From the NCBI GenBank assembly GCA_900696645.1, contig CAADGV010000009.1, positions 1-64,000 of the forward strand: a stretch of 64,000 nt of DNA. Direction: 5' to 3'. Shown here one piece after another: positions 1 to 64,000 of this stretch. Origin of the DNA: an uncultured Chlorobiota bacterium. GTDB taxonomy: Bacteria > Bacteroidota > Ignavibacteria > UBA10030 > UBA6906. Position 1 is the first letter of the stretch, and every line of letters begins with the position of its first letter. A model generated the notes under the pieces. It was not told the origin of the DNA. It saw only the letters and a list, made by a program, of their open reading frames with translations, and did no database searches. The position numbers and the translations under genes are program-made.

Positions 1-116
1 ATGCGTGTGATACACATGTTTCTCCGATAGATTGTGGTGGCTTGTTTCCGGTTACTCAGACTGTCCATCTTACCAAATAACCGCTCTTTTGTCCACCACC
101 TACCGGAAAGGTTTCC

Positions 117-2567
117 TTATTTCAGCACCATCATCTGCTTCGTCTCGACATTGCTTCCTGCTGTGAGGCGGTAGAAGTAAACGCCGCTGGAGAGGTTGCC
201 TGCATCGAACAGAACTGAATGCTTGCCGGCCTGCTTCACTTCATCCACTAATGTTGTTACTTCCCGACCCAACACATCAAACACCTTCAGCTTCACGTGT
301 CTGATTTCTGACATCTGATATCTGATCTCTGTGCTTGGATTGAACGGATTGGGATAGTTCTGCAGCAAGGCGAACTTGCCCGGCGTGATGTCGCCGACGC
401 CTGTCACCCCCGTTATCACGCCGATCGGTTCGGTGTAGTGTGGTGTTCCATCTAAATCAACTTGACGGAGTCTGTACTGATACGTGCCGGGGGATGGAAT
501 CGTCGTATCATCGAATAAATACCAACGCGGCTCGTTCGTTGTTCCGTGTCCGGGGATGAAGCTATTGGGTACCACTGCAAAGGGCACTTCGGTTCCGAAC
601 CTTCGCTCAACGTAGAAACCGTAGTTGTTCACTTCCGAGATCGTCCCCCAGTCCAAGCGTACATGGTATGGGGTAACAACTGTTGCTGTAAAATGCGAAA
701 GGACAATGGGCAACGATGATTCCAAAGCCCGAAACACTCCGGCGCCTGCAGTGCCTGCCAAAAGGAATGACCCGCTGACTGCAAGTGCCCTGATACTGGG
801 GTTTGTTAAGCCGGTATCTGCTTGTGTCCAACTTTGGTTGTTATAATTGTAGAGAAAGACTCCGTCATCAGTGCCTGCATAGAAATCTGTGCTCGACGCG
901 GCAAACGCATACACAGAGAGATTCGTCAAGCCGTTGTTTAGTGCAGTCCAGTTCGCGCCGGTGTCTGTGGAGCGGAAGATGCCGCCCCCATCAGTCCCGG
1001 CATAGATACCGCCGAGTGAGTCGAAGCCAAGGGCGAGAAGAGTCAGATTCGTCAAGCCTGCATTGACCGGTGTCCAGCTTGTACCATTATCGGTGGAACG
1101 AAAGATGCCGTTGTCAGTCCCGGCAAAGAGAACTCCCGGTACGTTAGAGCCAAGAGCATACACAAAATTGGTCACGCTCGTCGCCGTCCAACTCGTGCCG
1201 TTGTCGGTAGACCGAAACACTCCGCCTTGAGTCCCGGCAAAAAGATGTGTGCCCGAGAGGGCAAAGGCGCGAACTTGGATACCCATCAAGGTTGTCGCCG
1301 CCCAACTTGTGCCGTCGTTGGTGGAACGAAACACACCAACGATAGTCCCGACGAAAAGTGTCGTCTCCGAGCGAGCAAGAGCAAAGGTCCGAGCGCTTGT
1401 CAAACCATCATTGGAAAATGACCACGTTTCCCCGTTGTCTGTCGAACGAAAGACGGTAGTGCCATCAGTTGCGGCAAGGAGATTGCCGCCGGAGGATACA
1501 AACGCCCGAACATGCGTTGCCCGTAAGCCGTTGTTGACCTGCGTCCATGATTCACCGCTGTTGGTTGTACGATGGACACCACCCATCCAAGTCCCGCAAA
1601 AGACACTCGTGCCCGAAATAGCAAGGGATCGAACATTGGCATTACCATTAATTGATGTGAAACCATTGTTGACGATTGTCCAACTTGTGCCGTTGTTGGT
1701 AGAACGAGCGACACCACCCCCGGGACTCGACACATAGAGATTTCCGGACGAGTCAATGACCAGTGCCCTCAGGTCGTGGTTTTGTATCCCGCTGCTCGTT
1801 GCAGTCCAGCTTGCACCATTGTCTGTGGAACGAAAGACGCCGCCGCCTTGGGTGGCGGCATAAAGAAAATTGCCGTAAACACCGAGCGCTCTGACGTAGG
1901 TGTTTGCCAATCCGTTACCGATTGCCGTCCAGGTTATGCCAAAGTCTGAGGAACGAAAAAGGCCATCTGTCGTTCCGGCGTAAACATAGCCGGCAGAGTC
2001 GCGTGCAAAGGAAAGAATATAGAGATTCGTTATGCCTGCATTGGCTGCTGTCCAACTGTCGCCGTTGTTGGTGGAGCGAAAAATGCCGTCATAGGTCCCG
2101 GCAAAGATTACTGAATCAAAAACCGCAAGGCACCAGACGCGAGAGTCTGCTAAGCCATTGTTGACAGGTGTCCACTGCATACCGTAGTTTGTAGAGCGGA
2201 AGACACCGCCGCCAAAAGTACCGGCAAAAACAATTGTACCCCCCGCGCCGTTTGGCTTGGCGACGACAGTCCACGCAGTCTTAGCCGTCAAACCGCTGTT
2301 GACTCCGCTCCAGCTTGTCCCGTTGTCGGCGGAACGAAAGACACCGCCACTGTCAGTCGCGACATAGAGGCTTGTGATCCCACCTTCTTCGTTTGGGCTT
2401 ACGGCTATGCGATAAATAAAGCCGCCGTAGAGCCCGGTGGCTTGCTCCCATTGGGCATGCAATGGATCCAGATCGAACAATACCCAACAAAATGGCATAA
2501 GAACTCCGCCTATCAAACGACTAAGGCTCTGTCTTCCGGCGCAAAGAAGACTGGAAGTAGTTCTCAT
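117..2567 (-). CDS. T9SS-sorted exported beta-propeller protein with 13 BNR/Ycf48-like repeats
   Basis: This 816-residue protein starts with a probable signal peptide (about residues 1-40, ending near HAQ). It is followed by 13 repeats of about 45 residues built on the pattern VFRSTDNGTSWT, the last of them degenerate. Such BNR/sialidase/Ycf48-like repeats form beta-propellers. A fibronectin-like segment (about 625-725) precedes a C-terminal type IX sorting domain (about 735-816) with LLQNYPNPFNPSTEI, VFDVLGREV and SSGVYFYRL. The protein is therefore probably moved across the outer membrane and anchored or released there. No catalytic residues are recognisable and the ligand is unknown. It lies downstream of the hydrogenase maturation protease gene on the same strand after a gap of about 295 bp, and may have its own promoter. 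The DNA coding for the sorting domain closely matches that of the gene at 13517-15130. Confidence 0.88.
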   Translation of the reverse strand: MRTTSSLLCAGRQSLSRLIGGVLMPFCWVLFDLDPLHAQWEQATGLYGGFIYRIAVSPNEEGGITSLYVATDSGGVFRSADNGTSWSGVNSGLTAKTAWTVVAKPNGAGGTIVFAGTFGGGVFRSTNYGMQWTPVNNGLADSRVWCLAVFDSVIFAGTYDGIFRSTNNGDSWTAANAGITNLYILSFARDSAGYVYAGTTDGLFRSSDFGITWTAIGNGLANTYVRALGVYGNFLYAATQGGGVFRSTDNGASWTATSSGIQNHDLRALVIDSSGNLYVSSPGGGVARSTNNGTSWTIVNNGFTSINGNANVRSLAISGTSVFCGTWMGGVHRTTNSGESWTQVNNGLRATHVRAFVSSGGNLLAATDGTTVFRSTDNGETWSFSNDGLTSARTFALARSETTLFVGTIVGVFRSTNDGTSWAATTLMGIQVRAFALSGTHLFAGTQGGVFRSTDNGTSWTATSVTNFVYALGSNVPGVLFAGTDNGIFRSTDNGTSWTPVNAGLTNLTLLALGFDSLGGIYAGTDGGGIFRSTDTGANWTALNNGLTNLSVYAFAASSTDFYAGTDDGVFLYNYNNQSWTQADTGLTNPSIRALAVSGSFLLAGTAGAGVFRALESSLPIVLSHFTATVVTPYHVRLDWGTISEVNNYGFYVERRFGTEVPFAVVPNSFIPGHGTTNEPRWYLFDDTTIPSPGTYQYRLRQVDLDGTPHYTEPIGVITGVTGVGDITPGKFALLQNYPNPFNPSTEIRYQMSEIRHVKLKVFDVLGREVTTLVDEVKQAGKHSVLFDAGNLSSGVYFYRLTAGSNVETKQMMVLK

Positions 2568-2766
2568 TGAGTTACCCTCCTTGTGTTATTGAATACTACC
2601 GAACGAGGATGAATTTCTTGCACACCATTGCCGCAAAAAGGGCCTTCATTAATCCCCATCCCTTCTTGCCTATGGTGAAATTATGGACTAATGTTGCCCC
2701 ATCAACCAATCTGTGTGTCTCTGGTTTGTTTGCAGAATGAAAGGGAGAACCCATCAGTACGCAAGA

Positions 2767-2785
2767 ATGTAGAAAATATCTACAT
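2767..2785. promoter_or_regulatory. Perfect dyad, possible operator upstream of the T9SS propeller gene
   Basis: Seven-base arms ATGTAGA and TCTACAT flank AAATA in an AT-rich stretch. The dyad sits about 200 bp upstream of the start at 2567 and beyond the end of the protease gene at 2863. The symmetry and AT-rich setting suggest a repressor or activator site. I cannot name the regulator, and a chance palindrome is possible. No convincing promoter was recognised in 2568-2862. Confidence 0.3.
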
Positions 2786-2862
2786 AAAATATGGGAAAAT
2801 GTGTAGTTATGATTGTCAGATTTGCGAATGAAGTCGCTCAAGAGCCGAAATGGCGGGCAACG

Positions 2863-3333
2863 TCAAACTGTCTCAGCAAGGATCCTGTCTATCGCTTTCT
2901 TGACTTCCGGGAGAGACTTCTTAACAGGATTGGAAAGCTCCATCGACATCGTCTGAATCTTGTCGATTGAAACAGTGATGAGATAGAGGGTTGGCAGCGG
3001 GCCGATAAGTTGCGCCGATTCAAGCAAATCGCGCAGCCCGATATCGTGCGCGCTGAGTGTACGGGGAAAATCGCTGGCAAACCGGGGCCGGGTCAGCGTC
3101 ACTGTGCCGGCCGGTTTTTCATCCATTGTCGCGTCAATGAGGACGATAGGATTGTATTCTTGGAAGAGGGACAGGAGGTGAAACCCTCCCGTCCCTCCGT
3201 CAAGAATTTTCACATGATCCGCGGAAACGCTTTGCTCAAGCATTCTCACTGCATGAACCCCGACGCCTTCATCTCCCATCAACACATTCCCGACGCCGAG
3301 AATGAGGGTGGCTTTTTCCCCGACACCAGCCAT
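2863..3333 (-). CDS. hyaD: [NiFe]-hydrogenase maturation endopeptidase (HyaD/HupD family)
   Basis: This 156-residue protein is a hydrogenase-specific protease. It removes the C-terminal extension of the large subunit after nickel has been inserted. The N-terminal LILGVGNVLMGDEGVG carries the family's nickel-sensing Glu. The second ligand is probably the Asp in LIDATMD and the third the His in LSAHDIG, matching the Glu/Asp/His triad of the HybD fold. Length is typical of the family. The gene starts 3 bp after the cytochrome b gene ends, so it is almost certainly the last gene of the hydrogenase operon. Its expected substrate is the 15-residue tail after His557 of the large subunit at 4105-5823. 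Confidence 0.93.
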   Translation of the reverse strand: MAGVGEKATLILGVGNVLMGDEGVGVHAVRMLEQSVSADHVKILDGGTGGFHLLSLFQEYNPIVLIDATMDEKPAGTVTLTRPRFASDFPRTLSAHDIGLRDLLESAQLIGPLPTLYLITVSIDKIQTMSMELSNPVKKSLPEVKKAIDRILAETV

Positions 3334-3336
3334 TCG

Positions 3337-4014
3337 CTATGCTTTCTTTTCTTTTTCGATGAACTTCCATCCTCCGACCATCGACGATGTGACGCCGCGG
3401 CCTTCAACATAATCATGATAGAACACGAGGTACACATGTACCATCGAAAAGAGGATGAAGAACCACATCATCATGTGATGCCACTGACGCACGGCGAAGT
3501 CGCCGCCCATCAGCGGCACAACCCAGGCGAACATCTGCGGCAGCCAGGAGTGACTCATGGCCGCGTACATCCCGAAGCCGGTAACGCACTGAAAGAGGAA
3601 TGCGAGGAATGTGAGGAAGTAGGTGAATCCCGCCAGCGCATTGTGTCCGATGGATTCAAGCGGCTTCACGCGTGCCTGCAGAATATCCACCGCAAGAACA
3701 TCCTTGACTTCTGTGAACTGTTCTTTCTTCGTCAGAATGAAGTTCCGCCAATCGGCGTATTTGTTGCCTGCAAATCCCCAATAGATGCGGAACACGAAGT
3801 TGAAGAAGAAGACAAACGCCGCAACAAAATGAATGAACCGGATTGTGCCGAACCAATAGCTGAACGATGCCTCGCCGCTTGTCTGCAGCGACAGCGGCCA
3901 GCCGATGAAGTATCCGGTAAGTGCTAATACTGTCACTGCCAGCGCATTGATCCAGTGATAAAACCGCACCGGCAGTTGCCAGACGTAAACGCGACTGATA
4001 GTTGTGTTGTTCAT
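3337..4014 (-). CDS. hyaC: Hydrogenase b-type cytochrome subunit (HyaC/HupC)
   Basis: This 225-residue integral membrane dihaem cytochrome b takes electrons from the hydrogenase small subunit and passes them to quinone. The N-terminus YVWQLPVRFYHWINAL is characteristic of the family, and about four transmembrane helices follow. Histidine-containing segments RFIHFVAAF, WHHMMMWF and SMVHVYLVFYHDY are plausible haem ligands. A good ribosome site (AGGAG) precedes the ATG. The gene lies between the large subunit and the maturation protease, the usual place in membrane-bound uptake hydrogenase operons. The next membrane partner in the chain would be the menaquinone pool. Confidence 0.92.
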   Translation of the reverse strand: MNNTTISRVYVWQLPVRFYHWINALAVTVLALTGYFIGWPLSLQTSGEASFSYWFGTIRFIHFVAAFVFFFNFVFRIYWGFAGNKYADWRNFILTKKEQFTEVKDVLAVDILQARVKPLESIGHNALAGFTYFLTFLAFLFQCVTGFGMYAAMSHSWLPQMFAWVVPLMGGDFAVRQWHHMMMWFFILFSMVHVYLVFYHDYVEGRGVTSSMVGGWKFIEKEKKA

Positions 4015-4041
4015 ACGAATCTCCTATTAGAATTAGTCGCT

Positions 4042-4080
4042 GAGACGCGGAGTGAAATTGCCCTACTGCCTCCGCGTCTC
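4042..4080. repeat. Perfect 11-bp inverted repeat between hydrogenase large subunit and cytochrome b genes
   Basis: Arms GAGACGCGGAG (4042-4052) and CTCCGCGTCTC (4070-4080) flank a 17-base loop. The element lies in the 90-bp gap between the large subunit stop and the cytochrome b start. There is no clear T-run, so a classical terminator is unlikely. An RNA hairpin that tunes subunit stoichiometry by processing or stabilising the upstream mRNA is a reasonable inference. Confidence 0.6.
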
Positions 4081-4104
4081 TAAACTCACAGCGGCGAATC
4101 GTTC

Positions 4105-5823
4105 CTAAAACGTCGTTATCTGATGAACGTACCGCCCCTTCTCATCGTACAAGTGCACCGCGCACGCGATGCACGGGTCGAACGAGTGAATCGTGCGCAG
4201 AATCTCCAACGGCTGGTCGGGATTCTTCACTGGCGTGCCGATGAGGGACGCCTCGTAGGCCGACATCTGTCCCTTTCCGTCGCGGGGCGAAGCGTTCCAC
4301 GTACTTGGCACGACAAGCTGGTAGTTGTCGATTTTTCGATCCTTGATGACAATCCAATGCGCCAGCGCGCCGCGCGGGGCTTCCGTCAACCCGACACCCT
4401 TTGCTTCTGCAGGCCAGGATGACGGTTCCCACTTCTCTTTGTTGAACGTTCGCGAGTCGCCGTTCTTGATGTTGCTGAGAAGTTGGTCGTAGAATTCCTT
4501 CGCCCACACAGCAACGAGCTTCGTCTCGAGTCCGCGGGCGGCGGTTCGTCCGAGTGTCGAGAAGAGAGCCGCGACGGGAACATCCAACGCCTTCAGTGTT
4601 CCGTTGACGACATCCTGTACCTCTTTGTGTCCCGACGCATAGGCGACCAGCATCCTTGCCAGCGGCCCGACCTCCATCGGATAGCCTTTCCATCGCGGAG
4701 TCTTCAGCCAACTGTATTTCTTCTCTACATCAAGATGTTCGTACGGCGGCTTCGGGCCGGAATATTTGAGCTTCGTCTCGCCCTGCCACGGATGCTTGCC
4801 GGCGGCATCGCCATCCGAATATTCATACCACGAATGTGAAATGAACTCCTCAACCTGCTGCGGGTCGTGGCCATCTACTTCATGGACTGTCCCAAGATCG
4901 CGGTTCAGAATAGCGCCGCGGGGGAACTTGAACTTCGATGGATCGTTGTAGCCGTTTGTCGGAAGATCGCCGTACACGAGATAATTGGGCAGACCGCCGC
5001 CGATTGCGCCCCAATCCTTGTAGAAGCCCGCGACAGCAAGCAAGTCGGGCAGGTAGACTTTCTCAATGAACTCCTGTGCTTCATTGAGAAGCCTGCCGAC
5101 CATGGCGAGACGCTCGGCGTTGATGGCATTCACTTCTTCAGTATTGATGGAACAGGGTGCCCCGCCAACAAGATAGTTCGGATGGGGATTTTTGCCGCCG
5201 AAAATCGTGTGAATCTTCACGACTTCTTTCTGCCACTCCAACGCTTCAAGATAGTGCGCGACGCCAAGCAAATTCACTTCTGGAGGAAGCTTGTACGCAG
5301 CGTGCCCCCAATAGCCATTAGCAAAAATGCCTAACTGCCCGCTGTTGACAAACGCCGTCAACCGTTTCTGCAAATCCGAGAAATACCCCGGCGAGCTTTT
5401 AGGCCAGTTGGAGATACTCTGTGCAATTTCCGAAGTCTTCTTCGGATCTGCCTTCAAAGCGCTCACGACATCAACCCAATCGAGAGCGTGAAGATGATAG
5501 AAATGGACGACATGATCCTGCATATACTGCGCGCAAAACATCAGGTTGCGAATGAGTTCGGCGTTCGGCGGAATGGTGATTCCGAGCGCATCTTCGACTG
5601 TACGTACTGACGCAAGCGCATGCACGGTTGTACAAACGCCGCAGGCACGCTCGGTAAAAGCCCAAGCGTCACGCGGATCGCGTCCTTTCAGAATGATTTC
5701 GAAGCCGCGCACCATTGTGCCGGAGCTGTACGCGTCAACAATTTTTCCGTCTTTGATTTCCGCTTCAATGCGAAGGTGGCCTTCGATGCGGGTGATGGGA
5801 TCAACTACAATGCGGGTGGACAT
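4105..5823 (-). CDS. hyaB: Uptake [NiFe]-hydrogenase large subunit
   Basis: This 572-residue catalytic subunit oxidises H2 at a Ni-Fe(CN)2CO centre. The N-terminus IVVDPITRIEGHLRIE is diagnostic. The nickel-binding cysteines are Cys61/Cys64 (RACGVCTTVHAL) and Cys551/Cys554 (DPCIACAVH). After His557 comes a 15-residue tail (LYDEKGRYVHQITTF) that the maturation protease should remove. AAGGAGAAT lies just upstream of the ATG and overlaps the end of a decayed T9SS domain (5836-5982). In related operons this gene directly follows the small subunit. Here two exported-protein genes, about 4.9 kb, separate them. Cleavage motifs and cysteines are intact, so the enzyme should be functional. Confidence 0.96.
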   Translation of the reverse strand: MSTRIVVDPITRIEGHLRIEAEIKDGKIVDAYSSGTMVRGFEIILKGRDPRDAWAFTERACGVCTTVHALASVRTVEDALGITIPPNAELIRNLMFCAQYMQDHVVHFYHLHALDWVDVVSALKADPKKTSEIAQSISNWPKSSPGYFSDLQKRLTAFVNSGQLGIFANGYWGHAAYKLPPEVNLLGVAHYLEALEWQKEVVKIHTIFGGKNPHPNYLVGGAPCSINTEEVNAINAERLAMVGRLLNEAQEFIEKVYLPDLLAVAGFYKDWGAIGGGLPNYLVYGDLPTNGYNDPSKFKFPRGAILNRDLGTVHEVDGHDPQQVEEFISHSWYEYSDGDAAGKHPWQGETKLKYSGPKPPYEHLDVEKKYSWLKTPRWKGYPMEVGPLARMLVAYASGHKEVQDVVNGTLKALDVPVAALFSTLGRTAARGLETKLVAVWAKEFYDQLLSNIKNGDSRTFNKEKWEPSSWPAEAKGVGLTEAPRGALAHWIVIKDRKIDNYQLVVPSTWNASPRDGKGQMSAYEASLIGTPVKNPDQPLEILRTIHSFDPCIACAVHLYDEKGRYVHQITTF

Positions 5824-5835
5824 ATGGGATTCTCC

Positions 5836-5982
5836 TTATTTGATGGCTAGCATTTTCTTGACACTCGCAAAGCCGTGTGTTTCAAACCGGTAGAAATACA
5901 CACCGCTTGACAATTGGGTTGTGCTTATATTGATCTGATGATATCCAGCATCCCTGTGCTCATTTATGAGATTCAGAACCTG
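5836..5982 (-). pseudogene. Out-of-frame remnant of a T9SS C-terminal sorting domain
   Basis: On the minus strand, in a different frame from the gene that ends at 5960, about 48 codons read QVLNLINEHRDAGYH, then SSGVYFYRFETHGF and VKKMLAIK before a TAA. This is the second half of a type A T9SS sorting domain. The NYPNPFNP half is missing, and the frame is closed by a TAG just upstream (5983-5985). The remnant starts 23 bp inside the end of the 1136-residue gene and stops just before the ribosome site of the hydrogenase large subunit. It was probably once the in-frame tail of that gene, cut off by a deletion and frameshift. An assembly error is the alternative. Confidence 0.75.
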
Positions 5983-8900
5983 CTATGGTTAAGCTTTTGT
6001 TTACAGCGGGCGATGTAGCGACGCTTCCATTCGCCGTACCTTGCAAGAGCAATCGCGCTACTGCAGTTAATTCCGACTCCGGAAAACGTTGCTGCATGAG
6101 CGCATATTGCTGCTCGGCGTCTTGTCCGTTGCCCAGCCCAAAGAGATTCGCGGTCACAGTTGTGTAAAGTGCTTGCTCATCAAGTTGCGTATTTGGATAT
6201 TGATTGGAGATCACTTCCGCAACTGCAATTGCCTGATTCCATGCCTTGCGCTGCATCAGATCGTTCTTCGTTGAATTGAGCAGAATTCGCCGCATCCTGT
6301 TGGACTGTGTTGCTGAAAGCAAGGAGTCGCGATAACCCGCAAACGCCGTTCGCAACGAGGGGTTACGGTTGAAACGGGCGTAATCAGCCAATGTTTGCTG
6401 AAGCACAATGAATACAGCCGGAGCCAGATCGTTCGTTGCACTCTCGCGGATGAACTGTTTCATCAACGAGACTGCTTGCGCATACTTCTTTTGCGAGCGG
6501 AGATTCAATGCTGCATGCAGTGTTGAATCGGCGATGCCTCCGCGAAGAAGTGAAGATTCTCCCTTCAACAGCCCCTGCGTTTTCGTTATTGTGTACGGTG
6601 CCGATGCAGGATGATATCCAAAGTCTTCCAGCGGCAACTCCCAATCAATGGTTGAGAACCCATAACCAGAGGTGTGAAAGGACGATTCCCCATCAGGAGG
6701 ATATTCAGACCAATAGTTCTTCCTTGCAATCACCGCACTTTCGTTTTGTGCCCACACGTCGTATTCATGTTTTTCAGGGCCAAAGCTGTTGTAGCCACCG
6801 TAAATGCCGTCAATCCTCTCGTCAGCATAGCCAAGGAAGGGGGAAGAATTATCTACGAAGAGATTAGCAATGCCGTTGCTATTGAGAACATTGCAACCGG
6901 GCGCATCGATTTCGTTTCTGCTGACAAAGGCATTACCGTTGTCTATGCAGGCAATGCCGTACTGCACATTATCTGCGATGGTGTTTCTCTCAAGTATCGG
7001 TGCACTGTTGGTAATGTAGATGCCCGTTGTGTTTGATGAAACTATATTGTCCGTCAGCAATGGAACGGCGGAGGGCTCTATGTAATCATACTCGCCGTCG
7101 ATGATAATTGCTTTGATAATATTGTGGGTGAACAGAGAATTCGTAATTGTCCCCGCACTTTGGAAGAGCGACACGCCAATCTTGCACGAATCGAACGTAC
7201 AATGGCTGATGGTTGGTTGGACGCTGTTCGCGCTGATGCCAACCTGCGCATGCAGAATGTTGCAATGGCTGAGCGTTGCCGATGCAAACTCGTTCAGTGT
7301 GATGCCCGACCAATAATCGTTGTTGCTGGTTGCGCGAGTAAGCAAGATTGGGCTTGCTGTGGTTCCTTGTGCGATGAATGTACCGGAGACGTTGATGCGA
7401 GATCCGATGCCGAAATATGCCTTGCCGAGTGTATCAATGCGCAATGTTGTTGCAGAGGGCACCGAAACAGTGACGCTGTCTGCAGTTTGCACTGTTGTTT
7501 TGATTTTGAGTGTCGCCCCGCTTGCAAGGAGAATAGTTCCTGTTGCGCCGATATGGACTTTACCCGTACCTGTGATGGTGACACTACCGTTGATCTCCAG
7601 TGTTCCATCAATATTGAAAGTAACGCCACTATCGATGGAGACCGTGGATTGGGAGAATACTCGAAGATATTTTCCCGTTGGAATATGAGTATCCCCATCC
7701 AATTCAACATCCGAACGCCATTCCAATGCATTCTCGGGATCAGCCGTCCACACTTTCCCAAGATACTTCTTTCCCGAGAAGTGGCTGATGATGTTGGTAG
7801 TGATAGTCTTCATGCGGATGACATCGTTCGTGTCGATAGTTCCCGGTTCAATCACAATGCTATACACCCAACCGCCCCCTTGAGCGCCTTGGGCAAACAC
7901 GCGCGCATTGCTGGAAGTGTCTTCGTAGTAAACCATCTGATGGAGGATATCTCTGTATTGACGAATGCCACCGGAGTCGGCGCGGCTGTACACCCAACGT
8001 TGTGCCAAGACCTCAAGGGTAGGGAAATCGGCGCTCGCAGTGAGAAGATTGTCAACTTCACCACTAACAAGACCACGCTGCCGATTCTCCTGTATCAAAC
8101 CCAGACCAAATTCTTGCGCTGAGTCTAACCCGGTGTTGCGGAATATCCAATGCGATGGGTTGATGAGTATTGCCGGCGGTTGCTCTGTCAGTGAGTCGGA
8201 GTTGATGTCGTTCCACCCAGTTTCATACTGTGAGCCGAGGAACTTTGCTTCTGGCATTGCCGCACGAGGTGGCGAGACGGAGGTGTCTGCCCTACGCCAC
8301 AAATCAAGAGGAAGGTGTTGGTTACCCGGATAGTTGTGCTTGCGACATTGCAGCTGCGTGTATTTGTCGGCAGATGGCCCGATCCACCGAATAAGCCAGT
8401 AACGCGAGTTGGAGGTGAATCGGGCGATGTTCCCGTGAAATCCGCTTTCATGGTCGCCCTTGAATGACTCAGTGTTAGTTCGTTCAGGCTCCGACCAATA
8501 CTCGTCATGCATCCAGATGACCAGCGTTTGATACTGTGATAAGAGTTGAATGCCGAGATCTGTTCCCGCGCTATCCAGGTCAATATTGTTACAGTACTCC
8601 ATTGTGTAACCGCTATCCCTTAACGTCCTTTCAAATGCTGCAGTGTACGAAGTCCACCGACTGTAATCTCTTCTCATCGGACGGTCAAGCGCAATCACGC
8701 TGTCGGGGGTAAGCGTTACGGGGTCCTGATCCCACGAGTAGAGCGAACCTCCGCCCCAGTAGTTGTACGCATGCAAGGTGCTCCAATCGAACTTGAATAA
8801 AATCTTTGACGAGGTTCCCGGATGCAATGCGCGGACGATAAACGGAATGTAATTGTATTCACTTTCTGCGTTCTGATGTATCAGTTGTGCGAAGTACAAC

Positions 8901-9370
8901 CCGCTAGGCCATCCGTTCGGTATAGTAAAACTCACGGAGGTGCTGTCCCATTGAGCCCGGCATCCTTTTTTGAAGTCAACGGGCCTTCGGCCCGACGTAT
9001 CGCCGGGGAAAATAGGCGCGTTATCAGAATCATGCAGGGGATAAAACCGACCCTGATTGTTAAGAAACGAGTATCGCACGGTGTCCATATCGGGACTTCG
9101 GAAGATCTTTATATCGTAAATCTGTCCGTCGGGACTCTGCGGTAGCAAATCCATCACACTTGTGTAGAAGTTGATTGTTTCACCCGGCTTCACACTTGCG
9201 GGCCATGCGAATCCTTCAATCACATGGCGTTCGTATGCCAGGTTCTGCGTCTGTGGTGGGACTGAGCCGCCCCAGGGATTCTCGTCTCCTTGTCCGTTGG
9301 CGGCTACATGGCAGAGCGGAAGCAGCAGGGCAACTGACGCGAACCAGCGAACAAAGATTCTCGTTTTCAT
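5960..9370 (-). CDS. Large exported protein: N,N-dimethylformamidase-like domain, beta-helix and helical tail
   Basis: The 1136-residue protein has a signal peptide (about residues 1-27, ending AANGQG). Residues about 40-500 resemble the N,N-dimethylformamidase large-subunit-like domain, an identification from remembered family features that I hold loosely. Residues about 560-900 form a right-handed parallel beta-helix, seen in runs such as GTLEINGSVTITGTGK and in NTTGIYITN/NRNTIADN-type turns. Residues about 960-1110 are helical and TPR-like. It ends SLTIAGSESHK with no sorting signal, but a T9SS tail lies immediately downstream in another frame (5836-5982). The protein may therefore now be trapped in the periplasm. 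It starts 21 bp after the preceding gene behind GGAGG and sits inside the hydrogenase operon. A role in hydrogen metabolism cannot be read from the sequence. Confidence 0.85.
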   Translation of the reverse strand: MKTRIFVRWFASVALLLPLCHVAANGQGDENPWGGSVPPQTQNLAYERHVIEGFAWPASVKPGETINFYTSVMDLLPQSPDGQIYDIKIFRSPDMDTVRYSFLNNQGRFYPLHDSDNAPIFPGDTSGRRPVDFKKGCRAQWDSTSVSFTIPNGWPSGLYFAQLIHQNAESEYNYIPFIVRALHPGTSSKILFKFDWSTLHAYNYWGGGSLYSWDQDPVTLTPDSVIALDRPMRRDYSRWTSYTAAFERTLRDSGYTMEYCNNIDLDSAGTDLGIQLLSQYQTLVIWMHDEYWSEPERTNTESFKGDHESGFHGNIARFTSNSRYWLIRWIGPSADKYTQLQCRKHNYPGNQHLPLDLWRRADTSVSPPRAAMPEAKFLGSQYETGWNDINSDSLTEQPPAILINPSHWIFRNTGLDSAQEFGLGLIQENRQRGLVSGEVDNLLTASADFPTLEVLAQRWVYSRADSGGIRQYRDILHQMVYYEDTSSNARVFAQGAQGGGWVYSIVIEPGTIDTNDVIRMKTITTNIISHFSGKKYLGKVWTADPENALEWRSDVELDGDTHIPTGKYLRVFSQSTVSIDSGVTFNIDGTLEINGSVTITGTGKVHIGATGTILLASGATLKIKTTVQTADSVTVSVPSATTLRIDTLGKAYFGIGSRINVSGTFIAQGTTASPILLTRATSNNDYWSGITLNEFASATLSHCNILHAQVGISANSVQPTISHCTFDSCKIGVSLFQSAGTITNSLFTHNIIKAIIIDGEYDYIEPSAVPLLTDNIVSSNTTGIYITNSAPILERNTIADNVQYGIACIDNGNAFVSRNEIDAPGCNVLNSNGIANLFVDNSSPFLGYADERIDGIYGGYNSFGPEKHEYDVWAQNESAVIARKNYWSEYPPDGESSFHTSGYGFSTIDWELPLEDFGYHPASAPYTITKTQGLLKGESSLLRGGIADSTLHAALNLRSQKKYAQAVSLMKQFIRESATNDLAPAVFIVLQQTLADYARFNRNPSLRTAFAGYRDSLLSATQSNRMRRILLNSTKNDLMQRKAWNQAIAVAEVISNQYPNTQLDEQALYTTVTANLFGLGNGQDAEQQYALMQQRFPESELTAVARLLLQGTANGSVATSPAVNKSLTIAGSESHK

Positions 9371-9391
9371 ACATGCCTCCAGTGTTTGTGG

Positions 9392-10702
9392 TTACTTGAC
9401 AAGTATCATTTGTTTCGTTTCGGTGAATGCGTGTGTCTTCATCGTGTAGTAGTACACGCCGCTTGCAAGCCCATTGGCATCGAAGTAGATACGGTACACG
9501 CCCGGCTCGTGCTCGCCGTTCACAAGCGATCTCACTTGCTTTCCCTGAGTATCGTACAGTCCGATTGTGACTTGCCCGCGTGCGATGACTTCGTACTCTA
9601 TCGTCGTGGTCGGATTGAATGGGTTTGGATAGTTTTGTTTGAGTGCGAATGTTTTGGGTGACCGCTCAAGCCGTTCGGGAACACTTGACACAAGTCTGTA
9701 CGCAAACACACTCCCTGCGCCTCCTACCGCCCAGCCGTGATACCTGTCGAGCATCATTCCGTCGAGGATTCTGCGAGCCCCACCGACATGTTCACGAATC
9801 CAAGAAGCACCTCCGTCAGAAGTCTGAAAAATGACAGCGGCGATGTCTCCTTGATAAAACATGTGTCCAAACGCCCAACCGTTCAAATTGTCTACAAACG
9901 AAAGGGCTGCAGGAGCCAAATCATCCCACGGTGGATCATAGATGCGACCTTGCAGTGTCCATGTGACACCTCCATCGGTTGTCGTATAGCTATACGTGGG
10001 TGAGTTCGAATTCACCGCCCACCCTCGAAGGGTGTCAATAAACGAGAAGGATTGAAAGTAGCGAGGAGCCCGAAACAAATCCCACGTCATCCCCCCATCA
10101 CTGGTTTTCAGAATGCCTGACTGGTTCCACGGATTCACTCCTGCCAACATCCATCCATGCACACTATCGATGAACTGAACTTGGAGGAGCCCGCCGATAC
10201 TATCGGCAATCGTTTGCTCCGTCCATGTTGTTCCGCCGTTGCTCGTTTGCACGACCTTGCCTGTGTCCGGAGAGAAGTTGTTCGTGTAACCGGATGTGAT
10301 GTTCCTTGTCAACGCAAGGCTGGCCGTGCCGAGATAGTTGCGGTTATCACCTGCAAATTGTTGAAACCAATTGGCTCCGCCATCAGTGGTCTTCATGATT
10401 CTTCCTGGCGATGTGCCCTGCGCACCGACGCACCATCCAATGGTGGGATTGAGCATGGAAATTGCCCTTATCGCGATGGGAGCATTAAAAGAGCATTGGA
10501 GCCATGTATTGCCTCCGTCCGTCGTTCGAAACCCTGCACTGCTTCCCGATGCAGTCCATCCATGCAGTGAGTCCACGAACTCTACAGCCTGCAAGGTGGT
10601 GGACTGGTTTCCCAACTGAGCCACCCTCACCCAGCCGTATTGCTGGGCGTACGTAGGCAATACAAATGCAATGGTCAACAAGAACGTCCATAGTGTTTTC
10701 AT
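9392..10702 (-). CDS. T9SS-sorted Ycf48/BNR-repeat exported protein
   Basis: This 436-residue protein has a signal peptide (about 1-19, TYAQQ). Six repeats follow the pattern ILKTSDGGMTWD (variants RTTDGGNTW, KTTDGGANW, QTSNGGTTW, TTTDGGVTW, QTSDGGASW), as in Ycf48-like beta-propellers. A C-terminal T9SS domain (about 350-436) carries FALKQNYPNPFNPTTTI and ends TETKQMILVK. Photosystem II assembly is the role of Ycf48 itself, but in FCB bacteria these propellers are common surface proteins of unknown function. The gene lies 66 bp downstream of the hydrogenase small subunit with a clear AAGGAG site, so it is probably co-transcribed with the hydrogenase. Its sorting domain differs in sequence from the near-identical pair at 117 and 13517. 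Confidence 0.88.
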   Translation of the reverse strand: MKTLWTFLLTIAFVLPTYAQQYGWVRVAQLGNQSTTLQAVEFVDSLHGWTASGSSAGFRTTDGGNTWLQCSFNAPIAIRAISMLNPTIGWCVGAQGTSPGRIMKTTDGGANWFQQFAGDNRNYLGTASLALTRNITSGYTNNFSPDTGKVVQTSNGGTTWTEQTIADSIGGLLQVQFIDSVHGWMLAGVNPWNQSGILKTSDGGMTWDLFRAPRYFQSFSFIDTLRGWAVNSNSPTYSYTTTDGGVTWTLQGRIYDPPWDDLAPAALSFVDNLNGWAFGHMFYQGDIAAVIFQTSDGGASWIREHVGGARRILDGMMLDRYHGWAVGGAGSVFAYRLVSSVPERLERSPKTFALKQNYPNPFNPTTTIEYEVIARGQVTIGLYDTQGKQVRSLVNGEHEPGVYRIYFDANGLASGVYYYTMKTHAFTETKQMILVK

Positions 10703-10768
10703 GAATCACGCTCCTTACACAAGTGATTTTCCGGAGCAAAGGTACGCATCGCACATGCCACATGCAAT

Positions 10769-11878
10769 CTACTGCTCGGAGGCATCCTGTTCTTTACTGC
10801 TTTGAATCTCAGCTTGAATAATCTTTCTCTTCCGTATATTCGTCGAGATGGCATGTGCGGCAATCCCCGCCGCTGTGCCGACACCGAGTGCAACGCCGAT
10901 AGTATCAGCAGTCGATTCAATGCCGAAGCCCGGGAAGGAAGCGAGTCGTTGATAGAACGGCCCGTTATCCCAGAAATCCGCTTCGCTGCACCCAATGCAA
11001 CCGTGACCGGATTGAATCGGGAAACTGACGCCATTGTTCCATCGCGTTGTGCCGCAGGCGTTGTACGTCATCGGGCCGCGGCAGCCCATTTTGTAGAGAC
11101 AGTAACCGCGTCGTGCATTCTCATCATCAAATGATTCCACAAACAATCCTGCGTCGTAGTTCGGGCGGCGATAGCAAGTATCATGCACGCGCCGTGAGTA
11201 AAACGCCCGCGGCCTGCCAAGTCCGTCAAGTTGCGGAATGCGGTCGAAGGCGAGCAAGTGAACGATCGTCCCAGCCATCACTTCGGCTATCGGCGGGCAG
11301 CCCGGCACGTTGATAATCGGCTTGCCGGAAATGACTTTATGAATCGGGGTTGCGCCTGTGGGGTTTGGCCTTGCCGCCTGTATGCAGCCGTTTGACGCGC
11401 AACTTCCCCATGCAATCACGGCTTTCGCATCGGCAGCGGCTTCTTTCACGATATCAAGCATTGTTCGTCCGCCGATGCAGCAGTACACGCCGCCTTCTTC
11501 CAGCGGCACAGATCCTTCCATCAACATCAAATACTCTCCCTTGTACTTCTTCATCGTAGCGTGCAAAGCCTCTTCGGCCTGATGGCCTGCAGCTGCCATG
11601 AGAGTCTCTGTGTAGTCAAGGGAGATTTTGTCGAGAACAATGTCGGAGACAATGGGATGAGATGAACGGATGAACGATTCGCTGCAACAGGTACATTCCT
11701 GTCCGTGAAACCAGACAACAGGAAGTCGGGGCTTGGTGTCCATTGCGTGGACAACTTTGCCGATGGCTGAAGCTTCAAGTCCGGCAGCAGCGGCTATCCA
11801 GCCGGCAAACTTCAGAAAATCGCGCCGGGAAACGCCGTTGAGTTCGGCATATTCCCACATGGTGAGGGGTGTTTTCAT
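10769..11878 (-). CDS. hyaA: Uptake [NiFe]-hydrogenase small subunit, O2-tolerant (group 1d-like) type
   Basis: This 369-residue iron-sulfur subunit is exported by Tat ([10 protein letters not shown] at about residues 17-26). It carries electrons from the active site to cytochrome b. The proximal cluster has Cys62, Cys64, Cys65, Cys160, Cys165 and Cys194. With a constant offset of 45 these match Cys17, 19, 20, 115, 120 and 149 of the E. coli Hyd-1 and Ralstonia enzymes, including the two extra cysteines (19 and 120) that define the O2-tolerant [4Fe-3S] cluster. [13 protein letters not shown] and [14 protein letters not shown] provide distal and medial cluster ligands. A C-terminal hydrophobic segment (about 325-345) should anchor the subunit. 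GGAGG precedes the ATG. It follows the HypC-like gene by 18 bp. Confidence 0.96.
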
Positions 11879-11896
11879 GGTACCTCCAATAATGGT

Positions 11897-12154
11897 TTAG
11901 GGGTAAAGGTCGGGATCAGCATTGCCAAGAAAATCAGGGTCTTCAAGTCGTGGATCGGGTTCGACGGTCTGAATGGAAATGACTCCTTCCAAGTGAACTG
12001 TGTCGCCCAAGTGAGCTGCATCGAGCATCGCCATGGGGAGTTCGAGATGAACGGGCCGGCAGGAAATTTTCGCGAGTTGAATTCCTTCTCTCTCAAAAAT
12101 CTCCACGACCTCGCCGGTCAGGGAAACAGTACATGGTGTGTTGATGGCGTGCAT
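11897..12154 (-). CDS. HypC/HupF-like hydrogenase chaperone lacking the N-terminal Met-Cys
   Basis: This is an 85-residue small OB-fold-like protein. The stretch NTPCTVSLTGEVVEI followed by LGDTVHLEGVISI resembles the body of HypC/HupF chaperones. Those normally begin Met-Cys, and the Cys carries the Fe(CN)2CO unit. Here the protein begins MHAINTPCTV, so the only early Cys is residue 8. It is the first gene of the hydrogenase operon, 18 bp before the small subunit and about 70 bp after a sigma-54 promoter. It may be a HupF-like accessory protein or a divergent chaperone. No other hyp genes occur in the window. Confidence 0.6.
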   Translation of the reverse strand: MHAINTPCTVSLTGEVVEIFEREGIQLAKISCRPVHLELPMAMLDAAHLGDTVHLEGVISIQTVEPDPRLEDPDFLGNADPDLYP

Positions 12155-12221
12155 CGCAAGTGAGCCACTGCTGAGTTTTTCATCCGAGGAGTGATTACAT
12201 CTTCAACAACATCTCTAACAA

Positions 12222-12238
12222 GGCAATGGATATGCCAG
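12222..12238 (-). promoter_or_regulatory. Sigma-54 promoter of the hydrogenase operon
   Basis: On the minus strand TGGCATATCCATTGC (12237 to 12223) fits the -24/-12 consensus TGGCAYRNNNNTTGC. It has the invariant GG and GC and the exact six-base gap between TGGCA and TTGC. Transcription should start near 12211, leaving a leader of about 57 bases before the HypC-like start at 12154. The next gene upstream encodes a sigma-54 enhancer-binding protein, which supports the assignment. Confidence 0.72.
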
Positions 12239-12289
12239 TCGGAATTTGCGAAGAATGGCTGGAATGAGAGATATAGAAGAAAGAATGTG

Positions 12290-12322
12290 GCGGAATTCCG
12301 TTATTCGCAAACGGATTTCCGC
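12290..12322. promoter_or_regulatory. 13-bp inverted repeat: activator site or hairpin
   Basis: Arms GCGGAATTCCGTT (12290-12302) and AACGGATTTCCGC (12310-12322) pair at 12 of 13 positions around a 7-base loop. It begins 10 bp past the stop of the enhancer-binding protein gene and lies about 50-85 bp upstream of the sigma-54 promoter. It could be the upstream activating sequence bound by that regulator, a terminator for its gene, or both. The T-richness after the stem on the minus strand is only moderate. Confidence 0.5.
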
Positions 12323-12331
12323 AGGCGTGGA

Positions 12332-13297
12332 CTATTCGATGTTGTGCTTCTTTAATTTATCACGGAGAGTGGAGAGACTCATGCCAAGGGCTTTTGCCGC
12401 GTGTGTGCGGTTTCCGTTCGCTTCACGCAGAGCCTGCCTGAGGAGGTTTGTTTCAAGGCAGGCTACAACTTGGTCGAACGTCATATTCTCCTCAGTGAAG
12501 CAACGCTGGCATGCTTTGGCAATCATATCAAGCGGAGCATCTTCGCGGACTTCCGGCGGCAAATCCTTGAGCTGAATCTCGCCGTCGGCAAACAAGGCCA
12601 TGCGTTGCACAACGTTGCGCAATTCACGGATGTTGCCGGGCCACGAGTAGTCTACAAGTGTTCGCAGAGCATCCCCGGCAACATTTATCTGTTTGTCGGG
12701 CGCGTAGCGCTGAAGGAAATGGTGAATAATGGGCGGGATATCATCCTTTCGCTCACGCAACGGCGGAATGACAAGCGGCACGACATTGATTCTGTAGTAG
12801 AGGTCGGATCTGAATACGCCGCGGTTCACAAGTTCCTTCAAATCAACTTTCGTAGCTGTAATCAGACGGACGTCGATGGGAATCGGCGTTGTACCTCCGA
12901 CACGCATTACTTCGCGGGATTCGAGCACGCGAAGCAGCTTTGCCTGCAGCGCAATCGGGAAGTCATCGATATCATCAAGGAAAATGCTTCCCGTGTCTGC
13001 AAGCTCGAACAGTCCCTTCTTTTCGCTCGCTGCACTTGTATATGCGCCGCGCTCGTGACCAAATAATTCACTCTCGAGTAATTCCGGAGGTAGGGCTGAA
13101 AGTCCCACCTTGACAAGAGGCTTGTCGCTGCGTGGACCGGTGCGGTGAATATACTCCGCAATGAGTTCCTTGCCGACTCCTGTTTCACCAATCAGCAACA
13201 CAGAGCTGTCCGAAGTGGCGATCGTGTCAATTCGTCCAAGAATGGAGCGCATCACATCGCTTGTGGCAATCAAGGCAAGTGAATGATGCGGGTGCAT
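12332..13297 (-). CDS. Sigma-54 enhancer-binding protein without sensory domain (PspF-like)
   Basis: The 321-residue AAA+ activator remodels RNA polymerase-sigma-54. The AAA+ domain begins almost at the N-terminus. It has Walker A (GETGVGKE), a sigma-54 contact loop GAYTSA in place of the usual GAFTGA, Walker B (GSIFLDDIDD) and a sensor region (FRSDLYYRIN). A Fis-type helix-turn-helix closes the protein (NRTHAAKALGMSLSTLRDKL, about 296-315). The essential Thr of the loop is kept, but Phe and the second Gly are changed. With no receiver or other input domain, control must come from partner proteins or expression level. The natural target is the sigma-54 promoter about 95 bp downstream of its stop. 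Confidence 0.93.
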   Translation of the reverse strand: MHPHHSLALIATSDVMRSILGRIDTIATSDSSVLLIGETGVGKELIAEYIHRTGPRSDKPLVKVGLSALPPELLESELFGHERGAYTSAASEKKGLFELADTGSIFLDDIDDFPIALQAKLLRVLESREVMRVGGTTPIPIDVRLITATKVDLKELVNRGVFRSDLYYRINVVPLVIPPLRERKDDIPPIIHHFLQRYAPDKQINVAGDALRTLVDYSWPGNIRELRNVVQRMALFADGEIQLKDLPPEVREDAPLDMIAKACQRCFTEENMTFDQVVACLETNLLRQALREANGNRTHAAKALGMSLSTLRDKLKKHNIE

Positions 13298-13454
13298 AAT
13301 GGGGAAGGGCTTAGTGGAACAACTTGCCAGAACCTACACAAAGAAAATGAGCAATGCAACACGAACTGTTCTCTCCCTCGAATCTGAGAAAGAAATGCGG
13401 TTCAGATCATCGGATTCGGCATCACGGTTGCTCGTCTCCGGATGAAGAATCCAG

Positions 13455-13484
13455 AAAAACAAAATCCCGGCTTTCACCGGGATT
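13455..13484 (-). terminator. Rho-independent terminator after the C39-like T9SS gene
   Basis: On the minus strand an 8-bp perfect stem (AATCCCGG / CCGGGATT, loop of six bases) is followed by a T-rich tail TTGTTTTTC. It sits about 33 bp past the stop codon of the gene at 13517-15130. This is the expected form and place of an intrinsic terminator. Confidence 0.82.
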
Positions 13485-13516
13485 CTCTTGCAAAAGTTTG
13501 TGCTTTGCCACGGTCT

Positions 13517-15130
13517 TTACTTCAAGAGCAACATCCGCTTTGTCTCGACATAGCTTCCAGCTGTGAGGCGGTAGAAATAAACGCCGCTGGGGAGGTTGCC
13601 AGCATCGAACAGAACCGAATGCTTCCCGACGTGCTTCACTTCATCCACCAGCGTTGTCACTTCCTGACCTAACACATCGAACACCTTCAGTTCCACGTAT
13701 CTGACTTCTGACATCTGATATCTGATTTCCGTGCTTGGGTTGAACGGATTGGGATAGTTCTGTTCCAAACGGAACTCGAAGGGAACGCTGCCCTCGCCGC
13801 GAACACCAGTGATGAATGGCGGACCCGGACTTTCCGAAATGACGTGCGAGATGTAGCGCGGGATGCCGCTCCGGTGAACGATCATACGTCCCGCGCCGTC
13901 AACGGTAATCTCCGGAAACTCCTGAACCGTCCCGCCTGTATCCCGCTGCTTCAGATCGTGCTTCAAGCCGATGTATTTTTTGCCGCTCATTGTCTCGTAC
14001 ACACCCGTCACGGTTACTGCGTGTCCGCGCCAATTGGTTCCATCAAACCACTTGTAAAAAATTTCCACATCTTCCGTGTCGGCAACTTCCTGCTTGAGCC
14101 ACTGCCACGTCGGGTACGGGCCGGTGTTATCGTTGCGCGCAAACGACGGTCCCGATGTTGCCGAAATGTTCCCTGTTACACCCTGTCCCTGGAACTTCAC
14201 CTGTATCGGAAGATTGTGCCGCTGAATGAAATCGAGTTTGCCGCGAACGAATGTTTCGATGCTCACGCCTCCGCCAGGTTGTCTGCCCATCAATCTGCTC
14301 AGAGAATCGAGTAGCGCCCGGTGGGTGAACGGTATATTGATGTGGGGATAAAGGGATTCGAGCCACTTCAGACTGTTGGCCGCAGCTGCCGGCCCGCACG
14401 CATTCCGGTCGCCCGCATATCCGCCCGGCACCGGCGGATTATCGGTGTTGGACAAGTCGATATTGGGAACCGAACACCCGAAGTGTGTCATCGACGTGAC
14501 GGGCGAACTGAGATTCGGCTCGGGCGTCGGTTGTGAGAGGGGAGGTTCGTTTCCGGTCGAGTCGCCGTATTCGTTGCTTGCATCATCGTCGATCTGGCCT
14601 ACAGGCAGATCATACTGCTGGAACTGCGGAGGCGGCGTTGGGCTCGGTTGTTGTGCCCAGTGGAAATACAGGCGCATCAGCGCGGATGCAGGCCACGGGG
14701 TCCCGTTTGTTATTCCGAGCGCGGCAAGATCGAACCTGATGGCAACAACCGTAGCGATGGTTGCCGCCGCAATGAAGAAATTCTGTGCAACATACGTAAA
14801 CCCGACGCCGAGGCGTTCCGCACCGATCGTCAGATAAAACGCCGTTGCCGCCGTGTACGTGAACACAAACATGGCCCATTTCGAATTGATAATCTGCGGA
14901 TTCATGTTCAGAAGGTGAAGCTGGAACATGACGAGATCCTGCACAGTGAGCGGGCCTGCCTGCAGCGGGACTAAAGCGGACTGCTGCTCCGCGAGAAAAG
15001 CAGGCAGTTGTTCAGGAGTAAGATAGGCAACTTCAACAGGCGATTCCTGTGCCTGACTGTGAACCGCTGGAACAAGGAGAATGAGGGAAAGAAACAAGAA
15101 CAGGAGGCGATACGAACGAAACAGAATCAT
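13517..15130 (-). CDS. T9SS-sorted exported protein with C39-like cysteine peptidase domain
   Basis: This is a 537-residue protein with a signal peptide (about 1-28, VHSQAQ). Two or three hydrophobic stretches follow (about 95-140), then a proline-rich linker. A papain-like/C39-like domain (about 235-400) has GDRNACGPAAAANSL as the likely nucleophile Cys region and WRGHAVTVTGVY as the likely catalytic His region. A T9SS domain (about 455-537, RLEQNYPNPFNPSTEI to VETKRMLLLK) ends the protein. A secreted peptidase or inactive peptidase-fold protein is the best guess, and the substrate is unknown. The DNA of its sorting domain is nearly the same as that of the gene at 117-2567. It has its own terminator at 13455-13484. 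Confidence 0.82.
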   Translation of the reverse strand: MILFRSYRLLFLFLSLILLVPAVHSQAQESPVEVAYLTPEQLPAFLAEQQSALVPLQAGPLTVQDLVMFQLHLLNMNPQIINSKWAMFVFTYTAATAFYLTIGAERLGVGFTYVAQNFFIAAATIATVVAIRFDLAALGITNGTPWPASALMRLYFHWAQQPSPTPPPQFQQYDLPVGQIDDDASNEYGDSTGNEPPLSQPTPEPNLSSPVTSMTHFGCSVPNIDLSNTDNPPVPGGYAGDRNACGPAAAANSLKWLESLYPHINIPFTHRALLDSLSRLMGRQPGGGVSIETFVRGKLDFIQRHNLPIQVKFQGQGVTGNISATSGPSFARNDNTGPYPTWQWLKQEVADTEDVEIFYKWFDGTNWRGHAVTVTGVYETMSGKKYIGLKHDLKQRDTGGTVQEFPEITVDGAGRMIVHRSGIPRYISHVISESPGPPFITGVRGEGSVPFEFRLEQNYPNPFNPSTEIRYQMSEVRYVELKVFDVLGQEVTTLVDEVKHVGKHSVLFDAGNLPSGVYFYRLTAGSYVETKRMLLLK

Positions 15131-15350
15131 AGCTGGCTCCTTTCGGTTGTTGATTGGTTATTTACGCCGTGGGGAGGCCGTTTAACCGAAAGGGTACAGC
15201 ATATCAACTAAAGAACAGGGCCCTTCAGCAAAGGCCGGAAGAAACGGTAAGGCGACTGTATGATAATAGCAGGCCTTTTCACAGGCTGTGACGACCGCCA
15301 CCCGGTTTATCAAGGTGGGGAGTGATGGCATTGATCTTTCGTAAAATGCC

Positions 15351-16007
15351 TCAATTAGTTACGGTTTTTCGGTGCCTGTCAATCCAATACATCCACGGAA
15401 TGAAAATCAGTTGCAGCAATCCGGCGTACGCAAGCGCAGATTCATCAGGCGGCGGCGGGCTAAAAAAGTTTGCGAAGTAGATGACGACGAGAAACGCTAC
15501 GAGTCCCCACAATGCGTACGTTCCGACTCTATCGATTGCCTTTGTTACGCGTGTATACAACATCACGGCCCCCGCAAAGAGAAGTCCCTCCACAATTATC
15601 GTTGCCGCTACATTGTTCCACAACCCCAATCCGAAAAACACATCGCTGCCGGGCGCGAGAGGCAGGTCGGGGCGATGTGTTGCAAAATCCAACACCCAAT
15701 GGCTGAACACCACAATGCCGAGAATCAGCGAAGCCTGCGCGTTCCGTTTCAGGGCGTAATACACGCCGCCGAACGCAACCGACCAGAGCAGAACGGTCAA
15801 TAGGCTATGGGAGTAGGGGTAATGGTAGAAATCGAGCGGCGTGAAGGCTGTATTTCCGGGGTCGATACGGGCGGCTTCAATTCCGAACAGAAGAAAGAAC
15901 GGCCATAGCAAGTCAATGAACTGCGAAGCGATGAAGAGTGTGCCGAGCGAGACCTTTGGCGCCGGCTTTTTGGCGGCGAAACTCACGGCAAAATGGCCGA
16001 TGAACAT
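15351..16007 (-). CDS. YdjM-like metal-dependent hydrolase family membrane protein
   Basis: The 218-residue polytopic membrane protein begins MFIGHFAVSFAAKK. An upstream in-frame extension to 16115 is possible, but AAGGAG sits at the right distance before the ATG at 16007. Conserved polar motifs within the helices (GHF, SQFIDLLWP, HYPYSHSL and FSHWVLDFATHRPDLPL) match the YdjM-type family, whose His/Asp residues are thought to bind metal. About six transmembrane segments are visible. The biochemical activity is not established for most family members. It is divergent from the STAS gene at 16231, with no obvious functional link. Confidence 0.75.
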   Translation of the reverse strand: MFIGHFAVSFAAKKPAPKVSLGTLFIASQFIDLLWPFFLLFGIEAARIDPGNTAFTPLDFYHYPYSHSLLTVLLWSVAFGGVYYALKRNAQASLILGIVVFSHWVLDFATHRPDLPLAPGSDVFFGLGLWNNVAATIIVEGLLFAGAVMLYTRVTKAIDRVGTYALWGLVAFLVVIYFANFFSPPPPDESALAYAGLLQLIFIPWMYWIDRHRKTVTN

Positions 16008-16230
16008 AAGACGTACTCCTTGTTGTGTGCAATGCTGCAAACCGGCAGGGAAAGAAGGATCGTTGTCCAATATACGTCGAGGTTCTGATGGTTTCAAGTT
16101 GACTTCATGCAACATTTTGTTGAGATTAGGTCAGCTTTCTCCGTCCGGCGGAGAGGGCATCCCAATCCGACAGCACGAATTCAGCAGAGCCCTCATCCGA
16201 ATCCAAAGCAAAGTCAGGAGGTACACCATC

Positions 16231-16572
16231 ATGGCTGTAAGAACATCGTCGCTTACCGGCGGCATCGGTTTGATCGAAGTTAAAGGAGCATTGACCGGGG
16301 GAGAAGAAACGGACGAAGTACGCCGCGCGGTTGCAGGCTTCATCGACCGTGAATACAGCAAGTTGATCATCGATCTTGGCGGCGTCACGTTCGTCAACAG
16401 CGCGGGGATCGGCGTTCTCGTGGGGGCCCATACAACCTACACCCGCAAGGGCTGGCATATCAAACTTACCGGCGTGAACAAAAATATCGACAGCGTATTC
16501 GTTATTACAAAGCTTTCGCTTGTATTCGATGTTCATGATACAATAGACGAAGCGCAGAAGAGTTTCACGTAA
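16231..16572 (+). CDS. STAS-domain anti-sigma factor antagonist
   Basis: This is a 113-residue single STAS domain. The helix-start motif FVNSAGIGVLVGAH holds Ser57, the residue phosphorylated by partner-switch kinases in SpoIIAA/RsbV proteins. AGGAGG precedes the ATG at 16231, which sets the start; a longer reading frame begins upstream at 15841 but lacks such support. The next gene encodes a GAF-PP2C phosphatase of the RsbU type that could dephosphorylate it. No RsbW-type anti-sigma kinase is nearby, so the third partner must lie elsewhere. Confidence 0.9.
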   Translation: MAVRTSSLTGGIGLIEVKGALTGGEETDEVRRAVAGFIDREYSKLIIDLGGVTFVNSAGIGVLVGAHTTYTRKGWHIKLTGVNKNIDSVFVITKLSLVFDVHDTIDEAQKSFT

Positions 16573-16624
16573 CCTCATATTGCAATCCTGCACAGTTCTT
16601 TACAAGTAATGATCACACGCTGTG

Positions 16625-17944
16625 ATGTCTAATCCGGACACGCTGCAGTTGCATTCCCTTCAGGAAGAAAACCGCCGCCTCCGGCGCGCCGTCGAAGAAC
16701 TTTCCATTCTCAACGATCTTGCCGGTGCAATCAGCGCGTCGCTCAACTCGCAGGAAATTATGCAGACGATTGTCCGGCGTTCGCTGCGTGCATTGAACGC
16801 CGAGCAGGGTCTTGTAACACTTGTTGAAGAGCAGGCGGATAGTTCCATGAAAACGCTCATCCGCGCAAACGTCAGTTCTTCCGCTCACGAGGAATTCCAC
16901 GTCAACCAGGCTCTTGTCGGTTGGATGCAGTTGAACAAGAAGCCGCTTCTGCTCAACGAGCCGCATAACGATCAGCGCTTTCGCGGCGTGAAGTGGGATC
17001 TTTCGGTAAAGACTCTCCTCTGTGTTCCGATGATGAACAAAGGGGCATTGAAAGGCGTGTTAACCGTCTTCAACAAGAAGGACGGAAAGCTTTTCTCGGA
17101 CGAGGATCAGCGGCTGTTGACGATTATTGCCGCGCAATCGGCTCAAGTGATTGAGAATGCACGGTTGAATGAGCGTGAAAAAGCGGCGGAGGCGGAGAGG
17201 ATTGTCCTCGAAGCGGAGAATACCCGCAAGACAAAGGAGCTTGAAGATGCCCGCACATTGCAACTCTCGATGCTGCCGGGAGAAATCCCGCAACTCCCCG
17301 AATATGATATAGCGGTGTACATTCGAACGGCAACCGAAGTGGGGGGCGACTACTATGACTTCAGCGTTGCCTCCGACGGCGCCCTGGATGTAGCGCTCGG
17401 CGATGCAACAGGTCACGGAATGCAGGCCGGCACCGTTGTGACGCTGATGAAGGGCCTGTTCGCGCTCGATGCCCCGCGTGCCGATATCCGGAGTTTCTTC
17501 AATCATTGCAGCCGCGCCATCAAGCAAATCAGGCTGGGAAGAATGCTGATGGGTTTTCTGCTTGTCCGCTTGAAGGATAGCAGTATTTCACTTGCAAATG
17601 CCGGCATGCCACCGGTGTTTCTCTACAAAAAGAAAACCGGCTCCGTTGAAGAAATCCAGCTTAAAGGAATGCCGCTCGGGGCAATGAAGGATTTCGTGTA
17701 CTCTGTGCACGAAACACGATTTGAGGTTGGCGACACGCTCCTGCTTTTGACCGACGGGCTTCCCGAGCAGAAAAATAGTCGGGGCGAAATGTTCGATTAC
17801 GGCAAAGTGGAGGAGATGCTTGCAGAGACGGCTGCCGAATCATCCGGCGAAATCATCAACCGGCTTGTTGCTGCCTGCGAGTCATGGATGACCGGAGTGG
17901 CACAAGCGGATGATATTACTTTTGTCGTCATTCAAAAGAAGTAA
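16625..17944 (+). CDS. GAF-domain SpoIIE/RsbU-type serine phosphatase
   Basis: This 439-residue cytoplasmic protein has a short N-terminal coiled coil (about 8-25), a GAF domain (about 27-165), a coiled-coil linker (about 175-200) and a PP2C/SpoIIE phosphatase domain (about 205-437). Metal-binding acidic motifs are present: VGGDYYDF, LGDATGHGMQAG, LLTDGLPE and AQADDITFVVI. It should dephosphorylate a phospho-STAS antagonist, most simply the product of the gene 50 bp upstream. A GTG at 16622 and the ATG at 16625 are both possible starts; no strong ribosome site decides between them. Confidence 0.9.
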   Translation: MSNPDTLQLHSLQEENRRLRRAVEELSILNDLAGAISASLNSQEIMQTIVRRSLRALNAEQGLVTLVEEQADSSMKTLIRANVSSSAHEEFHVNQALVGWMQLNKKPLLLNEPHNDQRFRGVKWDLSVKTLLCVPMMNKGALKGVLTVFNKKDGKLFSDEDQRLLTIIAAQSAQVIENARLNEREKAAEAERIVLEAENTRKTKELEDARTLQLSMLPGEIPQLPEYDIAVYIRTATEVGGDYYDFSVASDGALDVALGDATGHGMQAGTVVTLMKGLFALDAPRADIRSFFNHCSRAIKQIRLGRMLMGFLLVRLKDSSISLANAGMPPVFLYKKKTGSVEEIQLKGMPLGAMKDFVYSVHETRFEVGDTLLLLTDGLPEQKNSRGEMFDYGKVEEMLAETAAESSGEIINRLVAACESWMTGVAQADDITFVVIQKK

Positions 17945-18017
17945 GTACAGGGCAGCGTCGATCACAGATTGACTCGGCCGTTCACATGCTCTTTGAACTA
18001 AAGGGAATCACTGCATC

Positions 18018-18776
18018 ATGCACATGCGTCTTGTTCGAGTCAAGGTGAAAACCGATATGGTTTCTGAGCTTGCCCGTCTGTATGAGAACAGGATTATTCC
18101 CGCGCTTGAACACGTGAAGGGATGCCGGTACGCGGGCCTGATGCAGAGTGCCCGTCAACCCGATGAATGCCTCTCGTTGACACTATGGAACTCCGAGACC
18201 GATGCCCGCGAGTACGAACAAAGCGGCGTGTTCATATCCCTCCTCGATGAATCAAGGACCTATTTTCTTGAGTCATCCGACTTCAAAATCCAACTTTCCG
18301 ATAATCTGACACTTGAGTATGTACCGGTTCCCGAGGAGCCTGTTGTCAGTACATTTGCAGTAGCTGCTGCTGGAACATCGGACGACGATGTATCTGCAAC
18401 GGCCGGAAGTATCTGGGTGAGAATAGTCTCGCTGAAACTGCGTCCCGATTCGGCAGGTGCATTCAAACAGGACTATATCGCCCGCGTGATTCCGGCTCTG
18501 CGGTCGGTCCGCGGATGCCGGTATGCCTATCTTACTGAGCGTGCAGACCAGCCGAACGAAGTAATCTCCGTGACAAGCTGGGCTTCCCGGCAAGATGCGG
18601 AGGCGTATGAACGAAGCGGCCTCTTCGTGAAACTCCTCGAATCCCAACAACATCTTCTCTCGGAACTGTACCAGTGGAAGAAATCGCATGAGCGGACAGA
18701 CAACGTGGATGTGACAACAAGCGAGGATGTTGCCGTTGAACACTACAATGTTGTTGTCGGCAGGAGTTTCACATGA
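18018..18776 (+). CDS. Tandem ABM (antibiotic biosynthesis monooxygenase-like) domain protein
   Basis: This 252-residue protein is made of two similar ferredoxin-like alpha/beta-barrel domains (about 1-95 and 132-225). Each has the same landmarks: VKVKTDMVSELARLYEN, then IIPALEHVKGCRYA in the first, and VIPALRSVRGCRYA in the second. ABM domains form dimeric barrels, so the tandem copy may mimic a dimer in one chain. Many ABM proteins are not monooxygenases, and no cofactor residues can be assigned. The stop overlaps the next start by four bases. The series of overlapping genes suggests a signalling rather than a metabolic role. Confidence 0.78.
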   Translation: MHMRLVRVKVKTDMVSELARLYENRIIPALEHVKGCRYAGLMQSARQPDECLSLTLWNSETDAREYEQSGVFISLLDESRTYFLESSDFKIQLSDNLTLEYVPVPEEPVVSTFAVAAAGTSDDDVSATAGSIWVRIVSLKLRPDSAGAFKQDYIARVIPALRSVRGCRYAYLTERADQPNEVISVTSWASRQDAEAYERSGLFVKLLESQQHLLSELYQWKKSHERTDNVDVTTSEDVAVEHYNVVVGRSFT

Positions 18777-19135
18777 ACGAAGGAATGGCTCCGGAGCGGA
18801 TGATCTCTCTTGAAACAATTACGCAAAGCATCGAGCATCTGGAAAGTGTTCAGAGGAAGAGCGTACGTCCGGGGGATTGCGTGATTGTTGCGACCTGCAA
18901 CTCCACGTATTCCCTCAAGGCCCGGGATGACGGAAGTTACTTCGTTTCGGGAGGGTGGTTCGACAGGATGAGTTCGGTTCCGCTACGCGTGCGGGTAAAC
19001 GGATGCACATGGGGCGGCTGCATCATCAATGTGGATATCGTTGCTGCAGTGGGTTTGTGTCTGGAGTTCAGTAATCGCGTGACCACAAGCCCCATTCGGA
19101 AGATCGTTGTGATATCGAAAGAAAGACAGAATTGA
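18773..19135 (+). CDS. Conserved hypothetical protein, 120 residues
   Basis: The start overlaps the ABM-protein stop (ATGA), which indicates translational coupling. The core runs from VRPGDCVIVATCNSTYSL through VSGGWFDRM to VNGCTWGGCIINVDIVAA. Its small-residue and beta-strand-rich pattern suggests a compact beta fold. Four cysteines are visible but not in a metal-binding spacing I recognise. There is no signal peptide or membrane segment. I do not recognise a characterised family. Its place between the ABM and cyclase-like genes ties it to that group. Confidence 0.72.
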   Translation: MNEGMAPERMISLETITQSIEHLESVQRKSVRPGDCVIVATCNSTYSLKARDDGSYFVSGGWFDRMSSVPLRVRVNGCTWGGCIINVDIVAAVGLCLEFSNRVTTSPIRKIVVISKERQN

Positions 19136-19144
19136 GGATCGGGC

Positions 19145-20215
19145 ATGCAATCCGACATTGAGCAGGGGTATCTGGTTCTTGTAGATATCTCCGGGTTCAC
19201 ACCCTTTGTTGCTGAAAGCGAGCTGGACCATTCGCAGGCAATTCTCAGTGAAATCCTGAATCTCATTATTCGTAATCTCACACCTGCATTGACCATAGCC
19301 GAAATCGAAGGAGATGCAGTCTTCGCGTATGCCTCACGCAAGAAACTTCCCCGCGGCGAGACCCTGCTGGAGATTGTCGAGGCGACGTATGTGGCATTCC
19401 GGGACAAACGTGAATCATCGCGACGGATGGCAACATGCAGATGCAAAGCGTGTCAGATGATACCCGGTCTCGACCTGAAATTCATCGCCCACTATGGCGA
19501 GTACATACAGCAGAGCATTGAAGGGAAACAAAAGCCGCTAGGGTCATGCGTCAACTTGATTCATAGACTGCTGAAGAACAAAGTCAACGAGGCCACGGGA
19601 TGGCGTGGCTATGCCCTGTTCACCGACCAGAGTTTGCAGAGCATGGATGTACACCCGATCAACGTCCATACACAAGTCGAAACATACGAGCATCTCGGAG
19701 ACGTTACCACCTACTGTGTCAATCTGGACGATCGGTACAAAGAACTCACCGACGAGCGGAGGGTGTTTTTGCGGCCGGAAGATGCCGATGTCGTGATCAC
19801 GGCGAGTTTTCCGGTTTCACCACCCGACCTGTGGGTGTGGCTGAATGATTCCGAGAAGCGCACGAGTTGGAGAATCGGGTCGGAGTGGCACTCGGGAGAG
19901 CGGCCGGACGGCCGGACAGAACGTGGTGCGCGCAACCACTGTTCCAACAGCGACGTGGTAGAGCTTATACGCGACTGGCGTCCATTCAGTTATTACACTG
20001 TCGACCTCCTCAAGCCACCCATGAATTTAACCTCGACAACAGCACTGGAGGCTCTGCCCGACGGTACCCGGCTCACCAATACGTTCCGGTTCAATGGCAG
20101 GCTGCCGCGATGGGTTTGCCGCATTTTGTGCAAACTCGCTGTTGGCAGGGGAATGAAAATGAAACAAAGCCTCGAGGTATTAGGGCGCCTTCTTTCAGAG
20201 AAAGAGAAAACATGA
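19145..20215 (+). CDS. DUF2652 protein: adenylate/guanylate cyclase-like domain plus SRPBCC-like domain
   Basis: This is a 356-residue soluble protein. The N-terminal half (about 5-190) starts YLVLVDISGFTPFV and continues EIEGDAVFAY, the two metal-binding aspartate regions of class III nucleotide cyclases, as in the DUF2652 family. The insertion ATCRCKACQMIPGLDLKF carries three cysteines. The C-terminal half (about 215-350) looks like an SRPBCC/START-like lipid-binding fold (VSPPDLWVWLNDSEKR). Whether it makes cyclic nucleotides is unproven, since transition-state residues cannot be placed with confidence. The stop overlaps the kinase start by four bases, so the two products are probably made together. 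Confidence 0.82.
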   Translation: MQSDIEQGYLVLVDISGFTPFVAESELDHSQAILSEILNLIIRNLTPALTIAEIEGDAVFAYASRKKLPRGETLLEIVEATYVAFRDKRESSRRMATCRCKACQMIPGLDLKFIAHYGEYIQQSIEGKQKPLGSCVNLIHRLLKNKVNEATGWRGYALFTDQSLQSMDVHPINVHTQVETYEHLGDVTTYCVNLDDRYKELTDERRVFLRPEDADVVITASFPVSPPDLWVWLNDSEKRTSWRIGSEWHSGERPDGRTERGARNHCSNSDVVELIRDWRPFSYYTVDLLKPPMNLTSTTALEALPDGTRLTNTFRFNGRLPRWVCRILCKLAVGRGMKMKQSLEVLGRLLSEKEKT

Positions 20216-22908
20216 TTGGTCAAACCATTTCTCACTTAAATATTATCGACAAGTTAGGCGAAGGCGGCATGGGCGTTGTCTACAAAGCCCAAGACACCAA
20301 ACTCGACCGGCTTGTGGCGCTCAAGTTTTTGCCGCCCCATCTGAATACAAGTGAGGCCGAGCAAGAACGATTTCTGCAGGAGGCAAAAGCAGCATCGGCA
20401 CTGAACCATCCGCACGTGTGTAACATTCACGCCATCGGCGAGCATGAAGGACCCGCCTACGCTGGGGCTCTGGCGGGCAAGCAGAGCTTCATCGACATGG
20501 AATTCGTTGAGGGAGAAACGTTGCGGAAGAGGATTGCAGGCGGCATTTTGAAGGTTGATGAGGCAATCGGTTATGCCATCCAGATCGGCGAAGCGTTGCA
20601 TGAGGCGCACTCAAAGGGAATTGTCCATCGGGACATCAAGTGCGAGAACATCATGATCAACACCCGAAATCAGATCAAGGTGATGGATTTCGGATTGGCG
20701 AAATTGAAAGGCTCGCTCAAACTGACGAAGGCATCCTCCACTGTTGGTACTCTTGCCTATATGGCTCCGGAACAGATTCAAGGGGGCGAAGTCGATGGTC
20801 GATCGGATATCTTCTCGTTCGGCGTTGTGTTGTTTGAAATGTTGACAGGCAAACTCCCCTTCCGCGGTGAGCACGACGCGGCAGTGATGTATTCCATTCT
20901 CAATGAGGAACCGGAGCCGCTCCAAAAATATCTCCCCGACCCGCCGCCGGAGATTTCTCACATCATCAGCAAGTCGCTCGAAAAGAATCCCGACGACAGG
21001 TACCAATCGGTTGCGGATATGACCGTCGATCTTCGTCGCATGAAAAGGGACTCGTCGAGAGTGTCGCGAACGATTTCACAGCCTCCGCCATCCCAATCTG
21101 AACAACCTTCTGCGACTCAATCGGTTCACGGGCGACAATTCCTGAGCAAGAAAACTCGCGCCGGAATCGCTGGAGGAGTTGTCGTGCTGATTGCGGCTGC
21201 CCTCTTTCTGACCAAACCGTGGCAAGCGGAGACGGAAAGCGCCGGACCGAAGAAACTGGCGGTACTTCCTTTTGAGAACCTCGGTGACTCGGAGAAAGAG
21301 TATTTTGCTGACGGCATTACCGATGAAATCACCAGCCGGCTTTCGCGCCTGTCGGGACTCGGGGTCATCGCACGATCAAGCGCACGGGAATACAAGAAAT
21401 CAGCAAAGAGCATCAAGCAGATCGGAGAGGAACTCGGGGTGAATTATGTTCTCATGGGGACTGTGCGCTGGTCGGGAGGTGCCGATCAGCGTGTCCGCGT
21501 GAACCCGGAGTTGATCAACGTGAGCACGGCGCTTCAGACCTGGTCGCAAGCATTCGAGGCAACATTCTCCGATGCATTCAAGATCCAATCCGATGTGGCA
21601 TCAGAAGTTGCCCGTGCGCTTGACGTTCAGCTCCTTCGGGATGAGAAGGAAAAGCTCACGGGAAAACTCACAGACAATGCCCAAGCCTACGACTATTATC
21701 TCAAGGGGCGGGAGTATGAGAATCGTTCCTCGTCGCGTGCCGACCGGGAAATCGCCGTCGAACAATACGAACGCGCTATCGCCCTCGATCCTTCTTTTGC
21801 AGGGGCGTATGCGAGGTTGGCCGCCGCACACGCGAGCATGTACTGGTTCTTCTATGATCGCTCGAAAGAGCGCGTTGAGAAGGCCAGAGTTGCAGGCGAA
21901 AAAGCCCTCACTCTTGCCCCGAATCTCTCCGAGGCACACGAGGCAATGGGGTGGTATCACTATCATACGCGGCTTGATTACGCAGCCGCCATCAAGGAGT
22001 TCTCCATTGCCCTTGAGCTGGATCCGAACAACTCCGAAGTGTGGTACGGCATGGCGGCAGTGTTCCGCAGGCAGGGAAACATACGCGAGTCGCTCACTTA
22101 TTGGTACAAGGTCGTTGCCGTCAATCCGCGGGCTCCCGAAATAGAACGTCAATTGGGAGAAACACTGACGCTGGAGAGGCAATATGCCGATGCGGATGAA
22201 CGCTTTGCAAAAAGCATCCGCCTTGCTCCGGACAACGGCACTGCATACGGACAGCGCGCCCTCAACTATCTCTTGTGGAGGGGCGACATTCGTGCGGCAA
22301 CTGAAGTCATCACGGAGGGTAAGCGGTACAGTCGGCCGGAATCAAGCGAAGACTTGCTTCTTCTCTATTTGGATTACAAGACATCCCTCATTCAGGGAGA
22401 CTACAAAACGGCGGAGAGCGCTGTTGGTCGAATGGCATCTGCGGACGGCCTCAATAACCAGTTTGTGTTTCATCCGAAATCTCTTCTGCTTGCCCATTCC
22501 GCCGCGCTGCGCGGCGCAACGGCACAAGCTCGGACACTCTACCAAGAGGCACTTCTGATAGCGGAGAAACGCCTGAAGCAGGCACCCGAAGATGAGCGGG
22601 TGCATAGTGCTTTAGGGCTCGCCTATGCCGGCCTCGGTAGGAAAGATGAGGCAATTCGCTCGGCACTGAAGGGCGTTGAACTTCTTCCTGTTGAGAAAGA
22701 AGCATGGCGCGGAAGCTACCGGATGATGAATCTTGCGCAAGTCTATACGATGGTCGGCGAACATGAGAAAGCAGTTGACCTGCTGGAACGGCTTCTCTCA
22801 ATTCCGTCGGACCTGTCCGCACAGTATGTGAAGCTCGACCCGACGTGGAAACCGTTGAGGGAGAACGCACGGTTTCAGAAGCTTGTGAAAGGGAATGAGG
22901 GCAAATGA
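20212..22908 (+). CDS. Membrane-anchored Ser/Thr protein kinase with TolB-like and TPR domains
   Basis: This protein has 898 residues from the ATG at 20212, which overlaps the preceding stop. The kinase domain (about 8-280) has GEGGMGVVYKAQ, VALKFLP, the catalytic loop HRDIKCENIM, DFGLAK and GTLAYMAPEQ, all intact. A single membrane span (about 314-334) follows. The outer part has a TolB-like segment (about 345-485, KLAVLPFENLGDSEK) and some ten TPR-like repeats (about 490-890). This architecture is common in FCB and acidobacterial receptor kinases. The longer frame back to 19867 lacks a start signal. The kinase may phosphorylate neighbouring cyclase-like or STAS proteins, but that is inference. 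Confidence 0.93.
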   Translation: MIGQTISHLNIIDKLGEGGMGVVYKAQDTKLDRLVALKFLPPHLNTSEAEQERFLQEAKAASALNHPHVCNIHAIGEHEGPAYAGALAGKQSFIDMEFVEGETLRKRIAGGILKVDEAIGYAIQIGEALHEAHSKGIVHRDIKCENIMINTRNQIKVMDFGLAKLKGSLKLTKASSTVGTLAYMAPEQIQGGEVDGRSDIFSFGVVLFEMLTGKLPFRGEHDAAVMYSILNEEPEPLQKYLPDPPPEISHIISKSLEKNPDDRYQSVADMTVDLRRMKRDSSRVSRTISQPPPSQSEQPSATQSVHGRQFLSKKTRAGIAGGVVVLIAAALFLTKPWQAETESAGPKKLAVLPFENLGDSEKEYFADGITDEITSRLSRLSGLGVIARSSAREYKKSAKSIKQIGEELGVNYVLMGTVRWSGGADQRVRVNPELINVSTALQTWSQAFEATFSDAFKIQSDVASEVARALDVQLLRDEKEKLTGKLTDNAQAYDYYLKGREYENRSSSRADREIAVEQYERAIALDPSFAGAYARLAAAHASMYWFFYDRSKERVEKARVAGEKALTLAPNLSEAHEAMGWYHYHTRLDYAAAIKEFSIALELDPNNSEVWYGMAAVFRRQGNIRESLTYWYKVVAVNPRAPEIERQLGETLTLERQYADADERFAKSIRLAPDNGTAYGQRALNYLLWRGDIRAATEVITEGKRYSRPESSEDLLLLYLDYKTSLIQGDYKTAESAVGRMASADGLNNQFVFHPKSLLLAHSAALRGATAQARTLYQEALLIAEKRLKQAPEDERVHSALGLAYAGLGRKDEAIRSALKGVELLPVEKEAWRGSYRMMNLAQVYTMVGEHEKAVDLLERLLSIPSDLSAQYVKLDPTWKPLRENARFQKLVKGNEGK

Positions 22909-24641
22909 TCGGAAAAACTTCTCATGATCAAAGTAAATCAACGGGGTATTGTATGCGCACGAATCTGCACCGCTCGACCACAGTACTGACATTCATTCTT
23001 CTCATCACGTATCCGCCCGCCCATGCCGATGAGCAGAATCGCAGCGGCTCACATGAAGTGTTAATGTCACTGTTTCGTGAGTTTCGTGCCCTTGCGCATC
23101 CAGCATTGCCGGACGGCGTCCCCGACTACACCGCGGCGACAATGGCCGCAACGCATCGCAAGCTGCAAGCTCTTCAGCAAAGACTCACATCAATTGATCC
23201 AAGCCCATGGCCACTTGAACATCAGGTTGACTACGAACTCCTTCGCGCCGAAATGAATGGCCTTGATTTTTCCATACGTGTGCTTCAGCCGTGGGCACGT
23301 GACCCGGCGTACTATGCAATCGTCTGGCCTGATCAAAGCGATACCCCCGCGCACGAAGGCCCAACAAGTCACGCGGCCATCGAGCTCTGGATGTACACAT
23401 TCCCGCTGTCCAAGACGGATGAGGCGAAGCTTGTAAAGCAACTGAAGGTGATAACCCCGCTTCTCCAGCAAGCACGCATCAACCTGACAGGCAACGCACG
23501 CGATCTCTGGATCACAGGCATCAAGAACATACGCGATCAGGTCGGCGATTTGGATGAACTGGCGAGGAAAACGGTGACGGCGGGCCGTGAGTTCAAGAAA
23601 GTCCTTGCCGAAGCGCGTGCAGCAACGGTCAGTTTTGCGGAATGGCTGGAGCAGCAAGCTCCTTCCAAAACCGGCCCGTCGGGAATCGGCAAGGACGCGT
23701 ACACGTGGCACCTGCAGAATGTCCTGCTCATTCCCATGACGTGGGAGGAGGAGGAGATGCTGCTGAAACGCGAGCTCGACCGCTCGTATGCCATGTTGAG
23801 TCTGGAGCGCCACCGCAATCGAAACCTCCCTCCGATTCAGCCGGTATCATCCCCCGCCGAATATGATCAACGGGCGGATGCATCTGTCAGGAAGCTGATG
23901 GACTTCCTGAAGAATCAGGGCATCCTCACGGTCAAGCCATACATGGAGCCGGAACTGCGGAAGCACCTCGGAGGCTACAGGCCGCCGGAGAAGCGGAACT
24001 TCTTTACCAACGTCATGCATCTTGAGCCAGCCGTGTTGTACACGCACCTCGTTCACTGGTTCGAGACGGCAATGATGCGGGATGAACCGCACCCGAACCC
24101 GATGCGACGTGACGCCCTACTCTACAACATCTGGATGAGCCGTTCGGAGGGGTTTGCAACGGGAGTGGAGGAGATGTTCATGCACGCCGGACTGTACGAC
24201 GACAACCCGCGTGCACGAGAGCTGGTGTGGATCATGTTAGCGTTCCGCTGCGCGAGGGGTCTCGCGTCATTATACGCACACGCAAACGAAATCACACTCG
24301 AAGAAGCCCGTGCGTATCAAATCGAGTGGACACCGCGCGGTTGGGCAGGCGAGGATCTGAGCCTTGTCGGCGGTGAACAACATCTGTATCTGCGCCAGCC
24401 GGGCTACGGCACAATCTACGTCACTGGCAAATACCTGATCGAGCGGCTCATCGCCGACCGCAGCCGTCAACTCGGCGATGCGTTCAAGCTCAAGACTTTC
24501 TTCGACGAGATGTACGGTGTCGGTATGATACCCGTCTCGCTCATACGCTGGCAGATGACGGGGCTGGATGATGAGATGAAGATGATAAGGAATAATGCGG
24601 CACGGTTTCTAAAACTTGAGGAGGACAAACCCAAACAGTGA
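22905..24641 (+). CDS. DUF885 family exported protein
   Basis: This is a 578-residue protein. The ATG at 22905 overlaps the kinase stop. An internal ATG at 22953 would give a cleaner signal peptide (MRTNLHRSTTVLTF ending near AHA), so either start may be used. The body matches DUF885, with the conserved segment SRSEGFATGVEEMFMHAGL near residue 410. DUF885 proteins are suspected metallopeptidases or hydrolases, but no activity is established and I see no HExxH motif. Being exported and co-translated with a receptor kinase, it may act in the periplasm on the sensed signal. Confidence 0.82.
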   Translation: MIGKTSHDQSKSTGYCMRTNLHRSTTVLTFILLITYPPAHADEQNRSGSHEVLMSLFREFRALAHPALPDGVPDYTAATMAATHRKLQALQQRLTSIDPSPWPLEHQVDYELLRAEMNGLDFSIRVLQPWARDPAYYAIVWPDQSDTPAHEGPTSHAAIELWMYTFPLSKTDEAKLVKQLKVITPLLQQARINLTGNARDLWITGIKNIRDQVGDLDELARKTVTAGREFKKVLAEARAATVSFAEWLEQQAPSKTGPSGIGKDAYTWHLQNVLLIPMTWEEEEMLLKRELDRSYAMLSLERHRNRNLPPIQPVSSPAEYDQRADASVRKLMDFLKNQGILTVKPYMEPELRKHLGGYRPPEKRNFFTNVMHLEPAVLYTHLVHWFETAMMRDEPHPNPMRRDALLYNIWMSRSEGFATGVEEMFMHAGLYDDNPRARELVWIMLAFRCARGLASLYAHANEITLEEARAYQIEWTPRGWAGEDLSLVGGEQHLYLRQPGYGTIYVTGKYLIERLIADRSRQLGDAFKLKTFFDEMYGVGMIPVSLIRWQMTGLDDEMKMIRNNAARFLKLEEDKPKQ

Positions 24642-25795
24642 AAGCCAAATCCATCGAAGGCAACTCGCCTGAAGAAATCCGCTCAGCTCTGCAGCAAGCT
24701 ACGGCTGACGGGTTCTCACCAACATTGGCCATCGTATTCATATCCATCAAACAAGATCGGGAAGCTGTCTGTGAAATCCTGAAGAAAGAAAACATTGATT
24801 TCATCGGCGCTACGTCTTCCGGAGAGTTCATCAACGGGCATCAGAGCCAGGGTGCAATAGCCATAATGCTTCTGGACATCAGCAGGGATCATTACTCCAT
24901 TTGCTTTGAGGATACTCATGATAAGGATTTGGCCGATGCCGCCAAAGAGGTAACCGATATATCGTTGTCAAAATTCAAGAACCCGGCGTTTGTTCTTTGC
25001 AGCACGTGTTTGTCGGTAAAAGGGGAGATGTATGACGGCGTGACATTGATTCAGAGTATTCAACGCAACGCAGGAAACGACGCGGAGATTTTCGGAGGCA
25101 TGGCCGGAGATGACGGCACGCTAACCGGCACTTATGTCTTTACGGGCAACCAGTCAACCGATGAGGGTTTCGCGGTGCTGATACTGGACAATGACCGTAT
25201 CCGCGTGCGCGGGGTGGCCGTGTCGGGCTGGAAACCTCTGGGCACAGTCAGAACGGTGACCAAATGTGAAGATGGCTGGATGTACTCGATTGATGGTAAG
25301 CAGGCACTGGAAATGTATTTGCGCTACCTTGGTGAGTCTCTTCACAACACAGATGGAGAGCAGAAGAACTTCGTTGAGGAAATCAGCTTCTACTATCCTT
25401 TTCTTGCACTTGATGACGGCGACCCTGTTCTGCGGACACCCATGGCGGTGGACAGAGAGAAGAATGCCATCAAGCTTGACTTTCCCATACCCGAAGGGAA
25501 GCAGTTGCAGTTCACCATGCCGCCCGATTTTGACATTGTGGAGACTGTCCTGAACCATGCAACTGCAATGAAGGCGAAGAATGATTCGGGGGCCGATGCC
25601 TTGTTGATCTTCTCATGCCTCGGCAGGTTGAGTGCATTGGGGCCCATGGTGCAACAGGAAAACGAAGGGCTGCAAGAAATATGGAAAGCGCCGATGGCTG
25701 GATTTTTCAGCTATGGCGAATACGGCAAGGATATCAACGGAAAACATGGACTTCATTCCACCACTTGCAGTTGGGTGGCGTTGAAAGAAAAATAA
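24638..25795 (+). CDS. FIST-domain sensor protein (copy 1)
   Basis: This is a 385-residue protein with a GTG start overlapping the previous stop, behind a strong GAGGAGG. It carries FIST_N (about 20-210) and FIST_C (about 215-365), a two-part small-ligand sensor usually tied to signalling proteins. Landmarks are IGATSSGEFING, FGGMAGDDGTLTG and FFSYGEYGK near the end. There is no membrane span. A second FIST gene lies at 26148, with a broken EthD gene between them. A histidine kinase follows, so the FIST proteins may feed a signal to it. Confidence 0.9.
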   Translation: MKAKSIEGNSPEEIRSALQQATADGFSPTLAIVFISIKQDREAVCEILKKENIDFIGATSSGEFINGHQSQGAIAIMLLDISRDHYSICFEDTHDKDLADAAKEVTDISLSKFKNPAFVLCSTCLSVKGEMYDGVTLIQSIQRNAGNDAEIFGGMAGDDGTLTGTYVFTGNQSTDEGFAVLILDNDRIRVRGVAVSGWKPLGTVRTVTKCEDGWMYSIDGKQALEMYLRYLGESLHNTDGEQKNFVEEISFYYPFLALDDGDPVLRTPMAVDREKNAIKLDFPIPEGKQLQFTMPPDFDIVETVLNHATAMKAKNDSGADALLIFSCLGRLSALGPMVQQENEGLQEIWKAPMAGFFSYGEYGKDINGKHGLHSTTCSWVALKEK

Positions 25796-25822
25796 TCTCC
25801 AACCATAAACATTCAGGCGAGC

Positions 25823-26126
25823 ATGATCAAGGCAACAGTGTTATACAGGCATCCCGCCTGCAGATGCATTTGAGAAATACTACCACCAGACGCATCTACC
25901 GCTGGTGGCCAAAGTTACAGGCATTGCAAAAGGAGAATACACGAAGTTCCTGCCGAATCCCGATGGTTCAGCTCCGGCGTATTACCGGATGGCTGAACTC
26001 TATTTCGCAGGACCTGCCGAGATGCAGCAGACATTGGGTTCTCCGGAAAGCAAAGCTACCACTGCCGACCTTGCCAATTTTGCAACCGGCGGTGTAACCA
26101 TCATTGTGGGAATAGTTGAAAACTGA
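25823..26126 (+). pseudogene. EthD-family gene disrupted by a single-base frameshift
   Basis: From ATG 25823 the frame reads MIKATVLY and then runs into a stop at 25871-25873. Skipping the A at 25847 restores a frame reading GIPPADAFEKYYHQTHLPL, then AGPAEMQQTLGSPESK, and FATGGVTIIVGIVEN to a TGA at 26126. That gives a normal EthD protein of about 100 residues. EthD proteins are small dimeric alpha/beta-barrels related to the ABM fold. A 1-bp insertion in a recent gene, or a consensus error, fits best. It sits between two FIST genes in the same operon. Confidence 0.75.
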
Positions 26127-26147
26127 TTTCAGGAGACAGATGCCGAC

Positions 26148-27290
26148 ATGAAAGCAAAATCGATCAAAGGACATTCAGCAGAAGAAATGAGAACCGCACT
26201 GGAGCAAAGCATAGCTGATGGCTTTAAACCAACTTTGGCAATTGTCTTTCTATCAATCAAACAAGACAGGGATGCAGTATGTAAAATATTAGATGATGAG
26301 GGGATACAAATTTTCGGCGCTACTACCTCCGGTGAATTCATCAGCAGTCAAATAGAAGAAGGAAGTATTGCAATCATGCTGCTTGATATGAATCCTGCGT
26401 ATTTCAAATTAATGTTCCTCGAAGCCGGAGAGAGTTCAGCTCTTGAGATTGCAAAACAAATCGGTGAGGAGGGAAGAAACACATTTGCGAACCCTGCATT
26501 TATCCTTGCATCTGGTTGGAGTAATGAAATTGACGGCGAGGAAATAATAAAAGGCATTGAAGATGGATTTGGAGAAGGAGCCACCATTTTTGGCGGTATG
26601 GCCGGTGATGACCTTACCTTGACCGGACCAATAGCGTTCACTCTTGGCAAAAGCAGCATCACAGGTCTGGTGGCTCTGATTATTGACGAGGATAAAGTAA
26701 ATATAGCCGGGGTTGCCACCTGCGGTTGGAAACCTATAGGCATCACCAAAACAATTACCAAAAGCACCGGCAATATTGTTTATACCATCGATGATAAGCC
26801 AGCATTGGATTTGGTCATGAAATATCTCGGGCTCACCTTGGATGAGCAGCCTCTCACGAATACCGTTTTCAATCTTGGCGCATATTATCCACTGCAACTG
26901 GAAAGAGAAGACGCCCCATCGGTGATGAGAACAGCCATGCTGGGTAATGCTGAAGATCGCTCTTTGGTCTGTGCCGGCAATGTGCCGCAGGGAGCCAAAG
27001 TCCGGTTTTCCCTTCCTCCCGATTTTGACGTGATTGATACAGTGGAATTTGAATGTAAAGAACTGAAAGATGAACAGGCGCAAGATGCAGATGCAGTGAT
27101 TATGTTTTCCTGCGTCAGCAGGTATTTATCACTTGGTGTAATGGCAGGCGAGGAAATTGAACGTGTGACAAAAATGTGGAATGCTCCTTTTATTGGTTTT
27201 TTCAGCTATGGAGAATATGGAAAATCGAAAAGAGGGAAACATGAGTTTCACAATAACACGTGTTGCGTGGTGACGTTGCGAGAGAAGTAA
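26148..27290 (+). CDS. FIST-domain sensor protein (copy 2)
   Basis: This 380-residue paralogue of the protein at 24638 has the same order of FIST_N and FIST_C and the same landmarks (FGATTSGEFISS, FGGMAGDDLTLTG, FFSYGEYGK). The two share many positions but are clearly diverged. Base composition is lower in GC (about 38-48% in sampled lines) than neighbouring genes, which hints at separate acquisition rather than a recent local duplication. AGGAG precedes the ATG. The stop TAA overlaps the next kinase start, so the pair is probably co-translated. Confidence 0.9.
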   Translation: MKAKSIKGHSAEEMRTALEQSIADGFKPTLAIVFLSIKQDRDAVCKILDDEGIQIFGATTSGEFISSQIEEGSIAIMLLDMNPAYFKLMFLEAGESSALEIAKQIGEEGRNTFANPAFILASGWSNEIDGEEIIKGIEDGFGEGATIFGGMAGDDLTLTGPIAFTLGKSSITGLVALIIDEDKVNIAGVATCGWKPIGITKTITKSTGNIVYTIDDKPALDLVMKYLGLTLDEQPLTNTVFNLGAYYPLQLEREDAPSVMRTAMLGNAEDRSLVCAGNVPQGAKVRFSLPPDFDVIDTVEFECKELKDEQAQDADAVIMFSCVSRYLSLGVMAGEEIERVTKMWNAPFIGFFSYGEYGKSKRGKHEFHNNTCCVVTLREK

Positions 27291-28330
27291 TGCACCAGGC
27301 ACTACAGAATATACTCAACCTCATCGAGCAATCCGGTACTCTGACGCCTGAGCAGAAGCAATCTGCTGCCGACCGGGTGAAGGAAGCCGACAAAGCATTC
27401 GCCATCATCGAGTTCAAGTTGGACCGGACGGAGAAGGTGAAGCGGACCACGGCTATTCTTCTGGAAGAGACCATTCAGGAGCTTGAGCAAAAACGGGAAG
27501 CCGTGGAGAAGTCACATGCTGCTTTGCAACAATCGCTGGAGGAACTTCGAGCGGCACAGGCTCAGCTCATCCAATCTGAAAAAATGGCTTCCCTCGGGGA
27601 ACTTACTGCCGGCATTGCCCACGAGATACAAAACCCGTTGAACTTTGTTAAAAACTTCTCGGAAGTAAGCAGCGAGTTGCTGGAGGAGATGAAAGAAGAA
27701 GTGGACAAGGGTCACTACGAAGAAGTGAAAGCCATTGCCGACGACGTGAAGCAGAATCTTGAAAAGATATTACATCACGGAAAGCGTGCAGACGGAATAG
27801 TAAAGGGCATGCTGCAGCACAGCCGGGCGAGCACGGGACAAAAAGAGCCCGCCGACATCAATGCCCTTGCAGATGAATACCTCCGATTGGCATATCACGG
27901 TCTGCGGGCTAAGGATAAGACATTCAACGCAGCGACAAAAACCGAGTACGATACGAATATCGGTACGGTCAACGTCATTCCGCAGGACATCGGCCGCGTC
28001 ATTCTCAATCTCATCACAAACGCATTTTATGCGCTGGCCGAGAAGAAGAAACTCGATGCCGGAAGTTATGAGCCCCTTGTCACCGTCAGAACAATGAAGG
28101 TTGGAGACAATGTTGAAATTCATGTTGAAGACAATGGTAACGGCATCCCGCAAAAAGTACTCGACAAGATATTTCAACCCTTCTTTACAACCAAACCAAC
28201 GGGACAGGGAACGGGATTGGGCTTGTCACTCAGTTACGATATTGTGAAAGCGCATGGAGGAGAGCTGAAGGTGCAGACGGAGGAAGGCACAGGAGCCTGC
28301 TTCATCATCAACATACCCGTTCATCAATGA
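27290..28330 (+). CDS. Soluble sensor histidine kinase following the FIST genes
   Basis: This protein has 346 residues with no transmembrane segment. The ATG at 27290 overlaps the FIST stop (TAATG). An N-terminal helical/coiled-coil region (about 1-95) leads to a HisKA-type domain with the H-box GIAHEIQNPLNF (His near residue 115). An HATPase_c domain follows ([40 protein letters not shown]). It lacks its own sensor domain, so a FIST protein is a likely signal provider. Its catalytic core resembles that of the next, much larger kinase, suggesting duplication. Confidence 0.92.
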   Translation: MHQALQNILNLIEQSGTLTPEQKQSAADRVKEADKAFAIIEFKLDRTEKVKRTTAILLEETIQELEQKREAVEKSHAALQQSLEELRAAQAQLIQSEKMASLGELTAGIAHEIQNPLNFVKNFSEVSSELLEEMKEEVDKGHYEEVKAIADDVKQNLEKILHHGKRADGIVKGMLQHSRASTGQKEPADINALADEYLRLAYHGLRAKDKTFNAATKTEYDTNIGTVNVIPQDIGRVILNLITNAFYALAEKKKLDAGSYEPLVTVRTMKVGDNVEIHVEDNGNGIPQKVLDKIFQPFFTTKPTGQGTGLGLSLSYDIVKAHGGELKVQTEEGTGACFIINIPVHQ

Positions 28331-31300
28331 ACATGAAACTCACCAAGAAACTCGAAGCTGAAATCCTCAAGATCTACCATGCCTATTGGGATGCTTACCT
28401 CCGTGGAGACATGAAGACGTTTGCTTCGCTGTTGGATGACAACATCAAGATTTTTGGATCGGCAGTGAGCGAAGTGTTCAACAACAAGGCCGAAACCGTC
28501 CGATTTTACGAAGCAACAGCCGATCAGCTAACGGGCAAAGCGCAATTTCGCAACCGGAAGATCAGCGTGCATCCAGTGGATCAGACCGTGCTCATTCATG
28601 AACAGAGCGACTTGTTTGTCTTGATCGACAACGAATGGACCTTCTACGGCCCTGCACGCATTTCCGCCCTGTTTGTCAACACACCCGACGGTTGGAAGCT
28701 GGCTCACCAGCATGGTTCGTTTCCCGACAGTAGGGCGGAAGAAGGTGAACAGATTGCTGCCGACAAGATCAAGAAAGAGAACCTCGAACTCCGTGAAGCC
28801 GTGAAGCGCCGCACAGTCGAGTTGGAGCAGAAGAACCGTGAACTGGAGATTGAAACCGCACTCGAGCGTACCCGCACACGGAGCATGCTCATGCAACACT
28901 CGAATGAGTTGGATGGCATCTCACGAATCTTCCATGAACAAATGCTGTTGCTTGGTATCGATTCCGAATTCTCTTTTGTTTGGTTGCCTGATGAAGATAA
29001 ACAGGAGCACATGTTTTGGGCTACATGGGTGAGCGAGTTGGATGGAGTACCCCTATACCATAGCCGGGCTATCAAATATCCATTGGATAAGACCGAGCCG
29101 GGCACAGCAGCCTGCTATGTGGCCTGGGAGAGCGGTGAACCTGTGATAGAGACCTATGTGCCGCCCGGTGATATTGTTTCCTTCTTTGCCACCTGGGAAG
29201 AACTCCTGCGGGGAGCTGAGCGCTTCAAGCCTGAACTGTTTCCGGAAGGCATCTACTACACTGAAGCCTACATGAAACACGGCTGCTTCGGTATTGATAT
29301 CAAGCGTCGGTTGACCGATGATGAGAAAGAGATCATTCGCCGCTTTGCGATTGAGTTCGAACGTGCATACACCCGCTTTCTTGATCTGCAAAAAGCCGAA
29401 GCGCAGGCACGGGAGGCACAGATTGAAGCTGCATTGGAAAGGGTACGAAGCAGAACGATGGGAATGCAAAAAAGCGATGAGCTCAAAGAGGTTATTCAAA
29501 TTGTCTACCAACAGTTCGTTCACCTGAATATTCATATCGAACACACAGGATTCATTCTCGACTACAAGGCAAGGAATGATTACAACAGCTGGATAGCCGA
29601 CCATCTGGGCAGTCCTGCAAATATCACCATTCCCTATTTTGATGCGGTGTATTACAACCTCTTTAATGAAGCAAAGAAGAACAGTCTTGATTTCTTTGCA
29701 GTCAATCTCTCCTTTGAAGAAAAGAACACATTTTACCGCGATCTTTTCAAACATCTCCCCGGATTTCCTGAAGACTCAAAGGAATTCATTCTCAGCAAAC
29801 CTGCTCTCACTATTTCAACAGCATTGTTAGACGATGTCGCCTTGTACATTGAGAACTTCACGGGCATTCCTTATACAGATGAAGAAAATGTCATACTCAA
29901 GCGGTTTGGGAAAGTATTCCAGCAAACCTACACCCGTTTCCTCGATCTGAAAAAAGCAGAAGCACAGGCACGGGAAGCACAGATTGAACTCTCACTGGAA
30001 AAGATCCGGGCAAAAGTTACGGCGATGAAGGAATCGTCGGACTTGCTCGATATCGTTGTCACGATGCGAGCGGAGTTTGTCGGGCTTGGACATGAAGCCC
30101 ACTATTTCTGGCATATGCGATGGCTGCCCGATAAATATGAGAAAGCCATGACGTCAGGCGATGGTACGCGGATAGGCATGGTGATGACACTGCCCCGCCA
30201 TATCCACGGAGATATCAAGCTTGTGGCCGATTGGGAAAAAAGTGATGAACCCACTGTGGTGCTTGCTATGGATGTAGAAACAGCGGTGGATTATGTTGAT
30301 AAAATGATCACACTGGGCGATTTTCAACAAGTAGATCCGCAAGCGCCCACACTCGATGATATCCGACATATTGGGGGTCTTACTTTTGTAATGGCCCGTA
30401 CCACGCATGGGGAGATCGGCTACAGCTTGCCCGGCGTAGTGTCCCAACCTCCGGCTGAAGACATCGCCACACTGGTCCGTTTTGCAGGCGTATTCGATCT
30501 CGCTTACAGACGTTTTGAAGACTTGCAGACTTCGGAGCGTCAAAACCGTGAATCCCAGATAGAGCTTGCGCTTGAGCGGGTTCGTGCAAGAGCCCTCGCA
30601 ATGCAGGATCCCGGGGAACTTGTTGAAGTGGCCCAGGTTCTCCGAAAGGAAATGGGCGGGTTGGGTGTGGAGGAATTGGAAACAAGCACCATCTTTATTC
30701 ATGATGATGGCGCCGACAGGGCCGAGTGCTGGTTTGCGATCAAAGATACCAAGCAATCGGAACAACGGCTCGTGGCGGATCACATAACACTCGACCTTCG
30801 CGCTACATGGGTTGGACGGGAGATGCGAATGTTCTTCGATTCGGACGGGAATCACATCTCCATCCCCATGACAGGTACACACCGGCGCGAGTGGATTGAG
30901 TATTGCTATACACTTTCCCCCGTGCTCGACGGCTTTTATGGCAAGGAGATCCCCGATCGTACATATCATCTCTTCAAATTTTCAAACGGAGCCATCGGCG
31001 CTGCTGCGCCGGGTGATATTTCCGATTCAAGTTGGGGACTGTTGAGCCGCGCCGCTTCTGTGTTCTCCCTCGCCTACTCACGGTTCAAGGACTTGTCGCA
31101 GGCACGACTCGATTTGCAACGCCTGAAGGAAGAGAAGAAGAGAGCCGAAGAGGCCCTGACCGAACTCCGCGCCACACAGGAACAGCTCCTTCAACAGGAA
31201 AAACTCGCCTCGCTCGGCCAACTTACCGCCGGCATTGCGCACGAAATCAAAAACCCGTTGAATTTTGTCAACAACTTTTCATCCGTTTCGGTGGAGTTGG

Positions 31301-31995
31301 TTGATGAAGCGATGGTGGAAATCAAGAAACTCTCCGGCAACGGCGGGGATGCTCAGCAGCTCCTTGATGACGTCAAGAAGAATCTCAACAAGATCATCGA
31401 GCATGGTACACGCGCAGACGGCATTGTTAAGTCTATGTTGCAGCATTCACGCGGCGGCAGCGGGAAAAAAGAGGCGACCGACCTGAACGCTTTAGTCAAG
31501 GAATACGTCAATCTTGCTTTCCACGGGATGCGTGCAGGAAAGAACCCTATCAACGTTGACATTGCGCTTGACTTCGGCGATTCCGTGGGCAAAGTCCCCG
31601 TCATCGCGGAAGATTTCAGCCGCGTGATTATCAACCTCTGCCAGAATGCGTTCGATGCGATGAGGGAAAAACAGATGTCAGAGGTCAGCCTGCCCGCCGG
31701 AATGCTTGCGAAGGCGGGAGAACAGAAGTCGGATCCATACCTGCCGCGTTTGGCAGTGCAAACCCGCCGAGATGGGGATAAGATCGTGATTGAAGTTGGA
31801 GATAACGGTCCGGGTATTCGCGATGAAATCAAAGACAAAATCCTCCAACCTTTTTTTACGACGAAGAAAGGAACGCAGGGAACCGGCTTGGGACTTTCCA
31901 TCACGCATGATATTGTGAAAGCGCATGGCGGTGATATGCGAATCGAAACAAACAGCAGCGGCGGTGCGACGTTTAGGATTGCAATACCAGCTTAG
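28327..31995 (+). CDS. Histidine kinase with N-terminal NTF2/SnoaL-like domain and four sensor repeats
   Basis: This is a 1222-residue cytoplasmic kinase. Residues about 5-130 form an NTF2/SnoaL-like fold (EAEILKIYHAYWDAYLRGD, then GWKLAHQHGSFPD). A coiled coil is followed by four repeats of about 180 residues, each opening with a helix like ALERVRSRTMGMQ (variants ALERTRTRSMLMQ, SLEKIRAKVTAMK, ALERVRARALAMQ) and closing with a helix like YTRFLDLKKAEAQ. These resemble GAF-like sensors of FCB kinases, but I cannot name the family. The kinase core at about 955-1222 has GIAHEIKNPLNF and VGDNGPGI. The start overlaps the previous kinase by four bases. The regulator at 32717 is the probable partner. 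Confidence 0.88.
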   Translation: MNMKLTKKLEAEILKIYHAYWDAYLRGDMKTFASLLDDNIKIFGSAVSEVFNNKAETVRFYEATADQLTGKAQFRNRKISVHPVDQTVLIHEQSDLFVLIDNEWTFYGPARISALFVNTPDGWKLAHQHGSFPDSRAEEGEQIAADKIKKENLELREAVKRRTVELEQKNRELEIETALERTRTRSMLMQHSNELDGISRIFHEQMLLLGIDSEFSFVWLPDEDKQEHMFWATWVSELDGVPLYHSRAIKYPLDKTEPGTAACYVAWESGEPVIETYVPPGDIVSFFATWEELLRGAERFKPELFPEGIYYTEAYMKHGCFGIDIKRRLTDDEKEIIRRFAIEFERAYTRFLDLQKAEAQAREAQIEAALERVRSRTMGMQKSDELKEVIQIVYQQFVHLNIHIEHTGFILDYKARNDYNSWIADHLGSPANITIPYFDAVYYNLFNEAKKNSLDFFAVNLSFEEKNTFYRDLFKHLPGFPEDSKEFILSKPALTISTALLDDVALYIENFTGIPYTDEENVILKRFGKVFQQTYTRFLDLKKAEAQAREAQIELSLEKIRAKVTAMKESSDLLDIVVTMRAEFVGLGHEAHYFWHMRWLPDKYEKAMTSGDGTRIGMVMTLPRHIHGDIKLVADWEKSDEPTVVLAMDVETAVDYVDKMITLGDFQQVDPQAPTLDDIRHIGGLTFVMARTTHGEIGYSLPGVVSQPPAEDIATLVRFAGVFDLAYRRFEDLQTSERQNRESQIELALERVRARALAMQDPGELVEVAQVLRKEMGGLGVEELETSTIFIHDDGADRAECWFAIKDTKQSEQRLVADHITLDLRATWVGREMRMFFDSDGNHISIPMTGTHRREWIEYCYTLSPVLDGFYGKEIPDRTYHLFKFSNGAIGAAAPGDISDSSWGLLSRAASVFSLAYSRFKDLSQARLDLQRLKEEKKRAEEALTELRATQEQLLQQEKLASLGQLTAGIAHEIKNPLNFVNNFSSVSVELVDEAMVEIKKLSGNGGDAQQLLDDVKKNLNKIIEHGTRADGIVKSMLQHSRGGSGKKEATDLNALVKEYVNLAFHGMRAGKNPINVDIALDFGDSVGKVPVIAEDFSRVIINLCQNAFDAMREKQMSEVSLPAGMLAKAGEQKSDPYLPRLAVQTRRDGDKIVIEVGDNGPGIRDEIKDKILQPFFTTKKGTQGTGLGLSITHDIVKAHGGDMRIETNSSGGATFRIAIPA

Positions 31996-32059
31996 TGAAT
32001 TCACGTTTTGCTCTTTAGGCTAAAGTAAAGTACACAGGTTGTTGCAACTGGAGAGATCT

Positions 32060-32632
32060 ATGCAAGCATTCATAATGCATGTTGGCCATCCTGGAAACAT
32101 CGATATTAAGTATACCGTCACACGCAGACGAAGAATGGATGAGATATTCTCGGCTCTTTCGAAAGATGCGCCAGAAAAAGATTTCTTCTCCGCGACTGGT
32201 CAACTATCTCAGTTGTTTCCATCGGGAGATTTTCATTGCTGGGGAGTTCCTAGTCGAGCGGAGCCGGCATTTGAGAAGACAGAAATCGGTGATTTGATAC
32301 TAATGATTCCTTCAATAGGGATTCACCAAGACGCTGGAGTGAAACAGATCGGAATAGTCAAGGCAAAATGTCCGTTCAGATGTAACGAGGCTTCCCATAT
32401 TCTTTGGCCTGATACTCCTGACGACAGACTATTCCCATGGATTTTCTTCTTTGACACCGAAATCGGTGACAGACCATGGTTTGAGTTCTTGAATGATGTC
32501 GATATCAAGGAGAACTGGGATCCAAGAGGCTGGTACAAGCGCTTGAACTCCAAACGATTTCTCAAGTGGGGAGGCGTCAGCGGCTATGTTGATTTCTTAC
32601 GGAGTAAATGCGGTTTTCGAAAGCTGCAGTAG
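32060..32632 (+). CDS. Hypothetical protein, possibly PUA/EVE-like
   Basis: This 190-residue soluble protein has a GGAGAG site just before the ATG. I recognise no certain family. The pattern FHCWGVPSRAEPAF, then IGDLILMIPSIG and QIGIVKAKCPF resembles PUA/EVE-like nucleic-acid-binding folds, in which a WGVP-type turn precedes a 'GD' strand. This is a loose match. The base composition is a little more AT-rich than in neighbouring genes. The gene breaks the kinase-regulator order between 31995 and 32717, which suggests insertion of a foreign cassette. A role in modified-base recognition or defence is only a possibility. Confidence 0.6.
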   Translation: MQAFIMHVGHPGNIDIKYTVTRRRRMDEIFSALSKDAPEKDFFSATGQLSQLFPSGDFHCWGVPSRAEPAFEKTEIGDLILMIPSIGIHQDAGVKQIGIVKAKCPFRCNEASHILWPDTPDDRLFPWIFFFDTEIGDRPWFEFLNDVDIKENWDPRGWYKRLNSKRFLKWGGVSGYVDFLRSKCGFRKLQ

Positions 32633-32716
32633 AACAGATCTGGTCACTATCAATCGGCTAAACGAGAGTCTTCCCAAAGAGATCGTTCTGCCACAAAGTC
32701 AGTTTGAGGATTTGAA

Positions 32717-33106
32717 ATGAAATTCCTTGTCGTAGATGATGAAAAAGATGTCGAGCTTCTCTTTCTGCAGAAGTTCAGAAAAGAAATCCGTAACGGCGAG
32801 CTTGAACTGGTGTTCGCGTTTTCCGGACAACAGGCGCTTGAGATCATAGGCAGTGCCGAGCCGCCTGATGTCGTGTATGTCTTCTCGGATATCAACATGC
32901 CGGGCATGACGGGGTTGGAGTTGTTGGAAATCGTAAAACAAAAATACCCCAATATCCACGTGAGCATGATCTCTGCCTATGGCGACAGTGAGAATCACAA
33001 AAAAGCGATGGAATCGGGCGCGAAGGAGTTCTTTACGAAGCCGATTGATTTCGACACGCTGAAATCGGAAATACAAGGGCTCATCAGTAAACACAAAAAC
33101 GGTTGA
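32717..33106 (+). CDS. Single-domain response regulator
   Basis: This is a 129-residue receiver domain: FLVVDDEKDVELLF for the acidic pair, FSDINMPGMTGLELL with the phospho-acceptor Asp, and FTKPID with the conserved Lys. There is no output domain. It is closely similar to the receiver of the next gene (shared LQKFRK and SDINMP patterns). It may relay phosphate from the kinase at 28327 or compete with the RR-phosphatase for it. It ends 12 bp before the next start. Confidence 0.93.
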   Translation: MKFLVVDDEKDVELLFLQKFRKEIRNGELELVFAFSGQQALEIIGSAEPPDVVYVFSDINMPGMTGLELLEIVKQKYPNIHVSMISAYGDSENHKKAMESGAKEFFTKPIDFDTLKSEIQGLISKHKNG

Positions 33107-33118
33107 CGAGCGGAGCAT

Positions 33119-34294
33119 ATGAACTCATCCAAAATCATGGTCGTTGACGACGAACCCGATCTGCAAATGCTGATCCTGCAGAAGTTCAGGAAGCAGATTC
33201 AGAACGAGGTGTACGAGTTTGTCTTTGCCGAAAATGGCGAAGAGGCATTGAATCACCTGAACGGTTCGGACGACATCACCCTGATTCTCTCCGACATCAA
33301 CATGCCCAAGATGGACGGGCTGACATTGTTGCAGCGCTTGCAAGAAAAAGACAATCCGGCACTGAAGACGGTGATTGTCTCCGCGTACGGCGACATGGAG
33401 AATATCCGCACAGCAATGAATCGCGGTGCGTTCGATTTTGTCACCAAGCCGATTGACTTCAACGATCTGCACGTGACCATCGAAAAGGGGATGAAGGAAA
33501 TCAGCGCGGTAAAGGCTGCGCTTGATGACCGGAAGAGACTTGTCTCAGTCCAAAACGACCTGGATGCCGCTCACAAAATACAGCAACAGATCCTCCCGCA
33601 GATTTTTCCGCCATTTCCCGACCGGAATGAGTTCTCCATCTATGCAGAGATGCACCCGGCAAAGGATGTCGGGGGAGATTTTTATGATTTCTTTTTGATT
33701 GATGATACACACCTCGGCTTCGTCGTCGGCGATGTGTCGGGAAAGGGAGTTCAGGCTGCCATCTACATGGCCGTTGCCCGGACAATGATCAAGAGTGTCG
33801 CCTTTCAGACGCTTGATCCGGCCGAGTGCCTGTCGAAGGTGAACGCGATGCTTATTCCGGAAAGTGATTCGAGAACATTTGTTACCGTTTTCTACGGCGT
33901 CCTGGAGACGACGACCGGCATTGTGCGGTATTGCAACGGCGGACACAATCTTCCGTTTATCGTGAAGAGCAACGGGGCAGTGGAGCAGGTCGAAGATTCG
34001 CCCGGCATTATACTCGGAAAGTTTGAGGCATTCAAATTCGGAACGCGTGAACTGCAATGCCGCGAAGGCGACAGGTTGGTATTGTACACGGATGGAGTTA
34101 CGGAGGCGATCAATGAAGCCGGCGAGATGTACATGGAGCAGCGCTTGCTGCCGTATCTCGATACGCACAGACCGCAGAATCCGGATAACGTTGTGCGTGG
34201 TGTCGTTGTTGACGTGCTGAAATTCATGGGCAAGGCAACACAGAGTGATGATGTCACGGTACTGAGTTTGGAGTACAGGGCGAAGAAAATATGA
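33119..34294 (+). CDS. Response regulator with SpoIIE/PP2C phosphatase output
   Basis: This is a 391-residue protein. The receiver domain (about 1-125) has IMVVDDEPDLQML, LSDINMPKMDGLTLL and VTKPID. A linker helix (about 130-155) joins it to a SpoIIE-type phosphatase (about 165-390) with VGGDFYDFFL, VVGDVSGKGVQAA, VLYTDGVTEAIN and QSDDVTVLSL, all intact. Phosphorylation would switch on removal of phosphate from a STAS antagonist, linking the two-component and partner-switch systems in this locus. The STAS protein at 16231 is a candidate substrate. Confidence 0.93.
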   Translation: MNSSKIMVVDDEPDLQMLILQKFRKQIQNEVYEFVFAENGEEALNHLNGSDDITLILSDINMPKMDGLTLLQRLQEKDNPALKTVIVSAYGDMENIRTAMNRGAFDFVTKPIDFNDLHVTIEKGMKEISAVKAALDDRKRLVSVQNDLDAAHKIQQQILPQIFPPFPDRNEFSIYAEMHPAKDVGGDFYDFFLIDDTHLGFVVGDVSGKGVQAAIYMAVARTMIKSVAFQTLDPAECLSKVNAMLIPESDSRTFVTVFYGVLETTTGIVRYCNGGHNLPFIVKSNGAVEQVEDSPGIILGKFEAFKFGTRELQCREGDRLVLYTDGVTEAINEAGEMYMEQRLLPYLDTHRPQNPDNVVRGVVVDVLKFMGKATQSDDVTVLSLEYRAKKI

Positions 34295-34313
34295 AATCCC
34301 GAAAATCAAATCC

Positions 34314-35522
34314 ATGGTAAAGCTATTCATATCAATAACTTGCCTGACACTTCAGGCTTTTTCTGCGACCTCCGTAACCGTTCAGGATGCTGCCGAGTTG
34401 CAGCGGCTCTTTCAATTCCCTGTCGGAAGCTTGGTTGTGACTCTGATGCCCGGCACGTATCATCTTACTCCCTCGTATATTCTTGATTCGTCGTGCGGAA
34501 ATTGTGAAGACGCCTCGACAAAAGTTGAAGCGACGGTTGGACTTCATCTTCGCGGAAGACAAATCCATCTAATAGGTCCCGCCGACAAGTCCGCGATCAT
34601 TCATACGCACGCCGGCTACGGATTGTATTTTGAAGATTGTGACGATGGCTTGGTCGAGAATCTCACCATCACCGGTGGCCAGCGTGATACAAATGGCATG
34701 GCAACCGATGCGGCAGTTGTAGCAAAGAACAGCGTCGTCGCAATTCGTAACAATCTCATCACAAATAACATCGGCGACTCAGCAACGGTTGCGAAAAAAG
34801 TTGTTGGGGTGATGGGAATTTGCGGGCGCGAGGGTGCGGTTCTCACAATCTCCAACAACGAGATTATCCGCAATTCGTGGGATGGTATTGCGTTGTACCG
34901 CAGTGCACTTGCAACAATTGAGAACAATGTTGTTGACGGTGTAGATAAAGCACGCGGCGCGCAGGTGGGGGGAGGGCGTGGCGTCGGCATCGGCGTTACA
35001 TGGAACGCAATGGCAACAATCCGGCAGAACCTCGTGACCCGCTATTGGAAAGGCATCGGTCTGTTCGTGGATGCAAACGGAGTTGTCGAACAGAATATCG
35101 TAGAGGATATCCTCACGTGGGGAATCGCCTACTGGGATGCCGACAAGGGAATGCCGGTCGGTTTCATCAACAAGAACGTTATCTACAAAACCGGCGCATG
35201 TGGTGCATCGATTACGCGTACGCGGGAAGGTGAGAATCCCGGACTATTTACCGACAACATTATTGTCGGTACGGGACAAAACGAAAAGTATGATTCGCCG
35301 GACTATTATTGCTATCAATGCGCACTTGCTCTGCACGCCGTGCCGAAAGGCTTTTTGATAGAGGGGAATATCTTCTACAACAACCGGCGTGCAACAGCCG
35401 ATCTGCCCGACTATGATATTTCGCGGGATAAGTTTGAAGCGGCTGTCAACGATCGGTGCAAGGAACTGGCTTCCCGGCCTGTCTTCCGGCGATCAGTGTT
35501 TCTGAAAGATTTCCTTCGGTAG
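34314..35522 (+). CDS. Exported right-handed parallel beta-helix protein
   Basis: This 402-residue protein has a signal peptide (about 1-18, LQAFSATS). The body is a parallel beta-helix with repeating strand-turn units such as AVVAKNSVVAIRNNL, AVLTISNNEIIRNSWDG and ATIENNVVDGV, as in pectate lyase and NosD-like proteins. No catalytic residues are evident, and there is no T9SS tail. Several cysteines near the N-terminus (SSCGNCED) and C-terminus (YYCYQCAL) could form disulfides. It ends 9 bp from the convergent kinase gene at 35532, with no terminator between them. Confidence 0.8.
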   Translation: MVKLFISITCLTLQAFSATSVTVQDAAELQRLFQFPVGSLVVTLMPGTYHLTPSYILDSSCGNCEDASTKVEATVGLHLRGRQIHLIGPADKSAIIHTHAGYGLYFEDCDDGLVENLTITGGQRDTNGMATDAAVVAKNSVVAIRNNLITNNIGDSATVAKKVVGVMGICGREGAVLTISNNEIIRNSWDGIALYRSALATIENNVVDGVDKARGAQVGGGRGVGIGVTWNAMATIRQNLVTRYWKGIGLFVDANGVVEQNIVEDILTWGIAYWDADKGMPVGFINKNVIYKTGACGASITRTREGENPGLFTDNIIVGTGQNEKYDSPDYYCYQCALALHAVPKGFLIEGNIFYNNRRATADLPDYDISRDKFEAAVNDRCKELASRPVFRRSVFLKDFLR

Positions 35523-35531
35523 AAGAGCCTT

Positions 35532-37847
35532 TCATTGAGTCGATCTCCGGGCGTCGAGTACGAAACGGATTTTTCTCAGCAGTTGATGCGGTGAATACGG
35601 CTTGTCAACAAAATCCCGCACGCCAACTCGGAGCATTTCCGAACGCTGTTCTGGGTCAAGGTAGCCCGTTGCTACTACGGCTATCACGTCGGATTTCTTC
35701 TTTTGCATCTTCTTGAACGCATCCAACCCGCCGAGTTTCGGCAAACCGAGATCTGTCAACACAAGCGCGACCTCACCGGAATGTTCCGCGAATACTTTTA
35801 CCGCTTCCTGTCCGTCGTGCGCAACAAGCACGGTGTATCCCTTCTCTTCCAACGCGGCGCGTACCAATTCCGCGAGCGATAATTCGTCTTCAACCAGCAG
35901 AATTGTTTCTGTTCCGTTGATGCTTGAGTTGAGAACTTCCTGTTTCGATGCACGATCCGCTCCGGTCGGAGGTGTGACGGGAAAATAGAGGTGGAAGGTT
36001 GTGCCGAGTCCCACGCTGCTGGATACGGTGATGAACCCGCGATGGCTGTTGACGACGCCGTACACCATCGCGAGGCCAAGCCCGGTTCCTTTGCCGATTT
36101 CCTTGGTCGTAAAGAACGGTTCAAAAATGCGGGGAACAGTGTTCTGGTCAATTCCGACACCTGTGTCGGAAACGGTGATATGGATATAGCTGGCGCTTGA
36201 TGCATCGCGGAATTGATCTCGAATATCATCGCCCCGGACCACGGTTGCGTCAATCGTTATTGTGCCTCCGGCGGGCATGGCATCGCGGGCATTCACGCAC
36301 AGGTTGAGCAGTGCCAGATGCAGTTGATTGCGGTCGGCGATAATTGTGGGAATCGTCGCATCCAACTGTGCGGAGAATGTGATGGTTTTCGGGAACGTCT
36401 GCGAACACATGCCCGCAACTTCTTGCACGATTCCTTTGACATTGACAGGCTCGAAAGCGACGTCGCTTTTGCGTGCAAAGGTCAGCAGTTGACGCACGAG
36501 TCCCGCCCCCCGCTGAATTGCGGTCGTCATTGCCTCTGCGCTTTTTTCGAGATGCTCTCGGTTGATGGGCTCCCGCGTCAGCATCGAGGCATAGCCGAGC
36601 ATGATTGCCAGAACATTATTGAAGTCGTGCGCTATGCCGCCTGCAAGTGTTCCAAGACTCTCCATTTTCTGGGAATGCAGAAGCTGCTGCTCGAGTTTCT
36701 TACGCTGCGTCACGTCACGCGAAACCACAACAATGTTCATCGGGTCGCCGTTCCGGTCTTTGATGACGCTTGCTTGCGATTCGATGTGGCGGATATTGTC
36801 GTCCTTTCCTCTCAGACGGTACTCGGCCCGCTGGCCGACTCCGGTTCGTACGGCTTCTGTGAACAGGTTGACAATCCGCTCCCGATCGCCGGGGTGAATT
36901 TCCCGAAATGAATCGGTTCCGCTCAACGCCTTCGGGTCACCGAGGATGTCGTTGTACGAGGGACTGTTGTACAACCGCTTGCCTTCCAGATCCAACAACG
37001 CGATCAAATCCGTGACATTTTCCGTAATCAGCCGGAATCGTTCCTCACTTTGCCGCAGCTCTTCTTCCGCTTGCATTCTTCTGGTGATGTCGCGGTCAAC
37101 GCCGCGAAACCCGACAAGTTCATGCGCATCATTCAGAACCGGAGTTGCATTGCTTTCGAACCACCGGTACGTTCCATCCTTGTGCCGCCAGCGGATGATG
37201 CGTCCCGACCAGCCGACCTGATCCGTTACGCGGGTGCGGAACTCATCAACCAACGAAGCTCTGTCGTCGTCATGAAGATATGCAAAGCTTTCCTGTCCTA
37301 TAACCTCGGAGACGGGATAGCCCAATAACCGCGAGACAGACGAGTTGATAAGCGTAATACGCCCCTCACGATCCACCTCCCAAATCAAATCCTGACTCGA
37401 CTCGACAATCGCATGGAATTTCTGCTCTGTCTCGCGCAAGGCTCTTTCAGCACGCTGCCGCTCGTTTCGCTCGGTGATTTCATGCAATGCCCGTTGGATG
37501 GCAGGGACAAGCCGTGAAAGGCGTTGCTTCAGAACGTAATCTGTTGCACCGCGTTTCAGGCTGTCGATTGCCCGTTCCTCGCCCATCGCTGCCGAGACAA
37601 AGATGAACGGGACATCAGGCACTTTTCCCCGGGCAAGTGCAAGGGCGGAAATTCCGTCGAACGCCGGCAGCGAATAGTCCGAGAGAATCAAGTCGAACTG
37701 ACGCCGGTCGAGCGCCGTATCAAAATCCTGCCGGGTGGCAACACGCTGAATAACGCAGGCAATACCGCTGTCGTCGATCATGTTCTGGATCAACTCTGCG
37801 TCGTACTCGCTGTCTTCAAGGTGGAGAATACGAATGGTTTCCTTCAT
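35532..37847 (-). CDS. Hybrid sensor histidine kinase: receiver, two PAS, kinase, receiver
   Basis: This is a 771-residue soluble protein. The order is receiver (about 1-125, RILHLEDSEYDAELI and LILSDYSLPAFDG), PAS (about 140-260), PAS (about 265-385), HisKA with GGIAHDFNNVLAIML (about 405), HATPase_c (VSDTGVGI, GTGLGLAMVYG) and a C-terminal receiver (about 650-765, ILLVEDELSLAELV and VLTDLGLPKLGG). The H-box 'HDFNN' subtype is common in PAS hybrid kinases. It follows the regulator gene at 37876 by 28 bp, so the three minus-strand genes at 35532-41559 likely form a unit. Confidence 0.93.
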   Translation of the reverse strand: MKETIRILHLEDSEYDAELIQNMIDDSGIACVIQRVATRQDFDTALDRRQFDLILSDYSLPAFDGISALALARGKVPDVPFIFVSAAMGEERAIDSLKRGATDYVLKQRLSRLVPAIQRALHEITERNERQRAERALRETEQKFHAIVESSQDLIWEVDREGRITLINSSVSRLLGYPVSEVIGQESFAYLHDDDRASLVDEFRTRVTDQVGWSGRIIRWRHKDGTYRWFESNATPVLNDAHELVGFRGVDRDITRRMQAEEELRQSEERFRLITENVTDLIALLDLEGKRLYNSPSYNDILGDPKALSGTDSFREIHPGDRERIVNLFTEAVRTGVGQRAEYRLRGKDDNIRHIESQASVIKDRNGDPMNIVVVSRDVTQRKKLEQQLLHSQKMESLGTLAGGIAHDFNNVLAIMLGYASMLTREPINREHLEKSAEAMTTAIQRGAGLVRQLLTFARKSDVAFEPVNVKGIVQEVAGMCSQTFPKTITFSAQLDATIPTIIADRNQLHLALLNLCVNARDAMPAGGTITIDATVVRGDDIRDQFRDASSASYIHITVSDTGVGIDQNTVPRIFEPFFTTKEIGKGTGLGLAMVYGVVNSHRGFITVSSSVGLGTTFHLYFPVTPPTGADRASKQEVLNSSINGTETILLVEDELSLAELVRAALEEKGYTVLVAHDGQEAVKVFAEHSGEVALVLTDLGLPKLGGLDAFKKMQKKKSDVIAVVATGYLDPEQRSEMLRVGVRDFVDKPYSPHQLLRKIRFVLDARRSTQ

Positions 37848-37875
37848 GTCCGCTTACCGGCTTGAATGTGGCTGT

Positions 37876-38325
37876 TCAGGATTTGCGTGAAGGCGGTTCG
37901 TTGGTCAGTACCCAGAATGCACCGATTTTCTTAATTGCTTCAACAAACTCCTGAAACGCGACGGGCTTAACAACATACGCGTTGACTCCGAGGTCATAAC
38001 TTCTGATGAGATCGCTTTCCTCGCGGGATGAGGTAAGAATGACAACCGGTATTCTCTTAAGGTCCGGGTCGGATTTTATAGTCCTCAGCACCTCCAGTCC
38101 GTCTACCTTCGGCATCTTCAGGTCAAGAAGAATCACGACAGGATTTTCCATCGGTCTGTCTTTGAACGCGTCCCGCCTGTAGAGGTAGTCCAGCGCTTCA
38201 GCGCCATCATGAACCACAACCACTTCATTTGCGAGACGGTGATCGGCGAGAGCCTCCAGCGTCAGTTCTATGTCGTTGACGTTGTCTTCTGCAAGCAAGA
38301 TACGTTTGATGTTATTCATGACCAA
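37876..38325 (-). CDS. Single-domain response regulator (Rcp1-like)
   Basis: This is a 149-residue receiver with LLAEDNVNDIELTLEAL, VILLDLKMPKVDGLEVL and VVKPVAF. The insert YLYRRDAFKDRP before the phospho-acceptor strand is typical of the Rcp1 family, which often works with phytochrome-like kinases. It lies 9 bp after the kinase at 38335-41559, its likely partner, and ahead of the hybrid kinase on the same strand. Confidence 0.93.
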   Translation of the reverse strand: MVMNNIKRILLAEDNVNDIELTLEALADHRLANEVVVVHDGAEALDYLYRRDAFKDRPMENPVVILLDLKMPKVDGLEVLRTIKSDPDLKRIPVVILTSSREESDLIRSYDLGVNAYVVKPVAFQEFVEAIKKIGAFWVLTNEPPSRKS

Positions 38326-38334
38326 CCCTCCTTG

Positions 38335-41300
38335 TTACGTATTGCGATATACTGTCCGATCAAGCGGCAGGGAAAAAAAGAACGTCGCCCCTCCGTCGAT
38401 TTTGCTTTCAGCCCAGGTTCTTCCCCCGTGACGATTCACGATGCGCCGTACGTTTGCCAGCCCGATCCCCGTTCCCTCAAACTCCGTGTCGGCGTGGAGC
38501 CTCTGGAACACGCCGAACAGTTTATCGGTATACCTCTCATCAAATCCGACACCGTTGTCCCTCACAAAAAACACATGTTCGTTCGGGTCACTCAAATGGC
38601 CTACCTCCACTCGCGGTTGCGTGCGGGTGCGGGTGTATTTGATTGCGTTGGAAAGCAGATTAACAAACACAAGTCGTAGCATTGAGGGATCTCCCACAAC
38701 TTCGGGAAAACGCCCGATAGTCCATGTAATGTTGCGGCCGTTGACTTCGTTCTGCAATTCAATCAGGGCTTCCTTGACCAGTACTTCCATGTTTACATGC
38801 GAACTTCGCATCTCGGTACGTCCCATGCGCGAGAATACGAGCAGTTCATCAATTAGTGTACCCATTTTCTTGACTGAGTCGGAGATAATAGAAAGATAGC
38901 GCCGGCCTTTTTCATCCAGACGCTCGGACGCAGTTTTCTGCAGCAACTCAGAGAACCCGTCAATATGACGAAGCGGTGAACGCAAGTCATGCGAAACCGA
39001 GTAGCTGAATGCCTCAAGCTCTTTGTTTGCCAACTCGAGTTGAGCCGTGCGTTCCTTCACCAGGTCTTCGAGGCGTTCACGATACCGTTTCAGTTCCTCG
39101 TCCATTTGCCGTTGTTTGGTAATGTCTTCAGAAAGAATGAATGTTCCTTCGGGTACGGGCTCAAGGCTGAGTTGAAACCACCCAGTCGATCCGTCGGGGA
39201 ATCTGAACTCATTGACCATACGATGTCTGATGCGATCTGTCATTGAACGTTTGAGCGATGCAAAGAACTCCGTGTTTTCGATGCCGGGATACACCTCCAA
39301 TATCGTGCGTCCGAGAAGCTGTTCCTTTGTTGATTTGCCCTGCGTCGCGGCAACCTCGTTTACATACAGATAGCGCCAATCGAATCCAATAATCTGGCAG
39401 CCTTCCATCATACAATCCAGCGTTGTCCGGAACCGGTTTTCCGATTTCCGCAGCGCATCTTCAGCCTGCTTACGTGTTGTGATATCGACGACGGAACCGA
39501 GTACCATTGTTCCTTCCGACAACTCAATAGGGCTCAGTCCGATTTCCACAGGAAACTCAGTGCCGTCTTTCCGCAAACCATGCAAATCACGCCCAACGCC
39601 CATAACTCTGGCTTGAGGGTTTGTTAGAAAGCCGTTCCTATTCTGAATATGCAGATCGCGGTGGCGTTCGGGAAGGAGAGTTTCAATCGATTTTTCTACT
39701 AATTCGGAGCGGGAATAGCCGAACATCTTCTCCAGTTGAGAGTTGACGAGCGCAATGTTGCCCCTGCGATCCACCATCACAATACCGGTGGGAGATGCCT
39801 CGACTACCAGCCGGAATCGTTCTTCAGCCCGGGTTCTCTCGGTAACATCATTCGCAAGAACCAGCTTGGCATCTCTTCCGGCGTAACGTATTTCGTGCGA
39901 CGTTATTTCGACATCAATAACGGTTCCGTCTTTCTTACGGTGTTTCCACACGCCTGCCGAGTCGAGCCCTTTGTGCTGCTGCGCTACATCGTTGATGAGT
40001 CGTGCAATTTCTTCCGCGGGCCTGATGTCTTTGATTGTCATTGTTAGGAATTCATCGCGTGAGTATCCATAGTGGTTGATTGCGGCATTATTGACTTCGA
40101 TGAAGGCAAGGGTTTTCGTATCGAAGACCCAGAGGGGAAGCGGGTTGTACTCGAACAGATGCCGGTAGCGTTCCTCGCTTTGCAGGAGAGATGTAGTTCG
40201 TTCCTGAATGCGGTATTCCAGATACTCATTCAACTGCCGGAGCGCATGTTCCGCCTGCTTGCGCCCCGTCAGATCGCGCTGCACAACTGCATACGTTGCC
40301 GCAAGCATGCATGTAACGAGAACGGCAAGCAGGGAAAAGATATTCACCATGTTGCGTGAGCTCCTCTTTTGCACGTCGGCCCGCCCGTTCAACAGCAATC
40401 GCTCGGCTCGTTCGATATTCTCGACATGTGCATGAAGCTGAATCATTGTCGGTGCGGAGATTCTGTCGCGTACCATCCTCTCGGCAGCGGCAGCGCCTTC
40501 CGCCTCAAACACCTCTATGGTTTTGTTGCCGAACTCCACTTTTCGTTGGATGAGTGAATCCAGGATCCTTATCCGTTCCTGTTGTCCGGGATTATCTTCG
40601 GTGAGAGACCTGATCCGGCCAAGGTGTTGTGAAATTTCCAGGACAGAAGCGCGGTACTCGACAAGCTGTTCCTTTTCATTCGTAATGATGTATCCGCGTG
40701 AGGCGTTCTCCATATCCTTGATAGATGAGAGAAGAGCCGAGACTTCAGCGAGCACTTCGTGTGTATGCGTCTCAAGCCGCGCCGACTCAAGTGTTTTTGC
40801 AATACTGTTGTAGGATATGATGCCGACAATAAGGATGGCTGAAAATGCGAGACCGAACGCAGCGAGGATTTTTCTGTCGAGGGAGACATGAAGATGCTTC
40901 TCTGCTTCGTATTGTTGCGAGAAATCCTTCACGGTTACGGTTGCGAACAGGGCCACACCGAGAAGAAAAAAACCGACGGCAGTATTGAGTGCCATCGGAA
41001 TGACTGCCTCGCTGTAAAAGAAGGGAGCATCAAGAAAATATGCGACGCAGAATGCTGCTCCAAGACATGCTACAACAATGGTGTTCACGCCGGCTATGTT
41101 GTTGAGGTTGCGGCGCTCGCCTGAAAAGGACAACAGGATGAGAGAACTCCCCACAAACAAAAAGTTCACAGCAGTGAAGAACGCCATTCGTCCGATGGGT
41201 GCAAGGCCCAAAAACGCTTCCGGGACAGCAAAAATCCACCTGTCAACACCGATGTTGAAATGAAATACGAACTCGCATACGCGCAAGAATGACATGAGCA

Positions 41301-41559
41301 CAACAACAAGTCCGGCGAAACGAACAAGCAGGATGTTGATTCCGGTCGGAAACCAGAGAAGAAATGTCGATATGCCCAGTACCACGAAGAAGATCGCGGT
41401 GTTCGGTGCCATGGGGATGTAGTGGATATCGAGACTTGTGAGAACGCGAGAGCCGTAAATCCAACCTGCGATAGCTACTCCGCCAATCAATGCCACAAGA
41501 ATCGCACAAATCTGGGCGATACGTTTGCCTGCTGCCAACATTATCGGCGTCCGGTTCAT
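38335..41559 (-). CDS. Membrane histidine kinase with CHASE3-like and three PAS domains
   Basis: The 1074-residue kinase begins with an integral membrane region of about six helices (about 10-215). A further helix (about 235-255), a CHASE3-like extracytoplasmic domain (about 258-395, SSIKDMENASRGYIITN) and another helix (about 405-425) follow. Then come three PAS domains (about 465-590, 590-710, 715-830) and a HisKA with YSVSHDLRSPLRHIDGF. The HATPase_c domain has RDNGVGFDERY and GTGIGLANVRRI. This 'HDLRSPLRHI' H-box occurs in bacteriophytochrome-type kinases that pair with Rcp1-like regulators, matching the next gene. Confidence 0.92.
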   Translation of the reverse strand: MNRTPIMLAAGKRIAQICAILVALIGGVAIAGWIYGSRVLTSLDIHYIPMAPNTAIFFVVLGISTFLLWFPTGINILLVRFAGLVVVLMSFLRVCEFVFHFNIGVDRWIFAVPEAFLGLAPIGRMAFFTAVNFLFVGSSLILLSFSGERRNLNNIAGVNTIVVACLGAAFCVAYFLDAPFFYSEAVIPMALNTAVGFFLLGVALFATVTVKDFSQQYEAEKHLHVSLDRKILAAFGLAFSAILIVGIISYNSIAKTLESARLETHTHEVLAEVSALLSSIKDMENASRGYIITNEKEQLVEYRASVLEISQHLGRIRSLTEDNPGQQERIRILDSLIQRKVEFGNKTIEVFEAEGAAAAERMVRDRISAPTMIQLHAHVENIERAERLLLNGRADVQKRSSRNMVNIFSLLAVLVTCMLAATYAVVQRDLTGRKQAEHALRQLNEYLEYRIQERTTSLLQSEERYRHLFEYNPLPLWVFDTKTLAFIEVNNAAINHYGYSRDEFLTMTIKDIRPAEEIARLINDVAQQHKGLDSAGVWKHRKKDGTVIDVEITSHEIRYAGRDAKLVLANDVTERTRAEERFRLVVEASPTGIVMVDRRGNIALVNSQLEKMFGYSRSELVEKSIETLLPERHRDLHIQNRNGFLTNPQARVMGVGRDLHGLRKDGTEFPVEIGLSPIELSEGTMVLGSVVDITTRKQAEDALRKSENRFRTTLDCMMEGCQIIGFDWRYLYVNEVAATQGKSTKEQLLGRTILEVYPGIENTEFFASLKRSMTDRIRHRMVNEFRFPDGSTGWFQLSLEPVPEGTFILSEDITKQRQMDEELKRYRERLEDLVKERTAQLELANKELEAFSYSVSHDLRSPLRHIDGFSELLQKTASERLDEKGRRYLSIISDSVKKMGTLIDELLVFSRMGRTEMRSSHVNMEVLVKEALIELQNEVNGRNITWTIGRFPEVVGDPSMLRLVFVNLLSNAIKYTRTRTQPRVEVGHLSDPNEHVFFVRDNGVGFDERYTDKLFGVFQRLHADTEFEGTGIGLANVRRIVNRHGGRTWAESKIDGGATFFFSLPLDRTVYRNT

Positions 41560-42024
41560 TTCGTGGCCAGGCAGCTATGCTTGATGCGGACGTGAATTTT
41601 TTTGAGGAAGGTGTCGCGCTGATCCGGATTCGATAGAGCGAGGCTCAACCGCTTAAAAATACCATTGCGTGTTTTCCTACGCCGGCTCTTCTCAAAACTG
41701 AAGTAGTGCATAGAAGACGCTCCCGTTGCGACACAACACTATCGGCATTATGGGTGAGCGGGGATCGAAATCAAGTGGACTCCCCGTCCCTATGCGAATT
41801 GAAGCGGACAGCACGTGTGAAGCAAGTCTACGCAATCGGGCGGGTGGGGAACCCGCACGGCGTCCGATTCGCAGTTTCATACTAATGAACTCACAACTGA
41901 AACGCAAGCATGTTTGCGATGATATTGAATTCAGTAACCGTATGCCGGAACGGGGATTACGGCTGCTGTCCGCGTTGGAATTCCCACCCTCTTTGATTAA
42001 GTTAAAGAAAGTAATTTCTGCCCC
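41560..42024. other. Non-coding gap between divergent kinase genes
   Basis: This 465-bp gap separates the minus-strand kinase start (41559) from the plus-strand kinase start (42025) and must hold promoters for both. No reading frame here has coding character; the longest ones overlap 42025-43437 out of frame. A stem-loop stands out at 41835-41870: inner GCGGGT/ACCCGC around a GGGGA loop and outer AATCGG/CCGATT. No sigma-54 motif was found. Confidence 0.6.
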
Positions 42025-43437
42025 ATGGCAATCCAATCCAGCATCGCCAATATTTTCATTGACCTCATTCCCGACATGTGCTTCGTCGTGTCGAGTGAAC
42101 GGGCCGTGCTTGCGTACAACCAGCGGGCCCGCGAGTTGCTTGGCTTGCCCGATGTTCCGACCGGTGACATCAATTTCTATGACCTTCTTGTTGATGATTC
42201 ACCCCGTCCGTTGCTTGCCGTATTGCGGGCAACAGACAGTGCCCGTGAGGCCGAGGCCCGGTTCAAAGGCATGAACGGCCAGATTGTTGACACCGAGTTG
42301 GCAATCAGAAAAATATCGGGGCCGAATACCGAGTTTCTGTACGTGATAGCCCGCGACGTTTCCGAAGAGAAGAAGAAGGAGCTCGACCTTCTGCGTTTCT
42401 CCAACGTGGTTCATTATACCGTCAATCCGATACAGATCACCGACGCTCGGGGCCGGATGGTGTACGTAAATCCGGCGTTTGAAAAATCCACCGGTTATTC
42501 GAAGGAAGAACTTATCGGCAAGAACCCCAACATTGTCTCAAGCGGAAAGTACAGCAAGGAATTCTGGTCGAAGGTCTGGGCAAAAATCAGTATTGGAAAG
42601 ATCTGGCAAGGAGAGATTGAGAACAAACGAAAAGACGGTTCATCGCTGTTTACTCAAGTTCTCATTTCTCCGATTGTAGATGCCGACGAAAAAGTGGTGG
42701 GCTATCTCGGTTCGCATCGCGACATTACCGAACAGAAACAACTTGAACAGCAATTGATGCATTCCCAGAAGATGGAAAGTATGGGGACTCTCGCGGCGGG
42801 CATTGCCCATGAAGTCGGCAATCCCCTCACCTCTATCTCGTCAATTGTGCAGGTTCTTCAACGTACCATCAACGATGAGTTTGCAAAAGAAAAGCTCGGC
42901 CTTGTGCAGTCGCAGGTTCATCGTATCACGAAAATTATCCGAGACCTCGTCGATTTCTCCCGCCCTTCGAATTACCAATTGCAACCCACAAGCATCGTCA
43001 ACAACGTGAAAGAAGCGGTGGAAATTGTGAAGATGGCAAAGAAGGCCCGGAATGTAAAATTCTTCGTTGATGTCAAGAACGACATTCCGTTGTTGTCTCT
43101 GGTACCGGATCAGATCTCGCAGGTATTCATTAACATTCTGCTGAATGGTGTTGATGCGATGGATGGAAAGGAAGGCCGCATCGATGTTGTTGTCGAGCGG
43201 GGCGATGATGATGTCCGCATTGCCATTTCGGACAGCGGTTGCGGGATTGACGAAGACCATCTAGCGAAAATCGGCGAGCCGTTCTTTACAACGAAACCCG
43301 TCGGACAGGGGACGGGCCTTGGGCTTTGGGTGAGTCATGGAATTATCAAGAGTTTCCACGGCGATATCCGGCTAAAGAGCAAACGCGGCGAGGGGACAAC
43401 ATTTACGATTATTCTACCATTCCATCCGAAGGAATAA
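42025..43437 (+). CDS. PAS-containing histidine kinase, NtrB-like
   Basis: This is a 470-residue soluble kinase. A first PAS-like domain (about 5-115, [14 protein letters not shown]), a second PAS (about 125-235, [16 protein letters not shown]), a HisKA with [17 protein letters not shown] (about 255) and HATPase_c with ISDSGCGI and [11 protein letters not shown] are all intact. The 'HEVGNPL' type is seen in kinases paired with NtrC-type regulators. The NtrC-like gene follows after 4 bp. Together they are the two-component system nearest to the cytochrome cluster. Confidence 0.93.
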
Positions 43438-43441
43438 GTTC

Positions 43442-44800
43442 ATGGCAGAGTCTATTCTTATTGTTGATGATGAGGAAATCATTCGCGAATCCCTTTCGTT
43501 TGTTCTGAAGAAAGAAGGATACTCGGTTCAGGAAGCCGAAAATGGCAAAGTGGCGCTCGAATATATCAAAGAACGCGCCTTCGATCTCGTCATCACCGAC
43601 ATCGAAATGCCTGAGATGAAGGGGATTGAGTTGATGGAGAATATCTCACGTCTGAGTCCTGAAACCATGGTTGTCGTGATTACCGCATACGGTTCCATTG
43701 AAAGTGCCATTGCCGCTCTTCGCAGAGGTGCCATCGACTACGTGCTGAAGCCGGTGGAGTTCGATGAATTGCTGGTAAAGACAAGGCGGCTGTTGGGCGA
43801 CCGCCGGATGAGGTTGGAGAACAAGCTCCTTCGGAGCGAGATTCACCGGCACTATGATTTTGACAACATCATCGGCAAAAGTTCCGCAATGCAGAGGGTG
43901 TTCGAGACCATCAAAAAAGTCGCGCAAACGGACGGCACCGTGTTGATTACGGGAAAGAGCGGAACGGGAAAAGAACTTGTTGCGCGGGCCGTTCATTATA
44001 ACAGCAAGCGAAGGGAAAAGCCGTTCATTCCAGTAAACTGCGGCGCAATCGTCGAAAACCTGTTTGAGAGTGAATTGTTCGGCCACAAAAAAGGAGCCTT
44101 TACGGGAGCCTCAATGGATCGTGTCGGGTTCTTCAAATCCGCCGACGGCGGAACAATCTTTCTTGACGAGGTGAGCGAGATTCCTCTGCATTTGCAAGTG
44201 AAACTTCTGCGTGCCATCGAAATGAAGCAGGTGACGCCCGTTGGTACTTCACATGAAATACCGGTCGATGTCCGGATTATTGCCTCCACCAATCGCAACC
44301 TCGAAAAGGCTGTACAAGACGGAAAGTACCGCGAGGATTTGTTCTACCGGTTGAATGTGGTCGGTATAGAACTGCCGCCGCTGAGCGAACGTATTGATGA
44401 TATTCCGCTGCTTGTCCAGCATTTTGTATCGCGGTATGCAACCGAAATGAACAAAGATGTGCGCGGCGTTGACCATGAAGCTATGAAACTTCTTCTTGCC
44501 CACAACTGGAAAGGAGAAGTTCGCGAGTTGGAGAACATCATCGAGCGGGCGACAATCTTTGCCGAAGGCAACATGATTACGACGAAAGAACTTCCGGCCT
44601 TTTTCGGGCAATCCACCGGCTCGTATTCATTCGGCGGCAACAAGCCTCTCAAAGAAGCTGTTGCCGAGTTTGAGCGTGAATACATCGGCCACATGCTGCG
44701 CATTCATCCAAGCAAGGATGAACTTGCAAAGGCGCTGAACATCAGCCTCTCTTCACTCTATCGAAAGATTGAAGAACTCAACATCCCTTCTCAGAGTTGA
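43442..44800 (+). CDS. NtrC-family sigma-54-dependent response regulator
   Basis: This is a 452-residue protein. The receiver (about 1-120) has ILIVDDEEIIRESL and VITDIEMPEMKG. The AAA+ domain (about 140-375) has Walker A (GKSGTGKELV), a complete GAFTGA loop, Walker B (GGTIFLDEVSEI) and FYRLNVVGIELPP. The Fis-type helix-turn-helix closes the protein (about 425-448, KDELAKALNISLSSLYRKI). It is the best candidate activator of the sigma-54 promoters in and after the cytochrome cluster (56891 and 62314). The promoter targets are inferred from proximity only. Confidence 0.95.
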   Translation: MAESILIVDDEEIIRESLSFVLKKEGYSVQEAENGKVALEYIKERAFDLVITDIEMPEMKGIELMENISRLSPETMVVVITAYGSIESAIAALRRGAIDYVLKPVEFDELLVKTRRLLGDRRMRLENKLLRSEIHRHYDFDNIIGKSSAMQRVFETIKKVAQTDGTVLITGKSGTGKELVARAVHYNSKRREKPFIPVNCGAIVENLFESELFGHKKGAFTGASMDRVGFFKSADGGTIFLDEVSEIPLHLQVKLLRAIEMKQVTPVGTSHEIPVDVRIIASTNRNLEKAVQDGKYREDLFYRLNVVGIELPPLSERIDDIPLLVQHFVSRYATEMNKDVRGVDHEAMKLLLAHNWKGEVRELENIIERATIFAEGNMITTKELPAFFGQSTGSYSFGGNKPLKEAVAEFEREYIGHMLRIHPSKDELAKALNISLSSLYRKIEELNIPSQS

Positions 44801-44923
44801 GAATCCAATTTCCCCCGATTCCCACAAATTGGAAACCAACCCTGTCATTCACATCTCTGTGGTAAAATCAGCCTGATTTGCCCTATTCATCCACACAAAG
44901 CAAGCGTGGGTGTCTCTTGTGTT

Positions 44924-44938
44924 TGGCACATATGTTGA
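44924..44938 (+). promoter_or_regulatory. Possible sigma-54 promoter before the universal stress gene
   Basis: TGGCACATATGTTGA has a perfect -24 half (TGGCAC) and the right spacing. The -12 half is TTGA rather than TTGC, so the highly conserved C is missing. It lies 54 bp before the ATG at 44992 and follows a sigma-54 activator gene. I treat it as a weak candidate. Confidence 0.35.
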
Positions 44939-44991
44939 AAAACGTGCTATGAGCATAAGACACGTCGTCTTGTGCAGGACACGAGGGCAAA

Positions 44992-45492
44992 ATGATAAAT
45001 CTCAAGAAAATTCTCATCACAACCGATTTGTCGGAACATTCTGTTGCCGCGTTCGATCACGGGTTTTCGCTCGGCCTTCTGTACGCATCGAAGATTTACG
45101 TGATGCACGTTGCCGAAGACGCACAACCGATGTTCAGACTGTACGGACTTGACACGGTTCTCCGGCCTGAACACCATCGTGAAATTGAATCTGCTGTTGA
45201 AAAACTGGATCAGTTCATCGCCACGCATGTCGGCACGGAAAGGAAAGTCGTTCCGGTGGTACGCGCCGGTGTTCCGGAGGTCGAGATTATCCGTTTTGCC
45301 GAGGAGGAAGGGATTGACCTGATTGTCCTCGCAACGCACGGATGGACCGGCTTGCGGCATATACTGATGGGCAGCGTGGCGGAAAAAGTGCTGAGAGGTT
45401 CAACAGTTCCCGTTTTGACGGTGAAGCCGATCCCGATGCGTGAGGAAATTGTAAGCAAAGAAGATATTGAACAGGAATTGCACATTCGCTGA
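44992..45492 (+). CDS. Universal stress protein (UspA family)
   Basis: This is a 166-residue UspA-fold protein. The N-terminal strand KKILITTDLSEHSVAAFDHG and the ATP-binding motif THGWTGLRHILMGSVAEKV with STVPVLTV are typical of ATP-binding Usp proteins. It lies between the NtrC-like regulator and a receiver-like gene. A stress or energy-state sensing role is likely; the specific partner is unknown. Confidence 0.93.
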   Translation: MINLKKILITTDLSEHSVAAFDHGFSLGLLYASKIYVMHVAEDAQPMFRLYGLDTVLRPEHHREIESAVEKLDQFIATHVGTERKVVPVVRAGVPEVEIIRFAEEEGIDLIVLATHGWTGLRHILMGSVAEKVLRGSTVPVLTVKPIPMREEIVSKEDIEQELHIR

Positions 45493-45519
45493 CCGGCAAG
45501 GGCAAGAGGATGGTTTTCA

Positions 45520-45945
45520 GTGACACTTGAATACGAAAAGAGCCAGTCTAAGAACGAACCCGGCGGCGTAACGACCATGGATGAGAAAAAGAAGACCATA
45601 CTCATTTACAGTCCCGATCTGAATTTCTGTTTCAGTCTTTCCATGCTGTTTCAAGACAGATACAACGTTATTACGACCACGAGTTCTTCGATGTTGGAGG
45701 AATTGGTGACGCATTATGCGGCAAGCCTGCTGATTGTTGATGCGTCGCCGACAGAGAAGCTCATCCGGCTTCTGCATCATGTAAAAGAACTCAACACGGA
45801 TCTTCCCATCATCATGGTTTACGTGTACAGCACCAAGGATTCGGGTCTTGATGCTATCGCACGCAACGAAGTGGATTCGGTGTTCTACAAGCCGTTCGAC
45901 CTCTCCGCAATGTCGAAACGTATCAATGAACTGTTGCCGGTCTGA
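45520..45945 (+). CDS. Divergent receiver-domain protein
   Basis: This is a 141-residue protein from a GTG at 45520 behind GAGGA. An internal ATG at 45577 (MDEKKK) would also fit and would start at the receiver fold itself. The domain has SPDLNFCFSLSMLF in place of the usual acidic pair, so one Asp is lost. LLIVDASPTEKL supplies a possible phospho-acceptor Asp, and FYKPFDL supplies the Lys. It may be a degenerate receiver that works without phosphorylation. It is the last signalling gene before the cytochrome cluster. Confidence 0.8.
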   Translation: MTLEYEKSQSKNEPGGVTTMDEKKKTILIYSPDLNFCFSLSMLFQDRYNVITTTSSSMLEELVTHYAASLLIVDASPTEKLIRLLHHVKELNTDLPIIMVYVYSTKDSGLDAIARNEVDSVFYKPFDLSAMSKRINELLPV

Positions 45946-46081
45946 GGTTCCCTCAACTGTGGCCGGTATCGAGATTTTCCTGCAAATGCAAAGTAGTCCC
46001 ACTTTTTGGAACAGCACGCCCGCTAAGAGCCGAAAGTGTTGTGTTTTTCTACAAAATCTACCTTATTTCCGCCTAAATGAT

Positions 46082-46096
46082 TGGCATGTGAATTGA
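46082..46096 (+). promoter_or_regulatory. Possible sigma-54 promoter before the first multiheme cytochrome
   Basis: TGGCATGTGAATTGA has a good -24 half and correct spacing. As at 44924, the -12 half reads TTGA instead of TTGC. It lies 55 bp before the start at 46152. Weak on its own; the repeated deviation and its place beside an NtrC-like regulator make it worth noting. Confidence 0.35.
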
Positions 46097-46151
46097 CCCT
46101 ACCATTGTCAATTTGCATAGCGCAGCCTCAACGATAACACCGATATTTTAC

Positions 46152-48341
46152 ATGAGTTTACGACATCTCTCTCTTCGAAGTGTGAACATTGCCGCTATGA
46201 TGGTTGCGGCAGTAGCCCTATGGAATCCACTCAATCTCAAGGCACAGGACAAGGACGATTGCCTTGTTTGCCACTCGGAGAAGTCGTTGACAATGGAACG
46301 GAGAGGCAAATCCGTTTCGCTGTTTGTGGACGGGGCGCACTTTGACAAATCTGCCCACGCAGACCTGGGATGCGTTTCGTGTCACGAAGGATTCAAAGCC
46401 GATCAGTTACCGCACGCCAAACGCATCAAGCCTGTTGAGTGCGGATCGTGCCACGCCGATGAGAAATTCACCAACTACCGGCAAAGCGTTCACGGCTCGT
46501 TGAAGAAAGGCAAGGCGGCTGCGTCGTGCACTGATTGTCATACGGCTCATGCAATTCAGAAATTGTCCGAGAAGCCGCTGCCGGAGAAGAAAGCATTCAC
46601 CGAACAGATTTGCGCAACCTGCCACTCGGCGGTCGCAGCTAAGTACATGGCTTCAGATCACGGGAAAGCCCTTACTGCAGGAACACAGGGCGCGCCGACC
46701 TGCATCGATTGTCACGGCGAGCATGAAGTAGTAGCACCCGCGTCCGAGGATGCCCAGACAAGCCGCAAACATGAAGCGAGGATGTGCTTGAGCTGCCACC
46801 TTGATGATGAAGAAGTCAGAAGGCGAGTAGGCCCCTCGGCGGGTTTCATTGCAAGCTACGAAAACAGCGTTCATGGCAGGGCGCTACAGCATGGCAACGA
46901 GGGAGCTGCGACGTGCAGCGATTGTCATGGCAGCCATGAAATGAAGAAGGGGTCGGATCCTAACTCCAAAGTATCGAAGAAACATATCGCCGAGACATGC
47001 GGACAGTGCCACGGTGATGTTCAAGAACAATTCGATTCAAGCATTCACGGCAAAGCGCTGATGAGGGGTATTACAGCCTCCGCAACATGCACGGATTGCC
47101 ATGGCGAGCACAATATTCTCTCCCCCCATGATCCTCGTTCACCTGTTGCCCCGCGAAATGTCTCGTCGCAAGTATGTACTCCGTGTCACGCCTCGCTGAA
47201 GCTGACGGAAAAATACGGGTTGGCGGCAAACCGGTTCAAGAGCTTTGCAGATAGCTATCATGGACTCGCAAGCAGAGGAGGCTCTGTGGAGGTGGCAAAT
47301 TGCGCGAGTTGCCACGGCGTGCACGACATCAAACCCTCGACGGATTCAACATCCCTCATCCATCCGGCAAACCTTGTGAAAACCTGCGGTTCGTGTCATC
47401 CCGGCGCCAACGAGAACTTCACCAAGGGTAGAGTGCACGTTATTGCAACCTCAGGTGATGATGCGATTCTCTACTACATTGCTACGGGCTACATTGCTCT
47501 TATCATTCTGACTATTGGGGGTATGCTGATTCATAATGTGTTGGATTTTGTCAAGAAGTCGAAGCGACAGCTCATGTATCGGCGCGGGCTTCTCGAGCGC
47601 GAGCATCATTCCAACAAGCTGTATCTCCGCATGTCGCTTAACGAGCGCGTTCAACACGCTACGCTCGCAATCAGCTTCATGATTCTTGTGGTGACGGGTT
47701 TTGCATTGCGCTACCCCGATGCGTGGTGGGTGGTTCCCGTTCGCGACATCAGTCCCTGGATGTTTGAACTGCGCAGTCTATTGCACCGCATTGCCGGTGT
47801 TGTGCTGGTGCTGGTGAGTCTCTATCACGTCTACTATGTTCTCGCCGTGCCGCGGGGAAAACGTCTCCTGCGGGATTTGTTGCCGGTTCGTCAAGACATA
47901 GCGGATGTTGTTGGATCCTTCAGATACTATCTCGGATTTTCCGAAGAAAGGCCGCAGTTCGGCCGATTCAGCTACATCGAAAAAGCGGAGTATTGGGCAC
48001 TGATCTGGGGAACGGTAGTCATGGCTGTCACCGGCGTGATTCTGTGGTTTGACAATACGTTTATGGGTCTGTTCACGAAAATGGGTTGGGATATCGCACG
48101 GACAATCCACTTCTATGAGGCATGGCTTGCAACGCTCGCCATTATCGTCTGGCATTTCTATTTCGTCATCTTCAATCCTGATTCGTATCCTCTGAACCTT
48201 GCATTCTGGAAGGGAACTCTGACTGAAGAAGAGATGGCCGAAGAACACCCGCTGGAACTGGCAGACATCAAGAAACGTGAAGAGGCGGAACTGGCCGAAC
48301 AAGCCAAACAGGAAAAGGAACAACAGCAGACAACAACCTGA
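46152..48341 (+). CDS. 13-haem cytochrome c fused to a cytochrome b domain (CbcL-like architecture)
   Basis: The protein has 729 residues from the ATG at 46152, chosen because a clean signal peptide follows (MSLRHLSLRSVNIAAMM, cleavage near LKAQ). The periplasmic part (about 28-440) holds 13 CXXCH motifs, from DCLVCH to TCGSCH. The C-terminal part has five membrane helices (about 450-680) with His residues suited to b-haem (HRIAGVVLVLVSLYHVYY, HFYEAWLATLAIIVWHFY). The tail is rich in Glu, Lys and Gln. Joining periplasmic c-haems to a quinone-reactive b domain is the plan of Geobacter CbcL, a menaquinol oxidase of metal-reducing chains. It likely passes quinol electrons to periplasmic cytochromes. 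Confidence 0.9.
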   Translation: MSLRHLSLRSVNIAAMMVAAVALWNPLNLKAQDKDDCLVCHSEKSLTMERRGKSVSLFVDGAHFDKSAHADLGCVSCHEGFKADQLPHAKRIKPVECGSCHADEKFTNYRQSVHGSLKKGKAAASCTDCHTAHAIQKLSEKPLPEKKAFTEQICATCHSAVAAKYMASDHGKALTAGTQGAPTCIDCHGEHEVVAPASEDAQTSRKHEARMCLSCHLDDEEVRRRVGPSAGFIASYENSVHGRALQHGNEGAATCSDCHGSHEMKKGSDPNSKVSKKHIAETCGQCHGDVQEQFDSSIHGKALMRGITASATCTDCHGEHNILSPHDPRSPVAPRNVSSQVCTPCHASLKLTEKYGLAANRFKSFADSYHGLASRGGSVEVANCASCHGVHDIKPSTDSTSLIHPANLVKTCGSCHPGANENFTKGRVHVIATSGDDAILYYIATGYIALIILTIGGMLIHNVLDFVKKSKRQLMYRRGLLEREHHSNKLYLRMSLNERVQHATLAISFMILVVTGFALRYPDAWWVVPVRDISPWMFELRSLLHRIAGVVLVLVSLYHVYYVLAVPRGKRLLRDLLPVRQDIADVVGSFRYYLGFSEERPQFGRFSYIEKAEYWALIWGTVVMAVTGVILWFDNTFMGLFTKMGWDIARTIHFYEAWLATLAIIVWHFYFVIFNPDSYPLNLAFWKGTLTEEEMAEEHPLELADIKKREEAELAEQAKQEKEQQQTTT

Positions 48342-48344
48342 ACC

Positions 48345-50354
48345 ATGAAGAAGCTCTCAAAACATCTTCTTGTGATTGCTGTAAGTCTGGCAGCGGGTAT
48401 GTCATCGCTGCTCGCGCAGGAAAACGATGAGTGCTTCTTATGCCACGGGGACAAAACACAGGTCGGAAAACGCAAGGGGAAGACGATCCCCGTTTTTGTT
48501 GCCGAAAAGAAGTTTGCGAACTCGGTTCACGGATCGCTTGGCTGCATTTCGTGTCACGCGGATCTTGAAGGGAAAGAACTACCGCACGAGGATGAACTTG
48601 CGGTTGTTGAATGCGGCACATGCCACGATACGCAACAGGAGCAGCACGCTAGATCCTTGCACGGCAAAGCAATACTTCGCGGTGATCCACTTGCACCGCA
48701 ATGCAAGGATTGTCACGGATATCATGATGTAGTGTCGGGGAAAGATCCACTTTCGCCGGTTGCGGCCCTGCAGGTGCCGTACCTCTGTGGCAAATGCCAT
48801 CAAGAGGGGACGCCGGTGACCAAACAGCGCACAATTCATCAGGATCATATTCTTGAGAATTTCTCCGAGAGTATTCACGGCGAGGGGTTATTGCGGAAAG
48901 GTCTCATTGTTGCTCCCCATTGCGCGACCTGTCACACCGCCCACTCTATTCTGCCGCATACCGACCCCGCTTCATCTATTGCACGAAGGAATATTGCGGC
49001 AACATGCACGAAGTGTCATGCTCAAATCGAAACAGTTCACCGCAAGGTGATTCGCGGTGAGTTGTGGGAGAAACAAGCACACATCCTTCCGGCATGTGTG
49101 GATTGTCATCAGCCTCACAAAGTCAGAAAAGTCTTTTACTCCCTCGGCATGTCGAACGCCGATTGCCTGCGTTGCCACAGTAACAAAGATCTGAAGTCCG
49201 GCGAAGACGGGCGATCGCTGTATGCCCGTGAAGAAGATCTGAGTCATTCCCGCCACTCGAAAATTGCGTGCAGCCAGTGTCACTCGGAAGTGAACGCATC
49301 ACACGTCCGACCTTGCGAAACGATTACGAAAAAGGTTGACTGTGCATCCTGCCATGAAGAAGTCGGCCAGCAGTTTGCGAACAGCATGCACGGCCAGCTT
49401 GTTGCAAAAAATGATCCGAACGGGCCGACATGCAAAGAGTGTCACGGAACGCATACAGTCAAGGGCAAACTCGATCCGAAGTCACCGATTTTTGCAACGA
49501 ATATTCCCGGTTTGTGTGCACGCTGTCATCGTGAGGGAGAAAAAGCGGCCGTCCGCTACACCGGCGAACAACACGACATTATTGCTCACTACACTGAAAG
49601 TATTCATGGCAAGGGCTTGATGAAGAGCGGGCTCACGGTTACAGCAACGTGCACAAACTGCCATACTGCCCACAGTGTTTTGCCAAAGAATGACCCGGCA
49701 TCGAGTGTGAACCCCAGAAACGTGCCCGCCACATGCGGTCGCTGCCATCACGGCATAGAGGATCAGTTCGAGAAGAGTATTCACTTCAAAAAGATCGGTC
49801 AGACGGATAAACAATTGCCGATTTGCAGCGATTGCCATAGCGCGCACACCATTCAGCGTGCCGATGCCCAAGGGTTCAAGCTGGAAATCATGTCGAAGTG
49901 CGGCCGCTGTCATGAAGATATTGCAAGAACGTATTTCGACACGTATCACGGCAAAGTGTCGCAGCTGGGTTACACTAAAACTGCAAAATGCTATGATTGT
50001 CACGGCGCCCATGACATTCTACCAACATCCGATCCGGAATCACATTTGAGTCGTGAGAATGTCGTCGCCACATGTCAGAAATGCCACGAAGGGGCTACGC
50101 GCAGATTCGCCGGTTATCTTACGCACGCAACACACCACGACCCCGAGAAGTATCCGATTTTGTTCTGGACGTTTTGGGGGATGACTTCGTTACTGGTTGG
50201 CACGTTCGTGTTCGGGGGTGTGCATACGCTTCTCTGGCTTCCCCGTGCTGTGCAAATGCGTCGGGAATTGAACAAAGAAAAAACTGAGAAGCTGAGAGCT
50301 TTGGTTCCAAAGCAGGAAGAAAAGCCACCGGAAGATGAAGGCACGACAGGGTAA
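48345..50354 (+). CDS. 19-haem membrane-anchored cytochrome c
   Basis: This 669-residue protein has a signal peptide (about 1-25, SSLLAQE) and 19 CXXCH motifs, from ECFLCH to TCQKCH, spread over about 28-590. Distal His residues in SVHG/SIHG repeats would give bis-His haems. One C-terminal membrane helix (about 605-628, FWTFWGMTSLLVGTF) and a short cytoplasmic tail follow. It starts 3 bp after the fused cytochrome and 25 bp before a separate cytochrome b gene, so it looks like the two-gene counterpart of that fusion. It probably wires the membrane quinol site to the periplasm. Confidence 0.92.
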   Translation: MKKLSKHLLVIAVSLAAGMSSLLAQENDECFLCHGDKTQVGKRKGKTIPVFVAEKKFANSVHGSLGCISCHADLEGKELPHEDELAVVECGTCHDTQQEQHARSLHGKAILRGDPLAPQCKDCHGYHDVVSGKDPLSPVAALQVPYLCGKCHQEGTPVTKQRTIHQDHILENFSESIHGEGLLRKGLIVAPHCATCHTAHSILPHTDPASSIARRNIAATCTKCHAQIETVHRKVIRGELWEKQAHILPACVDCHQPHKVRKVFYSLGMSNADCLRCHSNKDLKSGEDGRSLYAREEDLSHSRHSKIACSQCHSEVNASHVRPCETITKKVDCASCHEEVGQQFANSMHGQLVAKNDPNGPTCKECHGTHTVKGKLDPKSPIFATNIPGLCARCHREGEKAAVRYTGEQHDIIAHYTESIHGKGLMKSGLTVTATCTNCHTAHSVLPKNDPASSVNPRNVPATCGRCHHGIEDQFEKSIHFKKIGQTDKQLPICSDCHSAHTIQRADAQGFKLEIMSKCGRCHEDIARTYFDTYHGKVSQLGYTKTAKCYDCHGAHDILPTSDPESHLSRENVVATCQKCHEGATRRFAGYLTHATHHDPEKYPILFWTFWGMTSLLVGTFVFGGVHTLLWLPRAVQMRRELNKEKTEKLRALVPKQEEKPPEDEGTTG

Positions 50355-50378
50355 GGAATAACGATCACGAGTTCATAC

Positions 50379-51272
50379 ATGCAAGATGCTTCACACACAG
50401 CAGAAGTGGTAGTGCCGCCGTCAGCACTCACTGAAGTTGTCGCAGAAGAAAGACAGTTTCTTCGCTTCTCGCGGCTCAACAGAATTCTGCATATTGTTAT
50501 GATTGTCAGCTTCATGAGCCTTGCACTTACCGGCATGACTCTGAAGTTCTCATACACCGGCTGGGCTGTGATTCTGGGGAAGCTCTTTGGCGGGTTCGAA
50601 TCGGCGGGGTACATTCACCGGCTCGCTGCGGTGTTGATGGTCGGCATTTTCGTAGCCCACATTGCCAATCTCGTTCAGAGAAAACGAAAAGAATTTGGTT
50701 CATGGAAAGCGCTTCTCTTTGGCCCTGATTCCATGCTTTTCAACAAGAAAGATTGGCAGGATTTTGTCGGCAACATCAAATGGTTTCTTGGCAAAGGGCC
50801 CCGCCCGAAGTATGGGCGATGGACATATTGGGAGAAGTTCGATTATTTCGCAGTGTTCTGGGGAATCTTTGTGATCGGGTCAACCGGCTTCATGCTGTGG
50901 TTCTCCGAGTTCTTCACGCACTTTATGCCCGGTCAGTTGCTAAATGTCGCCACAATTATCCACAGTGACGAAGCATTACTTGCGGTCGGCTTCATCTTCA
51001 CGGTGCATTTCTTCAACACGCATCTTCGCCCGGAAAAATTTCCGATGGATATTTGTGTGTTCAGCGGGAGGATGGATTTTGAAGAATTCAAACGCGACAA
51101 GCCATTGGAATACGAAGCTCTTCTGAAAAGCGGCGAGTTGGAAAAATATCTGGTCGAACCGTATCCACCGATTGTCATCAGGGCTATACGTGTATTCGGT
51201 TGGACTGCGCTCACGATCGGATTCAGCATCGTTGTGTGGATTATCTACGCAATGCTGTTTGCCTATCGCTGA
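50379..51272 (+). CDS. Cytochrome b subunit (hydrogenase/formate dehydrogenase-type b561 fold)
   Basis: The 297-residue protein has five membrane helices: about 35-58, 74-98, 155-178, 190-212 and 262-285. LNRILHIVMIVSF, GYIHRLAAVLMVG, HSDEALLAVGF and VHFFNTH carry His ligands for b-haems. It resembles the membrane part of the fused protein at 46152 without the c-haems. It should be the quinone-reactive partner of the 19-haem cytochrome just upstream. Confidence 0.9.
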   Translation: MQDASHTAEVVVPPSALTEVVAEERQFLRFSRLNRILHIVMIVSFMSLALTGMTLKFSYTGWAVILGKLFGGFESAGYIHRLAAVLMVGIFVAHIANLVQRKRKEFGSWKALLFGPDSMLFNKKDWQDFVGNIKWFLGKGPRPKYGRWTYWEKFDYFAVFWGIFVIGSTGFMLWFSEFFTHFMPGQLLNVATIIHSDEALLAVGFIFTVHFFNTHLRPEKFPMDICVFSGRMDFEEFKRDKPLEYEALLKSGELEKYLVEPYPPIVIRAIRVFGWTALTIGFSIVVWIIYAMLFAYR

Positions 51273-51395
51273 TTCAGGATTTGGTGGTATGAATACGCTG
51301 CGCAGAAATTGTATTTTGCTGTCTAATGTTATACTTTAACCGTGGAGATGGTTAGCTCCATTTCAACAACACAAGCCAAAAGGAGAACAATATCG

Positions 51396-51929
51396 ATGAG
51401 AACAACCCGGTTCGTACTCGCGTGTATGGTAATGTTTGTTCTGGTTGTCGGAACAAGCCTTGCACAAAACAAGTTCAGCGGAGCAAAAATGTGCGCTGCC
51501 TGCCATAAGAGCGGTAAAGGTGGAACGGCATTCGCCGTGTGGGAGAAAAGCGCCCACGCAAACGCATACAAGACTCTTCTGAGCGAAGAAGCCAAGAAGA
51601 TCGCAAAGGAGAAAGGGCTGAAAGTTGCACCGCACGAAGCGCCCGAATGCTTGAAGTGCCATGTGACCGGCGGCGGAACGGCAAAGAACATTGAAGCAAG
51701 CTTCAAGAAGGAAGAGGGTGTCACGTGTGAAGCCTGCCATGGTGCGGCTTCGGGCTACAAGATGCTTCACAGCAAAGGCGACCTGGCAAAGTCGAAGGAA
51801 GCCGGCTTGATCAAGGGCGAGAAGAACGAAAAAGCCTGCGTCACGTGCCACAACTCGGAAAGCCCGACCTTCAAAGGTTTCAAGTTTGATACAGAGTGGG
51901 CCAAGATCGCTCACACAGCAAAGAAGTAG
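51396..51929 (+). CDS. Tetraheme cytochrome c554-like protein
   Basis: The protein has 177 residues from the ATG at 51396, which follows AAGGAG, with a signal peptide (about 1-24, GTSLAQN). Four haem motifs (MCAACH, ECLKCH, TCEACH, ACVTCH) with the spacing and FSGAKMCAACH start of the cytochrome c554 family suggest a soluble periplasmic electron carrier. It lies after a 123-bp gap, so it may have its own promoter. It could shuttle electrons between the inner-membrane modules and the barrel-associated cytochromes. In ammonia oxidisers c554 serves hydroxylamine oxidation, but no such gene is here. Confidence 0.88.
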   Translation: MRTTRFVLACMVMFVLVVGTSLAQNKFSGAKMCAACHKSGKGGTAFAVWEKSAHANAYKTLLSEEAKKIAKEKGLKVAPHEAPECLKCHVTGGGTAKNIEASFKKEEGVTCEACHGAASGYKMLHSKGDLAKSKEAGLIKGEKNEKACVTCHNSESPTFKGFKFDTEWAKIAHTAKK

Positions 51930-52040
51930 TAACATAGTCTCCGATCTTGCGAAGGGTCTGAAGGCACCCTTTCATTCAGGCTCTTCGCATTGTAGTACAA
52001 CGGGAATACGTTCCCGACTCTTCCTATTCAAACGATCCAC

Positions 52041-53537
52041 ATGAAACGAAGACTTCCCGATAGCTTTTATAACCCGATAACCATAACCGGCGCGGCGCTT
52101 GCAGTCGTCAGCTTTGCGACCATCATCTTTCTCACATTCGTTGAAGTATTTCAGGAGCACGCGCCCGCATATATCGGCATTATTTCGTATGTGATGCTGC
52201 CGGTGCCTCTCATTGTAGGACTGTTGCTCATTCCTGTCGGGGTGTGGCGGGAGAAGCGCCGACGTGCGAAGGGCTTGCCTGCAAGCCGCATGTCATTCCA
52301 TGTGGATCTGAACAACTCGCGACAGCGTTCCGCGATCATATTGTTTACATCTGCCACCGTCATCTTCCTGCTGTTCACTGCGTACGGAAGTTACCGCACG
52401 TTTGAGTGGACAGAATCAACAGAGTTTTGCGGCGAAACGTGCCATTCCGTGATGGAGCCCGAGTTTGTTGCGTACCAAAACTCGCCCCACGCCCGAGTGA
52501 AATGCGTTGACTGCCATGTCGGTTCGGGTGCGGGATGGTATGTAAGATCGAAGTTGTCGGGAGCGTACCAGGTGTACGCCGTTGCAGTGAACAATTATCC
52601 TCGCCCGATTCCCACGCCGATTGCAAATTTGCGCCCTGCTCAAGAGACCTGCGAGCAGTGTCACTGGCCGTCACACTTTGCAGGCGAGAAGAAGTACGTG
52701 AATACCTACTTCAAGTCGGATGAGGAAAACACGCGCTGGACGATCGCCCTGCTGATGAAAACCGGCGGCGGCAGCACCGACCGCGGCCCTACGAGCGGCA
52801 TTCACTGGCATATGAATATCGCTAACGAAGTCACGTACGTGGCAACCGACAGCCAGAGGCAAGTAATCCCGTGGGTACGCATGATGAACAAGAATACCGG
52901 TGAGGTCACAGAGTACTTCTCCACCGAAGAAAATATTTCGGACGAGGATCTGGCAAAGCTTCCGAAGAACAAAATGGACTGCATCGATTGCCACAATCGC
53001 CCGTCACACATCTACCGGCCTCCCGTGCGGATTGTTGACCAGAGCATGACGTTGGGGCGTATCAGTACGGAGTTGCCGAACGTACGCGCCGCATCCGTTA
53101 GCGCCCTTGTGCAGCCCTACTCATCAACCGCCGCGGCAATGGACAGCATCCCGCTGCTGTTGCGGGAGTATTACCGCGACAACTATCCTTCTGTAGCCGG
53201 AGAGAAAGAAGAATTGATCCGGCTTGCCTCCGAGGAATTGAAGTTGCAGTACAGTCGTAATTTCTTTCCCCGCATGAAGGTGAGTTGGAAGGCATACCCC
53301 AACAACGTCGATCATATGACAAACATCGGCTGTTTCCGTTGCCATGGAGGCAAGCATGTGAGTCCCGGAGGCAAAGCGATCTCCAGCGATTGCAATACGT
53401 GCCACACAATACTCTATCAAGGTACCGCCCCCGTTCCGACGACAATGAATATTGCGGGGCTTGAATTCGAGCATCCTGAAGATATCGGCGATATCTGGAA
53501 GGAAACGTTGTGCAGAGATTGCCATACCGGGCAATAG
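52041..53537 (+). CDS. Heptaheme NapC/NirT-type cytochrome (ImcH-like)
   Basis: This is a 498-residue protein. Three membrane helices (about 13-33, 43-69, 97-117) precede a periplasmic domain with seven haem sites. The first is CGETCH (Cys130-His135, a CX3CH motif). The others are KCVDCH, TCEQCH, DCIDCH, GCFRCH, DCNTCH and LCRDCH. SPHARVKCVDCHVG is typical of the NapC/NirT quinol-dehydrogenase fold. Seven haems and three helices match what I recall of Geobacter ImcH, the inner-membrane cytochrome needed for high-potential acceptors. It should oxidise menaquinol and reduce periplasmic cytochromes. Confidence 0.9.
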   Translation: MKRRLPDSFYNPITITGAALAVVSFATIIFLTFVEVFQEHAPAYIGIISYVMLPVPLIVGLLLIPVGVWREKRRRAKGLPASRMSFHVDLNNSRQRSAIILFTSATVIFLLFTAYGSYRTFEWTESTEFCGETCHSVMEPEFVAYQNSPHARVKCVDCHVGSGAGWYVRSKLSGAYQVYAVAVNNYPRPIPTPIANLRPAQETCEQCHWPSHFAGEKKYVNTYFKSDEENTRWTIALLMKTGGGSTDRGPTSGIHWHMNIANEVTYVATDSQRQVIPWVRMMNKNTGEVTEYFSTEENISDEDLAKLPKNKMDCIDCHNRPSHIYRPPVRIVDQSMTLGRISTELPNVRAASVSALVQPYSSTAAAMDSIPLLLREYYRDNYPSVAGEKEELIRLASEELKLQYSRNFFPRMKVSWKAYPNNVDHMTNIGCFRCHGGKHVSPGGKAISSDCNTCHTILYQGTAPVPTTMNIAGLEFEHPEDIGDIWKETLCRDCHTGQ

Positions 53538-53661
53538 GCCATAGATTCCAAAATCTTATTTTCCAAATCCCGAATTCAGGAGAGAGAGAGAGAAAGCAGA
53601 CGTTGGAAAGCATCAACTAAAGCGATTGCCGTAAGTCCAACTTACATACTGGAGGTCATTC

Positions 53662-54117
53662 ATGACCAGCGATCCCGACGATCACGTACAACCCGGGAAG
53701 CGTGATTTTCTGAAACTCATTCTGGGCGGCAGCCTTGTCGCATGGGCTGCCTCGATTCTCTATCCGCTCTTTGCATATCTCAAACCACCCAAGCAAGCCG
53801 AAGTCGAAGTAACAAGCGTCAAAGTCGGCACACTGTCGTCGATTGAAAAAGACAGCGGCATGATCGTCCGGTTTGGCAATAAGCCCGTTATCCTTGTTCG
53901 CTCGGCTGCCGGTGAACTGCGTGCGTTCGATGCAACATGCACGCATCTCGATTGCACCGTGCAGTACCACAAGGAGATGGGTGTAATCTGGTGTGCCTGT
54001 CACAACGGCAAGTACGATTTCAACGGGCGCAATATTGCCGGCCCCCCGCCGCGGCCTCTCGATGAATACCGCGTCGTGCTGCAAGGAGAGGAGGTTCTCA
54101 TCTCGAAAAAATCATGA
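53662..54117 (+). CDS. qcrA: Rieske [2Fe-2S] protein of a bc-type complex
   Basis: This is a 151-residue protein. The N-terminus has a Tat-like signal with Lys-Arg in place of Arg-Arg ([12 protein letters not shown], about 12-23) followed by a membrane anchor. The Rieske boxes are CTHLDC (Cys93, His95, Cys98) and CACHNGKY (Cys111, Cys113, His114), giving cluster ligands Cys93, His95, Cys111, His114 and a disulfide Cys98-Cys113. GGAGG precedes the ATG. The stop overlaps the cytochrome b start (ATGA). It should take electrons from quinol at the Qo site and hand them to the c-type subunit. Confidence 0.94.
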
Positions 54118-55193
54118 AAACCTTCCTGACAAAAATCTATACATATGTTGACGAGCGTGTGCAGCTCGAAGACCTTGTTCAGTTCATGGGAAAGAAATAT
54201 GTTCCCGTGCACCGGCATTCTGTGTGGTACTACTTTGGCGGCATCACGCTGTTTCTTTTCCTCATCCAGGTTGTGACGGGCATTCTTCTCCTCCTGTATT
54301 ACAAAAGCGGGGAAGAACTTGCCTTCGAGAGCATTCAGTTCATCATGTCGAAAGTGCAGTTCGGCTGGCTGATTCGTTCGATTCACAGTTGGGCCGCAAA
54401 CCTGTTTATTCTTGCTGCCGTGATTCACATGTTCAGCGTTTTTTTCGAAAGGGCGTATCGCAAACCGCGAGAACTCACGTGGCTCACAGGGATGTTGATG
54501 CTGTTCCTCGGTCTCGGCTTCGGCTTTAGCGGCTACCTGCTTCCGTGGAATGAACTCGCGTTCTTCGCAACCAAAGTCGGCACCGACATTGCAGGCGTCG
54601 TTCCGGTCATCGGCAAACCGATTTTGATATTCCTTCGGGGAGGAGAAGACGTAACCGGAGCGACACTCTCACGGTTTTTCGGTTTTCATGTTGCCGTTTT
54701 TCCGGGCATCTTCACGGTGTTGTTGGGAATCCACCTTCTCCTTGTGCAGCGTCAGGGGATGAGCGAGCCGCTTGGCGTGGAGGCAGGGGCTGCTGCTCCG
54801 CAAAAGACAATGCCGTTCTTTCCCAACTTCCTGCTCAGGGATCTTCTTCTTTGGCTGATTGTGCTGAACATTCTGGCTATTCTTGCTGTGTTTTTCCCGT
54901 GGGAATTGGGGCAGAAGGCCGACCCCTTTGCTCCGGCTCCGGCAGGAATTCTGCCCGAATGGTATTTTCTCTTCATGTTCCAGACGCTCAAGATGATTCC
55001 TGCGCAAGTCTGGTTCATTGACGGAGAAGTGCTGGGGATAGTGACATTCGGGATAGCCGGCTTGCTGTGGATGCTGGTTCCTTTCTGGGACAGAAAAAGT
55101 GCCCGCGGAGAACAAAACCGGACCACGACATATATCGGAATATTCGTTGTCGGGTACATCATCATTCTCACTATTCTCGGGTGGCTGCTATGA
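54114..55193 (+). CDS. qcrB: Cytochrome b (b6/subunit IV-like) of a bc-type complex
   Basis: This 359-residue protein has about eight membrane helices. Haem ligands are [16 protein letters not shown] (13 residues between His) and [17 protein letters not shown] (14 between), the b6-type spacing. The Qo motif [10 protein letters not shown] lies in the subunit IV-like C-terminal part, so b6 and IV are fused in one chain. It overlaps the Rieske gene upstream and the 11-haem cytochrome gene downstream by four bases each. The three genes should build one quinol:cytochrome c oxidoreductase. Confidence 0.94.
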
Positions 55194-56653
55194 AACGACT
55201 CGCTGCAATATCGGCGTTGCTGGTTGTGTGTGCAAGCTACTCATTCGGAGCGGATGAATGCGTGAAGTGCCATCAGTTGCTGGGTGACAAGCCGACGCAA
55301 CTATTCAAAAAGGATATTCATGCTTCGAAGGGAGTCTCGTGTGCGGATTGCCACGGCGGAAACCCCAGGTCTGACGACATGGAACGGGCAATGAGCAAAG
55401 CCGCCGGGTTTATCGGCGTGCCGAAGGGCGATGCGATTTCCGAAGCATGCGCAAAGTGTCATGCGGATGAAGCAAAGATGAAATCATACGGCTCGGCACT
55501 GCCCGTAAATCAATGGAAGACATTGCAGACGAGCGTTCACGGCAAACTGGCCGTGGCCGGTAAGGAACATATCGCGCAATGCACAACATGCCATGGCGCG
55601 CATGGCATAGTGTCGGCGAAGAATCCTGCTTCTCCCGTTCACCCGTTGAATGTTGTGAAGACATGCGCAACGTGTCATTCCAATGCCGTCTATATGCGGT
55701 CGTACAACCCGTCGTTGCCTGTCGATCAGAATGAGAAATACAGAACAAGCGTTCACGGCATGCGTAACGCGAAAGGGGATACGAAAGTGGCTGAATGCGC
55801 AAGCTGTCATGGTGCGCACGACATCCGCTCGGCGAAAGATTTGAAGTCGAAAGTGTACGCGACAAACCTGCCGGCAACATGCGGGTCATGTCACAGTAAC
55901 GCGGAATACATGAAGGAGTATGATATTCCGACTGACCAGCTTGAGAAATTCTCCTCAAGTGTGCACGGTATTGCACTGCTGCAAAAGCATGATTTAGGAG
56001 CCCCGGCATGCAACAGTTGTCACGGCAATCATGCGGCGACCCCGCCCGGTGTCGAGTCCATTTCTAAAGTGTGCGGTACATGCCATGCGTTAAATGCTGA
56101 TCTGTTTTCGGCGAGCCCGCATAAGAGGGCGTTCGATGATCTGCAACTCCCTGAATGCGAAACCTGTCACGGCAATCATGAAATTGTTGCGGCAACGAAT
56201 GAGCTTCTTGGCACAGCGCCTGAAGCAACATGCGGCAGATGTCACAGTGAAGAAGACAACGCAAAAGGATTTCAAGCTGCGGCGTTGATGCGCCTTCTTG
56301 CCGACAGTCTCGAATCGGGTGAACAACAGGCTCAACGGCTTGTGGACGAAGCTGAACAAAAGGGGATGGAGATCAGCGAAGCAAAATACAAACTCCGGGA
56401 TGCACGGCAGGCTCGATTGGAAGCTCGAACGATGGTACATGCTTTTGACAGCGATAAGTTCAGCGATGTGATTGGAAAGGGCCTTACTGTTGCCTCAACG
56501 GTACACGGCGAGGCGCAAGCCGCGGTTGACGAGTATTATTTCCGTCGTGTCGGTTTGGGGATAGCGACCTTGATTATTTCAGTTTTGGTTGTTTCATTAT
56601 ACCTGACCATTCGACGCATTGAGAAAAAGCAACAGAAAGCAACTGTTCTCTAA
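55190..56653 (+). CDS. 11-haem cytochrome c, c-subunit of the Rieske/cytochrome b complex
   Basis: The protein has 487 residues from the ATG at 55190, which overlaps the cytochrome b stop and begins a clear signal peptide ([16 protein letters not shown], cleavage near FGAD). The longer frame back to 55067 would abolish it. Eleven CXXCH motifs (ECVKCH to TCGRCH) fill about 23-370, a coiled-coil stretch follows (about 385-440), and a C-terminal helix (about 455-478) anchors it. It takes the place of cytochrome c1 or f. An 11-haem subunit would let the complex discharge electrons into a periplasmic haem network rather than to a small cytochrome. Confidence 0.92.
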
Positions 56654-56890
56654 GAAGCACACGGAGGTGCCCGGTGCGCGAAACACTTCCCATGAGCGGC
56701 TCTTTCACTCTCTATAGCGGGTCGTTTACCGCGTTATCGTTTTCGATTGCAGCGCGCTCATTCCCGGCAGAAGTTCTTATTTGTCGGAAATCACTAAGAT
56801 GTTCTCTTAAAAATTGGAACCCGGAAGCCTCGGTATATCGGGGAATTGACGTTCTTTGATGTGAATTCGCCACTTCCAGCTCATTAACCG

Positions 56891-56905
56891 TGGCACGCAG
56901 GTTGC
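56891..56905 (+). promoter_or_regulatory. Consensus sigma-54 promoter before the porin-like gene
   Basis: TGGCACGCAGGTTGC matches the consensus TGGCACGNNNNTTGC at every specified base. Transcription should start near 56917, giving a leader of about 32 bases before the ATG at 56949. The 237-bp gap 56654-56890 after the 11-haem gene holds no recognisable gene and may contain an activator site. The NtrC-like protein at 43442 is the nearest candidate activator. Confidence 0.82.
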
Positions 56906-56948
56906 CGTGACACAAACATATCCTATCTCAAACACTACTGAGATACCT

Positions 56949-58235
56949 ATGAAAACGTTCACTCCTTTCGTTCTTTCTTTCGCACTTATTTCGTTCTTGG
57001 TTCAAGCGACTGCCTCAGCGCAGGTCATCAACGGTCGCCTAATCGGCTCATTCTACACGTACGAGAAGTACGATACAGTCGATGTCTCGAAGAGATTTGT
57101 GCGCGGGTTCCAGTCCGCTATTTTCGATGCAGCGTTCTCCGACTTCAGCATTCACACCCATTTCCAGGTTTCGGGGATGTTGCAGAAGAAACTCGATGAA
57201 CGCCCCGACTATCGCTTTTACTATGTGTACGGACAGTGGAAGAATATCTTCAATACGGCGGATCTTTCGTTCGGACGCGTTCCGTATTTCGCCGGCGTCG
57301 GCAACGGCACAATCGACGGAGGATTGTTGACGCTCCGTTTTGCGGAAAACAAATTCCGGTTCACAGCCTACGGCGGACAAACGACACCTGTTGAGTACGA
57401 GCTGCGCGAGTGGAAGAAGCTGAAGAACAATTTTACCGTCGGCGGCCAGTTCCTCGTGAACGCAATCGAGAATGCGCGCATAGGGATCAGCTACATCAAC
57501 CGCCATCGTGAGCGCGTCGGATACTGGGCCTCCCGTGCCGACTCGCTGTTCAATCCCTTCCTTGTCTATGTCATGCCCGAAACGGAAAAAGAACAGTACG
57601 TCAGCGGCGATGTGTCGTACAGGTTCGGCGCTTCCCGTGTGTACGGCAGGTATGATTATGATTTGAGTTTCAAGAAAATGCAGCGCGGACAGTTGGGTAT
57701 CCGGCTTGGCTTGTTCGACGACTTGAGTGTCAGCGGCGACTTCATTCGCCGTGAGCCCCGGGTGATGTACAATTCGTTCTTCTCACTGTTCGATTTGAAG
57801 TCGGTGGATGAGTTTGAACTCGGCGCCGACTATATCCTGTTCCCCGACGTTCGTGCGTTTGCCCGTGGTGCGTACGTGAAGTACTCCGACGACAAAGGCT
57901 TCCGCTATACTGTGGGTCTTGTTCACCGCTACATCGGATTGTCATATCGCGGCACAACCGGCTATGCCGGCGAGCAGGATAATGCAAGCATCCAGGCAAC
58001 ATACCCGTTCTTCGACAATATGTTCATCCCCTCGTTGGGGGTTGCATACATCACGTACAAACTGGACAAGTACGCAAAGCGTGAAGAGGGTATTGCAACA
58101 ACTCTCGGCGCAACATTTCGCCCCATGTCGCAGCTCTCGTTCGACCTGCAGGGACAGTGGCTGCAGAACAAGATTGTCCGTAGTGACGTCCGTGTCTTTG
58201 GGAAGGTCAACTACTGGTTTACGACACAGTTCTGA
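56949..58235 (+). CDS. Porin-like outer-membrane beta-barrel protein
   Basis: The protein has 428 residues from the ATG at 56949; the sigma-54 promoter at 56891 rules out a GTG start at 56907. A signal peptide (about 1-24, ATASAQV) is followed by alternating hydrophobic strands, frequent Tyr/Phe girdle residues and a C-terminal Phe (VNYWFTTQF), the signature of an outer-membrane barrel. There are no cysteines or haem motifs. No specific family is recognised. Its place just before three exported cytochromes suggests that it could sheath a haem wire, as barrels do in porin-cytochrome conduits. A substrate porin is the main alternative. Confidence 0.82.
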   Translation: MKTFTPFVLSFALISFLVQATASAQVINGRLIGSFYTYEKYDTVDVSKRFVRGFQSAIFDAAFSDFSIHTHFQVSGMLQKKLDERPDYRFYYVYGQWKNIFNTADLSFGRVPYFAGVGNGTIDGGLLTLRFAENKFRFTAYGGQTTPVEYELREWKKLKNNFTVGGQFLVNAIENARIGISYINRHRERVGYWASRADSLFNPFLVYVMPETEKEQYVSGDVSYRFGASRVYGRYDYDLSFKKMQRGQLGIRLGLFDDLSVSGDFIRREPRVMYNSFFSLFDLKSVDEFELGADYILFPDVRAFARGAYVKYSDDKGFRYTVGLVHRYIGLSYRGTTGYAGEQDNASIQATYPFFDNMFIPSLGVAYITYKLDKYAKREEGIATTLGATFRPMSQLSFDLQGQWLQNKIVRSDVRVFGKVNYWFTTQF

Positions 58236-58380
58236 TACGCTGTGAATCAAAGACACGAATGACGCACAAAGAACTCAGTATGAACACCGAGAGAAATAAC
58301 CCGCAATCCAACTTTGTGGTAAATTATCCGCCTGACGCTGCGCGGCATGCGGATCAGCCGCTGGCTGAGTGTCTTTTCCT

Positions 58381-58422
58381 GTCTGCCTCCGTGTAACCAA
58401 GGAGGCAGACACGATTTTTTTT
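58381..58422 (+). terminator. Rho-independent terminator after the porin-like gene
   Basis: A perfect 10-bp stem (GTCTGCCTCC / GGAGGCAGAC, loop of ten bases) is followed by ACGA and eight T residues. It makes the porin-like gene a single-gene transcript unless read-through is allowed. The cytochrome start at 58454 is 32 bp beyond. Confidence 0.92.
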
Positions 58423-58453
58423 ATGGTTGAGTTTCTAAGTAAAGGATAAGATT

Positions 58454-59536
58454 ATGATACGCCGATACATCATACTTCTCATTGCATGTGCCGTCGGGCT
58501 TGGCGTTGTTGTTCTTTCGGAGAAATCTCCACTGAATGCAGGAGGAAGCTCTCCTGACGGAAGGAGAGTCCCGACGGTGAAGTTTTCGCACGAATTCCAC
58601 ATCAAAGATGCCGGAGTTGAGGATTGCGCAACCTGTCACGCGGCGGCGAAAACGAGCAAGTTCATGTCGGACAATCTCGCTGCCAATCATGACGCATGTA
58701 TCACCTGCCATGAGGAACAGGTAAGCGATCCGGAAATGATTCAATGCGGGTACTGCCACAAGAACACCAGTGATTTCCAGGCTGCTCCGCAGGTGAAACG
58801 GGACCTGATTTTCTCGCATGAAGCACACGTTGCAATGGAGGGAGTTGAATGCGCCACGTGTCACGCCGGTGTGGAGAACGTCGCCAACGTAACGGCAGCG
58901 AATTTCCCTTCGATGGCAACATGCAACACGTGTCACAACGACAGAAAAGCCACGAATACCTGCGAAGCCTGCCACACGAATTTTGTCACTCTGATTCCTC
59001 CCGATCATGAGCGATCCGATTTTTCAAGAAATCATCGCGATATGACACGTCTCGGAGCGTTGAATGCCGATTGCCAGATGTGTCACAAGGAAACATTCTG
59101 CCAGCAATGCCATCTCGATCCGGGATTGAAATCGTACAGCTACGGCCGCGGCAGAGATTTGGCGACAGAACCGTCGCACAAAACTTCGACAAAGGATTCG
59201 CCCAGACAAACATTGTTGCAGAACGTCCACGATCTGAATTACCGCTTTTCGCACGGCATTGATGCAAAAGCGAGAGAAGCAGACTGTCAATCATGCCATT
59301 CAGTACAGACATTCTGCGCGGATTGCCACAGCGCCGGAGGCAATATTTCGCAGTTGCGGTTCAAGCCTTCATCGCATAGCATTCCCGGATTCACAACGCT
59401 CGGACGCGGCTCAGGCGGTGGGTTGCATGCCGAAGAGGCTCGGCGCGATATGGAAACCTGTATCACTTGTCATGATGTAACCGGAAGAGACCCGTCGTGT
59501 CTTACCTGCCATATGGATAATGGTCGGGTCCGGTAG
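58454..59536 (+). CDS. 12-haem periplasmic cytochrome c
   Basis: This is a 360-residue protein with an N-terminal signal peptide or uncleaved anchor (about 1-29, IILLIACAVGLGVVVL). Twelve CXXCH motifs (DCATCH to SCLTCH) carry flanking His residues of the class III/c7 style (KFSHEFHIKDAGVEDCATCH). AAGGAT precedes the ATG. No lipobox is present, so it should be periplasmic or inner-membrane tethered. Between the barrel gene and two lipoprotein cytochromes, it is the natural internal partner of a trans-outer-membrane conduit. Confidence 0.9.
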   Translation: MIRRYIILLIACAVGLGVVVLSEKSPLNAGGSSPDGRRVPTVKFSHEFHIKDAGVEDCATCHAAAKTSKFMSDNLAANHDACITCHEEQVSDPEMIQCGYCHKNTSDFQAAPQVKRDLIFSHEAHVAMEGVECATCHAGVENVANVTAANFPSMATCNTCHNDRKATNTCEACHTNFVTLIPPDHERSDFSRNHRDMTRLGALNADCQMCHKETFCQQCHLDPGLKSYSYGRGRDLATEPSHKTSTKDSPRQTLLQNVHDLNYRFSHGIDAKAREADCQSCHSVQTFCADCHSAGGNISQLRFKPSSHSIPGFTTLGRGSGGGLHAEEARRDMETCITCHDVTGRDPSCLTCHMDNGRVR

Positions 59537-59607
59537 AGTGTAGTTCCAGTAACAGATTGTTGAGAAAGCAAAGTCGAATATACTTCGAATCACAAGGAGA
59601 CATCGTC

Positions 59608-60765
59608 ATGAAAAAACCATTCACTCCATTAGCAATGCTCGCAGTGCTGGTTGCATTTGCGCTTGTGCTTTTCGGTTGCGAAGGGCCTGCAGGTTCCGAT
59701 GGCAAGGACGGAAAGGACGGGAAAGACGGGACTACGGGCGTTCTGAACCTCGAAGGATTTGCACCGAACATCAATTGCGGCTCGTGCCACAATCCCGACA
59801 TTGACACAACATACTTCTTGTGGGCACGTCGGTATCAATGGGAGCGTTCGCTGCATGCCTATGGCGGCGATCTGGAGCGCAACGGCCCCGATTGCGCCGG
59901 ATGTCACACGACCGAGGGTTTTATTGAAAGATGGAAGAATAATTTTGCAACGCAGACCGTGGCGCCGAAGAGCAACCCCAGCCCGCCCGGATGCTTTGCC
60001 TGCCATTCTCCGCACTCACGGGGTGACTTCTCTCTGCGTAGCTCCAATCCGGTGACACTTGCCTCCACCATTGTCGGGTATTCTGCCGCGACGTTTGATT
60101 ATGGTAAGGGGAACGTGTGCGCACAATGTCATCAACCACGTTCATTGAACCCGAGGCCCGATACCTCGAAATATGCTGCTTCCGATACCATTGTCATCAC
60201 ATCGTCGCGATGGTACCCGCACTACGGCGTACAGGCGCAGATGCTGATGGGAACAGGAGGCTTCCAGTTCCGGGGAACGGCGTATGAGAACTCCGGTCAC
60301 ACGCTTAACACCGCCATCAAGGAAGAAGGCTGCGTTGCGTGCCACATGGCGTCACAAGTGTATCCGCCCGATCTCGGTGCCGGACGCGGAGGCGGACATA
60401 CGATGAAAATCCGGTACTCGTCAACGGAAGCAGCAACGGATACCCTCTTCGTGCTGGCGGGATGTAACGTGAGCGGCTGCCACGGAACGGGCGGGTTCAC
60501 GAAGGCAACGTTGCTTGCATCCGAAAAGGCAATTGAAGATTCGCTGCATTCCTTGTTCACTCTGCTTCGTCAACGGAACTGGGTGACTGCGTCGGGAAGC
60601 ATCAACGCAAGTACTGGCAACCCGCTGCGGATCAGTCCTGCGTACAGGGCCGGGGCTCTCTACAACTACTTCTTTATCGAGCATGATGCGAGCCGCGGCA
60701 TGCACAACAAGAAATACACTCAGGCATTGCTCAACTCATCGCTGCAAGCATTGCGAACACCTTAA
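59608..60765 (+). CDS. Hexaheme lipoprotein cytochrome with collagen-like linker
   Basis: The protein has 385 residues from the ATG at 59608, behind AAGGAGA. The signal peptide ends in the lipobox LFGC (Cys24). A short Gly-X-Y run follows (GSDGKDGKDGKDGTTG), which would hold the haem domain off the membrane. Haem motifs are NCGSCH, DCAGCH, GCFACH, VCAQCH, GCVACH and one CX4CH site (CNVSGCH). The C-terminal 120 residues lack haem motifs. It is likely an outer-membrane lipoprotein, possibly exposed on the surface. It is co-directional with the next lipoprotein cytochrome, 13 bp away. Confidence 0.88.
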   Translation: MKKPFTPLAMLAVLVAFALVLFGCEGPAGSDGKDGKDGKDGTTGVLNLEGFAPNINCGSCHNPDIDTTYFLWARRYQWERSLHAYGGDLERNGPDCAGCHTTEGFIERWKNNFATQTVAPKSNPSPPGCFACHSPHSRGDFSLRSSNPVTLASTIVGYSAATFDYGKGNVCAQCHQPRSLNPRPDTSKYAASDTIVITSSRWYPHYGVQAQMLMGTGGFQFRGTAYENSGHTLNTAIKEEGCVACHMASQVYPPDLGAGRGGGHTMKIRYSSTEAATDTLFVLAGCNVSGCHGTGGFTKATLLASEKAIEDSLHSLFTLLRQRNWVTASGSINASTGNPLRISPAYRAGALYNYFFIEHDASRGMHNKKYTQALLNSSLQALRTP

Positions 60766-60778
60766 CGTGGTGACGATT

Positions 60779-61855
60779 ATGAAAACGAGAATTGTAGTTC
60801 TCACAATCATCTTTAGTGCAGCCGTTCTCTGGAATGGCTGCACGGAACTCAAGGAGGGCCTGCCCCCGGTTTCGCCCGGAACGCAGGTTCACCTCGACAG
60901 CTGGCTTGATACAGCGTCGACGAATTTTCACGGCACCGTTCTCAAGGCCGGAAGCGCGACGGTTGCGTCATGCCTTGTGTGTCACGGGCAGGATTACGAC
61001 GGCGGCAGCTCGCAGGTTTCCTGCATCACCTGTCATAACGCGACAGGCGCGAATATTCACGGCCGCGGATTCGAAGATCCGTCATCCCCTAACTTTCACG
61101 GCAAGGCAATTGCGGCGAACAACTGGGATATGCGTCCGTGTCAAACATGCCACGGGGCAAGTTACGCCGGCGGCACAGTGCCTTCGTCTTGCAGAACGTG
61201 CCACAATCAACCCGGAGGGCCGGAAAACTGCGTAACATGTCACGGCACGACGAATCCCGCGCCACCGCGCGATCTCAACGGCAACACTGCACGAACTGCC
61301 CGCGGAGTCGGTGCCCATCAGATTCACTTCCTCGGAAGTTCGCTGGCATACCCGATTCTCTGTAACGAGTGTCATGTGGTTCCGGGGCCGACGTACGCTC
61401 CCGGCCATATCGATCAGACTCCCGGTGCTGAAGTAATCATGAACAACGAACTGACCCGAACGGTTACAAACAAGCCCGGAACTCCGAACTACAGCCCGAA
61501 TCTTCCATTGTTCACCCCGAATCCGGCGTACGACCCGATTACCTTGAAATGCTCGTCAACGTATTGTCACGGGAATTTCAAGAACGGCAATCCGCAATTT
61601 GCTCCCGTGTGGAACGATCCGAGTGGAAGTCAGATGGCGTGCGGTACATGTCATGGCGATGTAACTCGCCCGACATTGATGTTGCGCGCCCTTCCCAAGA
61701 CGGCAGCGGAAGGCGGTTCACATCCCTCCATTCCGCAAGGATGGACTTGCGCGAACTGTCATGGCGAAGTAGTCAACGCCAACACACAAATCATCAATCC
61801 CTCGAAGCACATTAACGGCAAGCTCAATATCGCCGGCACTGAAATCGACTACTGA
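60779..61855 (+). CDS. Nonaheme lipoprotein cytochrome with CXXXXCH/CXXCH motif pair
   Basis: The protein has 358 residues from the ATG at 60779. Signal peptide with lipobox WNGC (Cys21). Eight CXXCH motifs (SCLVCH to TCANCH) and one CX4CH (KCSSTYCHG) are present. The pair CSSTYCHG followed by ACGTCHGD is the Geobacter-type CxxxxCH...CXXCH signature known from outer-surface cytochromes. The rest is Pro/Gly/Asn-rich with little helix, as in surface haem proteins. It is the last gene of the cluster, followed by a terminator at 61879. A role as terminal surface reductase is plausible. Confidence 0.88.
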   Translation: MKTRIVVLTIIFSAAVLWNGCTELKEGLPPVSPGTQVHLDSWLDTASTNFHGTVLKAGSATVASCLVCHGQDYDGGSSQVSCITCHNATGANIHGRGFEDPSSPNFHGKAIAANNWDMRPCQTCHGASYAGGTVPSSCRTCHNQPGGPENCVTCHGTTNPAPPRDLNGNTARTARGVGAHQIHFLGSSLAYPILCNECHVVPGPTYAPGHIDQTPGAEVIMNNELTRTVTNKPGTPNYSPNLPLFTPNPAYDPITLKCSSTYCHGNFKNGNPQFAPVWNDPSGSQMACGTCHGDVTRPTLMLRALPKTAAEGGSHPSIPQGWTCANCHGEVVNANTQIINPSKHINGKLNIAGTEIDY

Positions 61856-61878
61856 TTTGTGAAAAGATGAATGAACCG

Positions 61879-61920
61879 AATGTCCCGTTTGCTTTCCGGC
61901 AGACGGGACATTTCATTTTT
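61879..61920 (+). terminator. Rho-independent terminator ending the cytochrome cluster
   Basis: A perfect 10-bp stem (AATGTCCCGT / ACGGGACATT) with a 14-base loop is followed by the T-rich tail TTTCATTTTT. It lies 24 bp after the stop of the nonaheme lipoprotein gene. Confidence 0.88.
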
Positions 61921-62313
61921 AAGAATGGGCCCGTGGTTCTTCCCAGATTTAAGAAGGCACAGACGCAAACCAGGTGCATATTCGGGTATTCACTGTCCAA
62001 TCATGTGTCCTCGGAATGGCACATCAATTGCCCTCTCAAGTGTTGAATTGATATACATTTCAAAGTGGTTACTTCCATGCGTATTCAGATTTACCTTGCC
62101 GCTCTTGTGTTGCCGTTTTTGTTTCTTCTTCTCGTTGCCGCTGCATTTGCGCGGTAGCGTTTGAGGCTTTTTTATCCGTTTTCCGCTGAGTGGCACGGTG
62201 CATTCAGCCCTTTCTCTATTTCTCCTCCTCATTTCGCATTCTCAGTATTGAGAAAATGAACGCTTTCGAATCGCTATTCTCTTCTTCTTGTAGCGTTTTC
62301 CCCCTCATTTTGC
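61921..62313. other. Non-coding gap before the TonB-like gene
   Basis: About 390 bp between the terminator and the sigma-54-like promoter hold no reading frame with coding character. The stretch is T-rich. If the promoter at 62314 is sigma-54 type, an activator site should lie here, but I saw no clear inverted repeat. Confidence 0.5.
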
Positions 62314-62328
62314 TGGCATTAGTATTGC
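62314..62328 (+). promoter_or_regulatory. Sigma-54 promoter before the TonB-like gene
   Basis: TGGCATTAGTATTGC has the invariant GG and GC with correct spacing, and a preceding C. It deviates from TGGCAYRNNNNTTGC only at the R position. Transcription should start near 62340, giving a leader of about 56 bases before the ATG at 62396. Confidence 0.65.
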
Positions 62329-62395
62329 GGTTCACATGTGTGGGGGAGAGGTTTTCCCCGCCAGGCACATGCTCGAAACGGAAGGAGTTACTACA

Positions 62396-63160
62396 ATGAG
62401 AGATGAAGCAATCACCGCTACGGCTCAGGCTGGGGCACAAAAGACGACCTACGGACGTTCGGAACTGAAGAAGGTTTTTCACAAGAACTACTTCAAGGGT
62501 ATGGTGATTTCTTTTGTCGTCCACACAGTATTCTTGGGCTCGTACTATCTGATCAAATACCTGAACGCGGAAGACGACATTCCCATGGTATCTGTGCGTA
62601 TCATGAAGTACAGCGACCTTGGTCCGCCTCCGTCCATCTCGGCTGTGCCGCCACCGCCCGCAGTGGGTGTTGCGGCAAACGTTAAGCCGTCCATCGGCGT
62701 TCCCGTACCGGTACCCGATGCGGAAGTTACCGCCGAACAAACATTCGCTACGCAAGCCGAACTGAGTGCAGCACCTTCACCTGCGCTTGAGCAAGCCGCC
62801 GGAGTAGGTGAAGGGGTACAGATACAGCAGGATATTCTCATTGATGACGATCCGGAAATGGATGCGTTCATTCCGGTTGAGAAGCAACCGCAGATTGTCA
62901 AGCGCGTGATTCCGAAGTATCCCGATATGGCAATCCGCGCCGGACTGGAAGGGACCGTGTGGGTGAAGATTTTGGTGGATAAGGATGGCTTGCCAAAGAA
63001 GGCAGTTGTGATAAAGTCAACCGCCGAGTTGTTCAACGATCCTGCGGTTGAAGCCGCGATGGGATTCGTGTTTACTCCGGCCGTGATGAATCAAGGTCCG
63101 GTGAGAGTATGGGTGTCGATCCCGTTCAAGTTTGCGCTGAAAGACGCAGCATCCGGGTAA
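62396..63160 (+). CDS. TonB-family energy transducer protein
   Basis: The protein has 254 residues from the ATG at 62396, which follows AAGGAG. A cytoplasmic N-terminus (about 1-34), one membrane helix (about 35-56, GMVISFVVHTVFLGS), a Pro/Ala/Val-rich periplasmic linker and a C-terminal TonB domain (about 165-250) are visible. The TonB domain has VIPKYPDMAIRAGLEGTVWV and FTPAVMNQGPVRVWVSIPF. No ExbB/ExbD genes are in the window. It may energise uptake of a metal or cofactor needed by the cytochromes or hydrogenase, but its transporter is not encoded nearby. Confidence 0.9.
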   Translation: MRDEAITATAQAGAQKTTYGRSELKKVFHKNYFKGMVISFVVHTVFLGSYYLIKYLNAEDDIPMVSVRIMKYSDLGPPPSISAVPPPPAVGVAANVKPSIGVPVPVPDAEVTAEQTFATQAELSAAPSPALEQAAGVGEGVQIQQDILIDDDPEMDAFIPVEKQPQIVKRVIPKYPDMAIRAGLEGTVWVKILVDKDGLPKKAVVIKSTAELFNDPAVEAAMGFVFTPAVMNQGPVRVWVSIPFKFALKDAASG

Positions 63161-63206
63161 CAGGCGAAAGCGTGCCACGGCTCCGTTGAGCGAAAGGAAT
63201 GTAATC

Positions 63207-63554
63207 ATGCCGACGCGAGAAGAATACTGGGAGGCACTTCAAGCGAGGATTTGCGTGAGGTGTCTTGATGGAAGCGGGGACGGCAATTGCCGTATCGCAG
63301 GAGATGGATTCTGTGCAATGAAGGAATACTTACCCGCGATTGTGGACGCCATCAATTCAGTGTACAGCCATTCGATCGTTCCGTACGAGGAACAGTTGCG
63401 TAAGCATGTATGCGGCTCATGCACACACCAGTCGGCCAACGGAAACTGCTCGCTGCGCGATGAAGTTGACTGTGCACTCGACCGGTATTTTCCGCTGATC
63501 GTGGAGGTGATTGAAGAAACCCGGAAGCGATCACATATTGCGGCAAGCAGATAG
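63207..63554 (+). CDS. Small protein with two identical-spacing Cys4 motifs
   Basis: The protein has 115 residues from the ATG at 63207, behind AAAGGAA. Two repeats each carry C-X2-C-X8-C-X7-C: CVRCLDGSGDGNC then GDGFC, and CGSCTHQSANGNC then EVDC. Each is followed by a hydrophobic helix (MKEYLPAIVDAI; LDRYFPLIVEVI). The spacing suits a zinc site or an iron-sulfur cluster, two per chain. There is no signal peptide, so it should be cytoplasmic unless exported by another route. I do not recognise a characterised family. It probably shares an operon with the TonB-like gene. Confidence 0.75.
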   Translation: MPTREEYWEALQARICVRCLDGSGDGNCRIAGDGFCAMKEYLPAIVDAINSVYSHSIVPYEEQLRKHVCGSCTHQSANGNCSLRDEVDCALDRYFPLIVEVIEETRKRSHIAASR

Positions 63555-63563
63555 GGTGTTCAG

Positions 63564-63836
63564 ATGATTGAGTTTCTGTTTGTCATCAGTTTTCTCATCA
63601 ACTTTGTCGCAATTTCGATTGCGATGCCCACGATAGTTGATACATACCAACGCTACAGTCGCGGCAAACTTGTCATCTGCCCTGAAAAGAAACAACAGGC
63701 AACAGTTGCAGTCTCTCCCAGGATTGCTGCCGTTTCTTCAGTTCTCATTCCCAAAGATATACGGATTGTCAAAGCCTGCTCGCTTTGGCCTGAAATGGAC
63801 TGCTGCCACCGGGCCTGTACGGCGCAAATCCGCTAA
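63564..63836 (+). CDS. Small membrane protein with Cys-rich C-terminus
   Basis: This is a 90-residue protein with one N-terminal membrane helix (about 2-24, FLFVISFLINFVAISIA), a charged loop with a single Cys (LVICPEKKQQAT) and a Cys-rich end (ACSLWPEMDCCHRAC). The 9-bp gap to the preceding Cys4 gene suggests co-transcription. The Cys-Pro and terminal cysteine pattern could bind a metal on the cytoplasmic or periplasmic face; topology cannot be fixed. No known family is assigned with confidence. Confidence 0.6.
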   Translation: MIEFLFVISFLINFVAISIAMPTIVDTYQRYSRGKLVICPEKKQQATVAVSPRIAAVSSVLIPKDIRIVKACSLWPEMDCCHRACTAQIR

Positions 63837-64000
63837 TCCGGCCTTTATCACTCCTGCAAAATCTTTCCCACGAATCGGAATTTCAACAATGTTGGAATTC
63901 TCATCACGTCAAAAAGTCGTGAATAGCGCCTGCATTCGCCGTTTGCCCGCGGTGGGCAGTGGCACACGGGTTGACCTATAGATGCCGTGTGTTCACGTAT
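63837..64000. other. Unassigned sequence at the window end
   Basis: I see no supported gene or signal in the last 164 bp. A plus-strand frame spanning 63637-63981 overlaps the gene at 63564 out of frame and lacks coding character. Confidence 0.4.

What the first reader, a model, noticed from the sequence alone, without database searches (positions are those of the whole stretch)
56949..61855. Candidate porin-cytochrome conduit of unusual composition
A barrel with no cysteines, a 12-haem exported cytochrome and two lipobox cytochromes (6 and 9 haems) follow one another. This fits the logic of trans-outer-membrane conduits, but the barrel has no recognisable link to MtrB, OmbB or PioB families that I can see.
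Basis: partly seen in the sequence, partly recalled or inferred. Interest (0 to 1): 0.75.

Follow-up and report, generated by a model that had tools for sequence, protein, structure and literature searches.

The report
Ignavibacteria porin-cytochrome electron conduit
Four neighbouring genes very probably build an electrical feed-through across the outer membrane (a barrel, a 12-haem wire inside it and two haem-rich surface proteins); it belongs to a conduit type already reported for Ignavibacteria, though this barrel family has no entry in the common databases and its electrical function has never been tested.

Summary
At 56949-61855 there is a cysteine-free 428-aa barrel-like exported protein, a 12-haem exported cytochrome, and two lipobox cytochromes with 6 and 9 haem motifs (one CX4CH in each count). 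The conduit reading is well supported. The barrel matches no Pfam, NCBIfam or PDB family and is not MtrB. In 40 of 40 loci sampled across the class with enough sequence, barrel, 11-14-haem cytochrome and lipoprotein cytochrome follow one another in that order. Twenty genomes without the barrel also lack the 12-haem protein. Two genomes outside the class keep the order although their barrels are only 20-22% identical. The locus sits behind ImcH-like, CbcL-like and Rieske/cytochrome-b quinol-oxidising modules, so it most likely carries electrons from the quinol pool to the cell surface.

The same trio lies in a genome whose chromosome length equals that of Melioribacter roseus, an Fe(III) reducer, and its layout fits the cluster published for Ignavibacterium album (2014), called "OmbB-like" in 2020. 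Verdict: a new member of the known Ignavibacteria porin-cytochrome type, with 12 instead of 14 core haems and an extra collagen-stalked surface cytochrome. Fold predictions failed; OmbB could not be compared directly.

The parts
56949..58235 (+). Cysteine-free 428-aa outer-membrane barrel (porin component of the conduit)
   Evidence: 0 Cys, signal peptide, C-terminal Phe; no Pfam, NCBIfam or PDB family; family present in 124 of 187 good genomes of the class; amphipathic strand pattern above shuffles.
58378..58423 (+). Terminator-like hairpin with T8 tract between barrel and 12-haem gene
   Evidence: folded region -38.1 kcal/mol, z -3.8; the stem is kept in the close relative G001, absent in G002. 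Function inferred only.
58454..59536 (+). Exported 12-haem c-type cytochrome, the proposed wire inside the barrel
   Evidence: 12 CXXCH; family of 11-14 haems (the 14-haem form has two extra C-terminal motifs) with conserved extra His; best PDB match is the c7-type protein 3ov0, E 4e-39; absent where the barrel is absent.
59608..60765 (+). Lipoprotein 6-haem cytochrome with collagen-like stretch (GPAGSDGKDGKDGKDG) right after the lipobox Cys; proposed surface cytochrome
   Evidence: only PDB hits are the surface cytochrome MtrC (6r2q_C E 0.0016, 7qth_A E 0.07). Patchy in the class, order relative to the 9-haem protein varies.
60779..61855 (+). Lipoprotein 9-haem cytochrome with C4xCH/C2xCH domain; proposed surface cytochrome
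   Evidence: TIGR01904 E 5e-13, over cut-off; lipobox followed by C-[S/T/A]-[D/E/K]-L-K-x-[D/E/N] in most relatives.
55190..56653 (+). 11-haem cytochrome with C-terminal membrane anchor, next to Rieske and cytochrome b
   Evidence: gene neighbourhood.
53662..55193 (+). Rieske protein (53662-54117) and cytochrome b/b6-type protein (54114-55193): quinol-oxidising bc-type module
   Evidence: Rieske PF00355 E 2e-12. Cytochrome b called from sequence; seven to eight hydrophobic segments.
52041..53537 (+). ImcH-like inner-membrane quinol oxidase: 3 TM helices, CX3CH, then six CXXCH, 498 aa
   Evidence: CX3CH at 130, 6 CXXCH; 3 TM; NapC/NirT E 2e-12. Same features as ImcH in PMC6295460.
51342..51929 (+). 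Four-haem c554-type periplasmic cytochrome, often the gene just before the barrel in relatives
   Evidence: PF13435 E 1e-18.
46113..51272 (+). CbcL/MtrH-like 13-haem + b-type fusion (46113-48341), 19-haem cytochrome (48345-50354) and separate b-type subunit (50379-51272)
   Evidence: Ni_hydr_CYTB; FdhG-like; 5 TM in the C-terminal part of the fusion.

Best explanation
[quoted passage not shown] Quinol is oxidised at the inner membrane by the ImcH-like, CbcL-like and Rieske/cytochrome-b modules encoded just upstream. Periplasmic multihaem proteins (c554-type, 11-haem and others) pass the electrons on. The 12-haem protein sits in the cysteine-free barrel and bridges the outer membrane. The 9-haem and 6-haem lipoproteins sit on the outside and deliver electrons to an external acceptor such as Fe(III), humics, an electrode or a partner cell. 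Shown here: the gene content, the motifs, the invariant order, joint presence and absence, the lipoprotein signals and the quinol-oxidase neighbours. Inferred: insertion of the cytochrome into the barrel, surface exposure of the lipoproteins, outward direction of flow and the kind of acceptor.
For: Barrel, 11-14-haem cytochrome, lipoprotein cytochrome in this order in 40 of 40 loci with room. The 12-haem family is a single full-length copy (433-571 bits) in six barrel-bearing genomes; the best partial match in 20 barrel-lacking genomes is 84 bits. Two genomes outside the class keep barrel, 11-12-haem cytochrome and lipoprotein cytochrome although the barrels are only 20-22% identical. Lipoboxes are conserved in the lipoprotein family and not conserved in the 12-haem family. 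The 6-haem lipoprotein's only PDB matches are surface MtrC. ImcH features are met. G181's contig of 3,300,414 bp equals the M. roseus chromosome (PMC3534657); its trio lies next to NrfC/NrfD genes, like the NrfCD cluster that PMC3534657 proposed to feed an outer-membrane-linked Fe(III) reductase. Shi 2014 reports porin, periplasmic cytochrome and outer-membrane cytochrome with an atypical motif in I. album.
Against: No structure model: the allowed two-sequence alignments gave mean pLDDT 26 (barrel) and 34 (12-haem). The strand count is not fixed. The 12-haem protein resembles c7-type polymers (3ov0, GSU1996-like from my own knowledge of that entry) far more than MtrA (6r2q_A only E 0.001), so it is not proven that it spans the membrane. 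A terminator-like hairpin separates the barrel from the cytochrome genes in this genus. No expression or activity data exist for this organism.
Confidence: 0.87

Rival explanations
1. The barrel is a substrate-specific porin and the cytochromes are subunits of a periplasmic reductase that merely sit beside it.
For: The barrel is small (about 403 residues mature), in the size range of ordinary porins; c554-type and NapC-like cytochromes lie nearby.
Against: No porin family matches. Barrel and 12-haem protein are never separated in 40 loci and are absent together. The two lipoproteins match no catalytic reductase subunit above a curated cut-off.
Confidence: 0.05
2. The conduit works inward, taking electrons from Fe(II), a mineral or a partner cell into the quinone pool.
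For: Porin-cytochrome systems can run both ways, and CbcL/MtrH/MtoC-type proteins are found in oxidisers and reducers (PMC6295460).
Against: ImcH homologues are known only from reducers, and the same trio is in M. roseus, which respires Fe(III).
Confidence: 0.12
3. The 12-haem protein is a free periplasmic wire of the GSU1996 kind and the barrel instead exports or anchors the surface cytochromes.
For: Profile match of the 12-haem family to 3ov0 at E 4e-39 against E 0.001 for MtrA.
Against: Strict pairing of barrel and 12-haem protein as in known porin-cytochrome systems, and no other candidate for the membrane-spanning step in the cluster.
Confidence: 0.08

Closest known systems
Ignavibacterium album Pcc cluster IALB_1839-1837 (PMC4245776) and the Melioribacter roseus cluster
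   Same: Porin, multihaem periplasmic cytochrome, outer-membrane cytochrome with an atypical haem motif, in this order. The M. roseus locus (identified by its exact chromosome length) encodes a member of the same barrel family, 35% identical.
   Different: 12 instead of 14 haems in the core cytochrome; two surface lipoproteins instead of one; ImcH-like, CbcL-like and bc-type modules in one island. Identity of IALB_1839 with this family is inferred, not tested.
Geobacter OmbB-OmaB-OmcB
   Same: Small porin, periplasmic multihaem cytochrome and outer-membrane cytochrome; literature HMMs call Ignavibacteria porins OmbB-like (PMC7399161). The 9-haem lipoprotein carries the Geobacter C4xCH/C2xCH domain.
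   Different: 8-haem periplasmic and 12-haem outer cytochrome in Geobacter; sequence relation of this barrel to OmbB could not be tested here.
Shewanella MtrCAB / MtoAB / PioAB
   Same: Same logic; the 6-haem lipoprotein weakly matches MtrC.
   Different: The barrel is not MtrB; the 12-haem protein is c7-like, not DmsE/MtrA-like. True MtrB homologues occur separately in some relatives beside their own cytochrome genes.

Membership tests
Ignavibacteria porin-cytochrome (Pcc) type | Barrel family shared with M. roseus and the rest of the class | tested here: met
   G181 = 3,300,414 bp as M. roseus.
Ignavibacteria porin-cytochrome (Pcc) type | Order porin, periplasmic multihaem cytochrome, outer-membrane cytochrome with an atypical CXnCH motif | tested here: met
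   In the window the 6-haem lipoprotein lies between the 12-haem and the 9-haem gene; both lipoproteins have one CX4CH.
Geobacter OmbB-OmaB-OmcB | Barrel homologous to OmbB by sequence | not testable with these tools
   No OmbB sequence could be reached; PMC7399161 and PMC6137239 report OmbB/Pcc-like porins in Ignavibacteria.
Geobacter OmbB-OmaB-OmcB | 18-22 strands in the barrel (PMC4245776) | tested here: inconclusive
   Crude dynamic programme gives 24-28 segments, of which I would keep about 22 by eye; shuffled controls give 23; AlphaFold failed.
MtrB/PioB | PF11854 match | tested here: not met
   hhalign probability 0.9% against MtrB of relatives.
MtrA/DmsE | TIGR03508 above its cut-off, ten haems | tested here: not met
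   19.4 bits against a cut-off of 192; 12 haems.
Substrate-specific porin | Match to a known porin family | tested here: not met
   none.
ImcH (52041-53537) | Three N-terminal TM helices, CX3CH next to them, six CXXCH, about 495-519 aa | tested here: met
   definition from PMC6295460.

The most novel reading that the evidence does not exclude
The Ignavibacteria conduit arose independently of MtrCAB and perhaps of OmbB: a barrel family of its own that takes up a c7-polymer-type (GSU1996-like) cytochrome instead of an MtrA-type one, with surface cytochromes exported by a Bacteroidota-style lipoprotein signal, one of them held off the membrane by a collagen-like stalk.
Probability: 0.3. Interest if true: 0.6.

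Novelty: new member of a known kind. Interest (0 to 1): 0.4.

Why it matters
Ignavibacteria are common in sediments, hot springs and anode biofilms, and their electron conduit has been listed from genomes but, as far as the papers I could search show, never tested. The data here define the family sharply: two genes that are always together plus a surface lipoprotein, found in about two thirds of the class and almost nowhere else in the phylum sample. That gives a clean marker for metagenomes, and M. roseus is a cultured species in which it can be tested.

Tried and rejected
Structure prediction of the barrel and of the 12-haem protein: only the window sequence and one relative were admissible, and both models were of very low confidence, so no fold search was run on them. 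Sequences from the genome search were not sent to the predictor because its stated rule does not list them. A plasmid search with the barrel found nothing. The genome-contig scan found one relative only (L031). I considered that the LIAC motif at residue 12 of the 12-haem protein is a lipobox and rejected it: it is not conserved in the family. I considered that the trio might be a chance neighbourhood and rejected it on gene order and joint absence. An attempt to get the I. album genome paper failed.

Full report
What is there. The four genes are as described. The barrel (56949-58235) has 428 residues, an export signal, no cysteine and a C-terminal Phe. The next protein (58454-59536) has 12 CXXCH motifs. 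The two lipoproteins have 5 CXXCH + 1 CX4CH (59608-60765) and 8 CXXCH + 1 CX4CH (60779-61855). The barrel has no match in Pfam, NCBIfam or the PDB as a single sequence, nor in the PDB as a 32-member profile. The 12-haem protein matches cytochrome c7 and, as a family profile, best the PDB entry 3ov0. The 6-haem lipoprotein's only PDB matches are MtrC chains, weakly. The 9-haem one carries the Geobacter-type CxxxxCH/CxxCH domain.

How conserved. The barrel is found in 47 of 60 relatives (nearly always once per genome), in 124 of 187 good genomes of the class, and in 45 of 49 good genomes of one family of the class. In a sample of 296 genomes of the phylum only one genome outside the class matched, and distantly; a search of that genome's order found one more. 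I read 40 neighbourhoods with room to the right of the barrel. All have a multihaem cytochrome of 11-14 motifs next, then a lipoprotein cytochrome. Some genomes have a second lipoprotein, homologous to the 6-haem one, either before or after the other. The two genomes outside the class keep barrel, 11-12-haem cytochrome and lipoprotein cytochrome; their barrels are only 20-22% identical to the window's. Twenty class genomes without the barrel have no full-length 12-haem homologue: best 84 bits, against 433-571 bits where the barrel is present. This pairing is the strongest evidence that the two work together.

Where it sits. Upstream lie a 13-haem + b-type fusion like CbcL/MtrH, a 19-haem cytochrome with a separate b-type subunit, a c554-type cytochrome, an ImcH-like protein, Rieske and cytochrome b, and an 11-haem protein. 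The ImcH-like protein meets each feature given for ImcH in PMC6295460: three N-terminal helices, CX3CH, six CXXCH, and a length in the published range. In several relatives the trio is found without this island, so the trio is a unit of its own.

What it does. The parts and their company fit electron transfer from quinol to the cell surface. The lipoboxes of the 9-haem family are followed by small-acidic-Leu-Lys-x-acidic residues in most members. This resembles the lipoprotein export signal of Bacteroidota (own knowledge, not tested). The 6-haem family has collagen-like repeats at the same place, which may act as a stalk (inference). The 12-haem family has no conserved lipobox. Outward flow is favoured because one genome has a single contig of 3,300,414 bp, exactly the chromosome length published for M. 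roseus (PMC3534657), an Fe(III) reducer. In that genome the trio follows NrfC- and NrfD-type genes, matching the NrfCD cluster which the authors proposed to feed a hypothetical outer-membrane-linked Fe(III) reductase.

What is known. Shi et al. 2014 (PMC4245776) list one porin-cytochrome cluster in I. album (IALB_1839-1837), distant from all their other groups, with an atypical haem motif in the outer cytochrome. Arbour et al. 2020 (PMC7399161) and Fortney et al. 2018 (PMC6137239) report OmbB- or Geobacter-like porins in Ignavibacteria. The present locus is of this type. It is not MtrB: none in this genome, and no profile similarity to MtrB of sister genomes. Those MtrB genes sit beside their own cytochrome genes, and in G046 MtrB lies directly upstream of the barrel.

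Limits. Both structure predictions had very low confidence because only two sequences were admissible. The strand number is uncertain. OmbB itself could not be reached for a direct comparison. Membrane crossing, surface exposure, direction and acceptor remain inferences.

Noticed in passing
window 58378-58423: Strong hairpin with a T8 tail between the barrel and the 12-haem gene, stem kept in G001 but not in G002; may set the ratio of barrel to cytochromes.
   Followed up: partly
L046 592-6416 (G046:C60): An MtrB homologue (844 aa) lies directly upstream of this barrel in a relative: two different outer-membrane conduits in tandem. Its MtrA-like partner appears split into two open frames.
   Followed up: partly
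window 63186-63554: Small cysteine-rich protein without Pfam match, conserved beside the conduit in several relatives (L039, L041, L045, L047).
   Followed up: no
window 42025-44800: PAS histidine kinase and sigma-54 response regulator just upstream of the cytochrome island; possible regulator of it.
   Followed up: no
L040 about 12000-13300 (G002:C157): Barrel gene of a same-genus genome is interrupted by one in-frame TAG; real or assembly error is unknown.
   Followed up: no
L087 (G182:C6): Two complete copies of the trio in tandem in one genome.
   Followed up: no
window 62399-63160: TonB-like protein with N-terminal membrane anchor follows the conduit genes.
   Followed up: no
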